Positions 1 to 64,000 of a stretch of DNA of 64,000 nt are shown here, in pieces. The first letter of the stretch is position 1. Every line of letters begins with the position of its first letter. The notes under the pieces were generated by a model. The model saw nothing but the letters and a program-made list of their open reading frames with translations, was not told where the DNA came from and ran no database searches. A program made the translations under genes and the position numbers. The DNA is from Escallonia rubra (Eukaryota; Streptophyta; Magnoliopsida; Escalloniales; Escalloniaceae): positions 1 to 64,000 of the forward strand of contig JAVXUO010002456.1 in assembly GCA_033065855.1 (NCBI GenBank), written 5' to 3'.

Positions 1-922
1 CCCCTAGCATTGTTGCTATGGACTCCCTGTATTTTAAAAAAAAAAACTTTCCAGTGTGACTGCAGATGGTAGGTGGTTTTCTTTTTTCCTAAAGAGCTAT
101 TCTCTTGCTAAAAGTAGTTATAGAATTACTTTCTAACTATTTTAGCACTTCATTTGATGGTTAAGTACGAACATTATCCTCGCAAGGCTCTTGTCATCGC
201 AGGATGTAGTAGTCTTTTCTTGCTATCTTTCAATATGGGGTCACATTAGTCGCTTTTCCGCTGGGTTTGTGCAACGTACATGACCTGGCTGAACTCGATA
301 AAACAATTACGGCCCATCATTCTCCTTCATTGCTTAAGATTTTTTCTCTCAAGGTTGAACCTTAGTACTCTCCCCAAAAAGATTATCAATGTTTATTGGT
401 CTAATTCGTGAACTCATAGGATCCACCGTTCAGAGTACCCGTCTGGCGCAATTGTCCAGCCAATATTTCTCTTGGGAACGCTAGACTTTGACAGAGAAAG
501 CTCAAAACAGCATGCATATATATAAATTCATCTAATAACATTTTCCGACAGTCGGCTGAGTCCAAAATAACATCAACAATTACAAGGAGATATGTCTGTC
601 CTAGTAATAATCAACAAAATATGCAAACAAGAAAGCAATAAAACAAACTTTGATGTAAATAACACCCCCCCCTCTGGCAAACCCCACACTTCAAAGCCGG
701 CCAAAACAGCTCATCCCATTGCAGGACTTTGTCAATCTCACCACCAGTCTTTGTCTCCCTTCTTCTTACTATTTCATCTCCAATCCCATTCTTCTCTCTC
801 TTCTGAGATTCCCAAACCCTTCTTCAGCCAGAACTTGCCTTCCTTTCATGCATTATCTTACTCTTCAGGCACACAGTATTGCTTGGAATCCCACCAAGCA
901 ACCATAATATTCTCCCTATTTC
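1..922. other. Upstream region of the receptor-like kinase gene
   Basis: No convincing gene was seen here. The last 250 bases before the ATG at 923 are rich in C and T, as plant 5' UTRs often are. An open frame from 592 runs into the kinase gene in another frame, but its translation is low-complexity and I treat it as chance. The region probably holds the promoter and 5' leader of the gene at 923. Confidence 0.5.
517..526 (+). promoter_or_regulatory. Candidate TATA box of the receptor-like kinase gene
   Basis: The string TATATATAAA lies about 400 bases before the chosen start codon. It is the best TATA-like site upstream. It would give a long leader with an upstream ATG at 592, so real initiation may lie nearer the gene. 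Confidence 0.25.
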
Positions 923-3900
923 ATGGCTACTCGAACTCTGAATTGTTGTTTTCTTTCGCTTCATGTCTTGCTGGCTTGTGTTATCGCATCATCTGGCTCA
1001 CAGGAAGAAGATGCGAAGAACCTACTCAAATTCAGAGTCTCACTTTCGAACACAGCGCAGTTAAACAACTGGAATGCAACGGTTCCCATGTGCAAAAATA
1101 GAACTGCAAACTGGAATGGTTTGATTTGCTTGAACAACGCGTTGTTCGGATTGCAACTTGAAACCATGGGGCTAGGAGGTATCATAGACGTGGACACGCT
1201 CGCGGCTTTACCAACCTTGAAAACAATAAGTTTCATGAACAACAGCTTTGACGGTCCAATGCCTAGTATAAAGAACCTTGGTGCATTGAGAGGGTTCTAT
1301 ATTTCGGGTAATCAATTCTCTGGGGAAATTCCGGATGATGCATTTTCTGGGATGAAGCTTTTGAAGAAGGTTTATTTGGCGAATAATAGGTTTACAGGGA
1401 AAATACCAAAGTCTCTTGTGGAATTGCCTAAGCTTGAAGATTTGCAGCTTCAAAATAATCAATTCGATGGTGAAATACCTGATTTTCAACAGCAAAATTT
1501 AAAAGTGAACCTGGCAAATAATAAACTTGAAGGTCGCATACCAGATGGCCTGCGCAACCAGGAGTCAAGTGCATTTCTTGGTACGTGTTCGTTTTCTTCT
1601 TCTTTTTCTTCTATTTTGGTTTAAACTCACGAATTCATTTACACTATTTTTTCTTGACAAAGCCAGACAATTATATTCGCAAGTACATTGAATTATTGCA
1701 AACATCTTTTACTATAGAATCACTGAAACTTTGTAACCGTGACTTATGTAACAAGAGTACAGTTGGCTAACCAATGCAACTAGCAAGGACAAAAGATGGG
1801 GTCTAGGAGAAACATATTAAATTAACATGTAATTGTGTACGTACAATCAATTGTAATTATCCACCCTTTGATTAGATATATGGATCCCGTGTTCATAAGT
1901 AAATTCGACTGTGTGGCATCTTGTCACGAGATAATCATTCCAGAATTCGAACAATTTAGACACTTTTCTCTCTTTTTAATTGCAATAACGAGAGTGAACT
2001 CATATTGCTCAGCTACAAGATCATATTTGTTGCTAGTTGACACGAGAATTGTGGCCCAGTCTGATCCTTAACGATCTTTTCTTTACGTCTTACTTTTGTC
2101 GAACGCTCCTAAAACTTCGTTAGTAGTAGGAGGTACAGGCTATTTCCACCATGTGCTAAAAAGTTTTCTTCTCCTTTGTAAAGTTCATTTACAATGTGGG
2201 GGTAGAGTTGTGTACATCTGACCCTTCCCTGATCTCTCAGGAGTCTCGGGGAAATGGGTAGCCCGTTATTGCTGATGCGCCTGATTTGTGATAAATAGTA
2301 GGAATTGAAACTAGATCCAAATTTTGTTACTAATCTGTTTGTTGCAAAATCTTCACATGTTAAACTGCTAACATCAAATTTTTGGTTGATGAATCAGGAA
2401 ACAATCTTTGCGGCAAGCCTCTAATTAGCCCTTGTGCATCAAAGAAGCATTTTCTCCCGAAATTTGCGATCATTGTTATTGCAGCAGGATTGGCAGCATT
2501 AGCTGTCATTATCATAGGTCTAATGGTCATCCATAGCCGTGGCCGGCACCAAGCATCAAAGTATGAGACCGGCCCGGCAGGAAAGGTGCAAAAAAAAAAG
2601 GTCGGTTATCAGATTGATAATAAGGAAGTGGAATTTTCCAACAAAATGGAGAACTATAAGAAAGGTGAACAAGGAAAGTTGAACTTTGTGAGGAAGGACA
2701 GACAGAAGTTTGAGTTGCAAGATTTACTTAGAGCATCTGCCGAGGTTTTGGGTAGTGGGAACTTCGGATCTTCATACAAGGCAAACCTCTTGAATGGGCC
2801 TGCCTTGGTTGTGAAGAGGTTTAGGCAAATGAGCAGTGTGGGAAGAGAGGAATTTTATGAGCATATGAGAAGGTTAGGAAGGTTGTCACATCCTAATTTA
2901 CTTCCACTTGTTGCTTTCTACTACAAAAGAGAGGAAAAGCTCTTGATCACTGATTTTGCTGAAAATGGAAGCCTGGCTAGTCATCTCCATGGTAAGTTTG
3001 TTATGTCTTAGGTCATATCGATCCTGAAATCTTTTCATCATCATACACAAAAGTTTTTAGTCCAAATCCCAAATAAGATAACTGATGCATATTGAAGTAC
3101 TGGGTCCTAGCATTTCAAATAAATTCGAAAGTAGGTCACGTGAACACAAATCCTACTCAAAGATATAACAAAACCCGTATCTGTAGCTTTAAGTATACTC
3201 TAAGATGCAAATATGAAAAAAATGATATAGTGTTACAATCTGAGTTTAGAAAAATGTATCATCTTAAAAACAGTCTCTTTTTAAGGGACAAGGTTGTGTT
3301 CATTTTTGCCCTATACTCTTCTGCAATGGGGACAAACTTGCTTCCCATGCAGAATATCTTGAGAAATGCAGTTACACTCATTTATATTTTCCTCCATCAG
3401 GTAACTCTAGTCCCAATCAGCCTGGACTCGACTGGCCAACACGCCTGAAGATCATTAAAGGAGTAGCCAGGGGATTGGCATACCTTTACCAGGAATTCCC
3501 TAGCCTAACCCTACCTCACGGTCACCTAAAATCATCCAATGTGCTACTAGACCTGACCTTCGAACCCCTTCTATCAGATTACGCCCTTGTTCCAGTGATC
3601 AACAAAGACCACGCTCACCAGTTCATGGTATCCTACAAGTCACCCGAGTTCACACATCACGATCGCACAAACAAGAAGACCGACATCTGGTGCCTCGGGA
3701 TTCTAATACTAGAACTATTAACTGGAAAGTTTCCCGCGAACTATCTGAAACAGGGTAAAGGTGGTAACTCTGACTTGGCGACTTGGGTTAATTCGGTTGT
3801 GAGGGAGGAGTGGACGGGCGAGGTGTTTGATAAAGACATGAAGGGGACAAAGAATGGCGAGGGAGAAATGCTTAAGTTGTTGAAAATTGGTATGTATTGC

Positions 3901-4074
3901 TGTGAGTGGAAAGTGGAGAGAAGATGGGATCTGAGGGAGGCTGTTGACAAGATTGAAGAGCTGAAGGAGAGGGACAGTGACGAAGATTTATACTCCTCTT
4001 ATGCTAGTGAAGGTGAGATGTACTCTTCTAGGGCAATGACTGATGATGATTTCTCTTTCTCTGTCACCGGTTGA
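923..4074 (+). CDS. Pollen receptor-like kinase (PRK type), LRR receptor pseudokinase
   Basis: Three exons read in one frame: 923-1580, 2398-2991 and 3401-4074, giving 641 aa. Both introns have GT...AG ends and are phase 1. Order: signal peptide (about residues 1-26), LRR N-terminal cap, five or so leucine-rich repeats (about 60-215), a CGKPL motif, a membrane helix (about 242-264), a basic juxtamembrane stretch and a kinase domain. The glycine loop (LGSGNFGSSYKA) and the VVK lysine (359) are present. The HRD catalytic motif reads HGH (457-459) and DFG reads DYA (477-479), so classical phosphotransfer looks unlikely. This pattern is typical of PRKs, which act at the pollen-tube plasma membrane with ROP-GEF partners and peptide ligands. 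The acidic, Ser/Tyr-rich tail (DSDEDLYSSYASEGE) fits PRKs too. Length is normal and I see no frame break. The exact paralogue is uncertain. Confidence 0.93.
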
Positions 4075-5050
4075 ATTGTTTGGTTGGTTACATGCGGAAG
4101 TGAGAACGTATTTGAGGGAAGGCGATAACTTGTTTAACAAGTTACATTTGAATATTTTCTCATGTCCATGACATGAATTTGTTTGTTTATAGTTACATGT
4201 AGTTTTAGGTATAAAAAGGCTCTCCGTGTTTATCAAGTATTCATCGAATTTCCTTCGTGTTTTGCACTTGTATGCATATTTAGATGCACGTCTATGCGAC
4301 AGTTTTCATACTCAAACGATACAAACATTCAAACAAATGGACTTTGATTATTTTCCATAACGTGTAACCCAAAGAATTACATTTGCGTCCCAAAAAAATG
4401 TACAAGTAACATAAAGCCAACAGTGTTACCTATTAGAGAGAGCTCACAAGCACAAGGCAAAATTAACACCAGTGTCTAAGAGCAAACGATGCAATGCACG
4501 CCACTAATCTGTATAATTATAATTTTTGTACAGTCATCCATATTATCCAGTATGTTTCTTTGCGAATATCACATCAAGACAAGGTGCAAAAATACAAGAA
4601 CGAAGGTGTGGCTTAGTTAAAAAGCCAATCAGTAACTGTCAAAGACTCAAAGCAAACCTATTTCGCAGTCACTACGTTCCATAGCCGGCCTAAAGGCCAT
4701 AATAAACTCTTTTTATACGGCACTGATCATCAATCTAACTCCGGCATTCGACCCTTTTGCTCCGACAATCATTAGTCCCCGCCAAATTCAAGCTGGATAT
4801 TCTTTATAGGCTCTTTCATTACTACTTTCATAGATGATCCTTAGACTATGTTATTGGGATAACAATATGCAACCAATGTGCACATGACACCTGTCCGCAG
4901 ATAATTAAACGTTACGATTTCTTTGACTTGCAATATAGGGTGTTCTCTGATGTTTACTCTGCAGGATTCTCGCTCATCAAGAATTCTCCTCTAATATGGC
5001 AGCTACCGCATAGGTAGTTGAACCCTAGTACGAAATGTAAGCTCCTCTGC
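4075..5050. other. 3' flank of the kinase gene; nothing else recognised
   Basis: The first few hundred bases should contain the 3' UTR and polyadenylation site. The short open frames here have no recognisable content, and I see no RNA gene or repeat. Confidence 0.5.
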
Positions 5051-5079
5051 TTACTATATATACAAAAAAATCTAACTTT

Positions 5080-5345
5080 AACGACGGACCAAAATCCGTC
5101 ACTAAAAGGAACCTTTAGCAACAAATTAATCCGTCAGTAAAGGTCCGTTACTAAAGGTATTTACCAACAAATTAATTCGTCGCTAAAGGTCATTTTTAGC
5201 GACGGAACTTTACCAACAGATTAATACCGAGGGAAGATATGTCGCTAAATTTTTTAATTTTTTTCAAATTTTCTGTTTTCGATCAGATTTTTGGCTCGGA
5301 AGAAAAAAATTTGAAAATTATTTTGCGACGAAGCGTCGGCCATCC
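5080..5345. repeat. CACTA subterminal repeats (CGTCGCTAAAGG type)
   Basis: Short direct and inverted copies of GTCGCTAAAGG, CCGTCACTAAAAGG and AGCGACGGA alternate with ACCAACAAATTAAT. Such arrays are typical transposase-binding subterminal repeats of CACTA elements. They lie just inside the presumed left end. Confidence 0.55.
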
Positions 5346-5826
5346 ATTACTAAAAGTCCCTTAACTCCAAAACCTACTCCTCATTTCTCTTTTTCCCGCG
5401 TATCCTCTTTTGTCTCTCTTCCTGTCACCGTAGCCTTCACCGTCCCCTCCGTCGTCCATCACCGCCTCCTATATCACCTCGCCACCATCCCATTTCAACT
5501 CCGGCCACTACTACATCCCCCCACCGTCCCTCCTTGCCAGCCAAAGCCGAACCTCCACATTGTCGCCCCTCCCCCCCCCCCCTGTCGCCCCATCTCCAGT
5601 CCTTGGTGCAACGTTATCGGCTAGTACCTCACAGCCACCTCGCCGCCCCATAGCCGCACCACCACTGCCTCCGCCTTCCCCTCGCCACTGCCCCCCCCCC
5701 CCCCACCCGCAATCCCCTTTTTTTCCCCATTAGAAGTCATAATTTGTTATAAACCATGGATTCTACTGACATCATAATAAGTTAATGGTTAGAAATCGTA
5801 AAATGTTGATATATAAATTGATAATA
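5346..5826. other. C-rich, low-complexity part of the CACTA element
   Basis: A pyrimidine-rich stretch with two poly-C runs (around 5570 and 5692). It reads like CACTA 5' noncoding sequence. No open frame of note. Confidence 0.4.
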
Positions 5827-6160
5827 TTTCCTTCTTGGGTCATCCCACAAAAATTGTTCACTTTCCAAATTAAGAAAGATTCTATAAGTACTTTCACATA
5901 GTTACCCCTTTTATACTTTTTTTATTTTATTTATTTCTCCATATTTAACTCTTCATCAACTCATTTTCTCTCCTGACACACTTTCTTACACTTTTTTGTT
6001 TCTCTTCACATTTAACACTTCACTAACTCATTTTCTCTCTCATTTCCACTTTCTTTCCCTCCTATCTCTAAAGAGTAGAATGAGGAACACATAATATATC
6101 ATATAAATTCTTAATATGCAAACAAAAAAAAGTTAATCAAATTATGTGAGACGGAAGGAG
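5827..6160 (-). mobile_element. Stowaway-type MITE, truncated at its left end
   Basis: It is the reverse complement of the MITE at 14677-15048, including the CAAAAATTG.TCACTTTCC block and the internal AT-rich repeats. The right end reads ACGGAAGGAG followed by TA, a degenerate form of the CTCCCTCCGTC terminus. The left end starts within the family sequence and lacks about 27 terminal bases. Confidence 0.6.
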
Positions 6161-6464
6161 TATAATTTTAATTACAATGTATTGTACATATATTGTTGAA
6201 TTTATTTTGGTTGTAGGTAATCAATGGAATCAGTGTTAGTTTGATGCTTTGTCTGAGATTAAAACGCTGAACAAAGGGATTGAGAAAAGTAAAGATCGAC
6301 TCTTAAAGCTAAAAAACAATAATTAAAAGTACTAGCAAATTTACCGACTGTATGACTAATTATATGTTAAAATGTAATAATTATAACAGTGATCGACAGT
6401 TATGAGAAATTAAAAGCAGTAATGCAATGATCGAGTAAATCAACTATTCAAAGTAAATTTGAAA
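6161..6464. other. AT-rich CACTA sequence without recognisable genes
   Basis: Noncoding. It lies between the truncated MITE and the telomere-like array. Nothing recognised. Confidence 0.4.
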
Positions 6465-7190
6465 TAACCCTAAACCGTAAACTCAAAAACGTAAACCCTA
6501 AACGCTAAACCCCAAGCTCTAAACCCTAACCCTAAATCTAAACCCTAACCCTAAATCTGAACCCAAACCCTAATCCCCAAATCCTACCCTAACCCTAAAC
6601 CCTGATTAAACCCTAAACTCTAATTAAACACGTAAATCCTAAACCATAATAAAACCCTAAATAAACCCTAATTAATTAAACTCTAACCCTAAATAAACCC
6701 TAATTAGACCCTAAACCCTAATTAAACCCAAATCCCTAATTAAACACTAAACCCTAAATACAACCCTAACCCTAAATATAACCTTAATCCTAATTAAGTA
6801 GTATATCCTAAAACGTGAACCCTAAATACAACCCCAACCCTAAATACAACCCTAACCATAATTAAACCGTATACCATAAAACTTTAACCCTAAATACCAT
6901 CGCAAACCTAATTAAACCCTAAACCCTTATTAAACCATAAATCCTAAACTCTATACCCTAACCATAAACCCTAACCCTAATTCTAAATGCACCCCTAAAC
7001 TAAACTCTGAACTAAACCCTAACACTCAACCGTAACCCTACTTATAACAACCTTAAACCAAACTCTAAACTAAATCCAAAATCATAAAATTTAAATCCTA
7101 AACCCTGAACCCTAAACTTTAAACCATAAGCCCTAATAATGAACCATAAGCGATAAACCCTAACTCTAAATTGTAAATCCTAAACTTCTC
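6465..7190 (+). repeat. Interstitial telomere-like repeat array (CCCTAAA variants)
   Basis: About 720 bases of degenerate CCCTAAA and CCCTAA units (for example AAACCCTAACCCTAAATC), with frequent interruptions such as TTAAACCCTAATTAAAC. CCCTAAA is the C-strand of the plant TTTAGGG telomere repeat. The array has no long perfect run, so it is old, or was amplified within the transposon. It lies between the MITE and the TNP2 pseudogene. Confidence 0.85.
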
Positions 7191-7889
7191 CCTGTAAAGC
7201 AATATCGCAATACCACAATCATAATGACACAATATCAACTCCGGGAAGAAACACCATACTCTACTGAGAAGTAAATTGGTTGTAGGCAAACGAATATTCG
7301 CTCTTCTTTTGTGAAGTCAATTGACAACGAGTTGGTTACAACTCTTGTCGATGAATTCTAAAGTGAATCATTTTGGTTATGGTATGTTCTTGCAAATTAA
7401 CATGATAATTCCATCTTTTCAAAATATATTTTGAAAAGATTGTTGCAGCTTACCAATTTTTAAACGTATACATGCATAAAAACCCTCAGTTCCCATTCAA
7501 ATGTGAGTTTACAAAGTAATGCTTGGTAATGAGCCTTTGGATGTCCAGTTTTGGATAATTTGGAAAAGCTAAGTGTTTATAAAATAGTGTAATGACTCAT
7601 GCTCCATGTTTTATGTTGTGAAAATTTGGTAGACTTTCTTCTATGTTTCTCCAGTTGCATACAGATCTGGTGTCCTATATCCGTTTAATTTAGCAAGAGC
7701 ATGATTGGATGTTAGAAAACCTAATCGATGACGTGTACTTGAAGAAATACAAGGAGGTGCTGCCAAATTTTCTATAGACATAGGAAAGAGCGTGTATCAG
7801 TAATTGTTTTACTGACATGCACTTTTCTGAAAAGGGATAGGACCACTACCTAATTATTGTAATACCAATGATCATCTCAGTTGGTTAAT
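7191..7889. other. Upstream region of the TNP2 pseudogene
   Basis: Noncoding and AT-rich. It should hold the decayed leader of the transposase gene. No clear motif. Confidence 0.4.
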
Positions 7890-10800
7890 GTTGGATGAAA
7901 AGCAAAAATGATGATGATTTCGAGGATCGCGTCGATGAATTTCTCGAGTACGCCTATGCGCATGCTGAATATGTTGACTTTGAGAAGACAAGGTGTTCGC
8001 ACTAAGGAAGATAGTTATTGCATTAGAGAAGAAGAATGGTGGGAAAACATCATCTTCTCCGTTTTGATTTTATGGGTGGATACACAAGGTGGACTCAGCA
8101 TAGGAAAACATTAGTATTGTGATCCAACATGGCTAGTCAATATAAAGTTAGGGTGGAGACGCGATATGATTATCGAGATATGGTTATAGATAATGGGCAT
8201 CATAATGTTGACTGGGATGACTACCGCGATAGTGACAATGAACAACAGTACAATGAGCGTGCTCATCAATTTTATGATTTGTTAAGAGACACCGAGGAGC
8301 CGTTGTGGGATGGAATTAGGAAGGGCATAAGATTGTCTTCAATTAGTAGGTTACTTCAGTTGAAATCGGACCACAGGTTGAGTGAGAAAGGATTTAACAA
8401 TATTAAACATTTATCATGAAATTTTGTCGAAGAGTGAGAAGCTGCCACCGTCATATTATGATGCCAAGAATACGATGATGAAACTTGTATTGGGTTATGA
8501 GAGGATAGATGCTTATAATAATGATTGTGTACTATTCTGGAAAGATAATAAGAACTTGACAAAGTGTCCAATATGTGATTATTCGAGGTATAAACTAGAC
8601 AAAGGGAAAAAGAAAACATTGCATGGAAGGTACTGCGACATTTTTCGATTACGCCAGGCTTCAAATAATGTACTTCTACTTCTCCTCCAATACGGCTGAA
8701 AGTATGAGGGCTCACAATGAGACTCGTAGCAACGATGCCGATATAATGACACACCCTACTGATGATGAGGCTTGGAAGGAGTTTGACCGCAAACATTCAA
8801 CCTTTGCTTAGGAAGTTCAAAATGTTATACTTGGTTTGGCAGCTGATGGTTTCAATCATTTTGGACAGTCTAGCACGCCTTACTCCACTTGGCATGTTAT
8901 TTTTATCCCGTGTAATCTTTCCAATGGAATGTGCATGAAGAAGCCTTACATTTCTTTGTCATTGCTTATTTCCGAGCTGAAGAATCCTGGTAAAGACATA
9001 TATGTTTATTTAAGGCTGTTGATTGATGAGTTTAAACTGCTACGGGGTTGTGTATTTGAAACTTATGATGCATCTCTTAATTAAAACTTTTAAATGAGGG
9101 TCGCTTTGATGTGGACTATACACGATTTTCCCAAATTAGGAATAACGTGTGGCTGGAGCATACATGGAAAGTTAGCATACCCTGCTTGTATGGGCGTGAA
9201 CTCTGGGTATACGCTAAAGCACGGTAGAAAGGCTATGTGGTTCAGATGTCACTGTAAGCTATTGCCACCAGACCATGTTTCGAAGGCAGAAGGATAAATT
9301 TGACGGAATAATAGAACGTGAGGTTGTCACATTGTACTATCCATATGCTGATGAAGTGCTTTCACACCTACAGGCACTTGATACTGACATACCATATGGA
9401 AAGGGTGTGTCAGATTAGAAGATATCAAGATATGAGAAAGAGCATAATTGGAGGAAACAATATATTTTTTGGGAGTTACGTTATTTGAGGACATTTTTTC
9501 GAAACAACATGGATATGATGCTCATTGAGAAGAATTTTTTCGATAATTGTTCGGCATAGTGATATGAATGTAAAGGGAAAATTGAAAGATAACCTTAAAG
9601 CAAGGAAGAATCACAACAATTGGGTGTACATCGTGAATTGCATCATGTTCAAGTCAACAGGAGGATGATACTTTTAAAAGCATCATATTGTCTAAACAAG
9701 AAGCAAGTAGAGAAGGTTTATCAGCGGGTTAAGAATTTGAACCTTTTGGATGGGTACACGTCCAATATATCTTGTTGCTTTAATGTATCAGAGTGTAAGT
9801 TCCAATGGATGAAGAGTCATGACTGTCAGTATTTATGGAATGATTCATTCCTATTGTCTTCTGGGAATTATTGCCAAATGTTGTATGCGAGACTTTGACA
9901 TAATTATCTCATTTCTTTTGAGATATATGTTCTTTAGCACTCCGAATAAGTAATATGTAGGTGCTTGAGTAGAACATTATAGTAACTATTTTCAAGCTCG
10001 ACAAAATCTTCACATCGTCCTTCTTTGATTCGATGGAATATTTGCCTGTTCACTTGGCGTATGAAGCTAAGAAGGGTGGACATATGCAATGTCGGTGGAT
10101 GTATCCATTTGAGAGTTAATCTTTTAACTCTTTGTTGTTCACATACACATAATGCAGACCATGTTATTTTTCATGCTTGGTTCCATAAACTTCTAGGTTT
10201 AACTTCATCTGAAGAAACAAGCCTATAATAAAGCTCGTGTTGAGGGCTCAATTTCTGAGACTTACATAATGGAAGAGCTTGTCAACATTTTTAGCCAATA
10301 TTTTGGGCCTAATGTTGATACATGGTTAAATTAACTACGCCGAAATGAAGTTGGATCCAGCACAAATTTAGAAGGACATTTATCACTATTCAAACATTCA
10401 GGTAGTCCATTCGGACAAACCTATACTCGATGGCTAAGGGATGAAGAGTATATTGCTGCCATGGTATATGCTCTTCTAAATTGCAAAGAATTTTTATCTT
10501 TCATCGAGTAAGTTAATGTCTTCATATAGTTATCATAAATGGATGAGAGTTTAGTTCTTGATATTGGTTTGCAGTGAGTTCGATGTGGAATCTTAACTCA
10601 GTGATCCTGTTGGACTTGGATTTCATTGAAAATCGCAATTTTGTTCGTTGTGTGTGTGTGTGTGTGTGCAAAGAGAAAGAGACATATGTGATTAGTTAGT
10701 ATGCTGATATATCCTTACCTTTTCATGTCTTCTATAATAGGTTCAATAGGTCGATAAACTAGTTGACTCCCTCTTGAAAATATTAGCTCAAGGCCCTAGT

Positions 10801-11460
10801 AAACAAGCATCTTTTCATGGAGACTTTATTATCAACGGGTTTAGGTTTAACACAAAATATCATGACCGAACTAAATAAACCCAAAATAGTGGAGTCTTGC
10901 ATATCAGGGACTGTTTGATGATAATTGCATGGACTTTTATGGAGAGCTTGATGAAATTGTTCAGCTAACATATCTCGATAACCAAAACCACTTAGTAATG
11001 TTCAAATGTACATGATTTGATGTTACACAAAGGATTCTAGATGTCAATATTAAGTCAAGAATTGCATTAAATAAATCATCTTTGTTTGCTAGTGAATCTT
11101 CACAAGTGTTCTACGCAAATCCTAAATCTAATTGGTTTAATGTTATCAAGTCCAAAAAATTGCTAATTGCATAATACAGTGAGGTAGACACCTGCCAAGC
11201 TGACCAACCACCTATCTTGGTATCTGTTCAAGTGAATGAGGACGATCTTCCACTTCAACCGATGGGTCATCTGGGTGATGAAGTTGTAGATGATGAAGAG
11301 GAAGTCGTAGAAAGTGTTGAAGATGATGAGGATGACCCTCTGATGAAGAGGATGAATTCCAAGATAAAGAGGACGATAAGTCTCGAGATGAAAAGGGTGA
11401 TGAATCTCAAGATGAAGATGATGATGAGTCTCAAGATGAAGATGATTGACTTGTAATATG
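7890..11460 (+). pseudogene. TNP2-like CACTA transposase, broken
   Basis: Fragments in all three plus frames follow the order of plant TNP2 transposases. The N-terminal part has DRVDEFLEYAYAHA and later GGYTRWTQH (about 7918-8100). The middle has PSYYDAKNTMMKLVLGYERI and a CPICDYSRYK zinc-knuckle-like motif (8445-8600), then DEAWKEFDRKHSTFA and GLAADGFNHFGQSSTPYS (8620-8900). KPYISLSLLI and MWTIHDFPKLG...GKLAYPAC follow (8930-9290). The C-terminal part has ARVEGSISETYIMEELV (about 10230), INGFRFNTKYHD, LDNNHLVMFKC and an acidic tail near 11300. Multiple stops, frameshifts and possibly retained introns break it. TNP2 would catalyse excision and integration of CACTA elements. An ORF of this length usually encodes 700-1100 aa. 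Confidence 0.88.
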
Positions 11461-12239
11461 TAACTTGAATTTTTCACTTAATTTTATGGTAGTCCCCAGT
11501 TATCTTCCCTATTGTTGTGTACTTGATTACTTCGTAGTAATATGTTACCTTATTCATTCATCCATTTATAAAGAATCTATATACTAGCATAATATTCTTA
11601 CATAAGTTTCTGCTATCAGCTATGAATGTTATTTAGCATTCGCGATTGCGGTGGACATCGAGCTGCATCTCTGCAGGTGGCTGGGGATGCAGCATTGCCT
11701 GCTGATAACGGAACATAGAGCATGCACATCCATCAGGCCCAGCCCCAGCCGCCACATGCTTCTCCTTGATCAGTGGGCCCGACGAAATCAAGTATTATTT
11801 GTATTATCATTTTAGCCATATCTGCAAAATATTAACGTTTTAATGTTAATATTTTGTAAGATCTCGTCAAGGCCATGGACCCACATGACGGGTGCTCAAC
11901 GATCCCTGGATGAAATAGAGAGTTAATGTTAATGAGGAGGGCCTGTAAGTAGTGTTCACTCTTGCACTTGACCCTTCAATGATTCCGGTAATTATTATTG
12001 TTCACTTATTTCATCTTGCTAATGTTGTTTTTTATCAGTATTGAGGAGCGTGCGGTAACATCAAAAATTGGCGTTCTTGTGAAAGGCCAATCTTTTGAAC
12101 TACTATTGTACTGAAGGGACTGAAATGCCAGGAGGAAATGAGGGTTATGGGCAGAGTTTCTGGTATGATTATGAGTCTGTAAATATTTGTTTTAATTTGT
12201 TCAATGAAATTAATCCACTGATTGTGTGATTTGATCCAT
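11461..12239. other. Spacer between the two CACTA pseudogenes
   Basis: No gene seen. It includes a small GC-rich patch (11640-11790) and the hairpin at 11825-11856. Confidence 0.4.
11825..11856. repeat. Perfect 12-bp inverted repeat (hairpin)
   Basis: CAAAATATTAAC and its exact reverse complement GTTAATATTTTG are separated by 8 bases. It could form a stem-loop in the CACTA spacer. No U-tract or other terminator mark accompanies it. Confidence 0.6.
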
Positions 12240-13220
12240 TGCACTAGGGGTTCGAGTTTGCATCACCTGAGCAGCAGACAATGGGGAAAGATGCTTTTTT
12301 TTGCTACATAGCCAAAAAATTACCGGTAGTGGCTACACGGCACACGAGAATGGGCAAAGAGCAGGCTGCCGGAGGCTGCACCCCTTCATTGGATCTCAAT
12401 TACTATATGGGCGTAGATAGTTGACAGGTGGATGACTAGTCCATCTTGGAGGTGAAAAGTATGAGTGGGATGGCAAAAAAAGCCAATCAGAATCCTACTC
12501 AAACAAGAGGGTCCGTGCCCCACGATGTTCTTCGACATAAGATTGTGGCTGAGCACCTTGAGTTGGATAAGGATGAGGTGCAAGCTTTGACATACCTAAA
12601 GATGTTGATCCTCCTCTGTGGGAGTTTATTTCTCAGGTTGCTCAGGAGGTTGATGTAAGTTCTATATAAAATTATCTTTAAATTTGAATGTCTTCATTGT
12701 TTATCGGTTAATCAAGCATTGACATGGTTATGTTATGTTTTGATTGTTTTGCACGCCGCATTTGGACAGATGTTGTTGTCTGCGCAGGGGGTCTGGTCAA
12801 TCATTAGCATCCACTAGTATGAGTGTAGAGGGATTCAAGAAGTGACTGGATACACCGGGGGTCATTAACAGGAAGAAAGAGCATATACGCGGTACCAACT
12901 TGACTGCACATGTCGTGATGGGAGCATCCGAACCCTTTATTGCGTAGACACAGACACAGAGAACGACCGCAAAGCATGAGTTAGACCCAGGATGTATTCT
13001 TCGAGTTGCACGAGAAGTGCCCAGAATCATGTGTGCATATGAGGTACAAATATGTTGACATTATGAAGTCAATCAATCTTTAATTGATTAAGCGTTATAT
13101 ACAATTACTAATGCGTATACGTTCTTTTAATGTTAGGAAATGCTTCCCAATCCAAGCCGGATCTAGATGGCACCCCTATGGACGACGAAAAGCAAGATCT
13201 GGATGCCACTATAGACGATG
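12240..13220 (+). pseudogene. Probable TNPA/transposase_24-like second CACTA gene, broken
   Basis: Plus-strand pieces resemble the second protein of CACTA elements: a segment with KSMSGMAKKANQN...TRGSVPHDVLRH followed by HLELDKDEVQ (about 12450-12590), where such proteins carry a lysine-rich NR motif and an L-x-D-E segment. Exons seem interrupted by introns or breaks, for example a likely donor after 12655. The frame runs out where the LTR element inserted at 13221. TNPA-type proteins bind the subterminal repeats and assist TNP2. The match is weak and rests mainly on position downstream of TNP2. Confidence 0.4.
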
Positions 13221-14676
13221 TGTAACATCCCGAAATTTTTGGAACAATAACACTCACTCGATCACTTACACTAAAACATCAAAATAATACCACAACTGTC
13301 AGAGCAACTAAAACATCCATCAATGTATTTCTCTCAGTGAACAGTCATAATTGATAAACTAAATTTAAATCTAAATGATGAGCTAGAAAAGTTCACCCAC
13401 ACAAGGGTTCTAATGTACAATACTAACTTAAATCAATATTCCTTGCTCAGCTTTAATCTTTACTCAAGCACCTAATACTGGTTATCACCTGCGGAAAGGA
13501 AGTCAAACAAGAGTGATCTTTTGAGAGCCTAGTAAGTTTGATCAAAGATTTAAAAACAACAAAACGATTCGCACGATTTTACATTCAAATCAAATATCAT
13601 CTTTCTGAAGCACTTTTAAATGAAATCACAGTTATTTTGATATAAACATATGAACGATTATCAACTCAATCCCTCAATTAACAGTTATTCAAAGCACTTT
13701 ATGTATAATAAAACAGAAATATAAAACATTGAACATGAGCAGTGCACTATAGCAAAGCCACCCCGGCAGTGCTCGATACACTTTACATATGCATATGTAC
13801 ACTGACTAGTCCATTTAGGTACTAGTTTAACCCAACCAACAGATCATCCTTATAACGCCAAAAATACGCACCATCCTTATAACTCGCAAATTACTAACTC
13901 ATGTCAACATTTAGAAGGAGTAAATAAAATTGAAAATGCTTTACGATGAGCGAATCAATAAACAGATGAAATGAACAATGAATTCCAAACAATCGCTTTA
14001 AGGCTCAAATTAGGGTTTCACGGGCAATTGAAAAATATTTTTATATCAATCATAAAAATCAAAGCTCAATGAAGTTTGTAAAGATGTCATAATAAAACAC
14101 TTGAATTCAGATTTCAATGAATTAGGGTTTGGAGAGGAAATCCTTACCTTGATCCAAGTTATGCGAAACAAATGAACCTCGATCTAAAAATCCTTGAATT
14201 AACCTAAATTGGCAAATTCATTTATTAGGAAATAATCTACACCACTATACTAAAAACCTAATAATAACTACGCACAGCGTACTCACTCTCAATCCGCAAC
14301 GACACAACTCAAAGCTAGTCCCATACACGGCCAACCTAGTCCGAAAATCCGACACACTACTCGAGGCTCAACAATAACCCAGAAATAATATTATCTTTAT
14401 TAAGCATTCTTTATGGATTAATATCGCATAAGAAATAAAAATATAATATTTGAATATTTTTGAATTAAAATAATTTCTTTAAATGCAAGAAATATAAAAA
14501 AATAAATGCCATAATTGTTTCTAGCTGAAAATAAAGTCCCAAAATTTTTATAACAGCTTTATAATATGTACAAAAAATATAGAAACTGATATCACAATTT
14601 AAAAAGCGTTGAAACCATTTTAAAATCATATGTTTTGCTAAATCAAATGCAATACGGGTATCAACTCTAAAAATTA

Positions 14677-15048
14677 CTCCCTCCGTCCCTAAAGATCGAT
14701 CCATTTTACTTTGCACGTATATTAAGGATTTAGGTTATATATTGTGCGTCTTTCTCATTTTACCCTCAAGAGAGAGGGGAGAAGAGAGTGGGCCATGAGA
14801 GAGAAAATTGGTTGGTAGAGTGTTAAATATGGAGAGAGAAATAGAATAAAAAAGTGTAAATAGGTGGGCCAGGAGAGAGAAAATGAGTTGGTAGAGAATT
14901 AAATGTGGTGAGAGAAATAGAATAAAAAAAGTATAAAAAGGATAAATATGTAAAAATACCTACAGAATCTTTCCTAATTTGGAAGTGATCAATTTTTGTG
15001 GAACGGCCCAAAAAGGAAATATGATCAGTTTTTTAGGGACGGAGGGAG
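14677..15048 (+). mobile_element. Stowaway (Tc1/mariner) MITE
   Basis: Termini CTCCCTCCGTCCCTAAA and TTTAGGGACGGAGGGAG form a perfect inverted repeat, flanked by TA on both sides. The 372-bp element has an internal duplication of about 75 bp (GAGAGAGAAA...GGTAGAG...AGAGAAATAGAATAAAAAA). No coding capacity. The matching empty site exists in solo LTR 2 near 41945. Confidence 0.92.
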
Positions 15049-15823
15049 TATAAAACTGAAACCAAAGTTTCTTTATATCATAAAATCATTAAGGTACTAT
15101 TTCCAGAATTTATTAAGGACTTTAAAGGCTCCAAGAGAATTTAAAAAAAACGATATTGCAAAAATTATTAAAAATAGCAAACGATACCAGAAAAATAAGA
15201 AATTCTAACAGTAATTCAAAGATTGCTCTAAGAACCTTCCTGCAAAAGTTTCAATAGTTTTTGACAATTGTACAATACCCAATAGCCACATGGTACAACT
15301 ATGCAAGCACAATGTACCACTCCACTGCATAAATCCGTCAATTTCCACCCAGCTTCTTTTTCTTCTTCTTCCCTTAACTATCTGTAACAGTCACTCAGCA
15401 CTCTCACATGTCAATCATGGCAGCCCTTTCCCTTTTTCTCTTATTACACTCACTCTAATACACTCAAACAAATCCTCACATCACACACAAATAAAAAAAA
15501 GGCACCCACACACAAAACCCATTAAAGCTACTCACATAAACTCTTATTCCATTCACAAATACAAACACACTGTGATCCCACCAACTTACACACGGTTTTA
15601 CACACTTCCTCACCCACATACTATCCATCCACTCCACCAATATATATACACACACATACGCACCCACATTCACTGCCGTAATGGCAATGGTGCACGAACA
15701 CATGTAAATAATTTTCATGCACCCCCGCCTTGTATCCTTCCTTTGAATACATACCAACACATAACACATACACATTCACAACATTTTGAAATCTTCCCAT
15801 ACCAAAGCCACGGCACCCACATC

Positions 15824-16934
15824 CAGGGGCGGAGCCAGGAATATTTTTTAGGGGGTGCAAAAATTATATGTCCGTTACCAAATTTTTAATTAAAATAATA
15901 TGCTTCATCTTTTGCTACACTATACTCCAACCAACTCGCATGACGGTCAAACCAAGAAGAAACAAATCGACGAGATTGTTTCCCGAATTGTGTAAATGGA
16001 AAATTGTGGCTACGAGGTTGGCAAGGACCTTTCGACCAATATGTTCGTCGAACTTTATCTCGAATATTGGGACTATAATCCATAATATTCGGACGCAAGT
16101 CAGAATCCGCAATAAGCTCATCAGAGTTGAACTCATCACGAATTCTACTTGAACCCCCGAAATCAACATCCCGATGCACAAAATGAGCCTTGTCTGTTAC
16201 TGTTAAAGTTGAAGACTGTAGAATACTATCTTGATTAAGCTACGAGGATTCTGCCAATTTCCCTAGCTTTTTAAAAAACTTATCCATTCTGAAAAAAAAC
16301 ACACACGCACATTGGAATAAAATTTCAATATCTCAATATCTCAACACAAATTCACATAATTAAACAATTGTACATATTATTATATTAGCATATTACACTA
16401 AATTTAACATATTAAACTAAAATATAAATGTAACATATTAAACTAAAATATAAATGTAACATATTATCATATTAAATACTAGCACTAGCAGACATCAATT
16501 CATTTAGCAATCAGCATCTAAGAGCAGGAGGGAAGACTCACGCAAGGCCAAGATGAGAATTCAGATCTAGTTCTTCAAGGGCGTCGGCGCCGGCGCGTCG
16601 CGGGACTGCGGGACAGCGGAGGTCGACGGTCGTCGTCCGGTCATGGCGTCACTCCGTCGTGACGAGTCGTCGTCGTCGAAGGCTCGAAGCTCTTGTCTGA
16701 AGGAGCTGTCGCCAGTGGGTGGAGCTGTCGCCGGTGAGACCGTGTGAGTGAGATAGTCGATTGTGCCTCTCGGCCAATCTCGGGGAACGGGTATCGGGGA
16801 TTGGGGAACGGGTCTCAGCCTCGGGGAACGGGATCTCAAAAATGGGGTCAACGCGATTCCAAAAAAAAAAAAAAATCCCCCAGAAATCAGGGGGTGCTTC
16901 AGCCCCCCCTTGTCCTAACGTGCCTCCGCCCCTG
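15824..16934 (-). mobile_element. Non-autonomous hAT element (CAGGGGCGGA termini)
   Basis: Starts CAGGGGCGGAGCCAGG and ends GTGCCTCCGCCCCTG. A perfect 8-bp duplication, CCCACATC, lies at 15816-15823 and 16935-16942. That size and these ends are hAT hallmarks. The 1,111-bp body retains the N-terminal end of a hAT transposase gene on the minus strand (15886-16287), so it is a deletion derivative of a coding element. The right part is GC-rich with GGGGAACGGG repeats. Confidence 0.92.
15886..16287 (-). pseudogene. N-terminal fragment of a TTF-zinc-finger hAT transposase
   Basis: Reading from the ATG at 16287, the start MDKFFKKLGKLAESS meets an amber stop, and the same frame continues to 15886. 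The later part contains WSKGPCQPRSHNFPFTQFGK and WLEYSVAKDEAY, which match the TTF-type zinc-finger region at the start of plant ZMYM/DUF4371-type hAT proteins. The catalytic domain and dimerisation region are absent. It is a relic inside the deletion derivative and cannot act as transposase. Confidence 0.75.
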
Positions 16935-17128
16935 CCCACATCAATGGTAGATTCCCACCCACACATATACTACTCATATATGTGATACTACACACACAAA
17001 ACGCAAAAAACGCTGCAAGATGGCTTACCAGAAATCTTTGCTACGTTCGCTGGAGTCTTTATCTGCCTTCTCTTCCTCTCTTTCTCTTTTCCTTTTCTCT
17101 TTTCTTCGTGCTGAGTCTTCCTTTGTTT

Positions 17129-17132
<4 letters not shown>

Positions 17133-17195
<63 letters not shown>
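17133..17195. repeat. (TA)n microsatellite
   Basis: About 31 TA units inside solo LTR 1. Confidence 0.98.
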
Positions 17196-17199
<4 letters not shown>

Positions 17200-18954
17200 T
17201 TTTTCAATAACCCCAAACTTTAATTTAAATTTTCAAGTAACCCTGCTTCCCTAATTGCCACTAAAGGTTTCCAAAAATACCGTTTATGCTAATTGTCACT
17301 AAAGACCTCAATTATTATCACTTATAATTGCTATTGTTAAGTTATAATTTATAGTCTCCAAAAATTTTGTCGCTGAAGGCTGTCGATAAAATTTGGTCAT
17401 GCCAATCATCATTAAAGACCTAAATCGACCTATGGTTTTTCTAAAAAGTTTCGCTAAGAATCATAATGTTTAATGTTCACCAATTTTTTGCTAAAAATAT
17501 TTTAAAAAATATCATTACGCTACTTATCACTGAAGACCTCAATTAATAACGCCTATCTGTAAATTTACAAGTTTACGGTTCCTAAAAATTTAGTCGCTAA
17601 AGGTTACTGGCAAACATCGTCTATGCAAATCGACTTACATATTGTGTATGAAAAGCATCGCAAAAGAACTCAAATAATTATTTATAAACTTGTCGCTATT
17701 GAAATAAACCTACTATAGTCTATCCTACAAGAAGCTTCATTTATTGTAACTTATAATCATTTAAAACAAATGTCTCTAAACGTCATATATGATACTGCTC
17801 ATAATAACCGTCGCAAAAGATCATCTAGTATCACTTACAAAAATTATCATCTAAGAAATTAATAATCAGCTAAATTTATCATAAGCCTAATCTTAGGTTT
17901 GGGGTATTACACGATGACTGAGCCAGACATATCTCACATCCCCTCCCCTCCTGCATATTTCAGTCCGCTCCCCTTTTTTATTTTTTAGCCCCCTCCCCTC
18001 TCGTAGCATTAATGGTTGGATCTGTTATGTTTATGCATTCATCCCCGGAGTTGGTTGTATGTTGATATTTGCTTTACATGTCATATCTCTAACCCACGGC
18101 TGGGACCGTGAGTTAGGTCTGTGACCGGCCGCAGGCCCACTAAACCTCTACCAGGGCTCTATCAGACATACTACAACTTGTACACAAGATTTATTCAAAC
18201 CACTAGATTCTAAAAAACTTAAATGGCTACTACGAGCTGCACTTAAGAATTCTTCACTTGTCGGTAATAATATCTCCAAATACACCTGACCGACAACAAA
18301 AATGAATATTTGGGAGAACTAAGCTCTTTACATAAATTTATCAATCCCAGTAAACCCAAGAATGACAGTTTCCAGGTCTAAAAGAAACCATGTTACTCTA
18401 ATAATTATCTTATGGCCCATCCCCCTCATGTTCCTCGTAAAGGTTGGTTTCCTCTAGATCATCACCTAAAAAATAGGGGAATGAGCTAGAGCCCAGCAAG
18501 CACGCATACCATATCCCTATAATAGATATTAGGGTTTATAAAAACAATATGCCATGGATTTTCTTTTTCAAGATCAGGAATCAAGATCACTTCTAACAAA
18601 ATCAGCTACATTATATACAAGTGTACTTGCATAAACAGTTCTCAAAATTGAAGCATGAAATCAAAAAGATTCATCATACGGCTAATGCAGTTTAACCCAC
18701 TACTTCGGCATGATGTGCTTAGCGTACATAGCCCCATTTACTAGGGCCCAGAATCCCTCACCCACCTCAGGATAAATATCTCGTGGAAGCAGGGGCGACC
18801 ACTTATAAGGGTAATGCGCATTGCATCAACGTGCATAGCCCCGTTGACCGGGGCTTGAAATCTAACTTTTTCCCTTTGGATATGGGGCACAACAACCTGT
18901 AAAAATTCTATCTCGTTCAACATAAACCAGATTCAAAAACAGCTAGAAATATAA

Positions 18955-19257
18955 GGCCACGTATGCTTACCATATTCGTTTTCTGTTTTTAGCAATGATG
19001 ATGAAAAAGATTCTTTTTTTGCGTACTTTTACCATTTTCTGTTTTCGTTTTGGATAAATTTACTCAAATAGTAACAAAAAACTGAAAACACCTAAAATGT
19101 GTTTTCAGCTTTTTTCACTCAAACTTAACCCAATATAAGAAAAAATAGCTAAATTGTTTTTTGTGAAAATGATAAAAGTACAGGAATGGATTTTCAAACT
19201 GAATATGAAAATCATGAAAATGAAAACAGAAAACAAATATGGTAAGCGTACGGAGCC
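18955..19257. mobile_element. Tourist-type (PIF/Harbinger) MITE
   Basis: Left end GGCCACGTATGCTTACCATA and right end TATGGTAAGCGTACGGAGCC are imperfect inverted repeats extending about 36 bp. They are flanked by the 3-bp duplication TAA (18952-18954 and 19258-19260). The 303-bp body is AT-rich and noncoding. It lies inside the gypsy LTR. Confidence 0.88.
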
Positions 19258-20629
19258 TAAGCATCCCATGGCAGTTCTATTTTGTTTTCTCCTCAAATAG
19301 TTAACACGAAAACAATAGCACATCAAAAGGCTATGAAGCTTCCGGTTGTAAAAATCATGTATACATATACATATAATGGAAAATAGGGTATACATAGGGA
19401 CATGGCAGGAGTACTTACCAAATCGCTGATCGGGTCTAGCTCTTGCTCAAGTGTCAGTCTTAACCCTCATGTATCGGAACCTAAAATGATAAATCACAAG
19501 GATATCAGTTCCCATTGCTCAATTATGCATGTTCACTAAATTCACCCCCAAGTAAGGAAAATTACCAGAACACCTCCTGGACTTATGTAAAATTAAAACA
19601 CCCCCGACGACTAATATACCAATACGCATCCAAAAATAACCTAAAACATCTTTTTGAGCCACTAGATGAAAAAGGTCCTTCGAGGATTTTTTGCTCAAAC
19701 CAACAATTAACTGAGCAATCAAAATCTGATTCTGCTACGTTGAAGCATCTCACCATTCTAAGGTCCTCACAAAATTTATGCGCTACACTTTTTTTGCTAT
19801 TTTTAAATTCACCATAAAAAATTTCACTGACCCCCTTCGTGACCTCGAAAAAATCTAAATTTTTTCCAAAGCTGAATTTTCACCATAAAATTTCACCATA
19901 AACTCCAGATTTCTTAAAAATAAGAGGGCTTATTATTTTGCACTTGGGAAAAATACGCTCAAAAATAGCTTTAAATTTTTGGGCAATGGACTGATTTGTA
20001 ATTCTATAAACAAAAATTTTCAGCAAAATCTAGTTTTGCACCTTGACCATTTTGAAGCTGAATTATGAAGAATCGCTAAAATCCAATGATATAAATCTCT
20101 GAGGTTTAAAAAGATAAGAATCACTAAAATCCAATGAATAATGAATATTCTATAGCAAATCAAAATTGATGACAGAAACATCACAACTCTGTGCATACCA
20201 GTTTTGTTCAATAGTTATTTTAAAGCAGAAATATAACTAATCTCAGAAAACTTAAAATTAAAAAGTTAAAGTAGACTTTATTAGGTTTCTACAAATATAA
20301 GAATTAGAAAGAACCAATGAGTAATGAATTCTCTATGGCAAATCAAAGTGGCTGCCAAAAATCGAAAAATTATGGACTTCTACAGAGCATTGACTTTAAG
20401 GTAATTTTTCAATATGCAAGCATGAAATTCTGAAAAACTTAAAATTGAAAGGTTGAAGTGGACACAACAAATTTTTCAGAAAGTGCGAAAACACATCAAT
20501 CAGATAAGTAATGAAAGAGATATTGACAGTTAAAACTTAATGCACAATCGCCAAAATTCGGTCTCTCTCTCTCTCTCTCGAAGTAGCAGAAGGGGAAGAG
20601 AAACATATGGCCCGGTTGCTCCCATAAAC

Positions 20630-20640
20630 CCTTATATAGA
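20630..20640 (-). promoter_or_regulatory. TATA-like box of the LTR promoter
   Basis: On the minus strand the sequence reads ATCTATATAAGG, placed like the TATA boxes of the related LTRs and followed by a GA/CT-rich leader. Consistent with U3/R transcription leftwards. Confidence 0.4.
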
Positions 20641-20664
20641 TTTACAGTAAAAAGGGAAATTTAC

Positions 20665-20705
20665 AACACCCCCCCCCCCCCCCCACACACACACACACAC
20701 ACACA
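20665..20705. repeat. Poly-C and (CA)n tract
   Basis: A run of about 17 C is followed by about 12 CA units, inside the LTR. Confidence 0.95.
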
Positions 20706-20827
20706 AACTTTAGTCATTTTTCTTAGTTCACCCAAAACTTTCTAAAATTTTGAAAAGACCCCAACACTAATTCAAATTAAAGTCAAAACATGAATTTTTT
20801 ATTAAGGTAAAAATTTGGGGTGTTACA

Positions 20828-20838
20828 TTTTTTCCACC
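20828..20838 (-). other. Polypurine tract next to the LTR
   Basis: On the minus strand GGTGGAAAAAA lies directly before the LTR start. It is the expected primer site for plus-strand synthesis and fixes the element's orientation as minus. Confidence 0.65.
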
Positions 20839-21832
20839 TTAAAATATTTTCGTCCTTGGAATTAAACGTATCTTATACTTCCAAAAGTAACTTCTTGCCT
20901 TATCTTCATGTTTAAACATTTTACCCTGAATAAAATGGCCCTGCGCTGTCTAAACTTCGCACCACAGTTCATGCCTACGAAAATCCAACTGTTAGAATTT
21001 CATGTAAACTTGTAACGCTTAGCTCGAACCTATTTGATCACCACTTTATGCTCTTATAGTCATCAACTTCAAGAGACCACATTATTTTTTTTAAAGTCCC
21101 AAGGTCTTTACATTTGAACTTGCGAACCGCGGTCTTGTATTATGTATGTCTAGTCATTAACTTACCAACTCATCCACAACCCTGGTTAGGTTTTTCACAA
21201 CTAGAAGTAGAACTTTCCCGCCATCGAGGGTCAACTTTACCCAATGAAGGAGAGTCCTCGTAATGTTTCATATAATCTCTAAGACATGAATCACAAATAT
21301 CAGTCGCAAATTCTACAAACTTCAAAAGTGTCACCTCATTACAGGATTTCAAATTATAACTTAGGTTTCTTGAATTAACCCGCTAGATCATTACTTAAGC
21401 TTTTAGTACCACCAAATCGAAATAATCTAATGTCAACCGAACTAGTTTAAACTATTACCATTCCAATCGTAACGATAATCATCGCTTACGCTCTAGAGAT
21501 CGCAACAACTTTTAGTTTCAAACCCTACAATTCCAAGATTTGACTAGCATTCAGAATTTCAGAATTAGACATAACCAATTCTAGAAAGGAGTATCCCAAA
21601 TGTTTCTCTTATCTTTAACCCCAGGACATAACACCACATCTCAACGACTTCGAAGTCTCGATCTTCTGGGGTGCAAACTATAGCCCTACATTACCTACAT
21701 CTAATTGTATGCTACTAGCTGCTCTACAGTCTTGGTTAGGCTTTTGGCCATTTGTACCGCATTTCTTCTGTCGTCCTGAGCGAGATCCTCCCAAATGAAG
21801 GACGTCATCGAATGTTAGAAAATCACAATCTA
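20839..21832 (-). mobile_element. Decayed 3' internal region of the same gypsy element
   Basis: The part next to the polypurine tract has the typical post-polyprotein sequence. Beyond about 20900 I find no recognisable integrase or other domain on either strand. The rest may be eroded retroelement or host sequence. Confidence 0.35.
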
Positions 21833-22012
21833 GACATGGACTGGACTTTGGACTAGACGAAGCGTAATCACTGACTGGACAACTGGAGTGGACTGGACTA
21901 GACGATTAGACTGGATCACTAGACTGGACTTTAGATTGGACTTGACAACTGGATTTCATGACTGGATTGCTAGACTGTATTTAACAACTGGACTGGATTG
22001 GACAAAATTATA
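21833..22012. repeat. Degenerate GACTGGA minisatellite
   Basis: Some 180 bases built from GACTGGA, TAGACTGGA and GACAACTGGA variants in irregular register. No coding content. Confidence 0.8.
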
Positions 22013-22229
22013 TTAATTAAGTTATATTATCAGGCCTAATTCTTAATAATAAACTCTAATTAATAACAAACCCCAATAATTATTTAATTAAAAATGACTA
22101 CAAAAATAAGGTGTCTACACTATCGATTATGTTCTGCTTGACAGATCATTCTACAATCATGACTTCAATCAGTTAGTATATGAATGTTTTGTCTGTTTTT
22201 ATTTTTTATTTTATGCCAGAGTTTTGTGA

Positions 22230-24180
22230 TGTTATCTTATGGGAAGAGTTTATGAAAGGTGAAGCCTTCTCTGTAGAAGAAGAGGATTACGATGAAGACA
22301 CAGTCATCCTGGTCAGGCCTAATATCACTGTGTCGCAATTAACGAGGTCTGGTTGAGTTTACCATACCACCCCAAACCAGCCATATCAGACTCGTTATTC
22401 TCCCAAGACCCTCCAGATGATGAAGTGATGAGACAGCAAAAGAAGACCCAGACCAACATCTCTATTTAGGGATTGCTATCTGTTTCTCACTCCCACAAAT
22501 AGGCCTTGATCAAGCTGCTTAACAAGGCCTAAGTACCCATACAATCTTAACCAGAAGAGCTATCACATGTGCTCGGCCTATTTATTACGTTTACTGCTTT
22601 ACCTAACCGTGACTAATATTGTAACTAGAGTGATGTTGACCCAACATCTAGAGAATTCACTAATAGAGATAGAGCCATCTACTATGTTAGAGAAAAGTTA
22701 ACTCACTAAGAGATGAACTATTCAAATTTAGGAAAGACATGCATCATTACTTTTGGTAACATAAGGATTATGACATTATGTGTTGGCGTACCCCATCAGG
22801 TTATTGACTAGGATGGATCTGATGAGGTATTCATTTGAGAAGCTAGTCTTTTCCAGTTGCATGAAAAAGTGGCTCTTACTGTTCGACATAACATATATCA
22901 CCCAGAAGTCCAAAAACAAAAGGTCGTGGCAGACATGCTAGTCAGTTGTTCAGCAGAGGATACCAATAAATAAAAGGCGAGATTCCCGTATGAAGATGTT
23001 TATGTCATAGAATCTGAGACTAGATAATAGTTATATTTGATTGAAGCTGCAAACAGCAAAGGATTCAGGGTAAGAATATTGCTAATCTTATCGGACAGAG
23101 CCCATGTCCGCATAGCCATTAAGTTAATCTTTTACGGTATTAATAATACGGTCAAATACGAAGCATGCATCATTGGTTTGGAAATAGCCTTGAGTTTAGG
23201 ATTGACAGAAATTACATGTATCGGGATTCAGCCCTGATCATCCATCAGATCCAGGCGATGTGGAAAATTAGAGATGAATGTCTACTAACATCCCATGCCC
23301 ATTTAGAGAAGATACTAGACCAATCTGAAGATATAGAATTCTAGTACCTACCTCGACTTAAAAATAATTTTGCTAATACTTTAGCGACCCTCGCCTCGAT
23401 AATAAAGATAACTAAAGAACAAGAAGTAGAGCCATTTGTGATTCAAAGGAGGGATCAACCAGCTTACGGTTTCATGATCGCACCCATAGAGGAGATCGTG
23501 ATAGAAAAACTGTGGTACATGGATATCAAAAACTTAATCCGAGATTATAAATATCCCGAAGTAGCTTCCGTGAAAATTTTTAAGTCTCTAAGGAGATGGG
23601 CAGCGCAATTCATCATGTGCAACCCAAACCTGTACAAGAGACATTATAATGGGAAATATTTATAATTGTGCCACAGATATAGAACGTTGTCAGATCATGG
23701 AAGATGTACACTCAGGAGAGTGTGGACCTCACATGAGCGGCCAGATGTTAACGAAGAAAATGCTTCAACAAGGATACTATTGAAGTACCATAGAAGGAGG
23801 TTGTATCGAGCACGTTGAAAGTATCATAAGTGTAGGGTGTATGCCAACTTGCAACACCTCCCTCCTTGGGAGTTGTAAAACATGACATCTCCTTAACCCT
23901 TCTCAGTTTAAAGAATATACATGATTGGAAAGACCAGTCCAACAGCTTCCAACGGACATGCGTTCGTACTTTTGGCCATAAGCCATAGACTACTTCACGA
24001 AATGGGTTAAGGCCACATCATATGCCGTATTGAATGCCAAGAAGGTGGCTTAGTTCATCCGGACCAACATTATCTATCGATATGTTGTCCCTCATGAGTT
24101 GATTTTTGACAATGGGTTGCATTTCGAAGGGAAAGTTACGGATTTGGTTGAAGAATATGATATCGTCAGATAGTAATTTT
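22230..24180 (+). pseudogene. Ty3/gypsy RNase H-integrase remnant (Tat/Ogre-like)
   Basis: Plus-strand fragments follow the order of the Tat-type gypsy pol. An RT-end motif (FDITYITQKS) lies near 22880. RNase H-like sequence with VKYEACIIGLEIALSLG is at 23150-23205, then LKNNFANTLATLAS near 23360. The H2C2-type linker region (CGPHMSGQML, near 23725) follows. Integrase core pieces come last (TASNGHAFVLLAIS, VPHELIFDNGLHFEG) up to 24150. Stops and frameshifts are numerous. No LTR could be assigned. A (TG)n tract follows where the integrase would continue. It would have encoded reverse transcription and integration functions of a retrotransposon; it is dead. Confidence 0.8.
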
Positions 24181-24231
24181 CCTGTTCTCATAGCAATCAA
24201 AACCCAGTTTTCTTCCCATACTCTTATGTGT

Positions 24232-24234
<3 letters not shown>

Positions 24235-24271
<37 letters not shown>
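24235..24271. repeat. (TG)n microsatellite
   Basis: About 18 TG units directly after the integrase remnant. Confidence 0.98.
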
Positions 24272-24272
<1 letters not shown>

Positions 24273-27200
24273 GGCAAGAGTATTGTATATGAGATATTTT
24301 CACTAGAAATTAGAAATCTTTTACTAGGCTAAGAACTAATAGGGCCAAATCTCAAAATCACTACTTCTAAGGCTTCTTCAGGCTGGGCTCCTCCTCATTA
24401 TCAGATCCTGAGGTCTCCTTATCCCGCTCTTTTTTTAAGTCTTTGTCCTCAGGATCAGAGGATGAGTCTAGTAGTAGGGCTCGATGGATCCGCAAGGCTT
24501 CCCAAAGGTCTTGTACAACATGGTTGCAACTGGAGTCAATCGACAGATGGCAACTTCTTTGACTGTGAGGGGGCTGAAGCTTTCTCCTTGTTCAATAAAT
24601 CAACAACAAAGAGAAAATGTAAATGAGAAATTTACTGGGCACTGAGCCAAGCAGTTGAAGCTATCGCAATATGCCCTACTGAGGCCCAAACTCTCTCATC
24701 ACAGAAATTCCACGGTCTAGTTTCATATGTGTGCCCCTCTCTTAGTTGTGGTGAGCGCGACCCCAAGACCTCAAAATCCCAAATATTGATTAGAGATCAT
24801 TATTGCAAGTGGCGAACAACGTTTCCCATAAGATTCTGGTGACAATGAGTGGATCTCAGCAGCGAAAATGGGAAGACAACGACAACATAATAGATCACAT
24901 CGATCAAGAAACTAAGATTTAGATCAAATTGAAAAAATTCCAGATTTTGAGTCTTAAGTCTAATTTGAATGATGTAGATTTGGCAAATTGAAATAAATGT
25001 ATCCCATAGATAGGGAAGAAAAAGATTGCGAAGAGGAAATAGGAGAGGAAGGGGAGAAAAGTAGCCATGAAGACACCCTCACCCTCCACCCCACGCTAAC
25101 AAGAAAACTTAGAAGGAACTCAACTTCCGAATTTAGTACAATATTTAAAGTACCTAAATCACTTCTATCATCATCATTATCTTAAATGCCTGGTCTCTGT
25201 CCTAGGTTACATCAGGTCAGTACAAGTTTTGGCGCAGGTATACTCTACGAGCCAGGCTCATTGATCCTAAGCCCAAGCGAGGGGACGCGAAAAAATTCTT
25301 ATAACTTTTTAACCAATAAGGTATTCAGTAAACCAGTTCTATTCTATAAGTGTTGATTTTTTTTAAACGAAAGGCCAAGACAAAGGCCATACCTATGTAC
25401 ACAAGGGGAATACAAAAAAAACCAGAAAAAAGTCAAAGGCTCCAAGAAAGGTCCTGACTGTGCAACAAGCTTTACTAAAAAAATAAAAATAAATAAAAGA
25501 CGTTCCACCTCCTCAGCGAGCCAACAAAAATTAGTTACACCAGTTGCTAGCTATGAGCATAATTCACTGCAGCCTAGATAACTATGAGCATAATTTACTG
25601 CAGCCCGGATAGAGCAAGAACGAGGTACCACAAATTGCTAGCTACCTCACATTGGATCAACAAATTATATACTGCTCCCATCTTTCTTATACAAAATCAC
25701 CAGTTGGCTATAATATCTTTCCTTTTTCCTTAGTATATTCAACTAATAAAATGTTTAAACTGATAAATTCTACTCATACCAAGCCCATTATGTGTAAACA
25801 AACACATTCTGCACAGCATTAGACGAACTTCAGCCATTAAATGAGCATGTTAGTGGCTTATATCGGATGCCCTTCTCCAAATGTAGTGTCAGATAAGGTC
25901 TTCGATGTATGAAGAGTCCATACTAATTGTTAACTGCTTTATAAGCAGGTAACAAATTCAATTCTCATGACTAATTATTAGTAAACAGAATCTATATTTT
26001 GCTTATGATGGTCCCAACAGCTAATGAAAATCAAAAGTACATGCTCACATTCAAGTCTACTCCTCTTCAAGCAAACGGAAGTAAACAGCAGAAAAGGGAA
26101 GAAAGGAAACCTGACTTAAAAGTAAGGCATGACGAAAATTTGTGCATCAAAAAGATAAAAAATAAAATAGAAAACATAGCACCCCGTCAATAAACTAGAA
26201 GTAAAGAGTAAGAATTTGTGGCGAACCTTGGCTCTTTAGTTCCAAGATGAAATATGCTGATAAAGCATCATCCAATAACAATTGATGAGAATGTTCTCCA
26301 TCAGTCTGTTCATTTGCGTATCAGATAAGACCACCACCAGGCAAATATGAAATTTCAAGATACGAAACATATAATTTCACTAAATACCTGATTTTCAACA
26401 TCATAGGTGATTCTACTGTGCAGACGACAGTGAAGACGACTAGCGCAACAGCATATTGGTTGAGGTTGGCAACCTGAAAATGAAATCAGGGTTAAACCAT
26501 ATATTTATATATATATATATATATATAAAACACAGTTGCCTATCATCTTACACACACAGGGGCATATCATATAAGGAATCATATACACATGGTCTTGTAC
26601 TTAGAACCAAAATTAAGGTTGATCTCGTTTCAATAGATCTTATCAAACCATCTTCTCATACACCATACGAGCTCAGGAACTTGTTGAATACAATTTCCAA
26701 ATTTCAATAACCATGACAGTAACAACCTGTGAAATTGGTGTAAAGAAAAACAGAGAGGAGGACTCACGTTGCTAAATTGGGAGGATCCACAGATGTTGCT
26801 TGACTGGACCTCCCAAATTTTGCCCTAATTGCCCAATAAGCTTGAACTTTTGCCCTAATCCGAAAATTGGAATACCCAGCACTGATGTTAATGGAAGACG
26901 CAGAAGCAAAAAGTAAGAAGGAAGAAAACAGAAAAAAAAAAAATGATAGAGAAGAGAACTCACAGGTGTGGCCCAGTCGTGAGCAAGGGCTGATGAAGGA
27001 GGAAGAAGGAAGAAGGAAGAAGGAAGGAGGGAAAAAGGAAATCGGCTCCCAGAAGGCAGAGTTCCCAACGCGCCTTTTTTTTACCGTTTGTTTTATTTTG
27101 TTAAGTTTTGTTGGATTTTGAGAAATGAGGTTAAAACGGAAAAACAAAATTAGAAAACGTGTTTTCAAAGAACGTTTTCAACTCTAAAGTTGTGGTTTTG

Positions 27201-27440
27201 AACCACGATTTTCCAAAAGGTAGTATTCGAATAAATAAGTTTAAAAATAGAATAAACAAGTTATTAAGATTTTAATTTATATTATTTAGAGAAAAAACTC
27301 ATGGTAAGCATTATATGAATGTATAGAACAATTTAAGAGTAGTTGGACATTTGCAGTCAACAAGCATTGATGATGATAACGAAAAAGAGACAATATATCA
27401 TTGCCTTTCAGATCACATCACGATACTGGCAGAATATTAA
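24272..27440. other. Gene-poor region upstream of the DUF1218 gene
   Basis: I recognise no complete gene. It contains a possible LINE end (25350-25500), a short TA tract near 26510, a GA-rich stretch (26985-27045) and AT-rich sequence. Short open frames here are not similar to anything I know. Confidence 0.4.
25350..25500 (-). mobile_element. Possible LINE 3' end
   Basis: On the minus strand the sequence passes through TTGTGTACATAGGTATGGCC and TTTGTCTTGGCCTTTCG and ends in an A-rich tail, like the 3' ends of plant L1 LINEs. No reverse transcriptase sequence adjoins it, so only a short truncated tail would be present. Confidence 0.3.
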
Positions 27441-27651
27441 TTGATAATTAATAAAATAATAATTACTATACACGCATGACATGAGAGACGTAACGTAACC
27501 CCCGGATCCAAAGGTTGAACGTAATCTCCAACCCCAATTTTTCTGGGACCCTGCTGTCACACCCGGTACAAAGAAGAAGACTTTTAAGCGATTATCGCTT
27601 AAATTCTTTCAGCGATACAACCCAATCGCCAATCTCCTTCCTCCTTTCAAG

Positions 27652-28181
27652 GTATGCGTTTTGCTCTATCCACGCTTTTACAGGTGGATTTTGTCGCTTT
27701 TTCCAATCATGTATCAGTTTTTTCTGTTCCTGCCATGTCGAATTCGGGCTTTGAAAGGATTAATTTCTGGGTTTTCCTGTTCTTGGCTTGTATTTTAGTG
27801 GGTTTTCATTGGGTTTGACTGTCGAGTTCTTTAGGATTCCTTTATATGTGTATGTTCACTCTTGTTTCAGGCTATTGGTTACAAAGCTTCATTGAGTTTT
27901 TTGCTTTGAACAACGTACAATTTTTGTTTTTGTTTCTCTCATTTACGTTGATACTTCTTTTTATTGGGCATTTTTCTTCGTTGAACATATGCAATTAGGT
28001 GTTGATCTACAATACTGCTGACTATTGTTGTTTGACAAACAGTTTGCTGCTTCAGTTTCTTTCGTTGTTTATGATTTGCGCAGTCAGATCGATTTTTTTA
28101 AGCAGCAGTATGGGTGCCAAAGAAAATATGCTCATATTTCCAACTATGTTGAACCCTAATGTTGTGCATCTTGACTTGCAG
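27652..28181 (+). other. Intron in the 5' UTR of the DUF1218 gene
   Basis: A pyrimidine-rich leader ends CCTTTCAAG before GTATGCG. The acceptor TTGACTTGCAG lies 23 bases before the start codon. The first exon probably begins near 27540. Leader introns are common in plant genes and often raise expression. Confidence 0.6.
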
Positions 28182-28204
28182 CGAAAACTTGTAATCTGAA
28201 GAAG

Positions 28205-30542
28205 ATGGCGGTTTCGACCAAACAAATGTCGTTGCTTGTAGCAACTTTTGGCATACTGTCCTTCGTATTTGGTGTTATTGCTGAAAACAAGAAGGTTATC
28301 TTCTATCTTTGAAAAGATAAAATGTAGGGCGTTTGTTTGATTCTGTCCCATTCCTTGAGCTTTCATGTTATATTAAGGTTGGAAAAACTCGTTCAACTGT
28401 TTTTATGGGTTGAAATCTCAGCATAAGGTATTCTAGTTGGAATTCCTGTACACACTAACCATTGCATTTTGGAGTTTTTTTTTTTTCTAGACGGTTCTCA
28501 ATTACCAGTAAGATGAACCAACAGCAGTGTCTTTCTTCTCCTTGAGGTCTTTGTCCTTGTTACCACTTTTTCCTCAATGAGTTTTCAGTTCAATAGCTTG
28601 CTTTCAGAGTTCGCTAATTTGGGTTGCATAGAACGTAGTTTGAGTGGAAGGCATTTTTTCCTTGACGTATGCATCGTACTTCCAAACAGAAATAGCCCTT
28701 CTAACAGTAAAAATGGAATGTTCCTGGGTGAACTTGGTTTCTGTTGAGCATGAGCAGTAACCTTCTTAATTGCTGTTTGTAAGCTCGCAACCGGCACGTA
28801 TGCCACTTTAAGTTTTGGTAGCTTTTTGGAGACAGAAGTATAGATCTAACCTTCTTGTCTTTTCTACACATCATAGTTTCATCCTATTTATCATAACTGG
28901 GGCAGGATTGCTTGGGTTACTGATTTTTTTTTGGTTGTAATTTTTTAGGATTAGCTGTTTTTAAAGCATGACTGACAGAACACTTAAATGACATTCTTGG
29001 CGTGTCTTTGACTGAGAGATAGAACTCCAAATTTTATTGGGCTAATTTTTTTTTATTCTTCCAGACACTTTTTTAGCATTTGTTGTGTTGTACAAGCAGC
29101 TACTTCACAGGTTGTGAATTTCAATCTCGTTAAGCATACTGAACCCAGTGCATTGACATGTTACATCATGCAATTTAGTCTTAAGGTGCGGAAACTGATA
29201 TTCAGTCTCGGTCTGGTCTAAAAACTGAAAGTGTAGATTTGATCTTATCAGCAGTATGTTACCACAAAGATGAACTTCTTCGCTTCTTTTTTCTTTTTGA
29301 TCTTTCTACAGCGAAGATGAACTTCACATCTTCAAATTCACTAGTAGTTAACAATTTTTCAGCATTGCAGGATGAGTTGCATATATTTTCATTCAACGTT
29401 TATGAAATAGTAGTAAGTACTATTTGACAAGTCAAGGAGTGTAATCCGAAGATGATTTGAAAGTGAACCACTACTCTCAGTGGATCCATCCTAATAGACT
29501 CTATTTTTATTTTTTTTTGCCTTTAGTTGTAAGATTATGTGCTTCCAGATATAGATAATCCCTAAAAAACCTTACCATTCAAGTTACATTCTTAGCAGCA
29601 AATTGGCCTTTGATATGTTTTCCTTTGTCATCTCAATTCTTAAAAGTTTCTTAGTTAACAGCTGGTTGTTCTATCCAGTAACATAGTTTGTTAAAGTTGA
29701 CCCCAAAGAAGCAAATAGTGTAATGCTTACAGTGCTGCTATAAATGTTCATCATTAGAAATGATGTATCTCAAGAATATTACGTATTACATTCATTTGCT
29801 TCTTTAGATGTGCTATATTTTATCCCACCCGACAATTGAACTTCGTTTGTGATTTTCTTCCCCAGCCTGCTGCCGGAACTCCAATTACAGGGAAAGGAGT
29901 TGTTATCTGCAAGTATCCGTCTGATCCCACTGTTGCCTTGGGGTATCTGTCTGTTGTGTTCCTTGTCGCCTCTACAGCAGCTGGGTTGTTGTCTCTCTTT
30001 TACCCTTACAAAGGGAAGTCTATTCCACAGGGTGCTTTGTTCCAAAGCACTAGCTTCGTTGTCTTCTTCAATATTTCAATGTAAGTATTACGTTATCATG
30101 CCATACTGTCTAATTTTGTTTCATACGTTTGTTTCATGCATATGATTGTCTAGCTGTACTAGATAACATGTTGTGGAGACATCATCCCTGATAAATTTGG
30201 TACGAAGGTTGCAACCAGCAGTTGTTGGGCTTTTCATTTTTACTTTCCTAAGGAATGGAATGTATATGGCAACTTACGTGCTTTTTGTTTTGTTATCATT
30301 ATCATTTTCTGGTTTTTAGTTTGAAAATACTTTCCAAAATGACATGCGATTCCTTTTCTTAAGTGGTTTCTGGCATTTAGGTTTGTGTTTTCTGGCAAGT
30401 CTTTTTTCTAATTACTTGTTTTACTCTAGTTCCCTGTTAGGGATGCAGACTTAAATCTACAAATATGTGTATTATATACACATATACTCATATATATGAG
30501 AATATATACATTTATATGTTTATAGACAAAAATATATATAGA

Positions 30543-30601
<59 letters not shown>

Positions 30602-33600
30602 CTACATGTATGAATATGTAGATATATATGTGCTATACTTCAAACAAAATTCACCTGTATGGATGGTACATTGGCTTCTGTGCTGTTATTGCTCTCAGCA
30701 TCAAGAAACAGTAGGCTCTCTTTCCAGTCTTCCTCTAGTATCCAAACACTCTTACAGTAAAAAGGTTATAAGCCGTCAAAATTAGGTATTAGTATGATTT
30801 GAAAGATCTCTTGCTTCACTGCAAAAGAAACAAGTTGATTGCTATCCATGAAGTATATTACACCATTGACTCAATGGGAGGTATTAATATGGACTCTATC
30901 AAATCTTATTTGGAAGCGAGAATCAAAACCTCCAAATGAACTCTGCTTTAAAATCGCCCGGAAAACACATGCTTAGCACACGGAATTGTATTGGCAGATA
31001 GAACCTAAGGAAACAAATATACAGATAATCCGCCATGTTATTCGTAGATTACCTCTTACGTTACTGATTCACAAAGTACTTTGCACGCGCATAATGTATT
31101 TGCTTTAACTACTGTCTAGTAATTAGGTATGTATTCTAATAGAGTTGTTGTGTTGATATGTCAGGAAATTTTTACCTTTGACAAGAAATAATGTCTTTGT
31201 GCACTATGAATTCATGTAATTCTTGGATGAAGTACTTATGCAGTGGGAGTTTTGTATCATTTCTGATGATGAATAATTGCTCATAACTGCTTTGTAACCA
31301 AAGCTACTAAATTCCTCTTGAGATGGCACTGAATTGCTCCATGTATAAATGCACAGAAGACCACACTTGATTTTTGCCTACTACATCCATTAAAAGAAGG
31401 GTTAATTACAAAACTGTCCCCTGAGGTTTACACGTTTTTGCACTTTGCCCCCTGTGTTTACAACTTTTGCAATACTATCCCCCGAGGTTGACAAAACTAT
31501 TGCAAACAGCTCCAAAATTGGACGTCCGTCCAATTTTGGGCGTTAAGTCGTCATGTGCACAGCACATGCCGTTTTGGCATGGGCAAATCGGTCAATTCCC
31601 TTACCAAAGCCCTCTGAAAACCCTAAACCCCATTACCCTCCTATCTCTCTCCTCTCTCTTCCTCTCTGCAGGCAGCAGGCCCTAATCGGGCAGCGCCGCT
31701 CCCATCTCCGGCCAGCAATGGGGACGCCGGGTATTGTAACTGATGTTTGTGTCTTGGTTTGTAAAGATGTGAATAGTGGCTTGTTTTTATGGATCAGACA
31801 TCCAATTTCGCTTGTGCTCGTTCACGTAGTTAGATGGTAGGCAATGAAAGAAAAAGCACAACAAATCGCGTTATGACTTGGTCTATTCGGGTCCACCACC
31901 ACGTCCCAGATGATCGCGTTGAACACCCCATCCCCCGTCGCCCTGGCAAACGCCACCGGCCGCTTCGTCTTCTCGTACTCGTACCACAGCAGCGTGTCGG
32001 TGTTCTCCAGGGCGAGCCTGATCTTGTTGGTGTCGCGCCTGGGGAACCCCACGGCCACGAAGACGGTGTTGAGGTGGTCGAGGTTGAGGGATCGTGCGGC
32101 GGAGGGTGAAGCCCCAGGACTGGAGGGACTCGTCGGAGACTGTGTACTCGGATTTGATCGGTGGGTGGGCCGATACGGTGACGTTTCTGGGGTAGGGTGC
32201 TCTGAGGCGGAGGGGCGAACGGAGAGGGATGGAGATGTTGCCATGAAGAAGCATTTTCTGGGTGATTTTCTTCCTTCTAATGCCATGGACACCTGGTATA
32301 TCCGAAGCTTGTGGTTGGTAAGGGAATTGACCTATTTGCCCATGCCAAAACGGCGCATGTGTTGTGCACATGACGACTTAACGCCCAAAATTGGACGTCC
32401 GTCCAATTTTGGAGCTGTTTGCAATGGTTTTGTCAACCTCGGGGACAGTATTGCAAAAGTTGTAAACACAGGGGGCAAAGTGCAAAAACGTGTAAACCTC
32501 AGGGGACAGTTTTGTAATTAACCCTTAAAAGAACCTCCAACTCTATGAGTGTGAATGACGTAGTGCGTCCTCTTACGTTTTATTTCTTGCGTTATAAACA
32601 CATAAGAGGTGGTTATATATGTGCATGGATGTTAAAGTACGTTTATTTTTAAGTTTCACTAATCAAGCTTATGCTCTACTTAGCTAGTTAGTATCCAAAT
32701 ATTATAATACTTTTTAAATTTTCAAGGACTTGGGCAGCGATATCTGTTTTAATCATCATCTATGTTTGTTCAAAAAGATTAGGGAACATAGATTCGCTCG
32801 TATAAACTTAGTGATTGTGGTGGTTTCTTTTTAGCAGTTTCCTACTATACGTGAACTTGACATAGACATGGTAAATATCTTCATACTGTTTTCTACAGTA
32901 CTAGGCGAACAGGTGGAATTATAACATGTTAAGTAACATATAGAGTGCGTACATGTAAATGTTTATATATACGACTTAAGTGCTAAACAGGGCCTTGAAA
33001 ACATGTTTCTCCTTGCCTAAGAGCAGGGCGGGGTTAAGAGCTTGTGCTAAACTGGAATTGCAGGCCTTAGCCACATTATCTGCCATGAACCAACTCCTGT
33101 ACCTAACCAACATGTTGAGATTTTTTTAATTTTTTTTTTTTTGTTTGCTGGACTGAGAAATCCATTATTGGTTTCAGTGAAGCCTATCTTGAGTTTTTGG
33201 ACAGTTTCAAGTGTTGTATAGCTAGCTGGGTGCGTATCTTTGCATGCATGGGTGTCACCCCTTGGTGTTCCTTGTTAATGCATATTATTACTTACTCGAA
33301 GCAAAGTTGAACTAATGTATGTATAAAGCTATACAAGTCTTACTAAGCTTGTCTCTATGCTTGCAAATTCTGCTTAGTACAAACTTCGAATTTGGCATGT
33401 TTGTTGCCTTTCGTTAGTGTACGAATTATATTTTCTATGCAAGTACCTGGAATCCGGATTGAGTAGACAACTTCATTTTTCTCTGTAAAGATGCTCACCT
33501 AGAGAACTTTAAGCCATTTGATGTTGAATGAATTAATAGTACTTGTGAAGTCAAGGAAGGGTCCCTCTTTTTTACGCTTATACGCTTTACTTTGGCAATG

Positions 33601-34215
33601 AGAGAAGATGGTCTTGGCAAAGATATTTGGAGAGTTTTGAATCCAGGCTAGGTGAGAAGATTGATTTTGGCCAATTAAGCATTTCAGTATGTTAGTATAG
33701 TATTTTATCTGCCCTTGAGAAGGCTGGAGCTGCTATTCTAAACACAACAAAGTTACGGATGTGAATTATTCCAGAAAATAGCTCGTCTCTCAAGCACCTT
33801 ATACCAAAACTAAGTTGCACCAGACATTTTTGTTGTTGTAATTCGATAATTGCATTTGGGAATGTCTCTCTGTCTATTGATACTCATCTATGCAAATACA
33901 TCTTGTTATGTCTTGTAAATCTTTGATAAGTGGTGCCAAATTCACAGGGGTACGGCTGTCTTGGCAGCAGCAATGCTGTTATGGCCTACAATTCAAGAGC
34001 AGAGCCACATACAGAAAAACGTTCATCACAATTTGGAAACAAGTTGCCCTACGGCTAAGACCGGTCTCCTTGGAGGAGGTGCTTTTGTGTCCCTTGATTC
34101 ATCCCTCCTGTGGTTGATTGCCCTGATGTTAGCTGACAATGCACGAGAGGACTACTTTGGAGAAGCCTCGGCTGTTAAAGGTGAGCATGGCGATGTTGTC
34201 GCTGCAGATATTTGA
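28205..34215 (+). CDS. DUF1218 (DESIGUAL/VCC-type) four-helix membrane protein
   Basis: Coding exons are 28205-28294, 29866-30080 and 33948-34215 (190 aa, no frame break). The start MAVSTKQMS is the usual one for this family. Helices lie at about residues 5-25, 55-75, 92-115 and 148-166. Family marks include [15 protein letters not shown] (Cys45), [29 protein letters not shown] (Cys135) and a C-terminal [11 protein letters not shown]1218 proteins are plant-specific and sit in the ER or plasma membrane; relatives shape leaf symmetry, vein pattern (DESIGUAL/VCC) and lignin (MWL). The first donor (AAG|GTTATC) is weak. Intron 2 is 3.9 kb and carries a Pack-MULE and a (TA)n tract, both removable by splicing. 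The member appears closest to the MAVSTKQ-starting subgroup; the exact role is unknown. Confidence 0.93.
30551..30593. repeat. (TA)n microsatellite in intron 2
   Basis: About 21 TA units, flanked by other AT-rich alternating sequence from 30465 to 30640. Confidence 0.97.
31399..32524 (-). mobile_element. Pack-MULE (Mutator-like, long TIRs) carrying host gene sequence
   Basis: Terminal inverted repeats of about 210 bp start GGGTTAATTACAAAACTGTC, and the right end is its reverse complement with few mismatches. The 9-bp duplication TTAAAAGAA flanks it exactly (31390-31398 and 32525-32533), which is the Mutator signature. No transposase is present. The body carries a minus-strand GNAT fragment and possibly a second captured piece (31620-31735). 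It sits in intron 2 of the DUF1218 gene. Confidence 0.95.
31889..32254 (-). pseudogene. Captured fragment of a plastid-type GNAT acetyltransferase gene
   Basis: From an ATG at 32254 the frame gives a transit-peptide-like Ser/Arg/Pro-rich start, then [16 protein letters not shown]. After one frameshift near 32090 it continues as [40 protein letters not shown] and [18 protein letters not shown]. These segments match the start and first half of plant chloroplast GNAT-family N-acetyltransferases (the serotonin/protein N-acetyltransferase group). The acetyl-CoA-binding motif (Q/RxxGxG/A) and the C-terminal half are missing. After VVVDP the sequence is unrelated, probably an intron or a junction. 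It looks like the first exon of a host gene copied into the MULE and now decayed. Confidence 0.85.
32534..33947. other. Remainder of DUF1218 intron 2
   Basis: AT-rich intron sequence. I see no further insertion with clear ends and no coding content. Confidence 0.5.
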
Positions 34216-34643
34216 TGCATATAGACCTAAAAGTGCCAGTTGATGCATCAGCTTTGCAATACGGTATCTCAGTAGCTAGCTCTTTAGGTTTCATTTTATT
34301 GTCTGCAAGCACCTATCATGAGACGAATCGACCTCAACTGTGAAAATTGTTCATGTTTATCGCATTCCGTAATATATTTCCCTTTTCCGGTAGATCTGTT
34401 ACATTTGGTAGGTAGTTTTCTACTTTTGGGTGATGAGTATGATGCTGAAGTTTTCTTGGGTGGTTTTTACCTTTTTACTTTCGAACGAGAAGATGCTTTT
34501 GGTTAATCAGAGGCAAAACATGAATGGTCTTCAGCTTGTGTTGGAAGGGGCGCGCATACCAACTGCTTACAAAGCTTTCTAGAGAAAGGTGAACGCCAAC
34601 TCCGTCTACTATCAAAGTGCTACGTGAGAATCTCACTAAATTC
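34216..34643. other. 3' flank of the DUF1218 gene
   Basis: Probably the 3' UTR and polyadenylation region. The 62-residue open frame at 34318 shows no recognisable features. Confidence 0.5.
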
Positions 34644-35588
34644 TAGAGATGTCAAATGGGCCGGCCGGCCCGAAAAAAGCCCGGGCTGGCCCGGCCCCGC
34701 TAATGAACAGTGCAGGCCCGAAAATAAAGGGCCTTGGACCTGGGCAAGGTTTCACCAAAAATGGCCTGGGCCGGGCCAGGCCCGGCCTGAAATAACCCCG
34801 AAATTGGCCCGATTTTGGGCCCAAAACATTGCCCTTCTCGATCTCCAGAAACTGTCCAATGTCGTCATTTGCCGTTGAATCTACAAAATCAAAAGTAGAG
34901 TCGACAATATGCGAGAGCAACGAAATAGACTTCCGGTCATACAAATATACACTATTACTATCCGCATTATACCTATAGTCTTTGACTGCCGCTTCAATTC
35001 ATCAACCTGACTACCTGAGGCAAATCTGAACCAATTCAACATAAAAGCATTAAAACCGCAGTAAGATGCATGGAACATGAGGCATGCTCGTCGTCGCAGT
35101 TAATTCCGGTTACCTTTCTGAGCCGGATCGTGAGAGGAGAGGTAGAGGACGAGGAAGCAGAGGACGGTGAGAATCGGAATGAGGTGCACGAGCTTTTCAG
35201 GTTTGGGAAGGGACTTGCGATGAGGCTTCTGTGACTTGCGTTTTTCGCCGTCAGAGGCGGCGGGAGCGGTTGGTGGAGACGGTTGGTGGTCCTTCTTCTG
35301 GTCTTGTGTGAAGAGGTGGTTGTCTTCTTTGATGATTGCATGAGTGTGGAGTTTGGAAGATGGTGAACCTAGAGATTGCCTCTGCATTTTGAGAGAGAGA
35401 GAGAGGAGCGTGCGAGGTTTGCTTAGTGAGCTTCTTTGACGTTGTTGTTTTTGGGCCCGGGCCCGGCCCAAGCCCGGCCCTAAAGGGCTTGTATTGGGCC
35501 CATATATCCCAGATTTCAGGCCCGGCCCCAGCCCGTTTTCGTTAGAGGCCCGTTGGGCTTGGGCTGGCCCGGCCCATTGACATCTCTG
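34644..35588 (-). mobile_element. Ac-like hAT element carrying a captured gene fragment
   Basis: Ends are TAGAGATGTCAAATGGGCC and GGCCCATTGACATCTCTG; the first base of the two TIRs differs (T/C), as in maize Ac. The 8-bp duplication CTAAATTC flanks it (34636-34643 and 35589-35596). Both subterminal regions are packed with GGGCC/GGCCC-type repeats. The middle holds two minus-strand exons with an intron of a host gene (34826-35387) and no transposase. Confidence 0.9.
34826..35387 (-). pseudogene. Two-exon captured fragment of an unknown type II membrane protein gene
   Basis: Exon 1 (35387-35114) starts MQRQSLGSPSSKLHTH and continues through a basic, proline-rich stretch to KPEKLVHLIPILTVLCFLVL, a signal-anchor helix near residue 70. 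It ends at a good donor (CAGAAAG|GTAACC). An acceptor (TTGGTTCAG) begins exon 2 at 35025, which reads FASGSQVDELKRQSKT and, after a frameshift, DSNSVYLYDRKSISLLSH and later IGQFLEIEKGNVL. I recognise the layout as that of an uncharacterised plant single-pass membrane protein but cannot name it. The retained intron shows capture at the DNA level. The frameshift and missing end make it a pseudogene. Confidence 0.65.
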
Positions 35589-35596
35589 CTAAATTC

Positions 35597-36327
35597 CAAC
35601 AACTCTCAAAATGCTACATTATAATTTCATTTCGTTCATTGGCTTTAAAAATGCAACCCGTCAGTCCAAGATCCCTTCCAAGGAACATTCTCGTTCATAT
35701 AACATCGTTGGTGGTCGTTGTGTTTGTCCTTGGCTTCGGTGGTGTTGGTCGTGCGATGTGGGTTTCGGGTGCAGAGCTTCTTGGTTTGTGTTATTTTAGA
35801 GAGTCTGGGCTTGGGTTTTTTCGTCTGGGCCTTTTTTTTTCCCTCCCCCTCCCCCCAGTTGATACCCCCTTGCCTTAGAAAGGTGCGTTTGGTTGTAATT
35901 GGTGGTGGAGTTGTGTCTGTGTCTTTGTAGTTTTGTATTAGGTTGTGTTGAGTGAAGCTGAGAGCGGTGGTAGCTGTAGGTGGATGAAGGTGTTCTACCG
36001 AGTTGTTGGGCTGTCATGAAGTCGGGGCTTTCGGCTGGACTCTAGTCAGATTCAAGGTTTTCGGCTGGTCTTCGATTAAGGAACAAGTGGTTGTTGTTTG
36101 AGGTAGACCGGGGCTAGGCAGCGGGAATATGGCCGGAGAAGGCGCGGATTCCGGCGTCGGCGTGGGTACACGAGGTTCGAGGTGATAATGCAGTGTTGGG
36201 ACATATGTCTGGTTCTGGGGAGGTGGCTGGCAGTGTGGTCTGGTGTTGTGTGTGTTTTTTATTGGTTATTTCATTTCGGTATTATCTTGTTTAGTTAGAG
36301 TTTATCTAGTTGGTTGGTTTCTTTTAT
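35597..36327. other. GT-rich spacer, no gene recognised
   Basis: A plus-strand G/T-rich stretch with several short open frames of low complexity (GGTGGTGTTGG-type). It could be the tail of a non-LTR element, but no domain is visible. Confidence 0.35.
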
Positions 36328-36483
36328 GGGAGCTGATCCGTTGCTAGCGCTGGCAGGCTTGCCAGCGCTGTTTTGCCGTCCGCTATATAATGTAGCGGAC
36401 GTCAACTATCGTCCGCTACATTATGTAGCGGACGGCAAAACAGCGCTGGCAAGCCTGCCAGCGCTGGCAATGGATCACGACCC
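36328..36483. mobile_element. 156-bp hairpin MITE related to MULE-A
   Basis: Nearly perfect inverted repeat: arms of about 70 bp around a short loop centred at 36405. Ends are GGGAGCTGATCC and GGATCACGACCC. The 9-bp duplication TTCTTTTAT lies at 36319-36327 and 36484-36492. Each arm carries one copy of the 19-bp palindrome CCGCTAC-N5-GTAGCGG (36380-36398 and 36413-36431) also found in MULE-A. The end sequence resembles AGCTGATCCATTACTCATGC at the left of MULE-A, so it is probably a non-autonomous derivative. Confidence 0.9.
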
Positions 36484-36492
36484 TTCTTTTAT

Positions 36493-37959
36493 TTTGGTCT
36501 TTATTTGTTTGCTATTTCTTTACCGAAAAAGAGAAAAAAAAAAACTTTCTTTGTTAAGACTTTGTTTTTTGGTGATGTATTACTTATGTAGTCTTTTTAT
36601 TTATTTTTATTTGGTCGAAACCAATCAGATGCGGTTGTCATCCGTGTTTGTGTGGTTTCTCAGATTTGTTTTGTTTTGTAATCCCAGAGATTAGGGATGT
36701 TGGCATCTTTAATTAACTTATTAGTATATATTTCTCATAATTCTTAAAAAAAATATCAGCTTCCTGAAGCCATCCTCATATCTCAGCATCAGTCCTACTA
36801 AGCCATGGCCCATTTCAGTTCACTGGTTGAGTGCACATTCAATGTACGTGGACATTAATGTGTTTTAGAATGTTCCTAGTTAAAAAAGTAAGTATGCATC
36901 ACAATGAAGTCAACCAAGGAATAAAAGAGAATACATACTCAATACAACATATTGGATGTTAAGGAACTGGCATATGAGAATATAGACGTAAGTCAACATA
37001 TTTTGCTCGCGGGACGCATTTCATAAACATGAAATAAGCATAGCAATTATCTTATTACAACCAAATGTGTAACATTTAAGACCTAATGCAGAAATCTCGC
37101 AAGCCATAAAACAATCACCTGTTGAGATCAACGATTAAAATTACTCTTTATATGCCTAGTGGTCAAACTTTTTCAATAACCATATTTTAACCGTCAATAG
37201 GAAACTATCACATCTGTATTAGAGATAAAATATTTGCATTCCTACTGCAGCATTGTAGTTAGCGTGTTGTTGATGTGTTGTTAATATCAATGTGTTCAAT
37301 CTATTAAAGATAAGAATAATTGTACTTCTCAAATGCTAACTAAAACTAAATGAGTCAAAGACATGTTGCTTTAACATTTGTCGCTAAAAAGTTATTGTGT
37401 GGTAATTTCTCAATAGCAATAATTGAAATCATAACTTTGAAGGTTATTTTGGGTGGCTATGGCTATCTTTGGGTATGAATAGGCTTCTTCAGTTATTTGA
37501 TTCACAAATACTTTTACAACAAGAAGGAACGTGAAAGGAGTTTGAGATAGGTTGGGAGTTGCCAATGTGGTAACATTTGAAAGGCAATAATGTAACTTGT
37601 AAAAGTGTACGAGAGCATTTGTGTCAAAGAAATAAATTTCATGTCCACTTTACACGCACGCGTGCGCACACATATACACACATGTTTGCACACATGCGTA
37701 TATTTTGAGGTCTTAAAGCCAAGCACAAGAAAGCGAAAAAACTTAAGAACGTCCAAATTTTAACTTTCTCTTTTTGGTTGAACTGTATTACAAGATTCTC
37801 ATTGCCAACATAAAAAGCAGAACCAATTATCAGTTAAAAAAATATGAGAGTCTAATTAATCTATCGTAAGCAAAATTCATTATCAACTAATGGTCATTTA
37901 CAAAAAAGAAAATTGTTGAAAGTATATATATAAGATGTTATGTGCGTCAAGGTCTTTCA
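36493..37959. other. AT-rich spacer, no gene recognised
   Basis: No open frame with recognisable content. A short alternating purine/pyrimidine stretch (CACGCACGCGTGCGCACAC) lies near 37650. Confidence 0.45.
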
Positions 37960-40031
37960 TCTATACTACCTATAAAAGTGTCAATGTTGTAAATCATTTC
38001 TGGACGATTATGTCCTCCATTAATTACGCTAATAACAATCATACCCTCCATTTATGACTCCTTTTTAAATTTGGTTAAAATTAAATGAACATTGGAAAGT
38101 GAAAATGTTCGAACATTGGAAAATGAAAATGTTCTAACATTGGGAAATGAAAAGTCTCAAAGAAAAATAAAACAAAGAAATCCCTTTATTACTCCCTCTC
38201 TAATTTGGTTGAAATGAAATAAACATTGGATAATGAATTTTCTCTAAATATTGGGTAATGAGAACTGTGAAATCTTTTCTTTTTCTTGCATTTTTGGGTT
38301 AGTAAATAATTAAATAATTGTAAAACTGAAAAACAAAAACAAAACAAAGAAACTGAAATACTTGAATAATCAGTTAAGAAACAAAAAATTGTTGAAAAAA
38401 CAAAAAAAAAATGAAAAACAAGGTTAAGATGTATCAAAAATGAAAAAAAAACAAGGCTTAAATACGACTCAAATTAACAACAGATTTATACTGAAATTGT
38501 AATGTTTTTTAAAGCGAGGTTACTGACTATTGAGAACAAAGAAGAACCATGGTACTAAGCATGCAAAAGATGTTGCAAAAAAGTTACAATCATAGAAAAA
38601 GGACGGGCTTGTAAGGATGAGAAATGTGAACTTCCAATTCTTATGAATCAAGGAACCAAAAAAATTAAGAATATTTGTTTATTTTAACAGAAATATTGTT
38701 GATTCAATGATATTGATAAAAGCATTTACATTCTGAAACTGGTTGTAATTGGAGACATTCAACAGACATTCATAACATTGTTCAACGCAATCAAAATTTT
38801 AATTAGATGTCCAGTCTCAAAATTGATACAATCAAAGAAGGTACAAAAATTCATAACTATATGCCTTGTAAAAATTTAGGCAAGAACGACGTCTAACTCT
38901 AAAAATTACACGCAAAATTGAAAGAACCTTGAGAAAATGGAAGGGAAGGAATTCAATCTTTAGGATGGACAAAAAGGCAGAAAATGACAGAATCCGAGCA
39001 AGGCTGATAGCACACAAAGTTCAAGAATACTATCCAACACAAGAAAACAATGGAAACCATCCAATGACAGCTGAAGATCAAGTGCGCAAAAAAGAAGATC
39101 ACTTTAATGAAGGTTAAGATGATATTATATAATAAAGTAAAACTATACATCTTCTCATTCTACATGCTAAAAGCTGAAAGCCTACTGCCTGCATCATGAG
39201 TGACTCTCATAACACAAAATTATTGATTTTATTCACATTTACTACTTCTTATTATTGAAATCAGAAATGTACATTAATCATAACATTCATATATATTGTT
39301 TTATGTATAATTGATTTATACACACATGCATAGTAATTGTCAATGTTGTGAGTGTTGGTTTGTGGTTTGGACATATAATGTTTCAAAAAGCTTTTCATTG
39401 ATTGTTCGCTAAAAACCCCTTTTTCCCTCTTTCAGTGTTTAAAGAGAAAAAGTACTGGCATCCTCCCTCAATGCCGCAATCAACAGACAATAGTTCTCTC
39501 TTGTAAATTTCTTTGTTTAAACCAAAAAAGAAAAAGGAAAAGAAATTGTCTTTCTAAGGCTTTGAGTTCTTCTTTCTTGTTTATTATTCATTAGAATTCT
39601 TTTTTTTTAAATAAATTAAAAAATATTTATTTTTGTCTTCTCGTGATGAATAAAAAAAAACATAAAGCTCAAAGAACCAAACCAAACTACAATAAGATTA
39701 TGAAAATTGTAAATCTTAAGTGTATACCATAAACCAATCTAATAGATTACTAAAATAAAGACGCAGGTCGATTCTTTTAAAAGTTTTTCCATTTACTTTT
39801 TTTTTCAAGCAGTAAGATCAAACTACATTTCTTCAATCCAGAAGTCTAGAAAGAAGATTTCCAAACATTGATCACAATTGCAAACATCAAATATACATTT
39901 ATTCTAGAGCAAGTCACAAAAGAAAATAAGAATATAATTGAATTATATTATTTGATTCAAAAAAGATAATAATATCACATCAAAAATTACTCTCGACCAC
40001 ATCCACGTGCAAGGCACGTGCTTCATACTAG
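37960..40031 (+). mobile_element. Non-autonomous Helitron
   Basis: Begins TCTATACTACCTATAAAAG after an A and ends with a 7-bp stem hairpin (CACGTGC, loop AAG, GCACGTG at 40004-40020) 11 bases before a terminal CTAG followed by T. A 5' TC end, 3' hairpin, CTAG end and insertion between A and T are the Helitron marks; there is no duplication or inverted repeat. The 2.07-kb interior is AT-rich and shows no Rep/helicase sequence. Confidence 0.87.
38088..38150. repeat. Short tandem repeat inside the Helitron
   Basis: About three copies of a 24-bp unit, GAACATTGGAAARTGAAAAT; weaker copies continue near 38222-38265. Confidence 0.7.
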
Positions 40032-40343
40032 TATTCTAATATGTACCAAACATCAAGTTGTAACTGACATGAAATGTATAGCCATGTATTAACTACAGCT
40101 TTTATGAAACTGAAAAAGGTAGAGTTTTTAGAAGAATTCAGATTTTAGGCATGTTAATTGTATTTGAATGACAATTGAGTTATTCATACTTAAACGGAGG
40201 GTATAATTGTCGAAAAAATAATTTACATTCATCCACACTTTTAAAAAAGCAGTACATTGGGTTACCAAGAATTAGCATTTGCGTCTGCAGACAATAAAAA
40301 ATTCGAAGCTTCCATCTTTTCTTTGAATTGTAAACACATGTAT

Positions 40344-43300
40344 TGTAACATCCCGGAATTTTCGGAACATTAACACTCGATCCATCAATCACTAATCATA
40401 AAATCCTCAACTCAAACAAAATAAATACTACCAATTCTGTCAGAGCAACTAAACCATCGACTTAATCATAGTCGAAACATCAAGTCCAAACTAACAATTC
40501 TAAATAACAATAATGACCCACGCAGGGGTTCTAATGACTAATACTAAACTTAGATTCACTTGTCCGCCTGTCTCTAGTCCAGTTTCAAGTAATCTAACGC
40601 TGTTCACTACCTGCAGAAAGGAAGTCGAAGGGGAGTGAGCTTTTGAGAGCCCAGTAAGGTCGCACAAAGATTTTAAAATAAGAAAACGATACGGACGATT
40701 TTTCATATAAAACTTTTGAAGAGTATTTTCAATGAAATACAACACTTAGACATAGATGAACAAAACGAACGATTTTACATTCAAGTCCAATAACGACTTT
40801 TTCAAATGATTTTGCTTTCGATGAAATCACTACAATACGATATAAACATAGAGATGAGTATTCAACTCAATCCCTTATATAATAGTCATTTGAAACACTT
40901 CGGATATAATAAAGCATGAATGGTTAATATTCAAAACAGTTCAAGTGTAATAAAACATAAACAGGAAACATTGAACATGAGCAGTACAGAAGCAAAGCCA
41001 CCCCGGCAGTGCTCGATCGCTTTACATATGCATATGTACACTGACTAGTCCATCTAGGTACTAGTAAAACCCATCCAACAGACCATCCTTATAACGCCAA
41101 CAATACAGACCATCCTTATGGCTCCCAAGTTACTAACTCATGTCAATATTGAGAAGTAATAAATAGAATTTAAAAATGCTTTACGATGAGCAATCAATAA
41201 ACATATGAAATGAACAAAGGATTCTAAGATTAGATGAAACAGAATTCCAAACTATCGCTATAAGGCTCAATTTAGGGTTTCATGGGCAATTTAAAAACAT
41301 TTTATATCGATCAATAAAAACCAACATTCGATCTAGTTTGTAAAACTGTTGTTATAAGCATTTGAAAACAGAATAACGAAATGGGGTTCGGAAAGAAATC
41401 CCTTACCTCGGTCCAAGCTATGCGATGCTACCAACCTCGATTATAATTCTTTGGATAAACCTAGATTGGCAAATCCATATGTTAGAACATAATCTATACT
41501 ACAATACTATAAACCTAATATAAACTACCCAAACGGCGCTCGCCTCTAACCCCGGAATCACACAACTCAAAGCGCGTCTCGCACACGGCCAACTTAACCG
41601 AGAACCCGGTACGCTCTTTAATGCATAACCGTATTCTAAATTTATTATAAATTAAAATAAAACACTTGTATAGCTTAAAACATTATAATAAGTCAAAATA
41701 TGAATTTTCTAAATTTTTGAATATTTTCGAATTAAAATAATTTCTTTAAATACAATAAAAACCCAATAATTGCCATAATTACTTCCAGCTGGAAAATAAG
41801 TCCCATAATTTTTATACGAACTTTAAAATATATATAAAAATTATAGAAATTGAAATCAGAATTTAAAAGGCACTGAAACTATTTTTAAATTATTCATTTT
41901 GCTAAAACCAATGCGATACGGAAACCATAGCAAATCAACTCCAAAAATCATAAAACTTTTACTGAGTCTTTCTTATACCATAAAGACATTACTATAATTT
42001 TTCCTAAAACATTTTCTGGGTTTATGGTCTCCAAAACAATTTTACAAATCTGAAATTACAGAAAATACTAAACATTCATACGATATCAGAAAATTATGAA
42101 ATTTTGCCAACAATTCTAATATTGTATAACGTATTATACTGCAAATTTTCACCTGCTAACGATAAGCGTGCGTTAACATATGCACATGCAAACTTAACGT
42201 CAAACCCGATCCGCATTTCCCTTCTTATCTGTCACAGCCCACATAAAAAATCTCACAACCTACTCACATCACAGCTACTGCCTGGTGGCAGTAGCTTCTT
42301 CTCCTCTGCTCTCATGCATACAATATACATTGCACACTCACCCTCATTACATCCACAGCACCCACAAATATACATAGATATACATCTACCAAGGCAGTGG
42401 GTCTCCCCCTCCTGTGAGGCATGGCTGAAAATTAACACATCTCCTACTCTTTCTTTCCTCCTTGTCCCTTACCCACACACTACACAAAACACACACTACA
42501 CGGCTGCCTTACAGCCCTTCTCCCTCCCTTCATTACACGCCTATAAACCACCCAAACACTCACATGAACCCAGAAATTTAATCCCCATGGCAGCCCCTCC
42601 ATGGCTGTCCTCCTCACTCTCTCTCTCTAAGCCCCTATACACACGTCTATGTGCACATAGTGGCTGTCCCCATTTCCATTTCACCTATACAAACACTTTC
42701 TCTCACTACCATGGCTACCCATTTCACATACACACCCATATACACATTCACTCACACACACAAGTCACACAGCAAACCCATTTCCTACCCCTCACCACGC
42801 TGCACTACCACTCTACCGCCACTGTGTATTGACTACACACACCTGCATGCACACTTAACAGTCCACAACCACTTAACGCACGCATTCACAGCTGCTTCGG
42901 CAGCTTCACGCACTCACACATAAACACACAAACGCAATCACACACTAACGCACACCCTTCCACTGCCTCACGGCAGATTACCCTCGAACCCACTGCCGCA
43001 GTGGGTCTCCTCTCTTCCCACACAGCACCACGGCAGCCACCATGGCTGCCCCCCTCATGCAAACTCAAACCCAATTCATGGCAGCACCTTCCCACGGCAG
43101 CCACCATGCTCTCTCTCTCTCTCTCAAACACACACACACAAAATACACAGTTGTGTAACAATACGCACCCACATCTTTCACGGCTGTCATGGCTACTGCT
43201 CTCCCCACTCAATCTCCTACTATGGCCGTCCCAAATCTACCCACTGTTCAATCCTCTCAAAGCCCCGTACACCCACTTACACACCTACCTGTAATATATA

Positions 43301-43699
43301 CATTCACATGAAACGACATTTCTAAAGCAAGCTTACCGGAAAAATATTTTCTCTATCGCCGGAATCTTCCTGCCACGATCCTTCCTCGCTCTCTGTATCT
43401 CTCTGAATCTCTCTTTCTCTCTCGAAATGTATTCAGATGGAGGAGAGAATGGAGGCTTGGACGGCTGCTCTCTCTTAAAAGGATATAAATATAAAACCCT
43501 AATCGGGCAAATTACCAAAAACTCCCTTGAGCTTGCATTAGTCGCTAAAAAAATTACCTGAACCTTTAATGGTTATGAAACGGTCTAAAATAAAATTGTT
43601 TACAATAAATACGTGTTAGAAAAATTTATCGGCGCTAAGAATAATATATTTTCACCGCTAAAAATTTTAAATAAATCGAAAAAATATCGGGGTGTTACA
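40344..43699 (-). mobile_element. Solo LTR 2 (Ty3/gypsy type)
   Basis: Ends TGTAACATCCCGGAA and ATCGGGGTGTTACA with the 5-bp duplication TGTAT (40339-40343 and 43700-43704). The 3,356-bp body has no coding domain or second LTR. It is the closest relative of solo LTR 1 and carries the empty site of the Stowaway MITE found there. A minus-strand TATA-like string (TTTTATATTTATATCC near 43480) precedes a GA/CT-rich leader. The C/A-rich middle produces long but meaningless open frames. Confidence 0.85.
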
Positions 43700-44459
43700 T
43701 GTATTATTACCAAAAATCACTTACACGCTTGGTATGTTTGACAAGCCTTTTGTTTTTAGTTTTGGTTTTTTTTTTAAACAAAAGGTAGTTGTGTAACGCC
43801 CCAGATTTATTTACGGAGCGTTAATGCCGAAATACATAGAGATCAGATAGAGATCAGATAAAATCTTATAATTATCAGAAGACTTCAAATTGGTAAATTA
43901 GAGCATACACTAAAATTCCAAACGAAACAATATCGAAAGTCCCCCAAATGAAATCAGAAAACCTTAAATATCATAATATCCCAAACGGTCAATCAGAGCA
44001 TTCACTAATAACTCCAAGAGTACATCAATAACTGTCGTAGGGCTCAAAACTTTTACACAATTTGAAATCTTTCTCCAATACAGAGTTCAAAACAAAACCT
44101 AAACAATACCAACTTGTCCTAATTAAATACACTTAAATGTCAATACTAACTCTGAAATAAGGCAGCTAACTTTGGTCACACAGCTAGCCCTTCAAATATG
44201 AAATTCCACCTACTAACCTCCTGAAAGGAAAAACAATAAGGGAATGAGCCAAATGCCCAGTAAGGTCGCTCAAAGGACCAATCAGTCGGAACCCAAAGAT
44301 AACAGAGAAACGAAATTTCGGAAGCACCAAATTTGTTTTATCGGAACAGATAATCAAACCAGATTTCGAATGTCAAAAACGCTTCTGAATACAAAGACAT
44401 ACACAAAGGTTTCAACAGACAATATTTCAAAGGCACACGAATTTCGACTGAATTGAGGT

Positions 44460-44800
44460 CAGACTAAATTCAAATGTCAAATTATATCAGAGTACGGAAA
44501 TAGACACTAGACATGTCAGACCGAATATCATATGCCAAAATATATCAGAGTACGGAAATAGACACTAGAGATGTCAGACCGAATATCATATGCCAAAATA
44601 TATCAGAGTTCGGAAATAGACAATAGAGATATCAGACCGAATATCATATGCCAAAATATATCAGAGTTCGGAAATAGACAATAGAGATGTCAGACCGAAT
44701 ATCATATGCCAAAATATATCAGAGTTCAGAAATAGACAATAGAGAACCATATATCAAATGTCAGAATATATCTGAGTTCGGAAATAGATACTATCTAAAC
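44460..44800. repeat. 58-bp tandem repeat inside solo LTR 3
   Basis: The string TATATCAGAGT recurs at 44483, 44541, 44599, 44657 and 44715 (exactly 58 bp apart), with a sixth variant at 44767. Units contain GGAAATAGACA and GTCAGACCGAATATC. Confidence 0.95.
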
Positions 44801-45542
44801 AGACACTAGAGAGCCATTCAGAAAGTGGTCACATACGTCACTCCTGACATATGAGGCCGGTTCAGAAAGTAAGATCGCGATCTCTAGCTCAACTCCCCTG
44901 AGCTAGCCCACGTTTCAATCCACGTGGGTAAGTCGGAAATAAGTCACATACACTGTGACATGGCTCATAAGGTCACCAAAACAAAATCTCAAAATGACCG
45001 TTATCAAATATCGGACAAATCAAACCATATTCAAAAGTTTCAAAATCACATTATCAAACAACGAACTCGTCTAACAATAAGTGGAGTTCACGAAAATAAT
45101 AACGATCATAAATCACTGAAACGACGATATCAATACGTCAATATTCTGAGGTCAAACAGATCCAACGGAATTTGATTTTTTTCACAAATCATAGAATTGA
45201 CAACGAGTTATTCATAACCATGGTCAAAACAAAGGGAAAAGAACGTCACTTAACTCAATTCGAAGAAGTTCAGATTTCCAAAAAGAAACTAAAGACTCAC
45301 ATGAGCGATTGGTCCATCGCTGATTCAAATTTTCGGAAGTAAACCCTTACCTTAATCAAGCCTCTTGAGAGTCACAAATCCTTAAGCAAATCCTTAAGCT
45401 CCTCCTTAGAGCTTCCAAATTTTCCAAGCCATCTTCTCCAATCTCTCTCTTTCTCTTCCTCTTCTTCTCTCTCTCTCTCTCGTACAAAGGAGAAGAAAAG
45501 AAACAGAGAACCCCAAAAAGGCTAGAAATGAAAATAGAACAC

Positions 45543-45553
45543 TATTTATATAG
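45543..45553 (-). promoter_or_regulatory. TATA box of solo LTR 3
   Basis: The minus strand reads CCCTCTATATAAATAGTG, a strong plant TATA context, followed downstream by a CT/GA-rich leader-like stretch. It supports minus orientation of the LTR, with U3 between 45554 and 46232. Confidence 0.6.
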
Positions 45554-45594
45554 AGGGACAAAAATTTTAAGTTTGCATTCGAATGAAACACACT

Positions 45595-46000
45595 TTGAGT
45601 CGACTAAAACACAAACTTTGAGTCGAATGAATTTTTTTATTTTTTTTCATTTCACTTTCAGTCGACTAAAACACTTTTAGTCGACTAAAAACCCACTTTT
45701 AGTCGAATCAAACACTTTTAGTCGAAGCTTTCCAAAAACACTGTTCACAAACACTGTTCAAAATCAATGTTCATGGGTATGTTCAAAATCACTGTTCATA
45801 TTTACTGTTCAAAAAACACTGTTCATCGACTAAACTTTTAGTCGACTGAAATCACTATTTTAGTCGACTAAAATCTTTAAATTCGACTAAAACTCCAGAA
45901 AACCATTTTTACACAATTTAAATACTTTTTAGTCGACGGAAACACTTTTATTCGACCGAAAACACTTTTAGTCGACTAAAACCTTTTAAATTCGACTAAA
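45595..46000. repeat. TTTTAGTCGACTAAAA palindrome array in LTR 3 U3
   Basis: At least six copies centred on AGTCGACT (near 45599, 45660, 45678, 45850, 45875 and 45973) and several half sites (TTTTAGTCGAA). Between them, from 45739 to 45830, are about eight CACTGTTCA-type direct repeats. The array lies just upstream of the minus-strand TATA box. Confidence 0.85.
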
Positions 46001-47119
46001 ACTTCAGAAAACCATTTTTATTCGAAGCCAAAATATTTTCCTTTGACCGAATATTTCAGAACTCAAAAACTTTATAATCAATAAGTTTTGATTCGAATAA
46101 AACCACTTTCATTCAATCGAAAATTTCAGAAACAGTCCCAATTCATTTTCTTAATGTGAACAAAAGACCACAAACTTAATTAATCAAAAATATTAATTTC
46201 GCACAAGGAAAAGAAAATTTCGGAGTATTACAAGTTGTGGTTTTCTTTTTTTTAGGAAAGAGATGAATGTCTAGTACACCAGTTATTATTTCAAGAGATG
46301 TTTTTCCTTTATATTTTCATTCTTCCCCGACCGACAAAGAAGTCACCATTACCAGCAACCAAACACCACCACGCCCCAGTTTCACCACCACCCATCACGA
46401 CTGACCGTCAAAAGTATTACCACGACGGAGTTAAATGAACCCACAAACCAGATGTAATGAAAACTAAGCTACAAATCTAAAGATTGAAGGTGTCGACAAG
46501 ATATCTGTTAAAAGTAAATTGTGAGTGGTTGGGAGTCGTGAGCTCGACATCAGTGGAAATCTACGGCATCATCGTTGATCGATGTTTTTTGGGTGGTGGT
46601 GTACGGTGGTTGAGGCAATGATAATTTCATGGTGGTGCTTGGTGGTTAAGACTATGGTGGTTGTGTATGGTGGTCAAGAAGGCGGCGGCGGCGGTAGTTG
46701 TTGTGGTGGGGACAATATGTTTGGTGGTGACGATGGGTATCATTGAATTTCTGGTATGTTAATTTGTTATAATCAAGAATATGTGATGCGAAAGTAGTTG
46801 GGGATGGCGATGCGAAAATTGTTATGGAGGTTTTGGTGTTGGGTGTTGGCAACTGGGCGGCGCCGGTAAATAGAGGCTACCTGTTTGCGGTGGTTGTTGA
46901 ATGATTGAAATTTATTATCTGATTTTGTTTCTAATAAAGGTTGAAAGATGGATCTCAAAATAAAACCCCAATTTTGAGTTTTCAAAAATAACCATTTTAA
47001 GAGCTGGTTTACAAAATTAAAGGGGAAAACAATGAAAACTATTTGTCAAGCATATTTATTCTTTCCAGTTTTTAAAAGTAAACAAAAATCTGAAAATAAA
47101 ATCTGTTCCAAATGCTACC

Positions 47120-48743
47120 TTAGTCTATGTGAAACCTGACTGCCATTTTTTAATTGCTTTCCAAGCAGATTCCACCCATTTCTTCAATTAGTCTTCTTAT
47201 TTCTTTTATTTCCTCGTTTGGTTATGCTTCTTCATCAAAAGCTAAAACTCATTTTCTTACTACTTTAGACTCTTTCATTTGCCAACAAATCTTACCTAGA
47301 TGAGATCAGAGTGATTTAAGTGATCAAGCAAAGAGAGGGTACTAAAAATCGATCAGAAAACAGATCAAATCTTACCTTCAACCTTCGACATACACACAAT
47401 CACTTATTTTAAATATGGATCAATTTGGGGTTTCTTTGATATGAGGTGGCCATTTTTGTAGATATAAAATTCTCTTGATTTATCTTGACTTTGACGATAT
47501 GTTGTTCAATTGCACAATTCAATTTAGGAGGGGGTGAATTTAAGGAAATCGACCTTGATCTTGTTGATTTTGGAGAAAGAGATGGCGGTAACGATTTAAA
47601 GAAAATTTAAGAAGAAGAAGAAGAAAAGTTATGAAAGAAAAAAAAGAATGAAATGGGGGTTAAATGGGTCCATTCTCAAAATCGTTACATATATCCGCTT
47701 GTCAAAGGATGAACCTGATATTCTGGAAAGTCTATAGAGATGAGTATAAATTAGCATAGCAGCCTTATCCGGGTTGCAGGAAGATGGAAGATACCTACAA
47801 TCTCCCAAATAGTGACAAGATAGCTACCTCCCAAATAGTGACAATTAATGGTCATTAATGTCTTTAGTGGCTTTTATTTAGTGGCGTTAAAAAGTGCTGT
47901 TAAGAATTATTGTCAAAAGTGTTAATAGGAATTTCACTAACTGTTTTTAGTCACTATTAATTATCATTATACGAGAAATTGTAACTATCTTTCTAAAACT
48001 CGGGTAGCAAGAAAAAAGTTTCTTCAGTTAGCTCATAACCCTAAGGAGTTTGGAAATATTGTTCCTTTAGTTATTTGGACACACATATAAAAGAACAAAT
48101 TGGTTATCTACTCGTCGTTTACTTTCATTTGGTAAATCATATTCACACCACAGATTTTGATAGTGAAAAATTGGAAACGAAATTCTACAAAAAGCTACCT
48201 ACTTTTGCCACGTTCTTTCATTTGACATGAATATCTCCCTCTATCTCTAAGCATGAAGATACATCTTTGTTTCTTTTGTTAGTTTTTCTTCTTTAACTAT
48301 AGCTTGAAGTGACATGTCAAATCATGTTTTAGTTTTGTTTTATATTCTAACATGAAAGTTCACATAAATGGAACCAACATATGTAGTCCCCACTGTCACA
48401 ACGTGTATCGAAAATTTTACTTTTTTGAGTTGTCGTCTTATCTTATGATTAATCAAAATAATTAACAGAAAAAACAAGAAACTCTAAAATTGACTCTAAA
48501 TCACCAAACAAGATATCTAATCTTCGAATCTTAGATTTGGACTCGAGGACTAAGTTATATGATGAGAAGGCATTAGGCACCTCATCATATCCTAAATAGG
48601 TGTATACTTGCTTTTATTGATTTTTGATGATTTATATTCAAAATAAGAGCATATCATTGTTTAACTCTAACTATTGGTTTGAACTTAACAACTTGGGATG
48701 AGTGTATATATTAATCCTTCAATTTATATATAGATGTCATACA

Positions 48744-48745
<2 letters not shown>
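47120..48745. other. AT-rich spacer, no gene recognised
   Basis: No coding content or clear transposon ends seen. A GAAGAA tract lies near 47610. Confidence 0.4.

Positions 48746-48806
<61 letters not shown>
48746..48806. repeat. (TA)n microsatellite at the left border of MULE-A
   Basis: About 30 TA units, followed at once by a G-rich run. A TA-rich tract also abuts the right border of MULE-A, as expected if the element entered such a repeat. Confidence 0.97.
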
Positions 48807-48808
<2 letters not shown>

Positions 48809-48859
48809 GGGGGTGGGGGCTGTGAGCGTGTGATAGCTGATCCATTACTCATGCAGGCA

Positions 48860-49226
48860 ACTTCAGCAAGTTGCTCACACGATCTGGCCGTCTATCCTTG
48901 AAGGATGGGCGGCCCAGATCTAGTTTCTTTTTTCTTTTTCTTTTTTAAATCGTCCTCTACATAATCTAGCGGACGTTCATTTTATCCAAAATGCCCCAAA
49001 ATCCCCGTCTTTTTTGTGGAACAGTGCACGTCCGCTATATAATGTATCAGGTGACTTTTGATTTGACATGTTGTCAGCCAAAAGTCGTCCGCTACATTAT
49101 GCAAATGATGACCTTTTTCTGCCACCTTTCAAATCTGTTCCCTCACCGTCCACTACATTATCTGGCAGATGGCGAGACAATTTGTCTTTATCCAAACTCT
49201 TACTCGTCCGCTACGTAATGTAGTGG
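48860..49226. repeat. Left terminal inverted repeat of MULE-A with five palindromic sites
   Basis: The 19-bp site CCGCTAC-N5-GTAGCGG occurs, with substitutions, at 48954-48972, 49032-49050, 49089-49107, 49150-49168 and 49208-49226. The last copy ends 8 bases before the TATA box of the mobile-domain gene. Confidence 0.88.
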
Positions 49227-49234
49227 ACCGGAGA

Positions 49235-49242
49235 TATAAATA
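49235..49242 (+). promoter_or_regulatory. TATA box of the MULE-A mobile-domain/Ulp1 gene
   Basis: TATAAATA directly follows the terminal palindromes and precedes a leader with likely introns (donor TACATG|TAAGTTC region near 49370, acceptor near 49578). Confidence 0.55.
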
Positions 49243-49578
49243 CGGGGACCCCTAATTTCGTAAGTTTTCTTCATTCTTCACTATCTTCCCAGCGGTGCTG
49301 GCAAGTAGATCTACAATTTTTGTGTCTTTGAGCCCTTGAATCTTCGAAAGCATTTCTTAAATCGTACATGTAAGTTCACAATCCAATATTTTATTTGTGT
49401 ATAATCTTGAGTTTGTGAGTATTGCACATGATTTTGATGATATGTAATGTATGAATAAATGTGCATTTGTGTGTGTGTGTGCGCGCGCGCGCGTGCATGT
49501 GATAGTGTTGGCAAAGCTAGATTTGCCAACGTTTGATAGAAATTTTCGAAGTTGATATATTTGCATAATTTTAGTCTT

Positions 49579-52500
49579 AAAAAAGGCTTTTAACCCCGGA
49601 CCCGAAGATCCCTCCATCTTGTATGACCAAGCAAACCATATTAATACAGCAATTTGGAACGGACAAGTAAGATACTAAATTTTTATTATTTATTTAATTT
49701 CAATCATGGACATTGTATAACTTGCTTAAATACGCTTTGTTAATTCATAGGAAAGAGGAACACTTAATACAGTAGAAGTAACAGAACATTTTGGAGAGTG
49801 GAGTTTGAACAATCTACACAAAAAATTGTTGCGTATAATGGGGCTTAGGATTTTTACCTATGGGAATATGTTTTCGTAGCATGACTGGACCTTAATATGT
49901 GCCCTTGTTTGAACGGTGGAGAAGTGACTCCAGAGATGACAGTAACCTTAGAAGATATAGGGTACATCTTAGGGTTACCCGTGACGGGACGACCGATTAT
50001 TTCTAGTAAGATTGGAGCGAAAAGTAAGAGATTTTCTAGGGACTTCTTCTGTTCGATACTCGAGGACCAGTTTGGGCACAGTGGAATAAAGTTGAAATGG
50101 TTGGTAGAAACGTTCAAGGCTTTGCCAAAAGACTTCACGAAGAGGATGCTTATTATGTACACAAAAGCTTTCATGTTGTGGGTGATGGGGGTCATTTTAT
50201 TCCCAACGATGACAAAGAACACAGTCCACGTGAAGTATTTAGCTCTGTTGGGTAAGTTATATGAAGTTGGCGAGTATGCTTGGGGTGCAGTCACACTTGC
50301 ATAGTTGTATCACACTCTGCACAAGCCAACGAGGCCCGACTGCAAAGCTATATGTGCATGTCTCTCATTGTAGCAGGTATATAATATAACCCATTTTAAT
50401 TTCTTTTTTGATAATTTTTTATTAGTCACTGAACAATAAAATTTGACCATATTTCACCTATTTGTCTTTGTTCTCAGGTGTGATCTTATGAACACTTCAG
50501 TATCAGCGTACCCGAACGTAGGCCCGAAATTGAAAAAATCTGACCTTGATTGCGCGCTTGGGAGTACAGTTAGAGGGAGAGCCACTACCGAGGAGAGATG
50601 ATCCCCATCACAACTATCTCCGGGCCAAATGTGTTGGGTGTCGTCTAAGCATTTGAAAAACTGGGTGGCATAGTTGTTCATTTTTACGCTCTCTGGGTTG
50701 TAATGCACTCCATTGATTCATTGGGAGATCGCAGAGTGGAAACTAATGGATCGCATCATGCGACATTTTGAGTGCCTGCAGGGGTTGCCAGCAGATGCCT
50801 CAGACAGAATGTCCCAATGTTCAGGATGGTGGATGCCCTCGAATAGTGCGCTGGCGAGATTAGACTGTGGGAATCATGGAAGGACACGCTGGCAGCCATT
50901 GTGCCAGAGCCTAACCTTATGGTCAGCATCAAGCGGTATCTGTGGTGGTACGACCGCATCACTCGGAGGAGAGTACACCCGTTGCAGTGGCAAGAGGCAA
51001 GAAATACCAGCCCAGGGGTGTAATTGATCAGCAGAGAGCATTCAAGCTCGTAAGTTTCCTATTGACTTTCACGTAGCATTCGATCTCACAAGTTTCCTAT
51101 TTAATTTCATGTAGTGTTTAAATTTACTTATGATCTAACTTGATGTAGGTTGATTCCTCGCTTGCCTTCTTCGAGAAACTGAATGAGCGGAAGGATCTTC
51201 TACATGCCATGGGAGTGGATCTTCGCTCCCAGGCTGAGATCTTAGCGCATAGCTACGGGGATTTTGTGAGGGGCTATATGGGACAGCCTTCGGGTGTGAA
51301 CCCAAAAATGGCTTATCCCTTGGGGCAGCCTTCAGGTGTGAGTGATGGCATGGGTGATACCTCGGGGCAGCCTTCAAGGGTGAGGGAGGGAATTGGTGGT
51401 CCCTTGGGGCAGGGAATAGTTGATCCTTGGGGGCAGCCTTCGGGTATGAGCTAGGAAATGGCTCATTGAGATGAGTGGATTCAACCCTCATTTAAGTTGC
51501 TTAGGCACTTGAATGTTACACTAGATCCCCGGAGTCAAGTCACACAAGATTTCAACTTCACGAACTTCAACTTCTCAGGGTCACTACAACTCGTCCCATG
51601 GGCAGGAACTTCCACTTCGGATCTTGGGATACCCGAAGAGCCTCAATGAAAAAAATATCCCCCACGTCGATCTCATCCCTTTTGTCCCTAAGGCCATCCG
51701 TTGAAGCCCTTGAAGTCGAAAATACGTGCCCTAGTCCACAAACGTTGGTTTAGTGAGCCCCCAACTACGCTCTCAACATCATGTTCAATATGATGAGATT
51801 GATTATGATATCTCTCGGGACGAAATGTCCATCCTCAAGCTGTGTGCTCGGTTTGAAGATACGGTGTCCACTACCTATATCAAGCTTTTGATCTGTAGAG
51901 AGGGGGATAGGGAAGATGCGTATCCTTTAGTTTTTATGTTCGATGCGAATTTTAGTTTTATGCTCCATGGAGAATGGCAAGAATGGTGTAGGGTGAGAGG
52001 GACGAAAACATTGTTGTAATGGCCTCAGCCTAAGCTCACTAAAATTTTCACGAATTCTATGAATTCAGTGAGCTTCTTTAATGCGGATTTCTTTCTAGTA
52101 CCCTGCTTAGACCACAATCGCTGGTATTTGCTTTGCTGTGAACCATCAGTTATGAGAATTTCAATCCTCAATAGTCTCGACAACTATACTCACTAGATGC
52201 CTCTGAAGGACCTTTACAAAGAACGATTGGGGGCTATGGTGAGCTTTCCAACTGTCTTTACAGTTTTTCTATTTTTTAATTTAATCATTGTAATTTGACT
52301 CTCATAGCTTACGTTTGTTTTATTATTCTGCAGGATTTGTTTTGTGTCATTCTTCACGACCTCTGTGGGCTATAAGTACCGGCACGGCTGAAGCTCGATA
52401 TTCGGTGAAAAAAAAATAGGCCCATGCAAAAAGAATGACTCGGACTGCGGTGTCTATATGTTGATGTACATGGACTTCATTTGTTGGTTTGAGAGCCTTA

Positions 52501-52625
52501 AGAAGGCTAACTAAAGCCAAGACGACATAAACAACTCTAGATATAGGATAGCTTGGCAAATTGAACAATGTAAACCTAGACAAGTCAGGGATATTGTAAA
52601 TTTGGCTAAACCAAAGGCCGAATAA
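49579..52625 (+). pseudogene. Plant mobile domain + Ulp1-like protease gene of MULE-A, broken
   Basis: First coding part: GPEDPSILYDQANHINTAIWNG (in two lines of the domain start, 49598-49668), then after an intron ERGTLNTVEVTEHFGEW (49752-49803). The domain core follows with EMTVTLEDIGYILGLPVTGRPI (49935-50000), VILFPT, and EVGEYAWGAVTLA. Its C-terminal part has TPLIHWEIAEWKLMDRIMRHF (50708-50770) and KRYLWWYDRITRR (about 50930). A short GQPSGV repeat segment lies at 51280-51450. The C48 (Ulp1) part has HNRWYLLC with the catalytic-type His (52112), ILNSLDN where the usual Asp is Asn, and NDSDCGVYMLMYM with the Cys (52430-52470). Frameshifts and stops break it. Mobile-domain proteins of this kind include Arabidopsis MAIN/MAIL1; Ulp1 enzymes remove SUMO-like tags. 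Their purpose in MULEs is not known. Confidence 0.83.
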
Positions 52626-52874
52626 CATTGGACGTATGTTTTTTATGTAATTAAATATCACTTGATATGATTATTGAGCATTTCTTTCTCGTATTTGATT
52701 GTTTGATGTGATTTCAAAATGTCATGTGTTTATGGTTTGAATATTTCTTTCTGGATGTGGTGCGTTATAGTTGAGTATCGCTTTTGAGAATGTGGGGGTT
52801 GAGTGGTTGCTTTGAGAATGGTTGAAATGGGTTGATGGTGGGTTGAAATAAAGGCAAAATAGGTTTTAATTGCT

Positions 52875-53360
52875 ACTTTATCGCCCACCACATTATGTAG
52901 TGGACGGTAGTGCAGTGTAAAGCATTATACTCCACGGTGGAGCAGAATGCTTTTTTTATTGGGAACTACAAGTATGAATTTTTTCAAAGTGTTGGAGTGC
53001 AATGTTTCCGCTCCACGGCCCGTTACCTTATGTAGCCGACTATGGAGCAGAATGCTTTTTTGGGTTGAGAACTAGAAGCATGAATTTTTTCTATGTAGCG
53101 GACGGTTGAGCATAATGCTTTCTTATGAGTTTTTTTTTTCTAGAAGTATTGGGAACTAGAAGCTCAAAAAATTTTCTACGTGTTGGAGTGCGATGTTTCT
53201 GCTCCACCGTCCGCTACATTAATTATGTAGCGAACAATGGAGCATAATGATTTTTTTTGGGTTTTTTCCCCTCTAAGTGTTGGGAACTAGAAGTAGAATT
53301 TTTTCTAAGTGTTAGAGTGCAATGTTTCTGCTCCTCCGCTACATCATGTAGAGAACACAA
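52875..53360. repeat. Internal cluster of the MULE-A palindromic site
   Basis: Directly after the Ulp1 part, copies or parts of the palindrome recur: 52885-52903 (complete), about 53020-53038, 53092-53104 (half), 53210-53232 (with 4 extra spacer bases) and about 53336-53354. They are embedded in loosely repeated 110-160-bp units with GTTGGAGTGCAATGTTTC and GGGAACTAGAAG. Confidence 0.8.
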
Positions 53361-53455
53361 TTTGTGAATAACCCAATGTTACATCAAATTTGATTATTAA
53401 TAAAAGAAAAGATTGTTACAAAGTCCATAATTCAAATACAAAGTCCATAGGCTAA

Positions 53456-53872
53456 GTGTCTGTTTGGTAATGTTTATTTTTTCATTTTCTTCTTCAGTTT
53501 TGTAAAATGGAAAAAATAAACCGGTTTGGCACACAGTTTTCTTTTTTTTTTTCTTTCAGTTTTGAAAACCAGTTTTTAAAATAGGACTTTTTTTGAAAAC
53601 TTCCATTTAGGAGTTTTGGGTTTTATTTTGAGACCATCACCACCACAGCCACCGCCCACCATCGTTAGCCGGCATGCAGCCACCACCGGCGACCGCCGCC
53701 GACCACTTTGTCGACCACCGTCATTGCAAACCATCACCAAAGAAAAAACTCAAAATAAAAACTGGGTAATCAAACACTCATTTATTTTTGTTAAAAAAAA
53801 ACTACACTAGTTTTTGTTTTTGTTTTTTTGGAAATAGAAAACCAAAACTGGAAGTGATTTCAAAGGCTACCT
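53456..53872. mobile_element. Possible Tourist-like MITE inside MULE-A
   Basis: Begins GTGTCTGTTTGGTAATG after TAA, close to the Tourist start consensus, and ends TTCAAAGGCTACC before TAA. The middle is CCACC-rich and noncoding. Inverted end similarity is modest. Confidence 0.45.
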
Positions 53873-54085
53873 AAAGGTCCACTTCATCTTCTTCGGTATC
53901 ATCATCTTCATCTTGCAAACCCCATGCTCTTATCCCCAGTGCCTTGTAATGATTCCGCTTGTCATGGTTAGTCATTTAGTTTCACAATGCACACTTTCTC
54001 AGCTTCTTAGGTTTGGTTGCTTGTTCAATAGAGCTCTTCATCCGTGTAGATCTCTTGTGGTCTTTCCTTTACGATATAATTGGAT

Positions 54086-56127
54086 TCAATGGCCGGATAA
54101 CTTTGTCTTCTTCCTTAACCGGATTAATATCTTAGGATCCCTGTGAGGAATGCCTTTAGTGCTAGTCGCATTGCTAACTGAAGCTACTTCAAAATGGTCG
54201 ACCATGGGATCTTGCTCTAGCGCTAGATCGTGAAGATATTTATATCTGGCCATTGTAAAAATACATTTTACGGACAAACGTGTGAACATTATCACTAGAT
54301 GATTATATCACAACATCTCTGATTCTTCAACATTAGTATCCGGATGCTCCGGAAAGGCAATGGTGCCGTGCAATCTGTTTCAACCATAGTCCATCGTGGC
54401 AAAACATATATATTGGGGATTGCCTTGATATTTTTTGAGTGAAAAACAGCGAAATGTGTCAACACAACATGCTAGAGAACTCAAACTTCTTCCAAACACC
54501 TGTCATCGTATCCGTCTATGTGTGATGGTTCACCGTATACATTCTATGAAATTTCTCAAGGGCGAGGTCGTTCATTGACGAATAAACCTTGTATTCATGT
54601 GTAGACTTTTTTGCGACCTTGTTTATTTTGTATCATCCCGACTTTTGTAACTCTACTTGGTATTTTATGAACATCTCCTTGGTATAAACTTTTGCACCAT
54701 TCATCTCCAGTGGGGTCTCAAGCAGCCTTCCTGCTTGTTTGTACGTGCTTGCAAAATCCACTGCCCTTTCTTTCACGACTATATATGCAACTGCTTTTTG
54801 GGCATTTATGACAAAACTCTTCAAATTCGTAGATGTACCTACATATCTATCAAATAGGGCATTCATAATATTGACTCTTGCCCGTCATTTTCATCCCCGC
54901 TGAAAAATACCTTCTGGTGTAAACGTCAATCCAATGTTCTTTAAGCTCATACAAATATTGGAGCCACTCATGGTCTTGCAATGAGTAATCCTCCAAGATT
55001 TTCCCACCTCCCTTCAAATTCTTCAATCGTTAGTGACTTATTAACACACCTATCATAAAGTCTGGATACTTTGCATATAGGTCATGTATACGTTCAGGGT
55101 ATGGGTTGCTTATGTGCCAAGTGCATAAGTTGTGTCGAGTATCTGGGAAGACGGTAACAATAGCCTTCTTCATTATCAAATCTTGATCTGTGATAATAAC
55201 TTTAGGTGCTTTCTTATTCATGGCTTACAGCCACATCTTACACAAACATACAAAAGAACTTTCCTTCTCATCCCTTAACAGTACGAACCCAAATAAGATG
55301 GAGTGATAATGATGATTAATGCCAGTAAAAGGAGCGAAAGACATCGAATACTTGTAGGTACGGTAGGTGGTGTCAAAAGTTACAACATCCCCAAAATTTT
55401 GATATGCTTGTCTTGAACGACCGTCGAGCCAAAAAATTGTGGTAAGTCGATACTCGTCGTCGAAATTAAACTCGTAAGTAAACTGAGGGTTCTGCATTTT
55501 GCATCTGCTTCAATAGGCTCATTGCGGATTAAGCATCATTGATGTCAAACGCGACTCATCTTTGGGTTTGGACCGTGTTACAAACGTATGTCGTGTTGAA
55601 ATTCAAATTCTGAATTCCCTTAGCATGTTCAACAAGAAAATTAACAATATCAGTAGGTCATATCCGCACGTTACTCATTGTGTGAATCAGGCTCCTTGAA
55701 CAGTGGTTATCTTCTTGTGTTGGTGCATCTGACTCACCTTTGAAGGCGTTACTTCCAAGCTAGTAATAATCCAATGATCTTGTTTGGATTTATGGCTTAC
55801 GAACATCTTGACCTTACATTCCGTGCACGCAAAAAAGTCCCGTCTTCGGGGCGTATATCCCACTTCATCATCACTATCGTCATTACTTACATGTTTCTCA
55901 TTTTGTAATGGATGTCTACTCCTATGACACTCATATAACCGTGGGTGCATTTTTTTTTTTTTTGTTATGGCACTTATTCTAGTTGTCGTAATTCTAAAGC
56001 CAAAACCAACCCTCAACGAATACGCTCGAAACCATTCTTCAGCTTCTTCCGATGTTTAAAATGTTCGCCCTAGATAAGGTTCACTAGCATCTACTGGTGT
56101 GTTCGAGCTTGACACAAAATCAAACAT
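54086..56127 (-). pseudogene. FAR1/FHY3-type MULE transposase of MULE-A, broken
   Basis: Read leftwards from an ATG at 56127. The FAR1 DNA-binding region has TSEEAEEWFRAYSLRVGFG, then RRRDFFACTECKVKMFVS..DHWIITSLE (56050-55740). The MULE catalytic domain has GDVVTFDTTYRTYKYSMSFA with the first Asp (about 55385), GINHH, and PKVIITDQDLIMKKAIVTVF with the second Asp (about 55190), then CTWHI. Further on, YSLQDHEWLQYLYELKEHW (about 54970) should hold the catalytic Glu region, followed by RYVGTSTNLKSFV and a basic RDPKI..RLRKKT tail near 54100. Stops and frameshifts interrupt at least five places. A probable 5' noncoding exon lies at about 58530-58419 with donor AGCAG|GTAAGT, so its first intron would contain the GC-rich satellites. 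This family moves Mutator-like elements; host FAR1 and FHY3 derive from it. Confidence 0.87.
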
Positions 56128-57128
56128 TGTGAAGCAAGACTTACGTAAAAATAACTTATAGTTAAGTATCAAATTGTAACAATTTTTAGGCATTCAAATT
56201 AATTACAAAATTATAACATCATTGTTGCCGAGGAAAGATGGTTCGGATGCCACGTGAGGTGCCACAAAGGATGCAGTCTGCGTTGGCTTCCAAGTAGACA
56301 AAGTGGGAGACAACAAGGATGGAGTAAGGGCTGAGAGCAAGGCTCCCCAGACAGGTCGCGAGGGCTGGCAGCACCGCGTAAGCAGGGGGACGACGAACAG
56401 GGGCGGCAGTCAGCAGTCGACAGTCCGCGTCAAGGGTGCAGCGTCAATGATCCAACGTCAGGAGTCCGAATGTCTTTCTCTCACTAGAAATCCAGAGAGA
56501 ATGGGTTTTAGAGAGAGAAAGTGAAAATGTCAAATGAGAGAGAAGTCCTTGAATAAGCTTCAGAATCCACTATATATAGGCACAAATATGCGCGTGTCAT
56601 CAGCCAACACGTGTCGTCCTCTGGGAGTGACACGTCGCCGTAGGGGGTCCCGCAGTATTGATTGTCCGTCGAATATGCCGGTCCCCGAGTTCGTGCCGCC
56701 CTGCCCTTGCAGCGTCCCTCTGCCTATCTAAGGAGACTGACGACACCACGGTAGCATGGTCAGAGCAGCCCGTTGCCCCAGCCTCCAGTCCAAGCCCTTA
56801 CTGAATCCCATGAGATGCGTCATGATACGCGCCGAGATCCTGGCAACGGTGAGGGTTGCCCCTGTAGCCAACTGCTAGGTGTGCCGAACACGATGCCCTC
56901 CGAGGACCTACTCCCGTCCCGGAGTGACTCACGGTTCATTGCCCTGGCGATATCGATGATCAATGGTAATATGAGTGCGCATGCTCACAGCTCGATACCC
57001 AGAGTCCATGGTGGGGGGTCCTTGTGCTGGAACACTACGAGCGGAGCCTTCCCAAAGCCTATCAGTTGATTGTGAGGGTGAGGGCTGGAGCCCCCGGTTG
57101 ATTGAGCCGGTGAAGGCATTAGGGTTGC

Positions 57129-57417
57129 GAGCCCATCCCGGATGCGAGGGCCGGAGCCCCGTCGCTTTGAATGAGACGGCGATGGCTATAAGGTTGTGAG
57201 CCCATCCCGGATGCGAGGTCCGGAGCCCCCGTCGCTTTGATTGAGACGGCGATGGCTATAAGGTTGTGAGCCCATCCCGGATGCGAGGGTCGAAGCCCCG
57301 TCGCTTTGATTGAGACGGCGATGGCTATAAGGTTGTGAGCCCATCCCGGGTGCGAGGGCCGGAGCCCCGTCGCTTTGATTGAGACGGCGATGGCTATAAG
57401 GTTGTGAGCCCATCCCG
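57129..57417. repeat. 69-bp tandem repeat, about four copies
   Basis: GAGCCCATCCCGG recurs at 57129, 57198, 57268, 57337 and 57406 (spacing 69, 70, 69, 69). Units contain GTCGCTTTGATTGAGACGGC. Confidence 0.96.
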
Positions 57418-57461
57418 GTAGCATGTAACATGATTGTGGCGCATGGGCGCGGTGCCTATAA

Positions 57462-57715
57462 CACGAGACAATACCTAGTGTCGGGGAATATGTTATGAAA
57501 GTGGTGCGACGACGAACATCACGGAGCAATACTTGGTGCCGGGGGCACATATGATGAGAATGGCGAACGGGCGAGGCGACGAACGTCACAGAGCAATACT
57601 TGGTGCCGGGGGCATGTATGATGAGAATAGTGCACGGGCGCGGCGACGAACGTCGCGGAGCAATACTTGGTGCCGGGGGCACGTAGCATGAGAATGGTGC
57701 ATGAGAGCGGCGACG
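57462..57715. repeat. 67-bp tandem repeat, about four copies
   Basis: GAGCAATACTTGGTGCCGGG recurs at 57524, 57591 and 57658, 67 bp apart, with a diverged copy at 57465. Units contain GATGAGAATGG and GCGACGAACGTC. Confidence 0.94.
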
Positions 57716-57964
57716 AGTGTCCCGGAGCTGGCGCGCGGACGCAGGCGACGAAGGCCACGAAGAGGGCGCGCGGGCGACGAGGGACGAGAGATGAGAGTCG
57801 CGAAGCTGGCGCGCGGGCGACAAGAGTCATGTAGCTGGCGCGCGGACGCGGGCGACGAAGGTCACGGAGATGGCGACGAAGGTCACGGAGATGGCGCGCG
57901 GGCGACGAGAGTCACAGAGCTGGCGCGCGAACGCGAACGATCGAAGTCGGTCGTCAAGGTGGGT

Positions 57965-58055
57965 GGTTGACCCCCTAGGGTGGCCGACCCCTTAACGTGG
58001 CAGACCCTTCAGGGTGGCTGACCCCCGAAGGTGGCCGACCCCCTTAAGGGGAAGG
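57965..58055. repeat. About 20-bp tandem repeat (GGTGGCCGACCCC)
   Basis: Four to five units of AGGGTGGCCGACCCCYT-type sequence end the GC-rich block. Confidence 0.8.
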
Positions 58056-58552
58056 CACACCAAGGCTCCCTCACAAAGGGAAAATGCACGTGACTTGAGC
58101 ATGCGTCGCTTTGACCGGCCTGTGAGCGTTGAAAAGTTGACCGTTGAATATGCCGACGTGTCATGAGAATTGGGACCCCCAGTGGGCCTATAGGTGTAGC
58201 CAAGATAGGGTGGGAATAATCATAAACATAACAAATGAAAATTTAAAAATAAGTAGACTAGCATGTCAAATACAACAAACATAATCTCAAAACAAATTAT
58301 ATGAACTTGACCATGGTACCCATTAAGACATATAAACTTCAGCACGTTACCCATCAAAAATATAAATATCCAAAAAAGCTACATATACACCAATAAGCCT
58401 TTATTATCACAAACTTACCTGCTTGAGTGAAGCTTGGAGCTTAATTGCTTGAAGCTTGGAACTTGGAAGGCTTGAAGGGAGTTGAAAATGGAGACAAGTG
58501 GAGCTCAAGATATTGAAGATGTTGAACAAGTAAGAAGAGCTATAAATTAAGG

Positions 58553-58885
58553 CTTTTTTAGGTATATCTGCCTCATTGTCCGCCAGATAATGACACGGAC
58601 GATGAGGGGACAGATTTGAAAGGTGGCAGAAAAAGGTCATCATCTACATAATGTAGTGGACGACTTTTGCCTGACAACATGTCAAATCAAAAGTCGTCCG
58701 CTACATTATGTAGTAGACAGACATTGTTCCATAAAAATGATAGGGATCTGGGTCTGGGGGCATTTTGGACAAAATGATCGTCCGTTACAATATGTAGCGG
58801 ATGGTTTTTTTTAAAAAAAAAGAAACTATATCAGGGTCGTCCGTCCTTTAAGGATGGACAGCCAAATTGCGCGAGCAACTTAGCT
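58553..58885. repeat. Right terminal inverted repeat of MULE-A
   Basis: Inverted copy of 48860-49195. Palindromic sites lie at 58580-58598 (diverged), 58641-58659, 58698-58716 and 58782-58800, mirroring the left side. Confidence 0.88.
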
Positions 58886-58888
58886 GAA

Positions 58889-58894
<6 letters not shown>

Positions 58895-58964
<70 letters not shown>

Positions 58965-59052
58965 GTAGTCCTATGTATACTAGAATTATGGTTTATCTTA
59001 GCAGGATGAGAATATATATGTATACGATATATGTATGTGCACACACACACAC

Positions 59053-59089
<37 letters not shown>

Positions 59090-59128
59090 CGTGTGCGCGC
59101 GCGTGCGTGTGTGTGTGTGCGCGCGCGC

Positions 59129-59163
<35 letters not shown>
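58895..59163. repeat. (TA)n and long alternating purine-pyrimidine tract
   Basis: TA repeats (58895-58960) are followed, after about 60 mixed bases, by an unbroken alternating tract (about 59024-59163) of CA, TA, TG and CG steps. It separates MULE-A and MULE-B. Confidence 0.92.
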
Positions 59164-59175
<12 letters not shown>

Positions 59176-59262
59176 GTTGTTGATGGCCCAGATTTTACTT
59201 TCTTTTTCTGAAAAGTGCTAAAATGCCCCTCGCAAGTCCCTAGGCAGTGTAAAATGTACTAA

Positions 59263-59347
59263 CCGCCACTCTTAGCAGCAGTCAACCGCTCCTAAGAGTA
59301 GCGGTCAGGGCATGGACCCACACCCTAACCGCTACTCTTAGTAGCGG
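59263..59347. repeat. Upstream palindromic sites of MULE-B
   Basis: Three 19-bp sites at 59263-59281, 59286-59304 and 59329-59347. The last is CCGCTAC-TCTTA-GTAGCGG, a perfect palindrome with 5-bp spacer, identical in arms and spacing to the MULE-A site. Confidence 0.9.
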
Positions 59348-59379
59348 TTAGACGGGATGCCACTAATACCCACTTTCTT

Positions 59380-60240
59380 TTCTTTTGACTTTGACTCTCA
59401 ATTTCTCCATCTCTCTTGTCCTTTCACTCTCTACATCTTCTTCATCCTTCCCAATTCACTCCTCCATAATCCCCACCATTTTTACCATAATACAAGCTCT
59501 TCTCCCACGCTAGAAGAGTGGTGAAGAGTAGTTAGAAGAACGGTGGACAGTGCATTAGAAGATCGGTGGAGAAAATATCTTGCTTGGATTCACTTCGAAA
59601 CAAGTAAGTGTTTCAAATTTTCTTCCATAGATCCATGTTGCTTTCATGAAATGTAGCGTCTTTAGGTTTCAATTTATGTTTATTATAAGTTTTGAATTGT
59701 GTTCTTACTATAAATTGAAATTGGGGTTTTCTTAGGGATAAAAATTAGGGTTTTTTTAGGTTTTGATATTAGAAGAAGATGATAATGCCTTTATAAGTTC
59801 GAAATTACAACTTTATGTATGGATTGAAATTAGTGGTTTTTAGGTTTCGAAATTCGGGCTTTATCAAGGTCTCAAAATTGGGCCTTTTTTAGGGTTTCAA
59901 AATTAGGACTTTTCTATGCTTCGAAATTAGGGTTTGAAATTAGGACGTTAATATCTTTTTAAGAAATTATTATTGTTTAAAGATTCAAATTTGGGTGTTA
60001 GGTTTAACAATTAGGGCTTTTTCTAGGGTTTAAAGTCGGTGTTTTGTAGGATTAGAATTTGAACTTCAATTATTTTAACTTTTTTTTGTATTTTAGTTAA
60101 TATTACCCTTTTCAAATATAGTTAGTATGCATGGTAAGTTCATTTTAAATTATGTGTTCTTGTTTTAGATTTGAAATGTAAATAGTTTGCACGCTACGTT
60201 GGTTTACAATTATGTCTTCTTATTAAAGATATAGAGTTTA
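59380..60240 (+). other. Leader region of the MULE-B gene
   Basis: CT-rich leader-like sequence (59385-59500) is followed by AT-rich intron-like sequence. From 59720 to 60040 a degenerate GGTTTCRAAATTAGGGCTTTT motif recurs about ten times. Confidence 0.5.
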
Positions 60241-62929
60241 ATCATGGGCCTTATGATCCATCGATCCTTTACAATGATGATAACCACGTCGCAAGGGATG
60301 TATTTGAAGGTGTGGAATGAGATGTTTTAGAAACGATTCAAACACGAGTCACCTTCAAGAGTAGATACTAAATGAGGAGCAACAACATATATTAAAGCGG
60401 CAAGGCTTTTGTTTGTTCATTGTCCTTCGTTATTGGTCTCGGCACGACGGGCGCCTTATATCCACTCTAGTTGAGCGATGGTGGAGCGAGACGAACACAT
60501 TTACTTCCGGTTTGGTGAAATGACTATTACATTAGAAGATGTCGGCTTTATTCTCAAACTCCCATGCTATGGCAGACCCATTACTTCGAGTATCGCGTCC
60601 GTAACAGTAGCTCAACTTGCGAGGCAATATTTTCCAAGAATTCCGTCGAAAGCCGTTACATCAAATGGCATCAAGCTCATGTGGTTGAGAGGGCAGTATA
60701 GTGGGTTACCTAATGAATACACTCCTCATGATTTAGAGACGTATATGAAGGTGTTCTTCTTGTACATTATTGGAGCTGTATTGTTTCCTATGCATTAGAA
60801 GAACATGGTGCATCTGAAGTGTATGATGTTCTTGGATGACCTTGAGGAGGTTCAGTCGTATTCGTGGGATTCAACTGTACTTGCGCACCTATATCGAGCA
60901 CTGCATAAAGCCACAAGAAAGGGTGCCAAGTCAATTGCCGCCTGCCTGACTTTATTATAGGTATGAGTATTTATATTTTTGGTTGACATGTCAATATGTT
61001 CTTGATTACTTATTAATTTCATACAATGTTTGACTTCACATATTTGGTGTTATGAAAGGCTACCCACGGGTTGTCCCCTGCCACGAGATGATTCTGAAGA
61101 GACGTGGCCTAGGTTATTGGCTTGGGAGCATGGCTTCCCTCATACGCCCAGTAGGAAGAAAAGGGTAGACCCCAATCACCATCTGAAATTCTATCAGGGG
61201 TAGCCAAAAATATTAGAGGCATCACAGGTCAAGTGGTAGCCCTACTCTAAAGCGATGCAATGGTTGGATCAGTGGAGTTGGTAACTTACTGTGTCATGTG
61301 TGCTGGCAGGTTTGGTTCGGGTGTCGCTCATTCATTTTGAGACATGTGAGTTCCAAATGCCCAATCGCGCAATGAGGCAAGCTGGATAACTGCAAGGGAT
61401 ACCGAACCCCGTTGTAGACATGCAGACATATAAGAAGGGCAGAGGGCTGAACTTCGACCAACTTGATGCCTTGGATATGTTACGCGACGAGGTCCAATAG
61501 TGGAATACATGGAAAGATACGTACGATAGCTTTGTATCGATGAAGAACCCCAGCACTGATATCTAAGAGTACCTAGAATGGTTTCTCAGGGTGACGCGCA
61601 CGAGGGTAAATTGCCCTTCACAGGCAAAGAGGACATCGTATGAGCCACGTGCGATATATGACCAGTTCTGGGCTTTGAACATTGTAAGTATTTTTCTTCT
61701 GCTACATTTTTTATTTGTATTCTTGTCGAGCATGCTCACCATGTGGTTGATTATTCATATTTTTCACCTTTCATTTTCTTTAGGTTGACATGGGCAGTGA
61801 GGTGTTCAAATAGCTGGAAGGGTTTGACTGGTTAGTCAAGCATGCCCCTGACAATATCAAGAAGTCCATTGAGAGGTACAAGACTGAAGTACGCAACTTC
61901 AATAATACGTATCGGGGTTACCAGGGGGACCCATGTGGTGGTTTGTCTGTTGACGCGTATGGTTCTCAGCCCTGGAATCAGGTGACCCAAGTAACTCCTC
62001 AGGAGCGCCCACTGATCCGGTCGGACAAAGGAAAACCAACGAAGGTTCTGATGCCAACCAAGCGAGATTGGATTGACGACTACTTTGTGCCTGAGCCAAC
62101 GGCTATAATAGACTTCCTTATTACGAACGTGGCCAGTTTGTATTACATAGGTCATAAGGACATCAGGACGTTGGCACTGGAAACAGATCTTGCCAATTTT
62201 GTCATGGATGCCGACACGGATCTGCTTCAGATTAGAGAGCCGCAGAGAGGTGAAGATCAACATGTATCCCTATCATTTCATGTTTATCTTGCTAGATAAC
62301 ATGAATAATTTGACAGAATGGAGGAAGAAGAAAGGGAAGAACAAGGGTGCATGGATACCCTCACCGAACTTGCAGGGCATGATGAGGTCGGACAATCAAT
62401 GTTAGTGTCGGAGGCAAACATGATCATGATATCTCATATACATGCCAACCACTTCTTTTTATTGGTCGTGTATCCTCTGACGAAGTCGGTCCACATCTAT
62501 GATAGTTTGAGGGAGGATGGTCCTGGACAGCAGTTAAATGAGATGTACAAAAAATACATCAATGTAGTGGTTAGTCTAGAATGCAGTGTAAATTTTACAT
62601 TGGTTAGTCTTTGAATCGTTGTTGGTGATTGTTACATTTGTTTTTGCATACTATTATCCTTCCACTAGCCATACGCCATCATTTGGGGGAGGCCATCACG
62701 AGCAATCCAACGTTGGATCCTTGGATGGTCGAAACGATGCAAGTCCGGCCAAAGCAGTACAACAGTCATGACTGTGTTGTTTATGTGCTCAAGTATATGG
62801 ACTACTTAGCTCGTGCAGAGGATCTCGAAACGACGACTTAGTCTCGAAGGGATGCCCTAACAATTAGATATAGGATAGCTTGGGAGCTCAAAAAGGGTGT
62901 AGCTAGGCATCTTCCTTATTATTATTGAT
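60241..62929 (+). pseudogene. Plant mobile domain + Ulp1-like protease gene of MULE-B, broken
   Basis: The domain start reads GPYDPSILYNDDNHVARDVF (from 60248). The best preserved stretch, 60478-60798, has GEMTITLEDVGFILKLPCYGRPI and VFFLYIIGAVLFP; after a stop the frame goes on with EEVQSYSWDSTVLAHLYRAL (60849-60905). Its C-terminal part has SLIHFETCEFQMPNRAMRQAG (61330-61390) and EYLEWFLRVTRTRV (61570-61610). The Ulp1 (C48) part has HANHFFLLVVYPLTKSVHIY with His, then DSL with Asp (62440-62510), and KQYNSHDCVVYVLKYMDYL with the Gln and Cys (62750-62812). The catalytic residues are thus all present, unlike in MULE-A, but stops in the domain and before the protease part disable the reading frame unless splicing removes them. 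The gene ends near 62929 with RYRIAWELKKGV, matching the RYRIAWQIE end in MULE-A. Confidence 0.85.
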
Positions 62930-63159
62930 GTACTTTACACTACAAATTGTATATAAAAGTTTTTTTCACATTAATGTGTTTGATTGTATTCCGAATTATT
63001 GGATTATCTTGAGAATTGTTCAAATTTCTTGCTTCACTTCAAATAGGCTTGCTTCTATTTTGACAATTATTGTTATAATTGTGAGATGGATTTTGAGATT
63101 TCTAAAGAATTGTTAGAGGGAACATCTGTAGGTCTGGTTAGGCATAAAGTGAAAGGGAG

Positions 63160-63199
63160 ATAGAGATTTTGGAGGGGGGAGAGGGGGGGGGGGGGGGTT
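63160..63199. repeat. Poly-G run
   Basis: A G-rich stretch with about 17 consecutive G precedes the palindrome array. Confidence 0.95.
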
Positions 63200-63209
63200 T
63201 GGTGTGTGA

Positions 63210-63408
63210 CCGCTAGTAAGTGTAGCGGTTAGGAGGTGCCCCCAGTATCTCTAACCGCTATTGTCTCTAGCGGTTAGAGATACTGGGAACATCCTCTAAC
63301 CGCTAGACTTTGCAACGGTTAGGAGGCTCCCCCAGTATGTATAACTGCTACTATGTCTAGCGGTTAGGGATACTGGGAGCATTCCCTAACTGCTAGAGAC
63401 AGAAGCGG
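63210..63408. repeat. Five palindromic sites at exact 45-bp intervals (MULE-B)
   Basis: Sites start at 63210, 63255, 63300, 63345 and 63390. Each is 19 bp of CCGCTA-N7-TAGCGG type. Linkers alternate between GGAGGTGCCCCCAGTAT-type and its inverse ATACTGGGAACATCC, so neighbouring units are also mirror images. Confidence 0.95.
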
Positions 63409-63461
63409 TTACCTAATTGGCCCCCTTTTTGTGTATTTAAAGGAAATTTGAATTTTTTTTT

Positions 63462-64000
63462 CAGAGTCACCCCTCTTTGGGCACACTTATTGGCCCATTT
63501 GTCGCTTTGGGCAAAATTTAATAATTGTTTTTTTGTTTTTTCATACTTTTTACTCTTTGGGCACACTAATTGGCCCATTTATTTGTATTTCATTGGAATT
63601 TGAATTTTTTTTTTTGTTTTTTCAGAGTCACCCCTCTTCGGGCACACTTGTTGGCCTTTTCATAGCTTTGGGTGAAAATTGATAAAAAAAACTTTTTTTA
63701 GACTTTTTACTCTTTGGTCACACTAATTGGCCCTTTTGGTGATTTTCAATGGAATTTGAAAAAATATTTTTTTTTTTCAAAGTCGCCCCTTTTCGGGCAC
63801 ACTTATTGGCCCTTTCGTAGCTTTAGGTGAAAATTGATAAAAACAATTTAGACTTTTTACTCTTTGGGCATACTAATTGGACCCTTTTTGTATATTTCAA
63901 TGGAATTTCAAAAAAAAATTTGGTTTTCTCAAAGTCGCCCCTCTTTAAGCACGCTTTTTGGTCCTTTCATAGCTTTGGATGAAAATTGATATATTATTTT
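63462..64000. repeat. About 155-bp tandem repeat, running past the window end
   Basis: CAGAGTCACCCCTCTTTGGG-type starts recur at 63462, 63623, 63778 and 63930 (spacing 161, 155, 152). Each unit has two ...GGGCACAC.NATTGGCCC segments. Noncoding. Confidence 0.93.

Follow-up and report, generated by a model that had tools for sequence, protein, structure and literature searches.

The window, i.e. the whole 64-kb stretch of DNA that was analysed, contains a MITE and two MULEs (MULE-A and MULE-B) that have a palindrome, CCGCTAC-N5-GTAGCGG, in common. The MITE is a 156-bp inverted-repeat element (36328..36483) with the ends GGGAGCTGATCC and GGGTCGTGATCC; outside the element lies a 9-bp target duplication, TTCTTTTAT (36319-36327 and 36484-36492), and inside it are palindrome sites at 36380-36398 and 36413-36431. 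Among 40 scored of 1102 candidates, 39 other places in the genome match it at 93-99 % identity.

MULE-A opens with a left end or TIR (48816..49240, the outer limit being judged by eye from the sequence), which has sites at 48954, 49032, 49089, 49150 and 49208 with 2, 3, 4, 4 and 1 mismatches, respectively. The forward strand then carries a plant mobile domain (PF10536)/Ulp1-like gene (49840..52640), interrupted by stops, in which the mobile domain is recognised at E=1e-20. Two Ulp1-side pieces of this gene gave no Pfam hit; the Ulp1 likeness comes from tblastn to related loci and from likeness to MULE-B. Its linker (51149-51454) contains tandem peptide repeats, which have also been noted in proteins of the VANC type (PMC5735166, accessible text). 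Between this gene and the convergent transposase gene lies an internal array (52885..53354) with sites at 52885, 53020 and 53336 and more degenerate copies. The FAR1/MULE transposase gene itself (54636..56055, reverse strand) is broken but retains PF10551 (E=6e-12), while PF03101 scores 25.7 bits, under the cut-off of 28.1. The right TIR (58579..58885) has sites at 58641, 58698 and 58782.

MULE-B starts with upstream sites at 59263, 59286 and 59329 (59263..59347) that have AA..TT-type flanks, followed on the forward strand by a plant mobile domain/Ulp1 (PF02902) gene (60365..62913), also interrupted by stops (mobile domain E=5e-10, Peptidase_C48 E=6e-6). Its internal array (63210..63408) consists of five sites with an exact 45-bp period (63210, 63255, 63300, 63345 and 63390), and the element continues from 63409 to 64000, the window end, and beyond. 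MULE-B is thus incomplete within the window, a transposase remnant (locus L047, reverse strand) being located outside it, at about 64270-65000.

At up to two mismatches the window holds 13 palindrome sites against 0.04 expected from 100 shuffles, which bears out the initial annotation in placing the palindrome in MULE-A, MULE-B and the 36.3-kb MITE. Flanks and spacers are likewise as described there: MULE-A and the MITE have GT..AC flanks and spacers of the ATTAT/ATAAT kind or similar, and the MULE-B upstream sites have AA..TT with TCTTA/TAAGA. At up to four mismatches the number rises to 24, of which 22 belong to the three elements and 2 do not, compared with 8 when the reversed motif is sought across the entire window. 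The 22 element sites have no mismatch in 2 cases, one in 5, two in 6, three in 6 and four in 3. One of the last (60578), inside the mobile-domain exon of MULE-B, is probably a chance match. The further claim that the arm sequence stays fixed in nearly all of about 20 copies is overstated, only 2 of the 22 being exact.

The palindrome is real and its abundance lies far beyond chance. In the plant-like, 566-Mb host genome, CCGCTAC-N5-GTAGCGG occurs exactly at 7263 sites, as against 3 for the reversed control. The same arms are found with N1-4 spacers at 26 sites (control 4) and with N6-16 spacers at 74 (control 25), hence at 100 sites in all compared with 7263 for N5, which makes the 5-base spacer near-exclusive. 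Among 175 sites picked at up to two mismatches, a choice that leaves unselected information in flank and spacer only, there are 48 distinct flank contexts, and at the positions printed information does not exceed 0.16 bit beyond position -4; the motif is thus the conserved unit. Written out to 27 bp, the palindrome reads approximately CCGTCCGCTACAYWRTGTAGCGGACGG for clade A, CTAACCGCTAC-N5-GTAGCGGTTAG for clade B1 and AACCGCAAC-N5-GTTGCGGTT for one B2 element. Symmetric variants occur often. CCGCAAC-N5-GTTGCGG has 1341 sites genome-wide as against 658 one-arm forms (257+401), the symmetric variant CCGCGAC/GTCGCGG has 294 sites, and AA..TT flanks are found at 251 sites compared with 43 that are mixed at position -1.

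Around exact sites listed for contigs C1-C25, 20 loci (L005-L024) were chosen, which include the overlapping pairs L011/L012, L016/L017 and L018/L019 and therefore represent fewer than 20 independent elements, with some of their 177 sites counted twice; L001-L004, nested in larger loci, were excluded from most site counts. The genome-wide search had been proposed as a means of asking whether hits cluster next to mobile-domain/Ulp1 MULEs. Within this sample, chosen around sites, 14 of the 20 loci are in keeping with such clustering, having sequence from MULEs in which a mobile-domain/Ulp1 gene and a FAR1-type transposase lie on opposite strands; the other six are non-coding derivatives with inverted repeats around the sites. 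Recognised coding sequence, 19,473 of 202,119 bp in these partly overlapping loci, overlaps none of the 177 sites; these are found close to the ends of the elements and, as tandem arrays, between the convergent genes. The assignment to MULEs is based on the transposase domain (PF10551 in a MULE-A piece and, at E=2e-32, in the open frame of L045), on TIRs and on target duplications in the 8-11 bp range. Exact 9-bp duplications were found in 2 of 10 elements tried, the window MITE and L013; the other trials gave five microsatellite matches only, none for L018 and L019, and 10 bp with one mismatch for L011. Directly flanking (TA)n, which makes up 1.1 % of bases in the background, is present at 22 of 30 terminus-like matches, of which a few are likely chance and one place is counted twice.

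This arrangement would suit a subterminal site that is needed in cis for transposition and bound by the FAR1 (WRKY-GCM1-type) zinc finger of the MULE transposase, the internal arrays being by-products or regulatory decoys. Such an account deserves serious if tentative consideration. MULE-A, L018 and the C1013 element each have sites in their left and right TIRs, the last of these also having an open 699-aa transposase frame that includes a FAR1 domain, and the MITE retains little besides its ends and palindromes. MURA binds the ends of maize Mu, and the GCM site ATGCGGGT has a GCGG core in common with the palindrome; text search of the GCM/WRKY literature did not find this word. However, many-site arrays between genes, away from the ends, are unnecessary for transposase binding, and the number of upstream sites differs among loci. 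As to position, 19 of the 30 terminus-like matches have a site within 400 bp, and for 11 of these 19 the distance from terminus to first site is 97-122 bp (52 bp in the MITE), as might be the case for a transposase site, a counterpoint to binding by the mobile-domain protein. Since both proteins belong to the same elements, sequence does not separate the two here.

Site flavour follows the mobile-domain clade. In clade A, 13 of 15 loci have sites at -1300..-550, none of them with an A..T flank; at L027 the sites come from nested MITE copies. In clade B, 4 of 12 loci have sites, with A..T on both sides except for one site that has another base on one side, and the other 8 have no site in the stretch examined. 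No site was found in the stretches fetched for L026, L038, L042 and L043. Intact related elements lacking the site had been named in advance as a refuting observation; one B-type element, whose transposase frame is open, is devoid of the CCGCTAC site but carries CCGCAAC-N5-GTTGCGG instead. Absence of the site from clade B2 was therefore abandoned as an idea for the one extended element, in which the symmetric variant is present, but may apply to L042 and L043. In L026, repeats of CAGTCGACTG form a second palindrome that resembled a switched target. It was set aside, because the match between L026 and the rest of the clade-A upstream regions begins only at about position 1174, so that the repeat DNA probably belongs to something else.

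Clade-specific flavours also bear on whether the site is bound by a host factor of transcription or silencing that the MULEs exploit or that targets them. The core common to diverged clades would fit, and Arabidopsis genes that are down in main/mail1 mutants have a common promoter motif, ‘DOWN’ (PMC7156037, accessible text). Nevertheless, we consider this improbable, because flavours that vary by element clade are better explained by self-encoded proteins than by one host factor.

When 11 related upstream regions of clade A are aligned, identity is 72 % in the arms compared with 74 % for other columns. In 10 of these regions (L030, where the aligned site is B-type, was included for arm identity and left out of the counts of indels and paired changes), indel openings number 26 in 4269 compared bases inside the 19-mers versus 328 in 13620 between them, i.e. 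about four-fold fewer inside. Paired changes account for 45 of 647 differences (7.0 %) in the aligned regions, as against 1.1-4.9 % in slid controls; for 189 outside blocks the median is 0, the 95th percentile 6.2 % and the maximum 16.9 %. Because paired changes are a minority and the arms no better conserved than other columns, many copies simply decay. The suggestion of selection by a dimeric DNA-binding protein gains from the fixed spacing, from the dyad in 48 flank contexts, from the paired changes and from the absence of sites in recognised coding sequence, but finds no backing in column-by-column conservation of the arms. A motif devoid of function, spread by element copying and local duplication and made symmetric in its arms through template switching, would account for that last result and for the tandem arrays. 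It is very improbable, however, in view of a constant-length motif in 48 unrelated flank contexts and the deficit of indels inside it, and symmetrising should hit the core too.

Paired changes are located at positions 5, 7 and -1 of the arms and are rare in CCGC, although some of these counts use only sites with CCGC..GCGG intact and are thus uninformative on the core. At the fetched sites there are 13 symmetric double changes at arm position 5 and 19 at position 7; at positions 1-4 and 6 there are 2 in total, compared with 80 one-sided changes. Counting double changes whether symmetric or not, 16 and 20 are seen at positions 5 and 7 where independent arms would give 10.7 and 13.2, and 6 are seen at the other five positions where 6.0 are expected; seen and expected being close, the contrast between positions is modest, and these counts, taken from loci fetched around CCGCTAC sites, are weaker than a genome-wide count of the core would be. 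They nonetheless speak to the notion of a hairpin or cruciform, in DNA or transcript, with a 9-10 bp stem and a loop of 3-5 bases, at work in place of a protein address. The four 23-mers tested all fold fully as single-stranded DNA (-9.3 to -11.9 kcal/mol), and no shuffle equals them. Yet a hairpin would accept any pair, which sits poorly, if only modestly so, with the 2 symmetric changes in the core, and it has no obvious need for exactly 5 bases between fixed arms, in families with self-complementary spacers (ATTAT) and in families without them (TCTTT) alike. Hence a structural role is unlikely.

The reading that we slightly favour over transposase binding, at a probability of roughly 0.4, is that the palindrome is the homodimeric site of a MULE-encoded protein, most likely the mobile-domain/Ulp1 protein, acting against silencing in the manner of VANC. 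A homodimer encoded by the carrier MULEs would read a pair of half-sites at a fixed distance, the CCGC core of each being almost constant. The mobile-domain/Ulp1 protein would thereby mark the non-coding DNA of its own family and counteract silencing, the role that VANC has in VANDALs, and non-autonomous and MITE copies may retain the site as it would let them profit in trans. Neither the mobile domain nor Ulp1 is known to us to include a DNA-binding domain. When the PDB was searched by sequence, the transposase and mobile-domain ORFs found no match. It is possible, if doubtful, that mobile-domain/Ulp1 MULEs possess a second, independent system of sequence-specific self-recognition and anti-silencing, in which the protein of each family would read a palindromic address of fixed length and matched changes in both half-sites and the protein would diversify the families. 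Mobile-domain proteins occur throughout angiosperms, two of them with a role in silencing in Arabidopsis; Ikeda et al. speculate that MULE-captured mobile domains serve anti-silencing, which is so far a proposal only (PMC5418596, accessible text). A cis motif with clade-specific flavours provides a direct DNA target for testing it, and thousands of dispersed copies, MITEs included, could place such sites close to host genes.

Open-access text searches found no description of this site, in agreement with the initial annotation. That a MULE-encoded protein binds motif arrays is an idea already published for VANDAL/VANC (PMC5735166, PMC10398659). As in Arabidopsis VANDAL21/VANC21, in the accessible text of these papers, a transposon-encoded protein goes together with a short motif that is dense in the element's non-coding DNA, with motif tandem repeats that vary by subfamily, and with tandem peptide repeats in variable protein regions; arrays with tandem repeats are present in the non-coding DNA here. 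However, VANC21 has as its motif YAGTATTAY, nine bases arrayed in a single orientation, in contrast to a 19-27 bp dyad, and VANC has DUF1985/DUF287, whereas the putative binder here is a mobile-domain/Ulp1 protein; DUF1985, a VANC domain, was absent from the pieces scanned against Pfam, six of them up to E=10, a scan of pieces rather than of spliced whole proteins. KI-MULE (Kaonashi) and other Ulp1-bearing MULEs likewise have the Ulp1-like gene reversed relative to the transposase, but KI-MULE is described as non-TIR, unlike MULE-A, L018 and the C1013 element, and mobile domain and palindromes are absent from the accessible part of its description (PMC2528002). Termini directly at (TA)n recall MULEs that target TA microsatellites: MuTAnT (PMC4486113), SaTar/Micron (PMC5907723) and Ac-mMITE (PMC8449440) also have (TA)n flanks and short non-autonomous derivatives, SaTar and Ac-mMITE have 9-10 bp duplications outside microsatellites, and MuTAnT ends start with GGGG (GGGGTTTGCTAGAACA), as a further likeness. 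AutoMuTAnT, in contrast, has a single ORF in the accessible part of its description, and the accessible text on SaTar/Micron and Ac-mMITE contains 0 occurrences of “palindrom”, Ulp1 or mobile domain. Work on mobile-domain MULEs and MAIN/MAIL1 (PMC5418596, PMC7156037) likewise describes a mobile domain in MULEs and suggests an anti-silencing role; the MULE cases in the accessible text are mobile-domain/transposase fusions from grasses and Amborella, whereas the elements described here combine separate convergent genes with a cis motif.

At up to two mismatches, 13 matches to CCGCTAC-N5-GTAGCGG are found in the window against 0.04 expected. Allowing four mismatches gives 24 sites (8 for the reversed pattern used as control), of which 22 lie inside MULE-A and MULE-B, the two elements with a mobile-domain/Ulp1 gene, and the 156-bp inverted-repeat MITE at 36328..36483. 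The initial annotation had taken the 7-base arms to be fixed in nearly all of about 20 copies; this overstates their constancy, exact arms being present in only 2 of these 22 element sites. The constant total length that it also proposed holds genome-wide. Throughout the assembly (566 Mb, 3222 contigs, plant-like in its mobile-domain genes, the window lying on C1493), the exact site occurs 7263 times (reversed control 3), while the same arms are separated by 1–4 bases at 26 sites (control 4) and by 6–16 bases at 74 (control 25). Since other spacers are so few, the length of the site is nearly invariant. The AA..TT flank accompanies 251 exact sites, and mixed flanks, in which A adjoins the outer side of both arms or the reverse holds, accompany 43 (15+28). 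The form changed symmetrically at position 5, AACCGCAAC-N5-GTTGCGGTT, accounts for 1341 exact sites and the form changed in one arm for 658 (control 0 for both).

Twenty 10-kb loci were sampled around exact sites listed for contigs C1–C25; they hold 177 sites at up to two mismatches, part of which fall in overlapping loci. In 14 of these loci, all picked around exact sites, sequence of a mobile domain, of Ulp1 or of a FAR1/MULE transposase can be recognised; in the other six (L007, L013, L014, L015, L020 and L024) it cannot. In all six, inverted repeats flank the sites, as would be expected of non-coding or miniature elements. No site overlaps recognised coding sequence (19,473 of 202,119 bp, with one locus, L021, extended by L048), a test that covers neither introns nor unrecognised exons. 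In the near-complete element of L018 (TIRs at 2889-3078 and 8821-9008), remnants of the mobile domain and of the Ulp1 side share a strand, and the transposase is encoded on the opposite one. Site-rich tandem arrays, with units mostly of about 54–78 bp, occur in L010, L011/L012, L016/L017, L023 and a neighbour of an element on contig C1013; in L011/L012, L016/L017 and L023 they come after the Ulp1 gene. The window has further repeats. GC-rich tandem families with units of about 67–70 bp and 17 bp occupy 57098-58062, between the MULE-A transposase and the right TIR; they differ from the rest of MULE-A and are perhaps a nested insertion. Four repeat copies, 152–161 bp apart, directly follow the MULE-B palindrome array and run to the window end (63415-63991).

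Mobile-domain searches scored 150 places of 2648 candidates, and 150 of 2362 in the other search. Among the matches listed, three clade-A places fall on C1–C25 (C1, C9 and C17), and each of the three has sites no farther than about 3 kb away. Upstream stretches of about 1.6 kb were taken at ten places of each clade, A and B, and pooled with earlier loci, and sites within two mismatches of one of four arm forms were sought at -1300 to -550. At least one is present there in 13 of 15 clade-A loci, L026 and L030 having none; no site in this region is flanked by A..T, and in two of them a different base stands on one side. Sites occur in 4 of 12 clade-B loci, with A..T on both sides save for one with a different base at one flank. 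When the full length fetched is considered, matches within three mismatches of CCGCTAC are found at 9 of the 10 loci of clade A and at 6 of the 10 of clade B, some belonging to neighbouring or nested elements: the L027 sites match the window MITE, and L030, L031 and L039 have sites of the other flavour farther upstream. By this measure L026, L038, L040, L042 and L043 have no site in the stretch fetched. Upstream of its clade-A mobile domain, at 394-549, L026 carries another palindrome, CAGTCGACTG, which is present five times and mostly flanked by AAT..ATT. One mobile-domain match (C884:530064-530429) lies within a 1873-aa open frame that far exceeds the usual exon and might be a fusion gene.

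The exception of L040 is only apparent. Extended to C1013:4000-19500, it proves to be a MULE that is bounded by long inverted repeats and encodes a mobile domain, Ulp1 and a transposase in an open 699-aa frame with FAR1, MULE and SWIM domains; the element ends bear the symmetric variant instead, changed at position 5 in both arms. Among nine clade-B places at 66–70 % identity on contigs in the variant-site listing, a listed exact variant site lies within 10 kb of three, and none does for six.

Flanks vary (48 contexts among 175 distinct sites), with an information content of 0.4–1.2 bits from -4 to -1 that does not exceed 0.16 at the farther positions printed. When arms were permuted among 149 distinct sites (2000 shuffles, sites treated regardless of relatedness), symmetry exceeded the shuffled mean at -1 (138 vs 105.8, reached by no shuffle), -2 (105 vs 85.9, by 2), arm position 7 (98 vs 78.4, by none), arm position 5 (108 vs 95.6, by 1) and the outer spacer pair (133 vs 124.8, by none); the inner spacer pair (72 vs 61.2) was reached by 68 and arm position 6 (130 vs 128.0) by 217. 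With near-identical sites collapsed to 82, -1, arm 7 and arm 5 were reached by 0, 6 and 28 of 2000. In fetched sites, symmetric double changes number 32 at arm positions 5 and 7 and 2 at the other five, where one-sided changes number 80. This contrast is suggestive only, because 6 double changes, symmetric or not, are seen at those five positions and 6.0 are expected under independence. Two results from homologous clade-A upstream regions count against reading the motif as a conserved unit: the arms are no better conserved than the remaining columns, and differences within dyads are mostly one-sided. Indels are about four times rarer within the 19-mers.

Thirty matches to the terminus GGGAGCTGATCC were found (up to two mismatches, GGG fixed), and a run of (TA)4 or longer occurs in the 24 bases outside 22 of them. 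Element ends at such microsatellites include 48739-48816 and 58894-58961 in the window, L005, L007, L008, L012, L015, L018–L020, L023, C1013 and others; on C1013 a single TA repeat lies between the ends of two elements, which are about 36 bases apart. Target duplications of 9 bp are seen at the MITE (TTCTTTTAT) and L013 (ATATATCTT). Given those 22 matches, TA repeats seem to be the target of this MULE group, as they are for MuTAnT/SaTar elements; MuTAnT (PMC4486113), SaTar/Micron (PMC5907723) and Ac-mMITE (PMC8449440) elements behave in this way.

Fixed spacing, dyad, near-constant core, matched changes and clade-specific flavours together fit a putative homodimeric protein of diverging specificity. 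Sites near element ends are compatible with both candidate binders, the mobile-domain/Ulp1 protein and the transposase; arrays between genes better fit a regulatory or anti-silencing protein. Searches of open-access text by words and topic found no description of the palindrome; among the word matches listed, judged by title, none is on transposons. The working analogue is VANC, the anti-silencing protein of Arabidopsis VANDAL MULEs. Since its DUF1985 domain was not found in the protein pieces scanned and its motif differs in form from the palindrome, we would speak of likeness, not membership: according to PMC5735166, the VANC motif lies in non-coding DNA, occurs in tandem repeats and varies between subfamilies.
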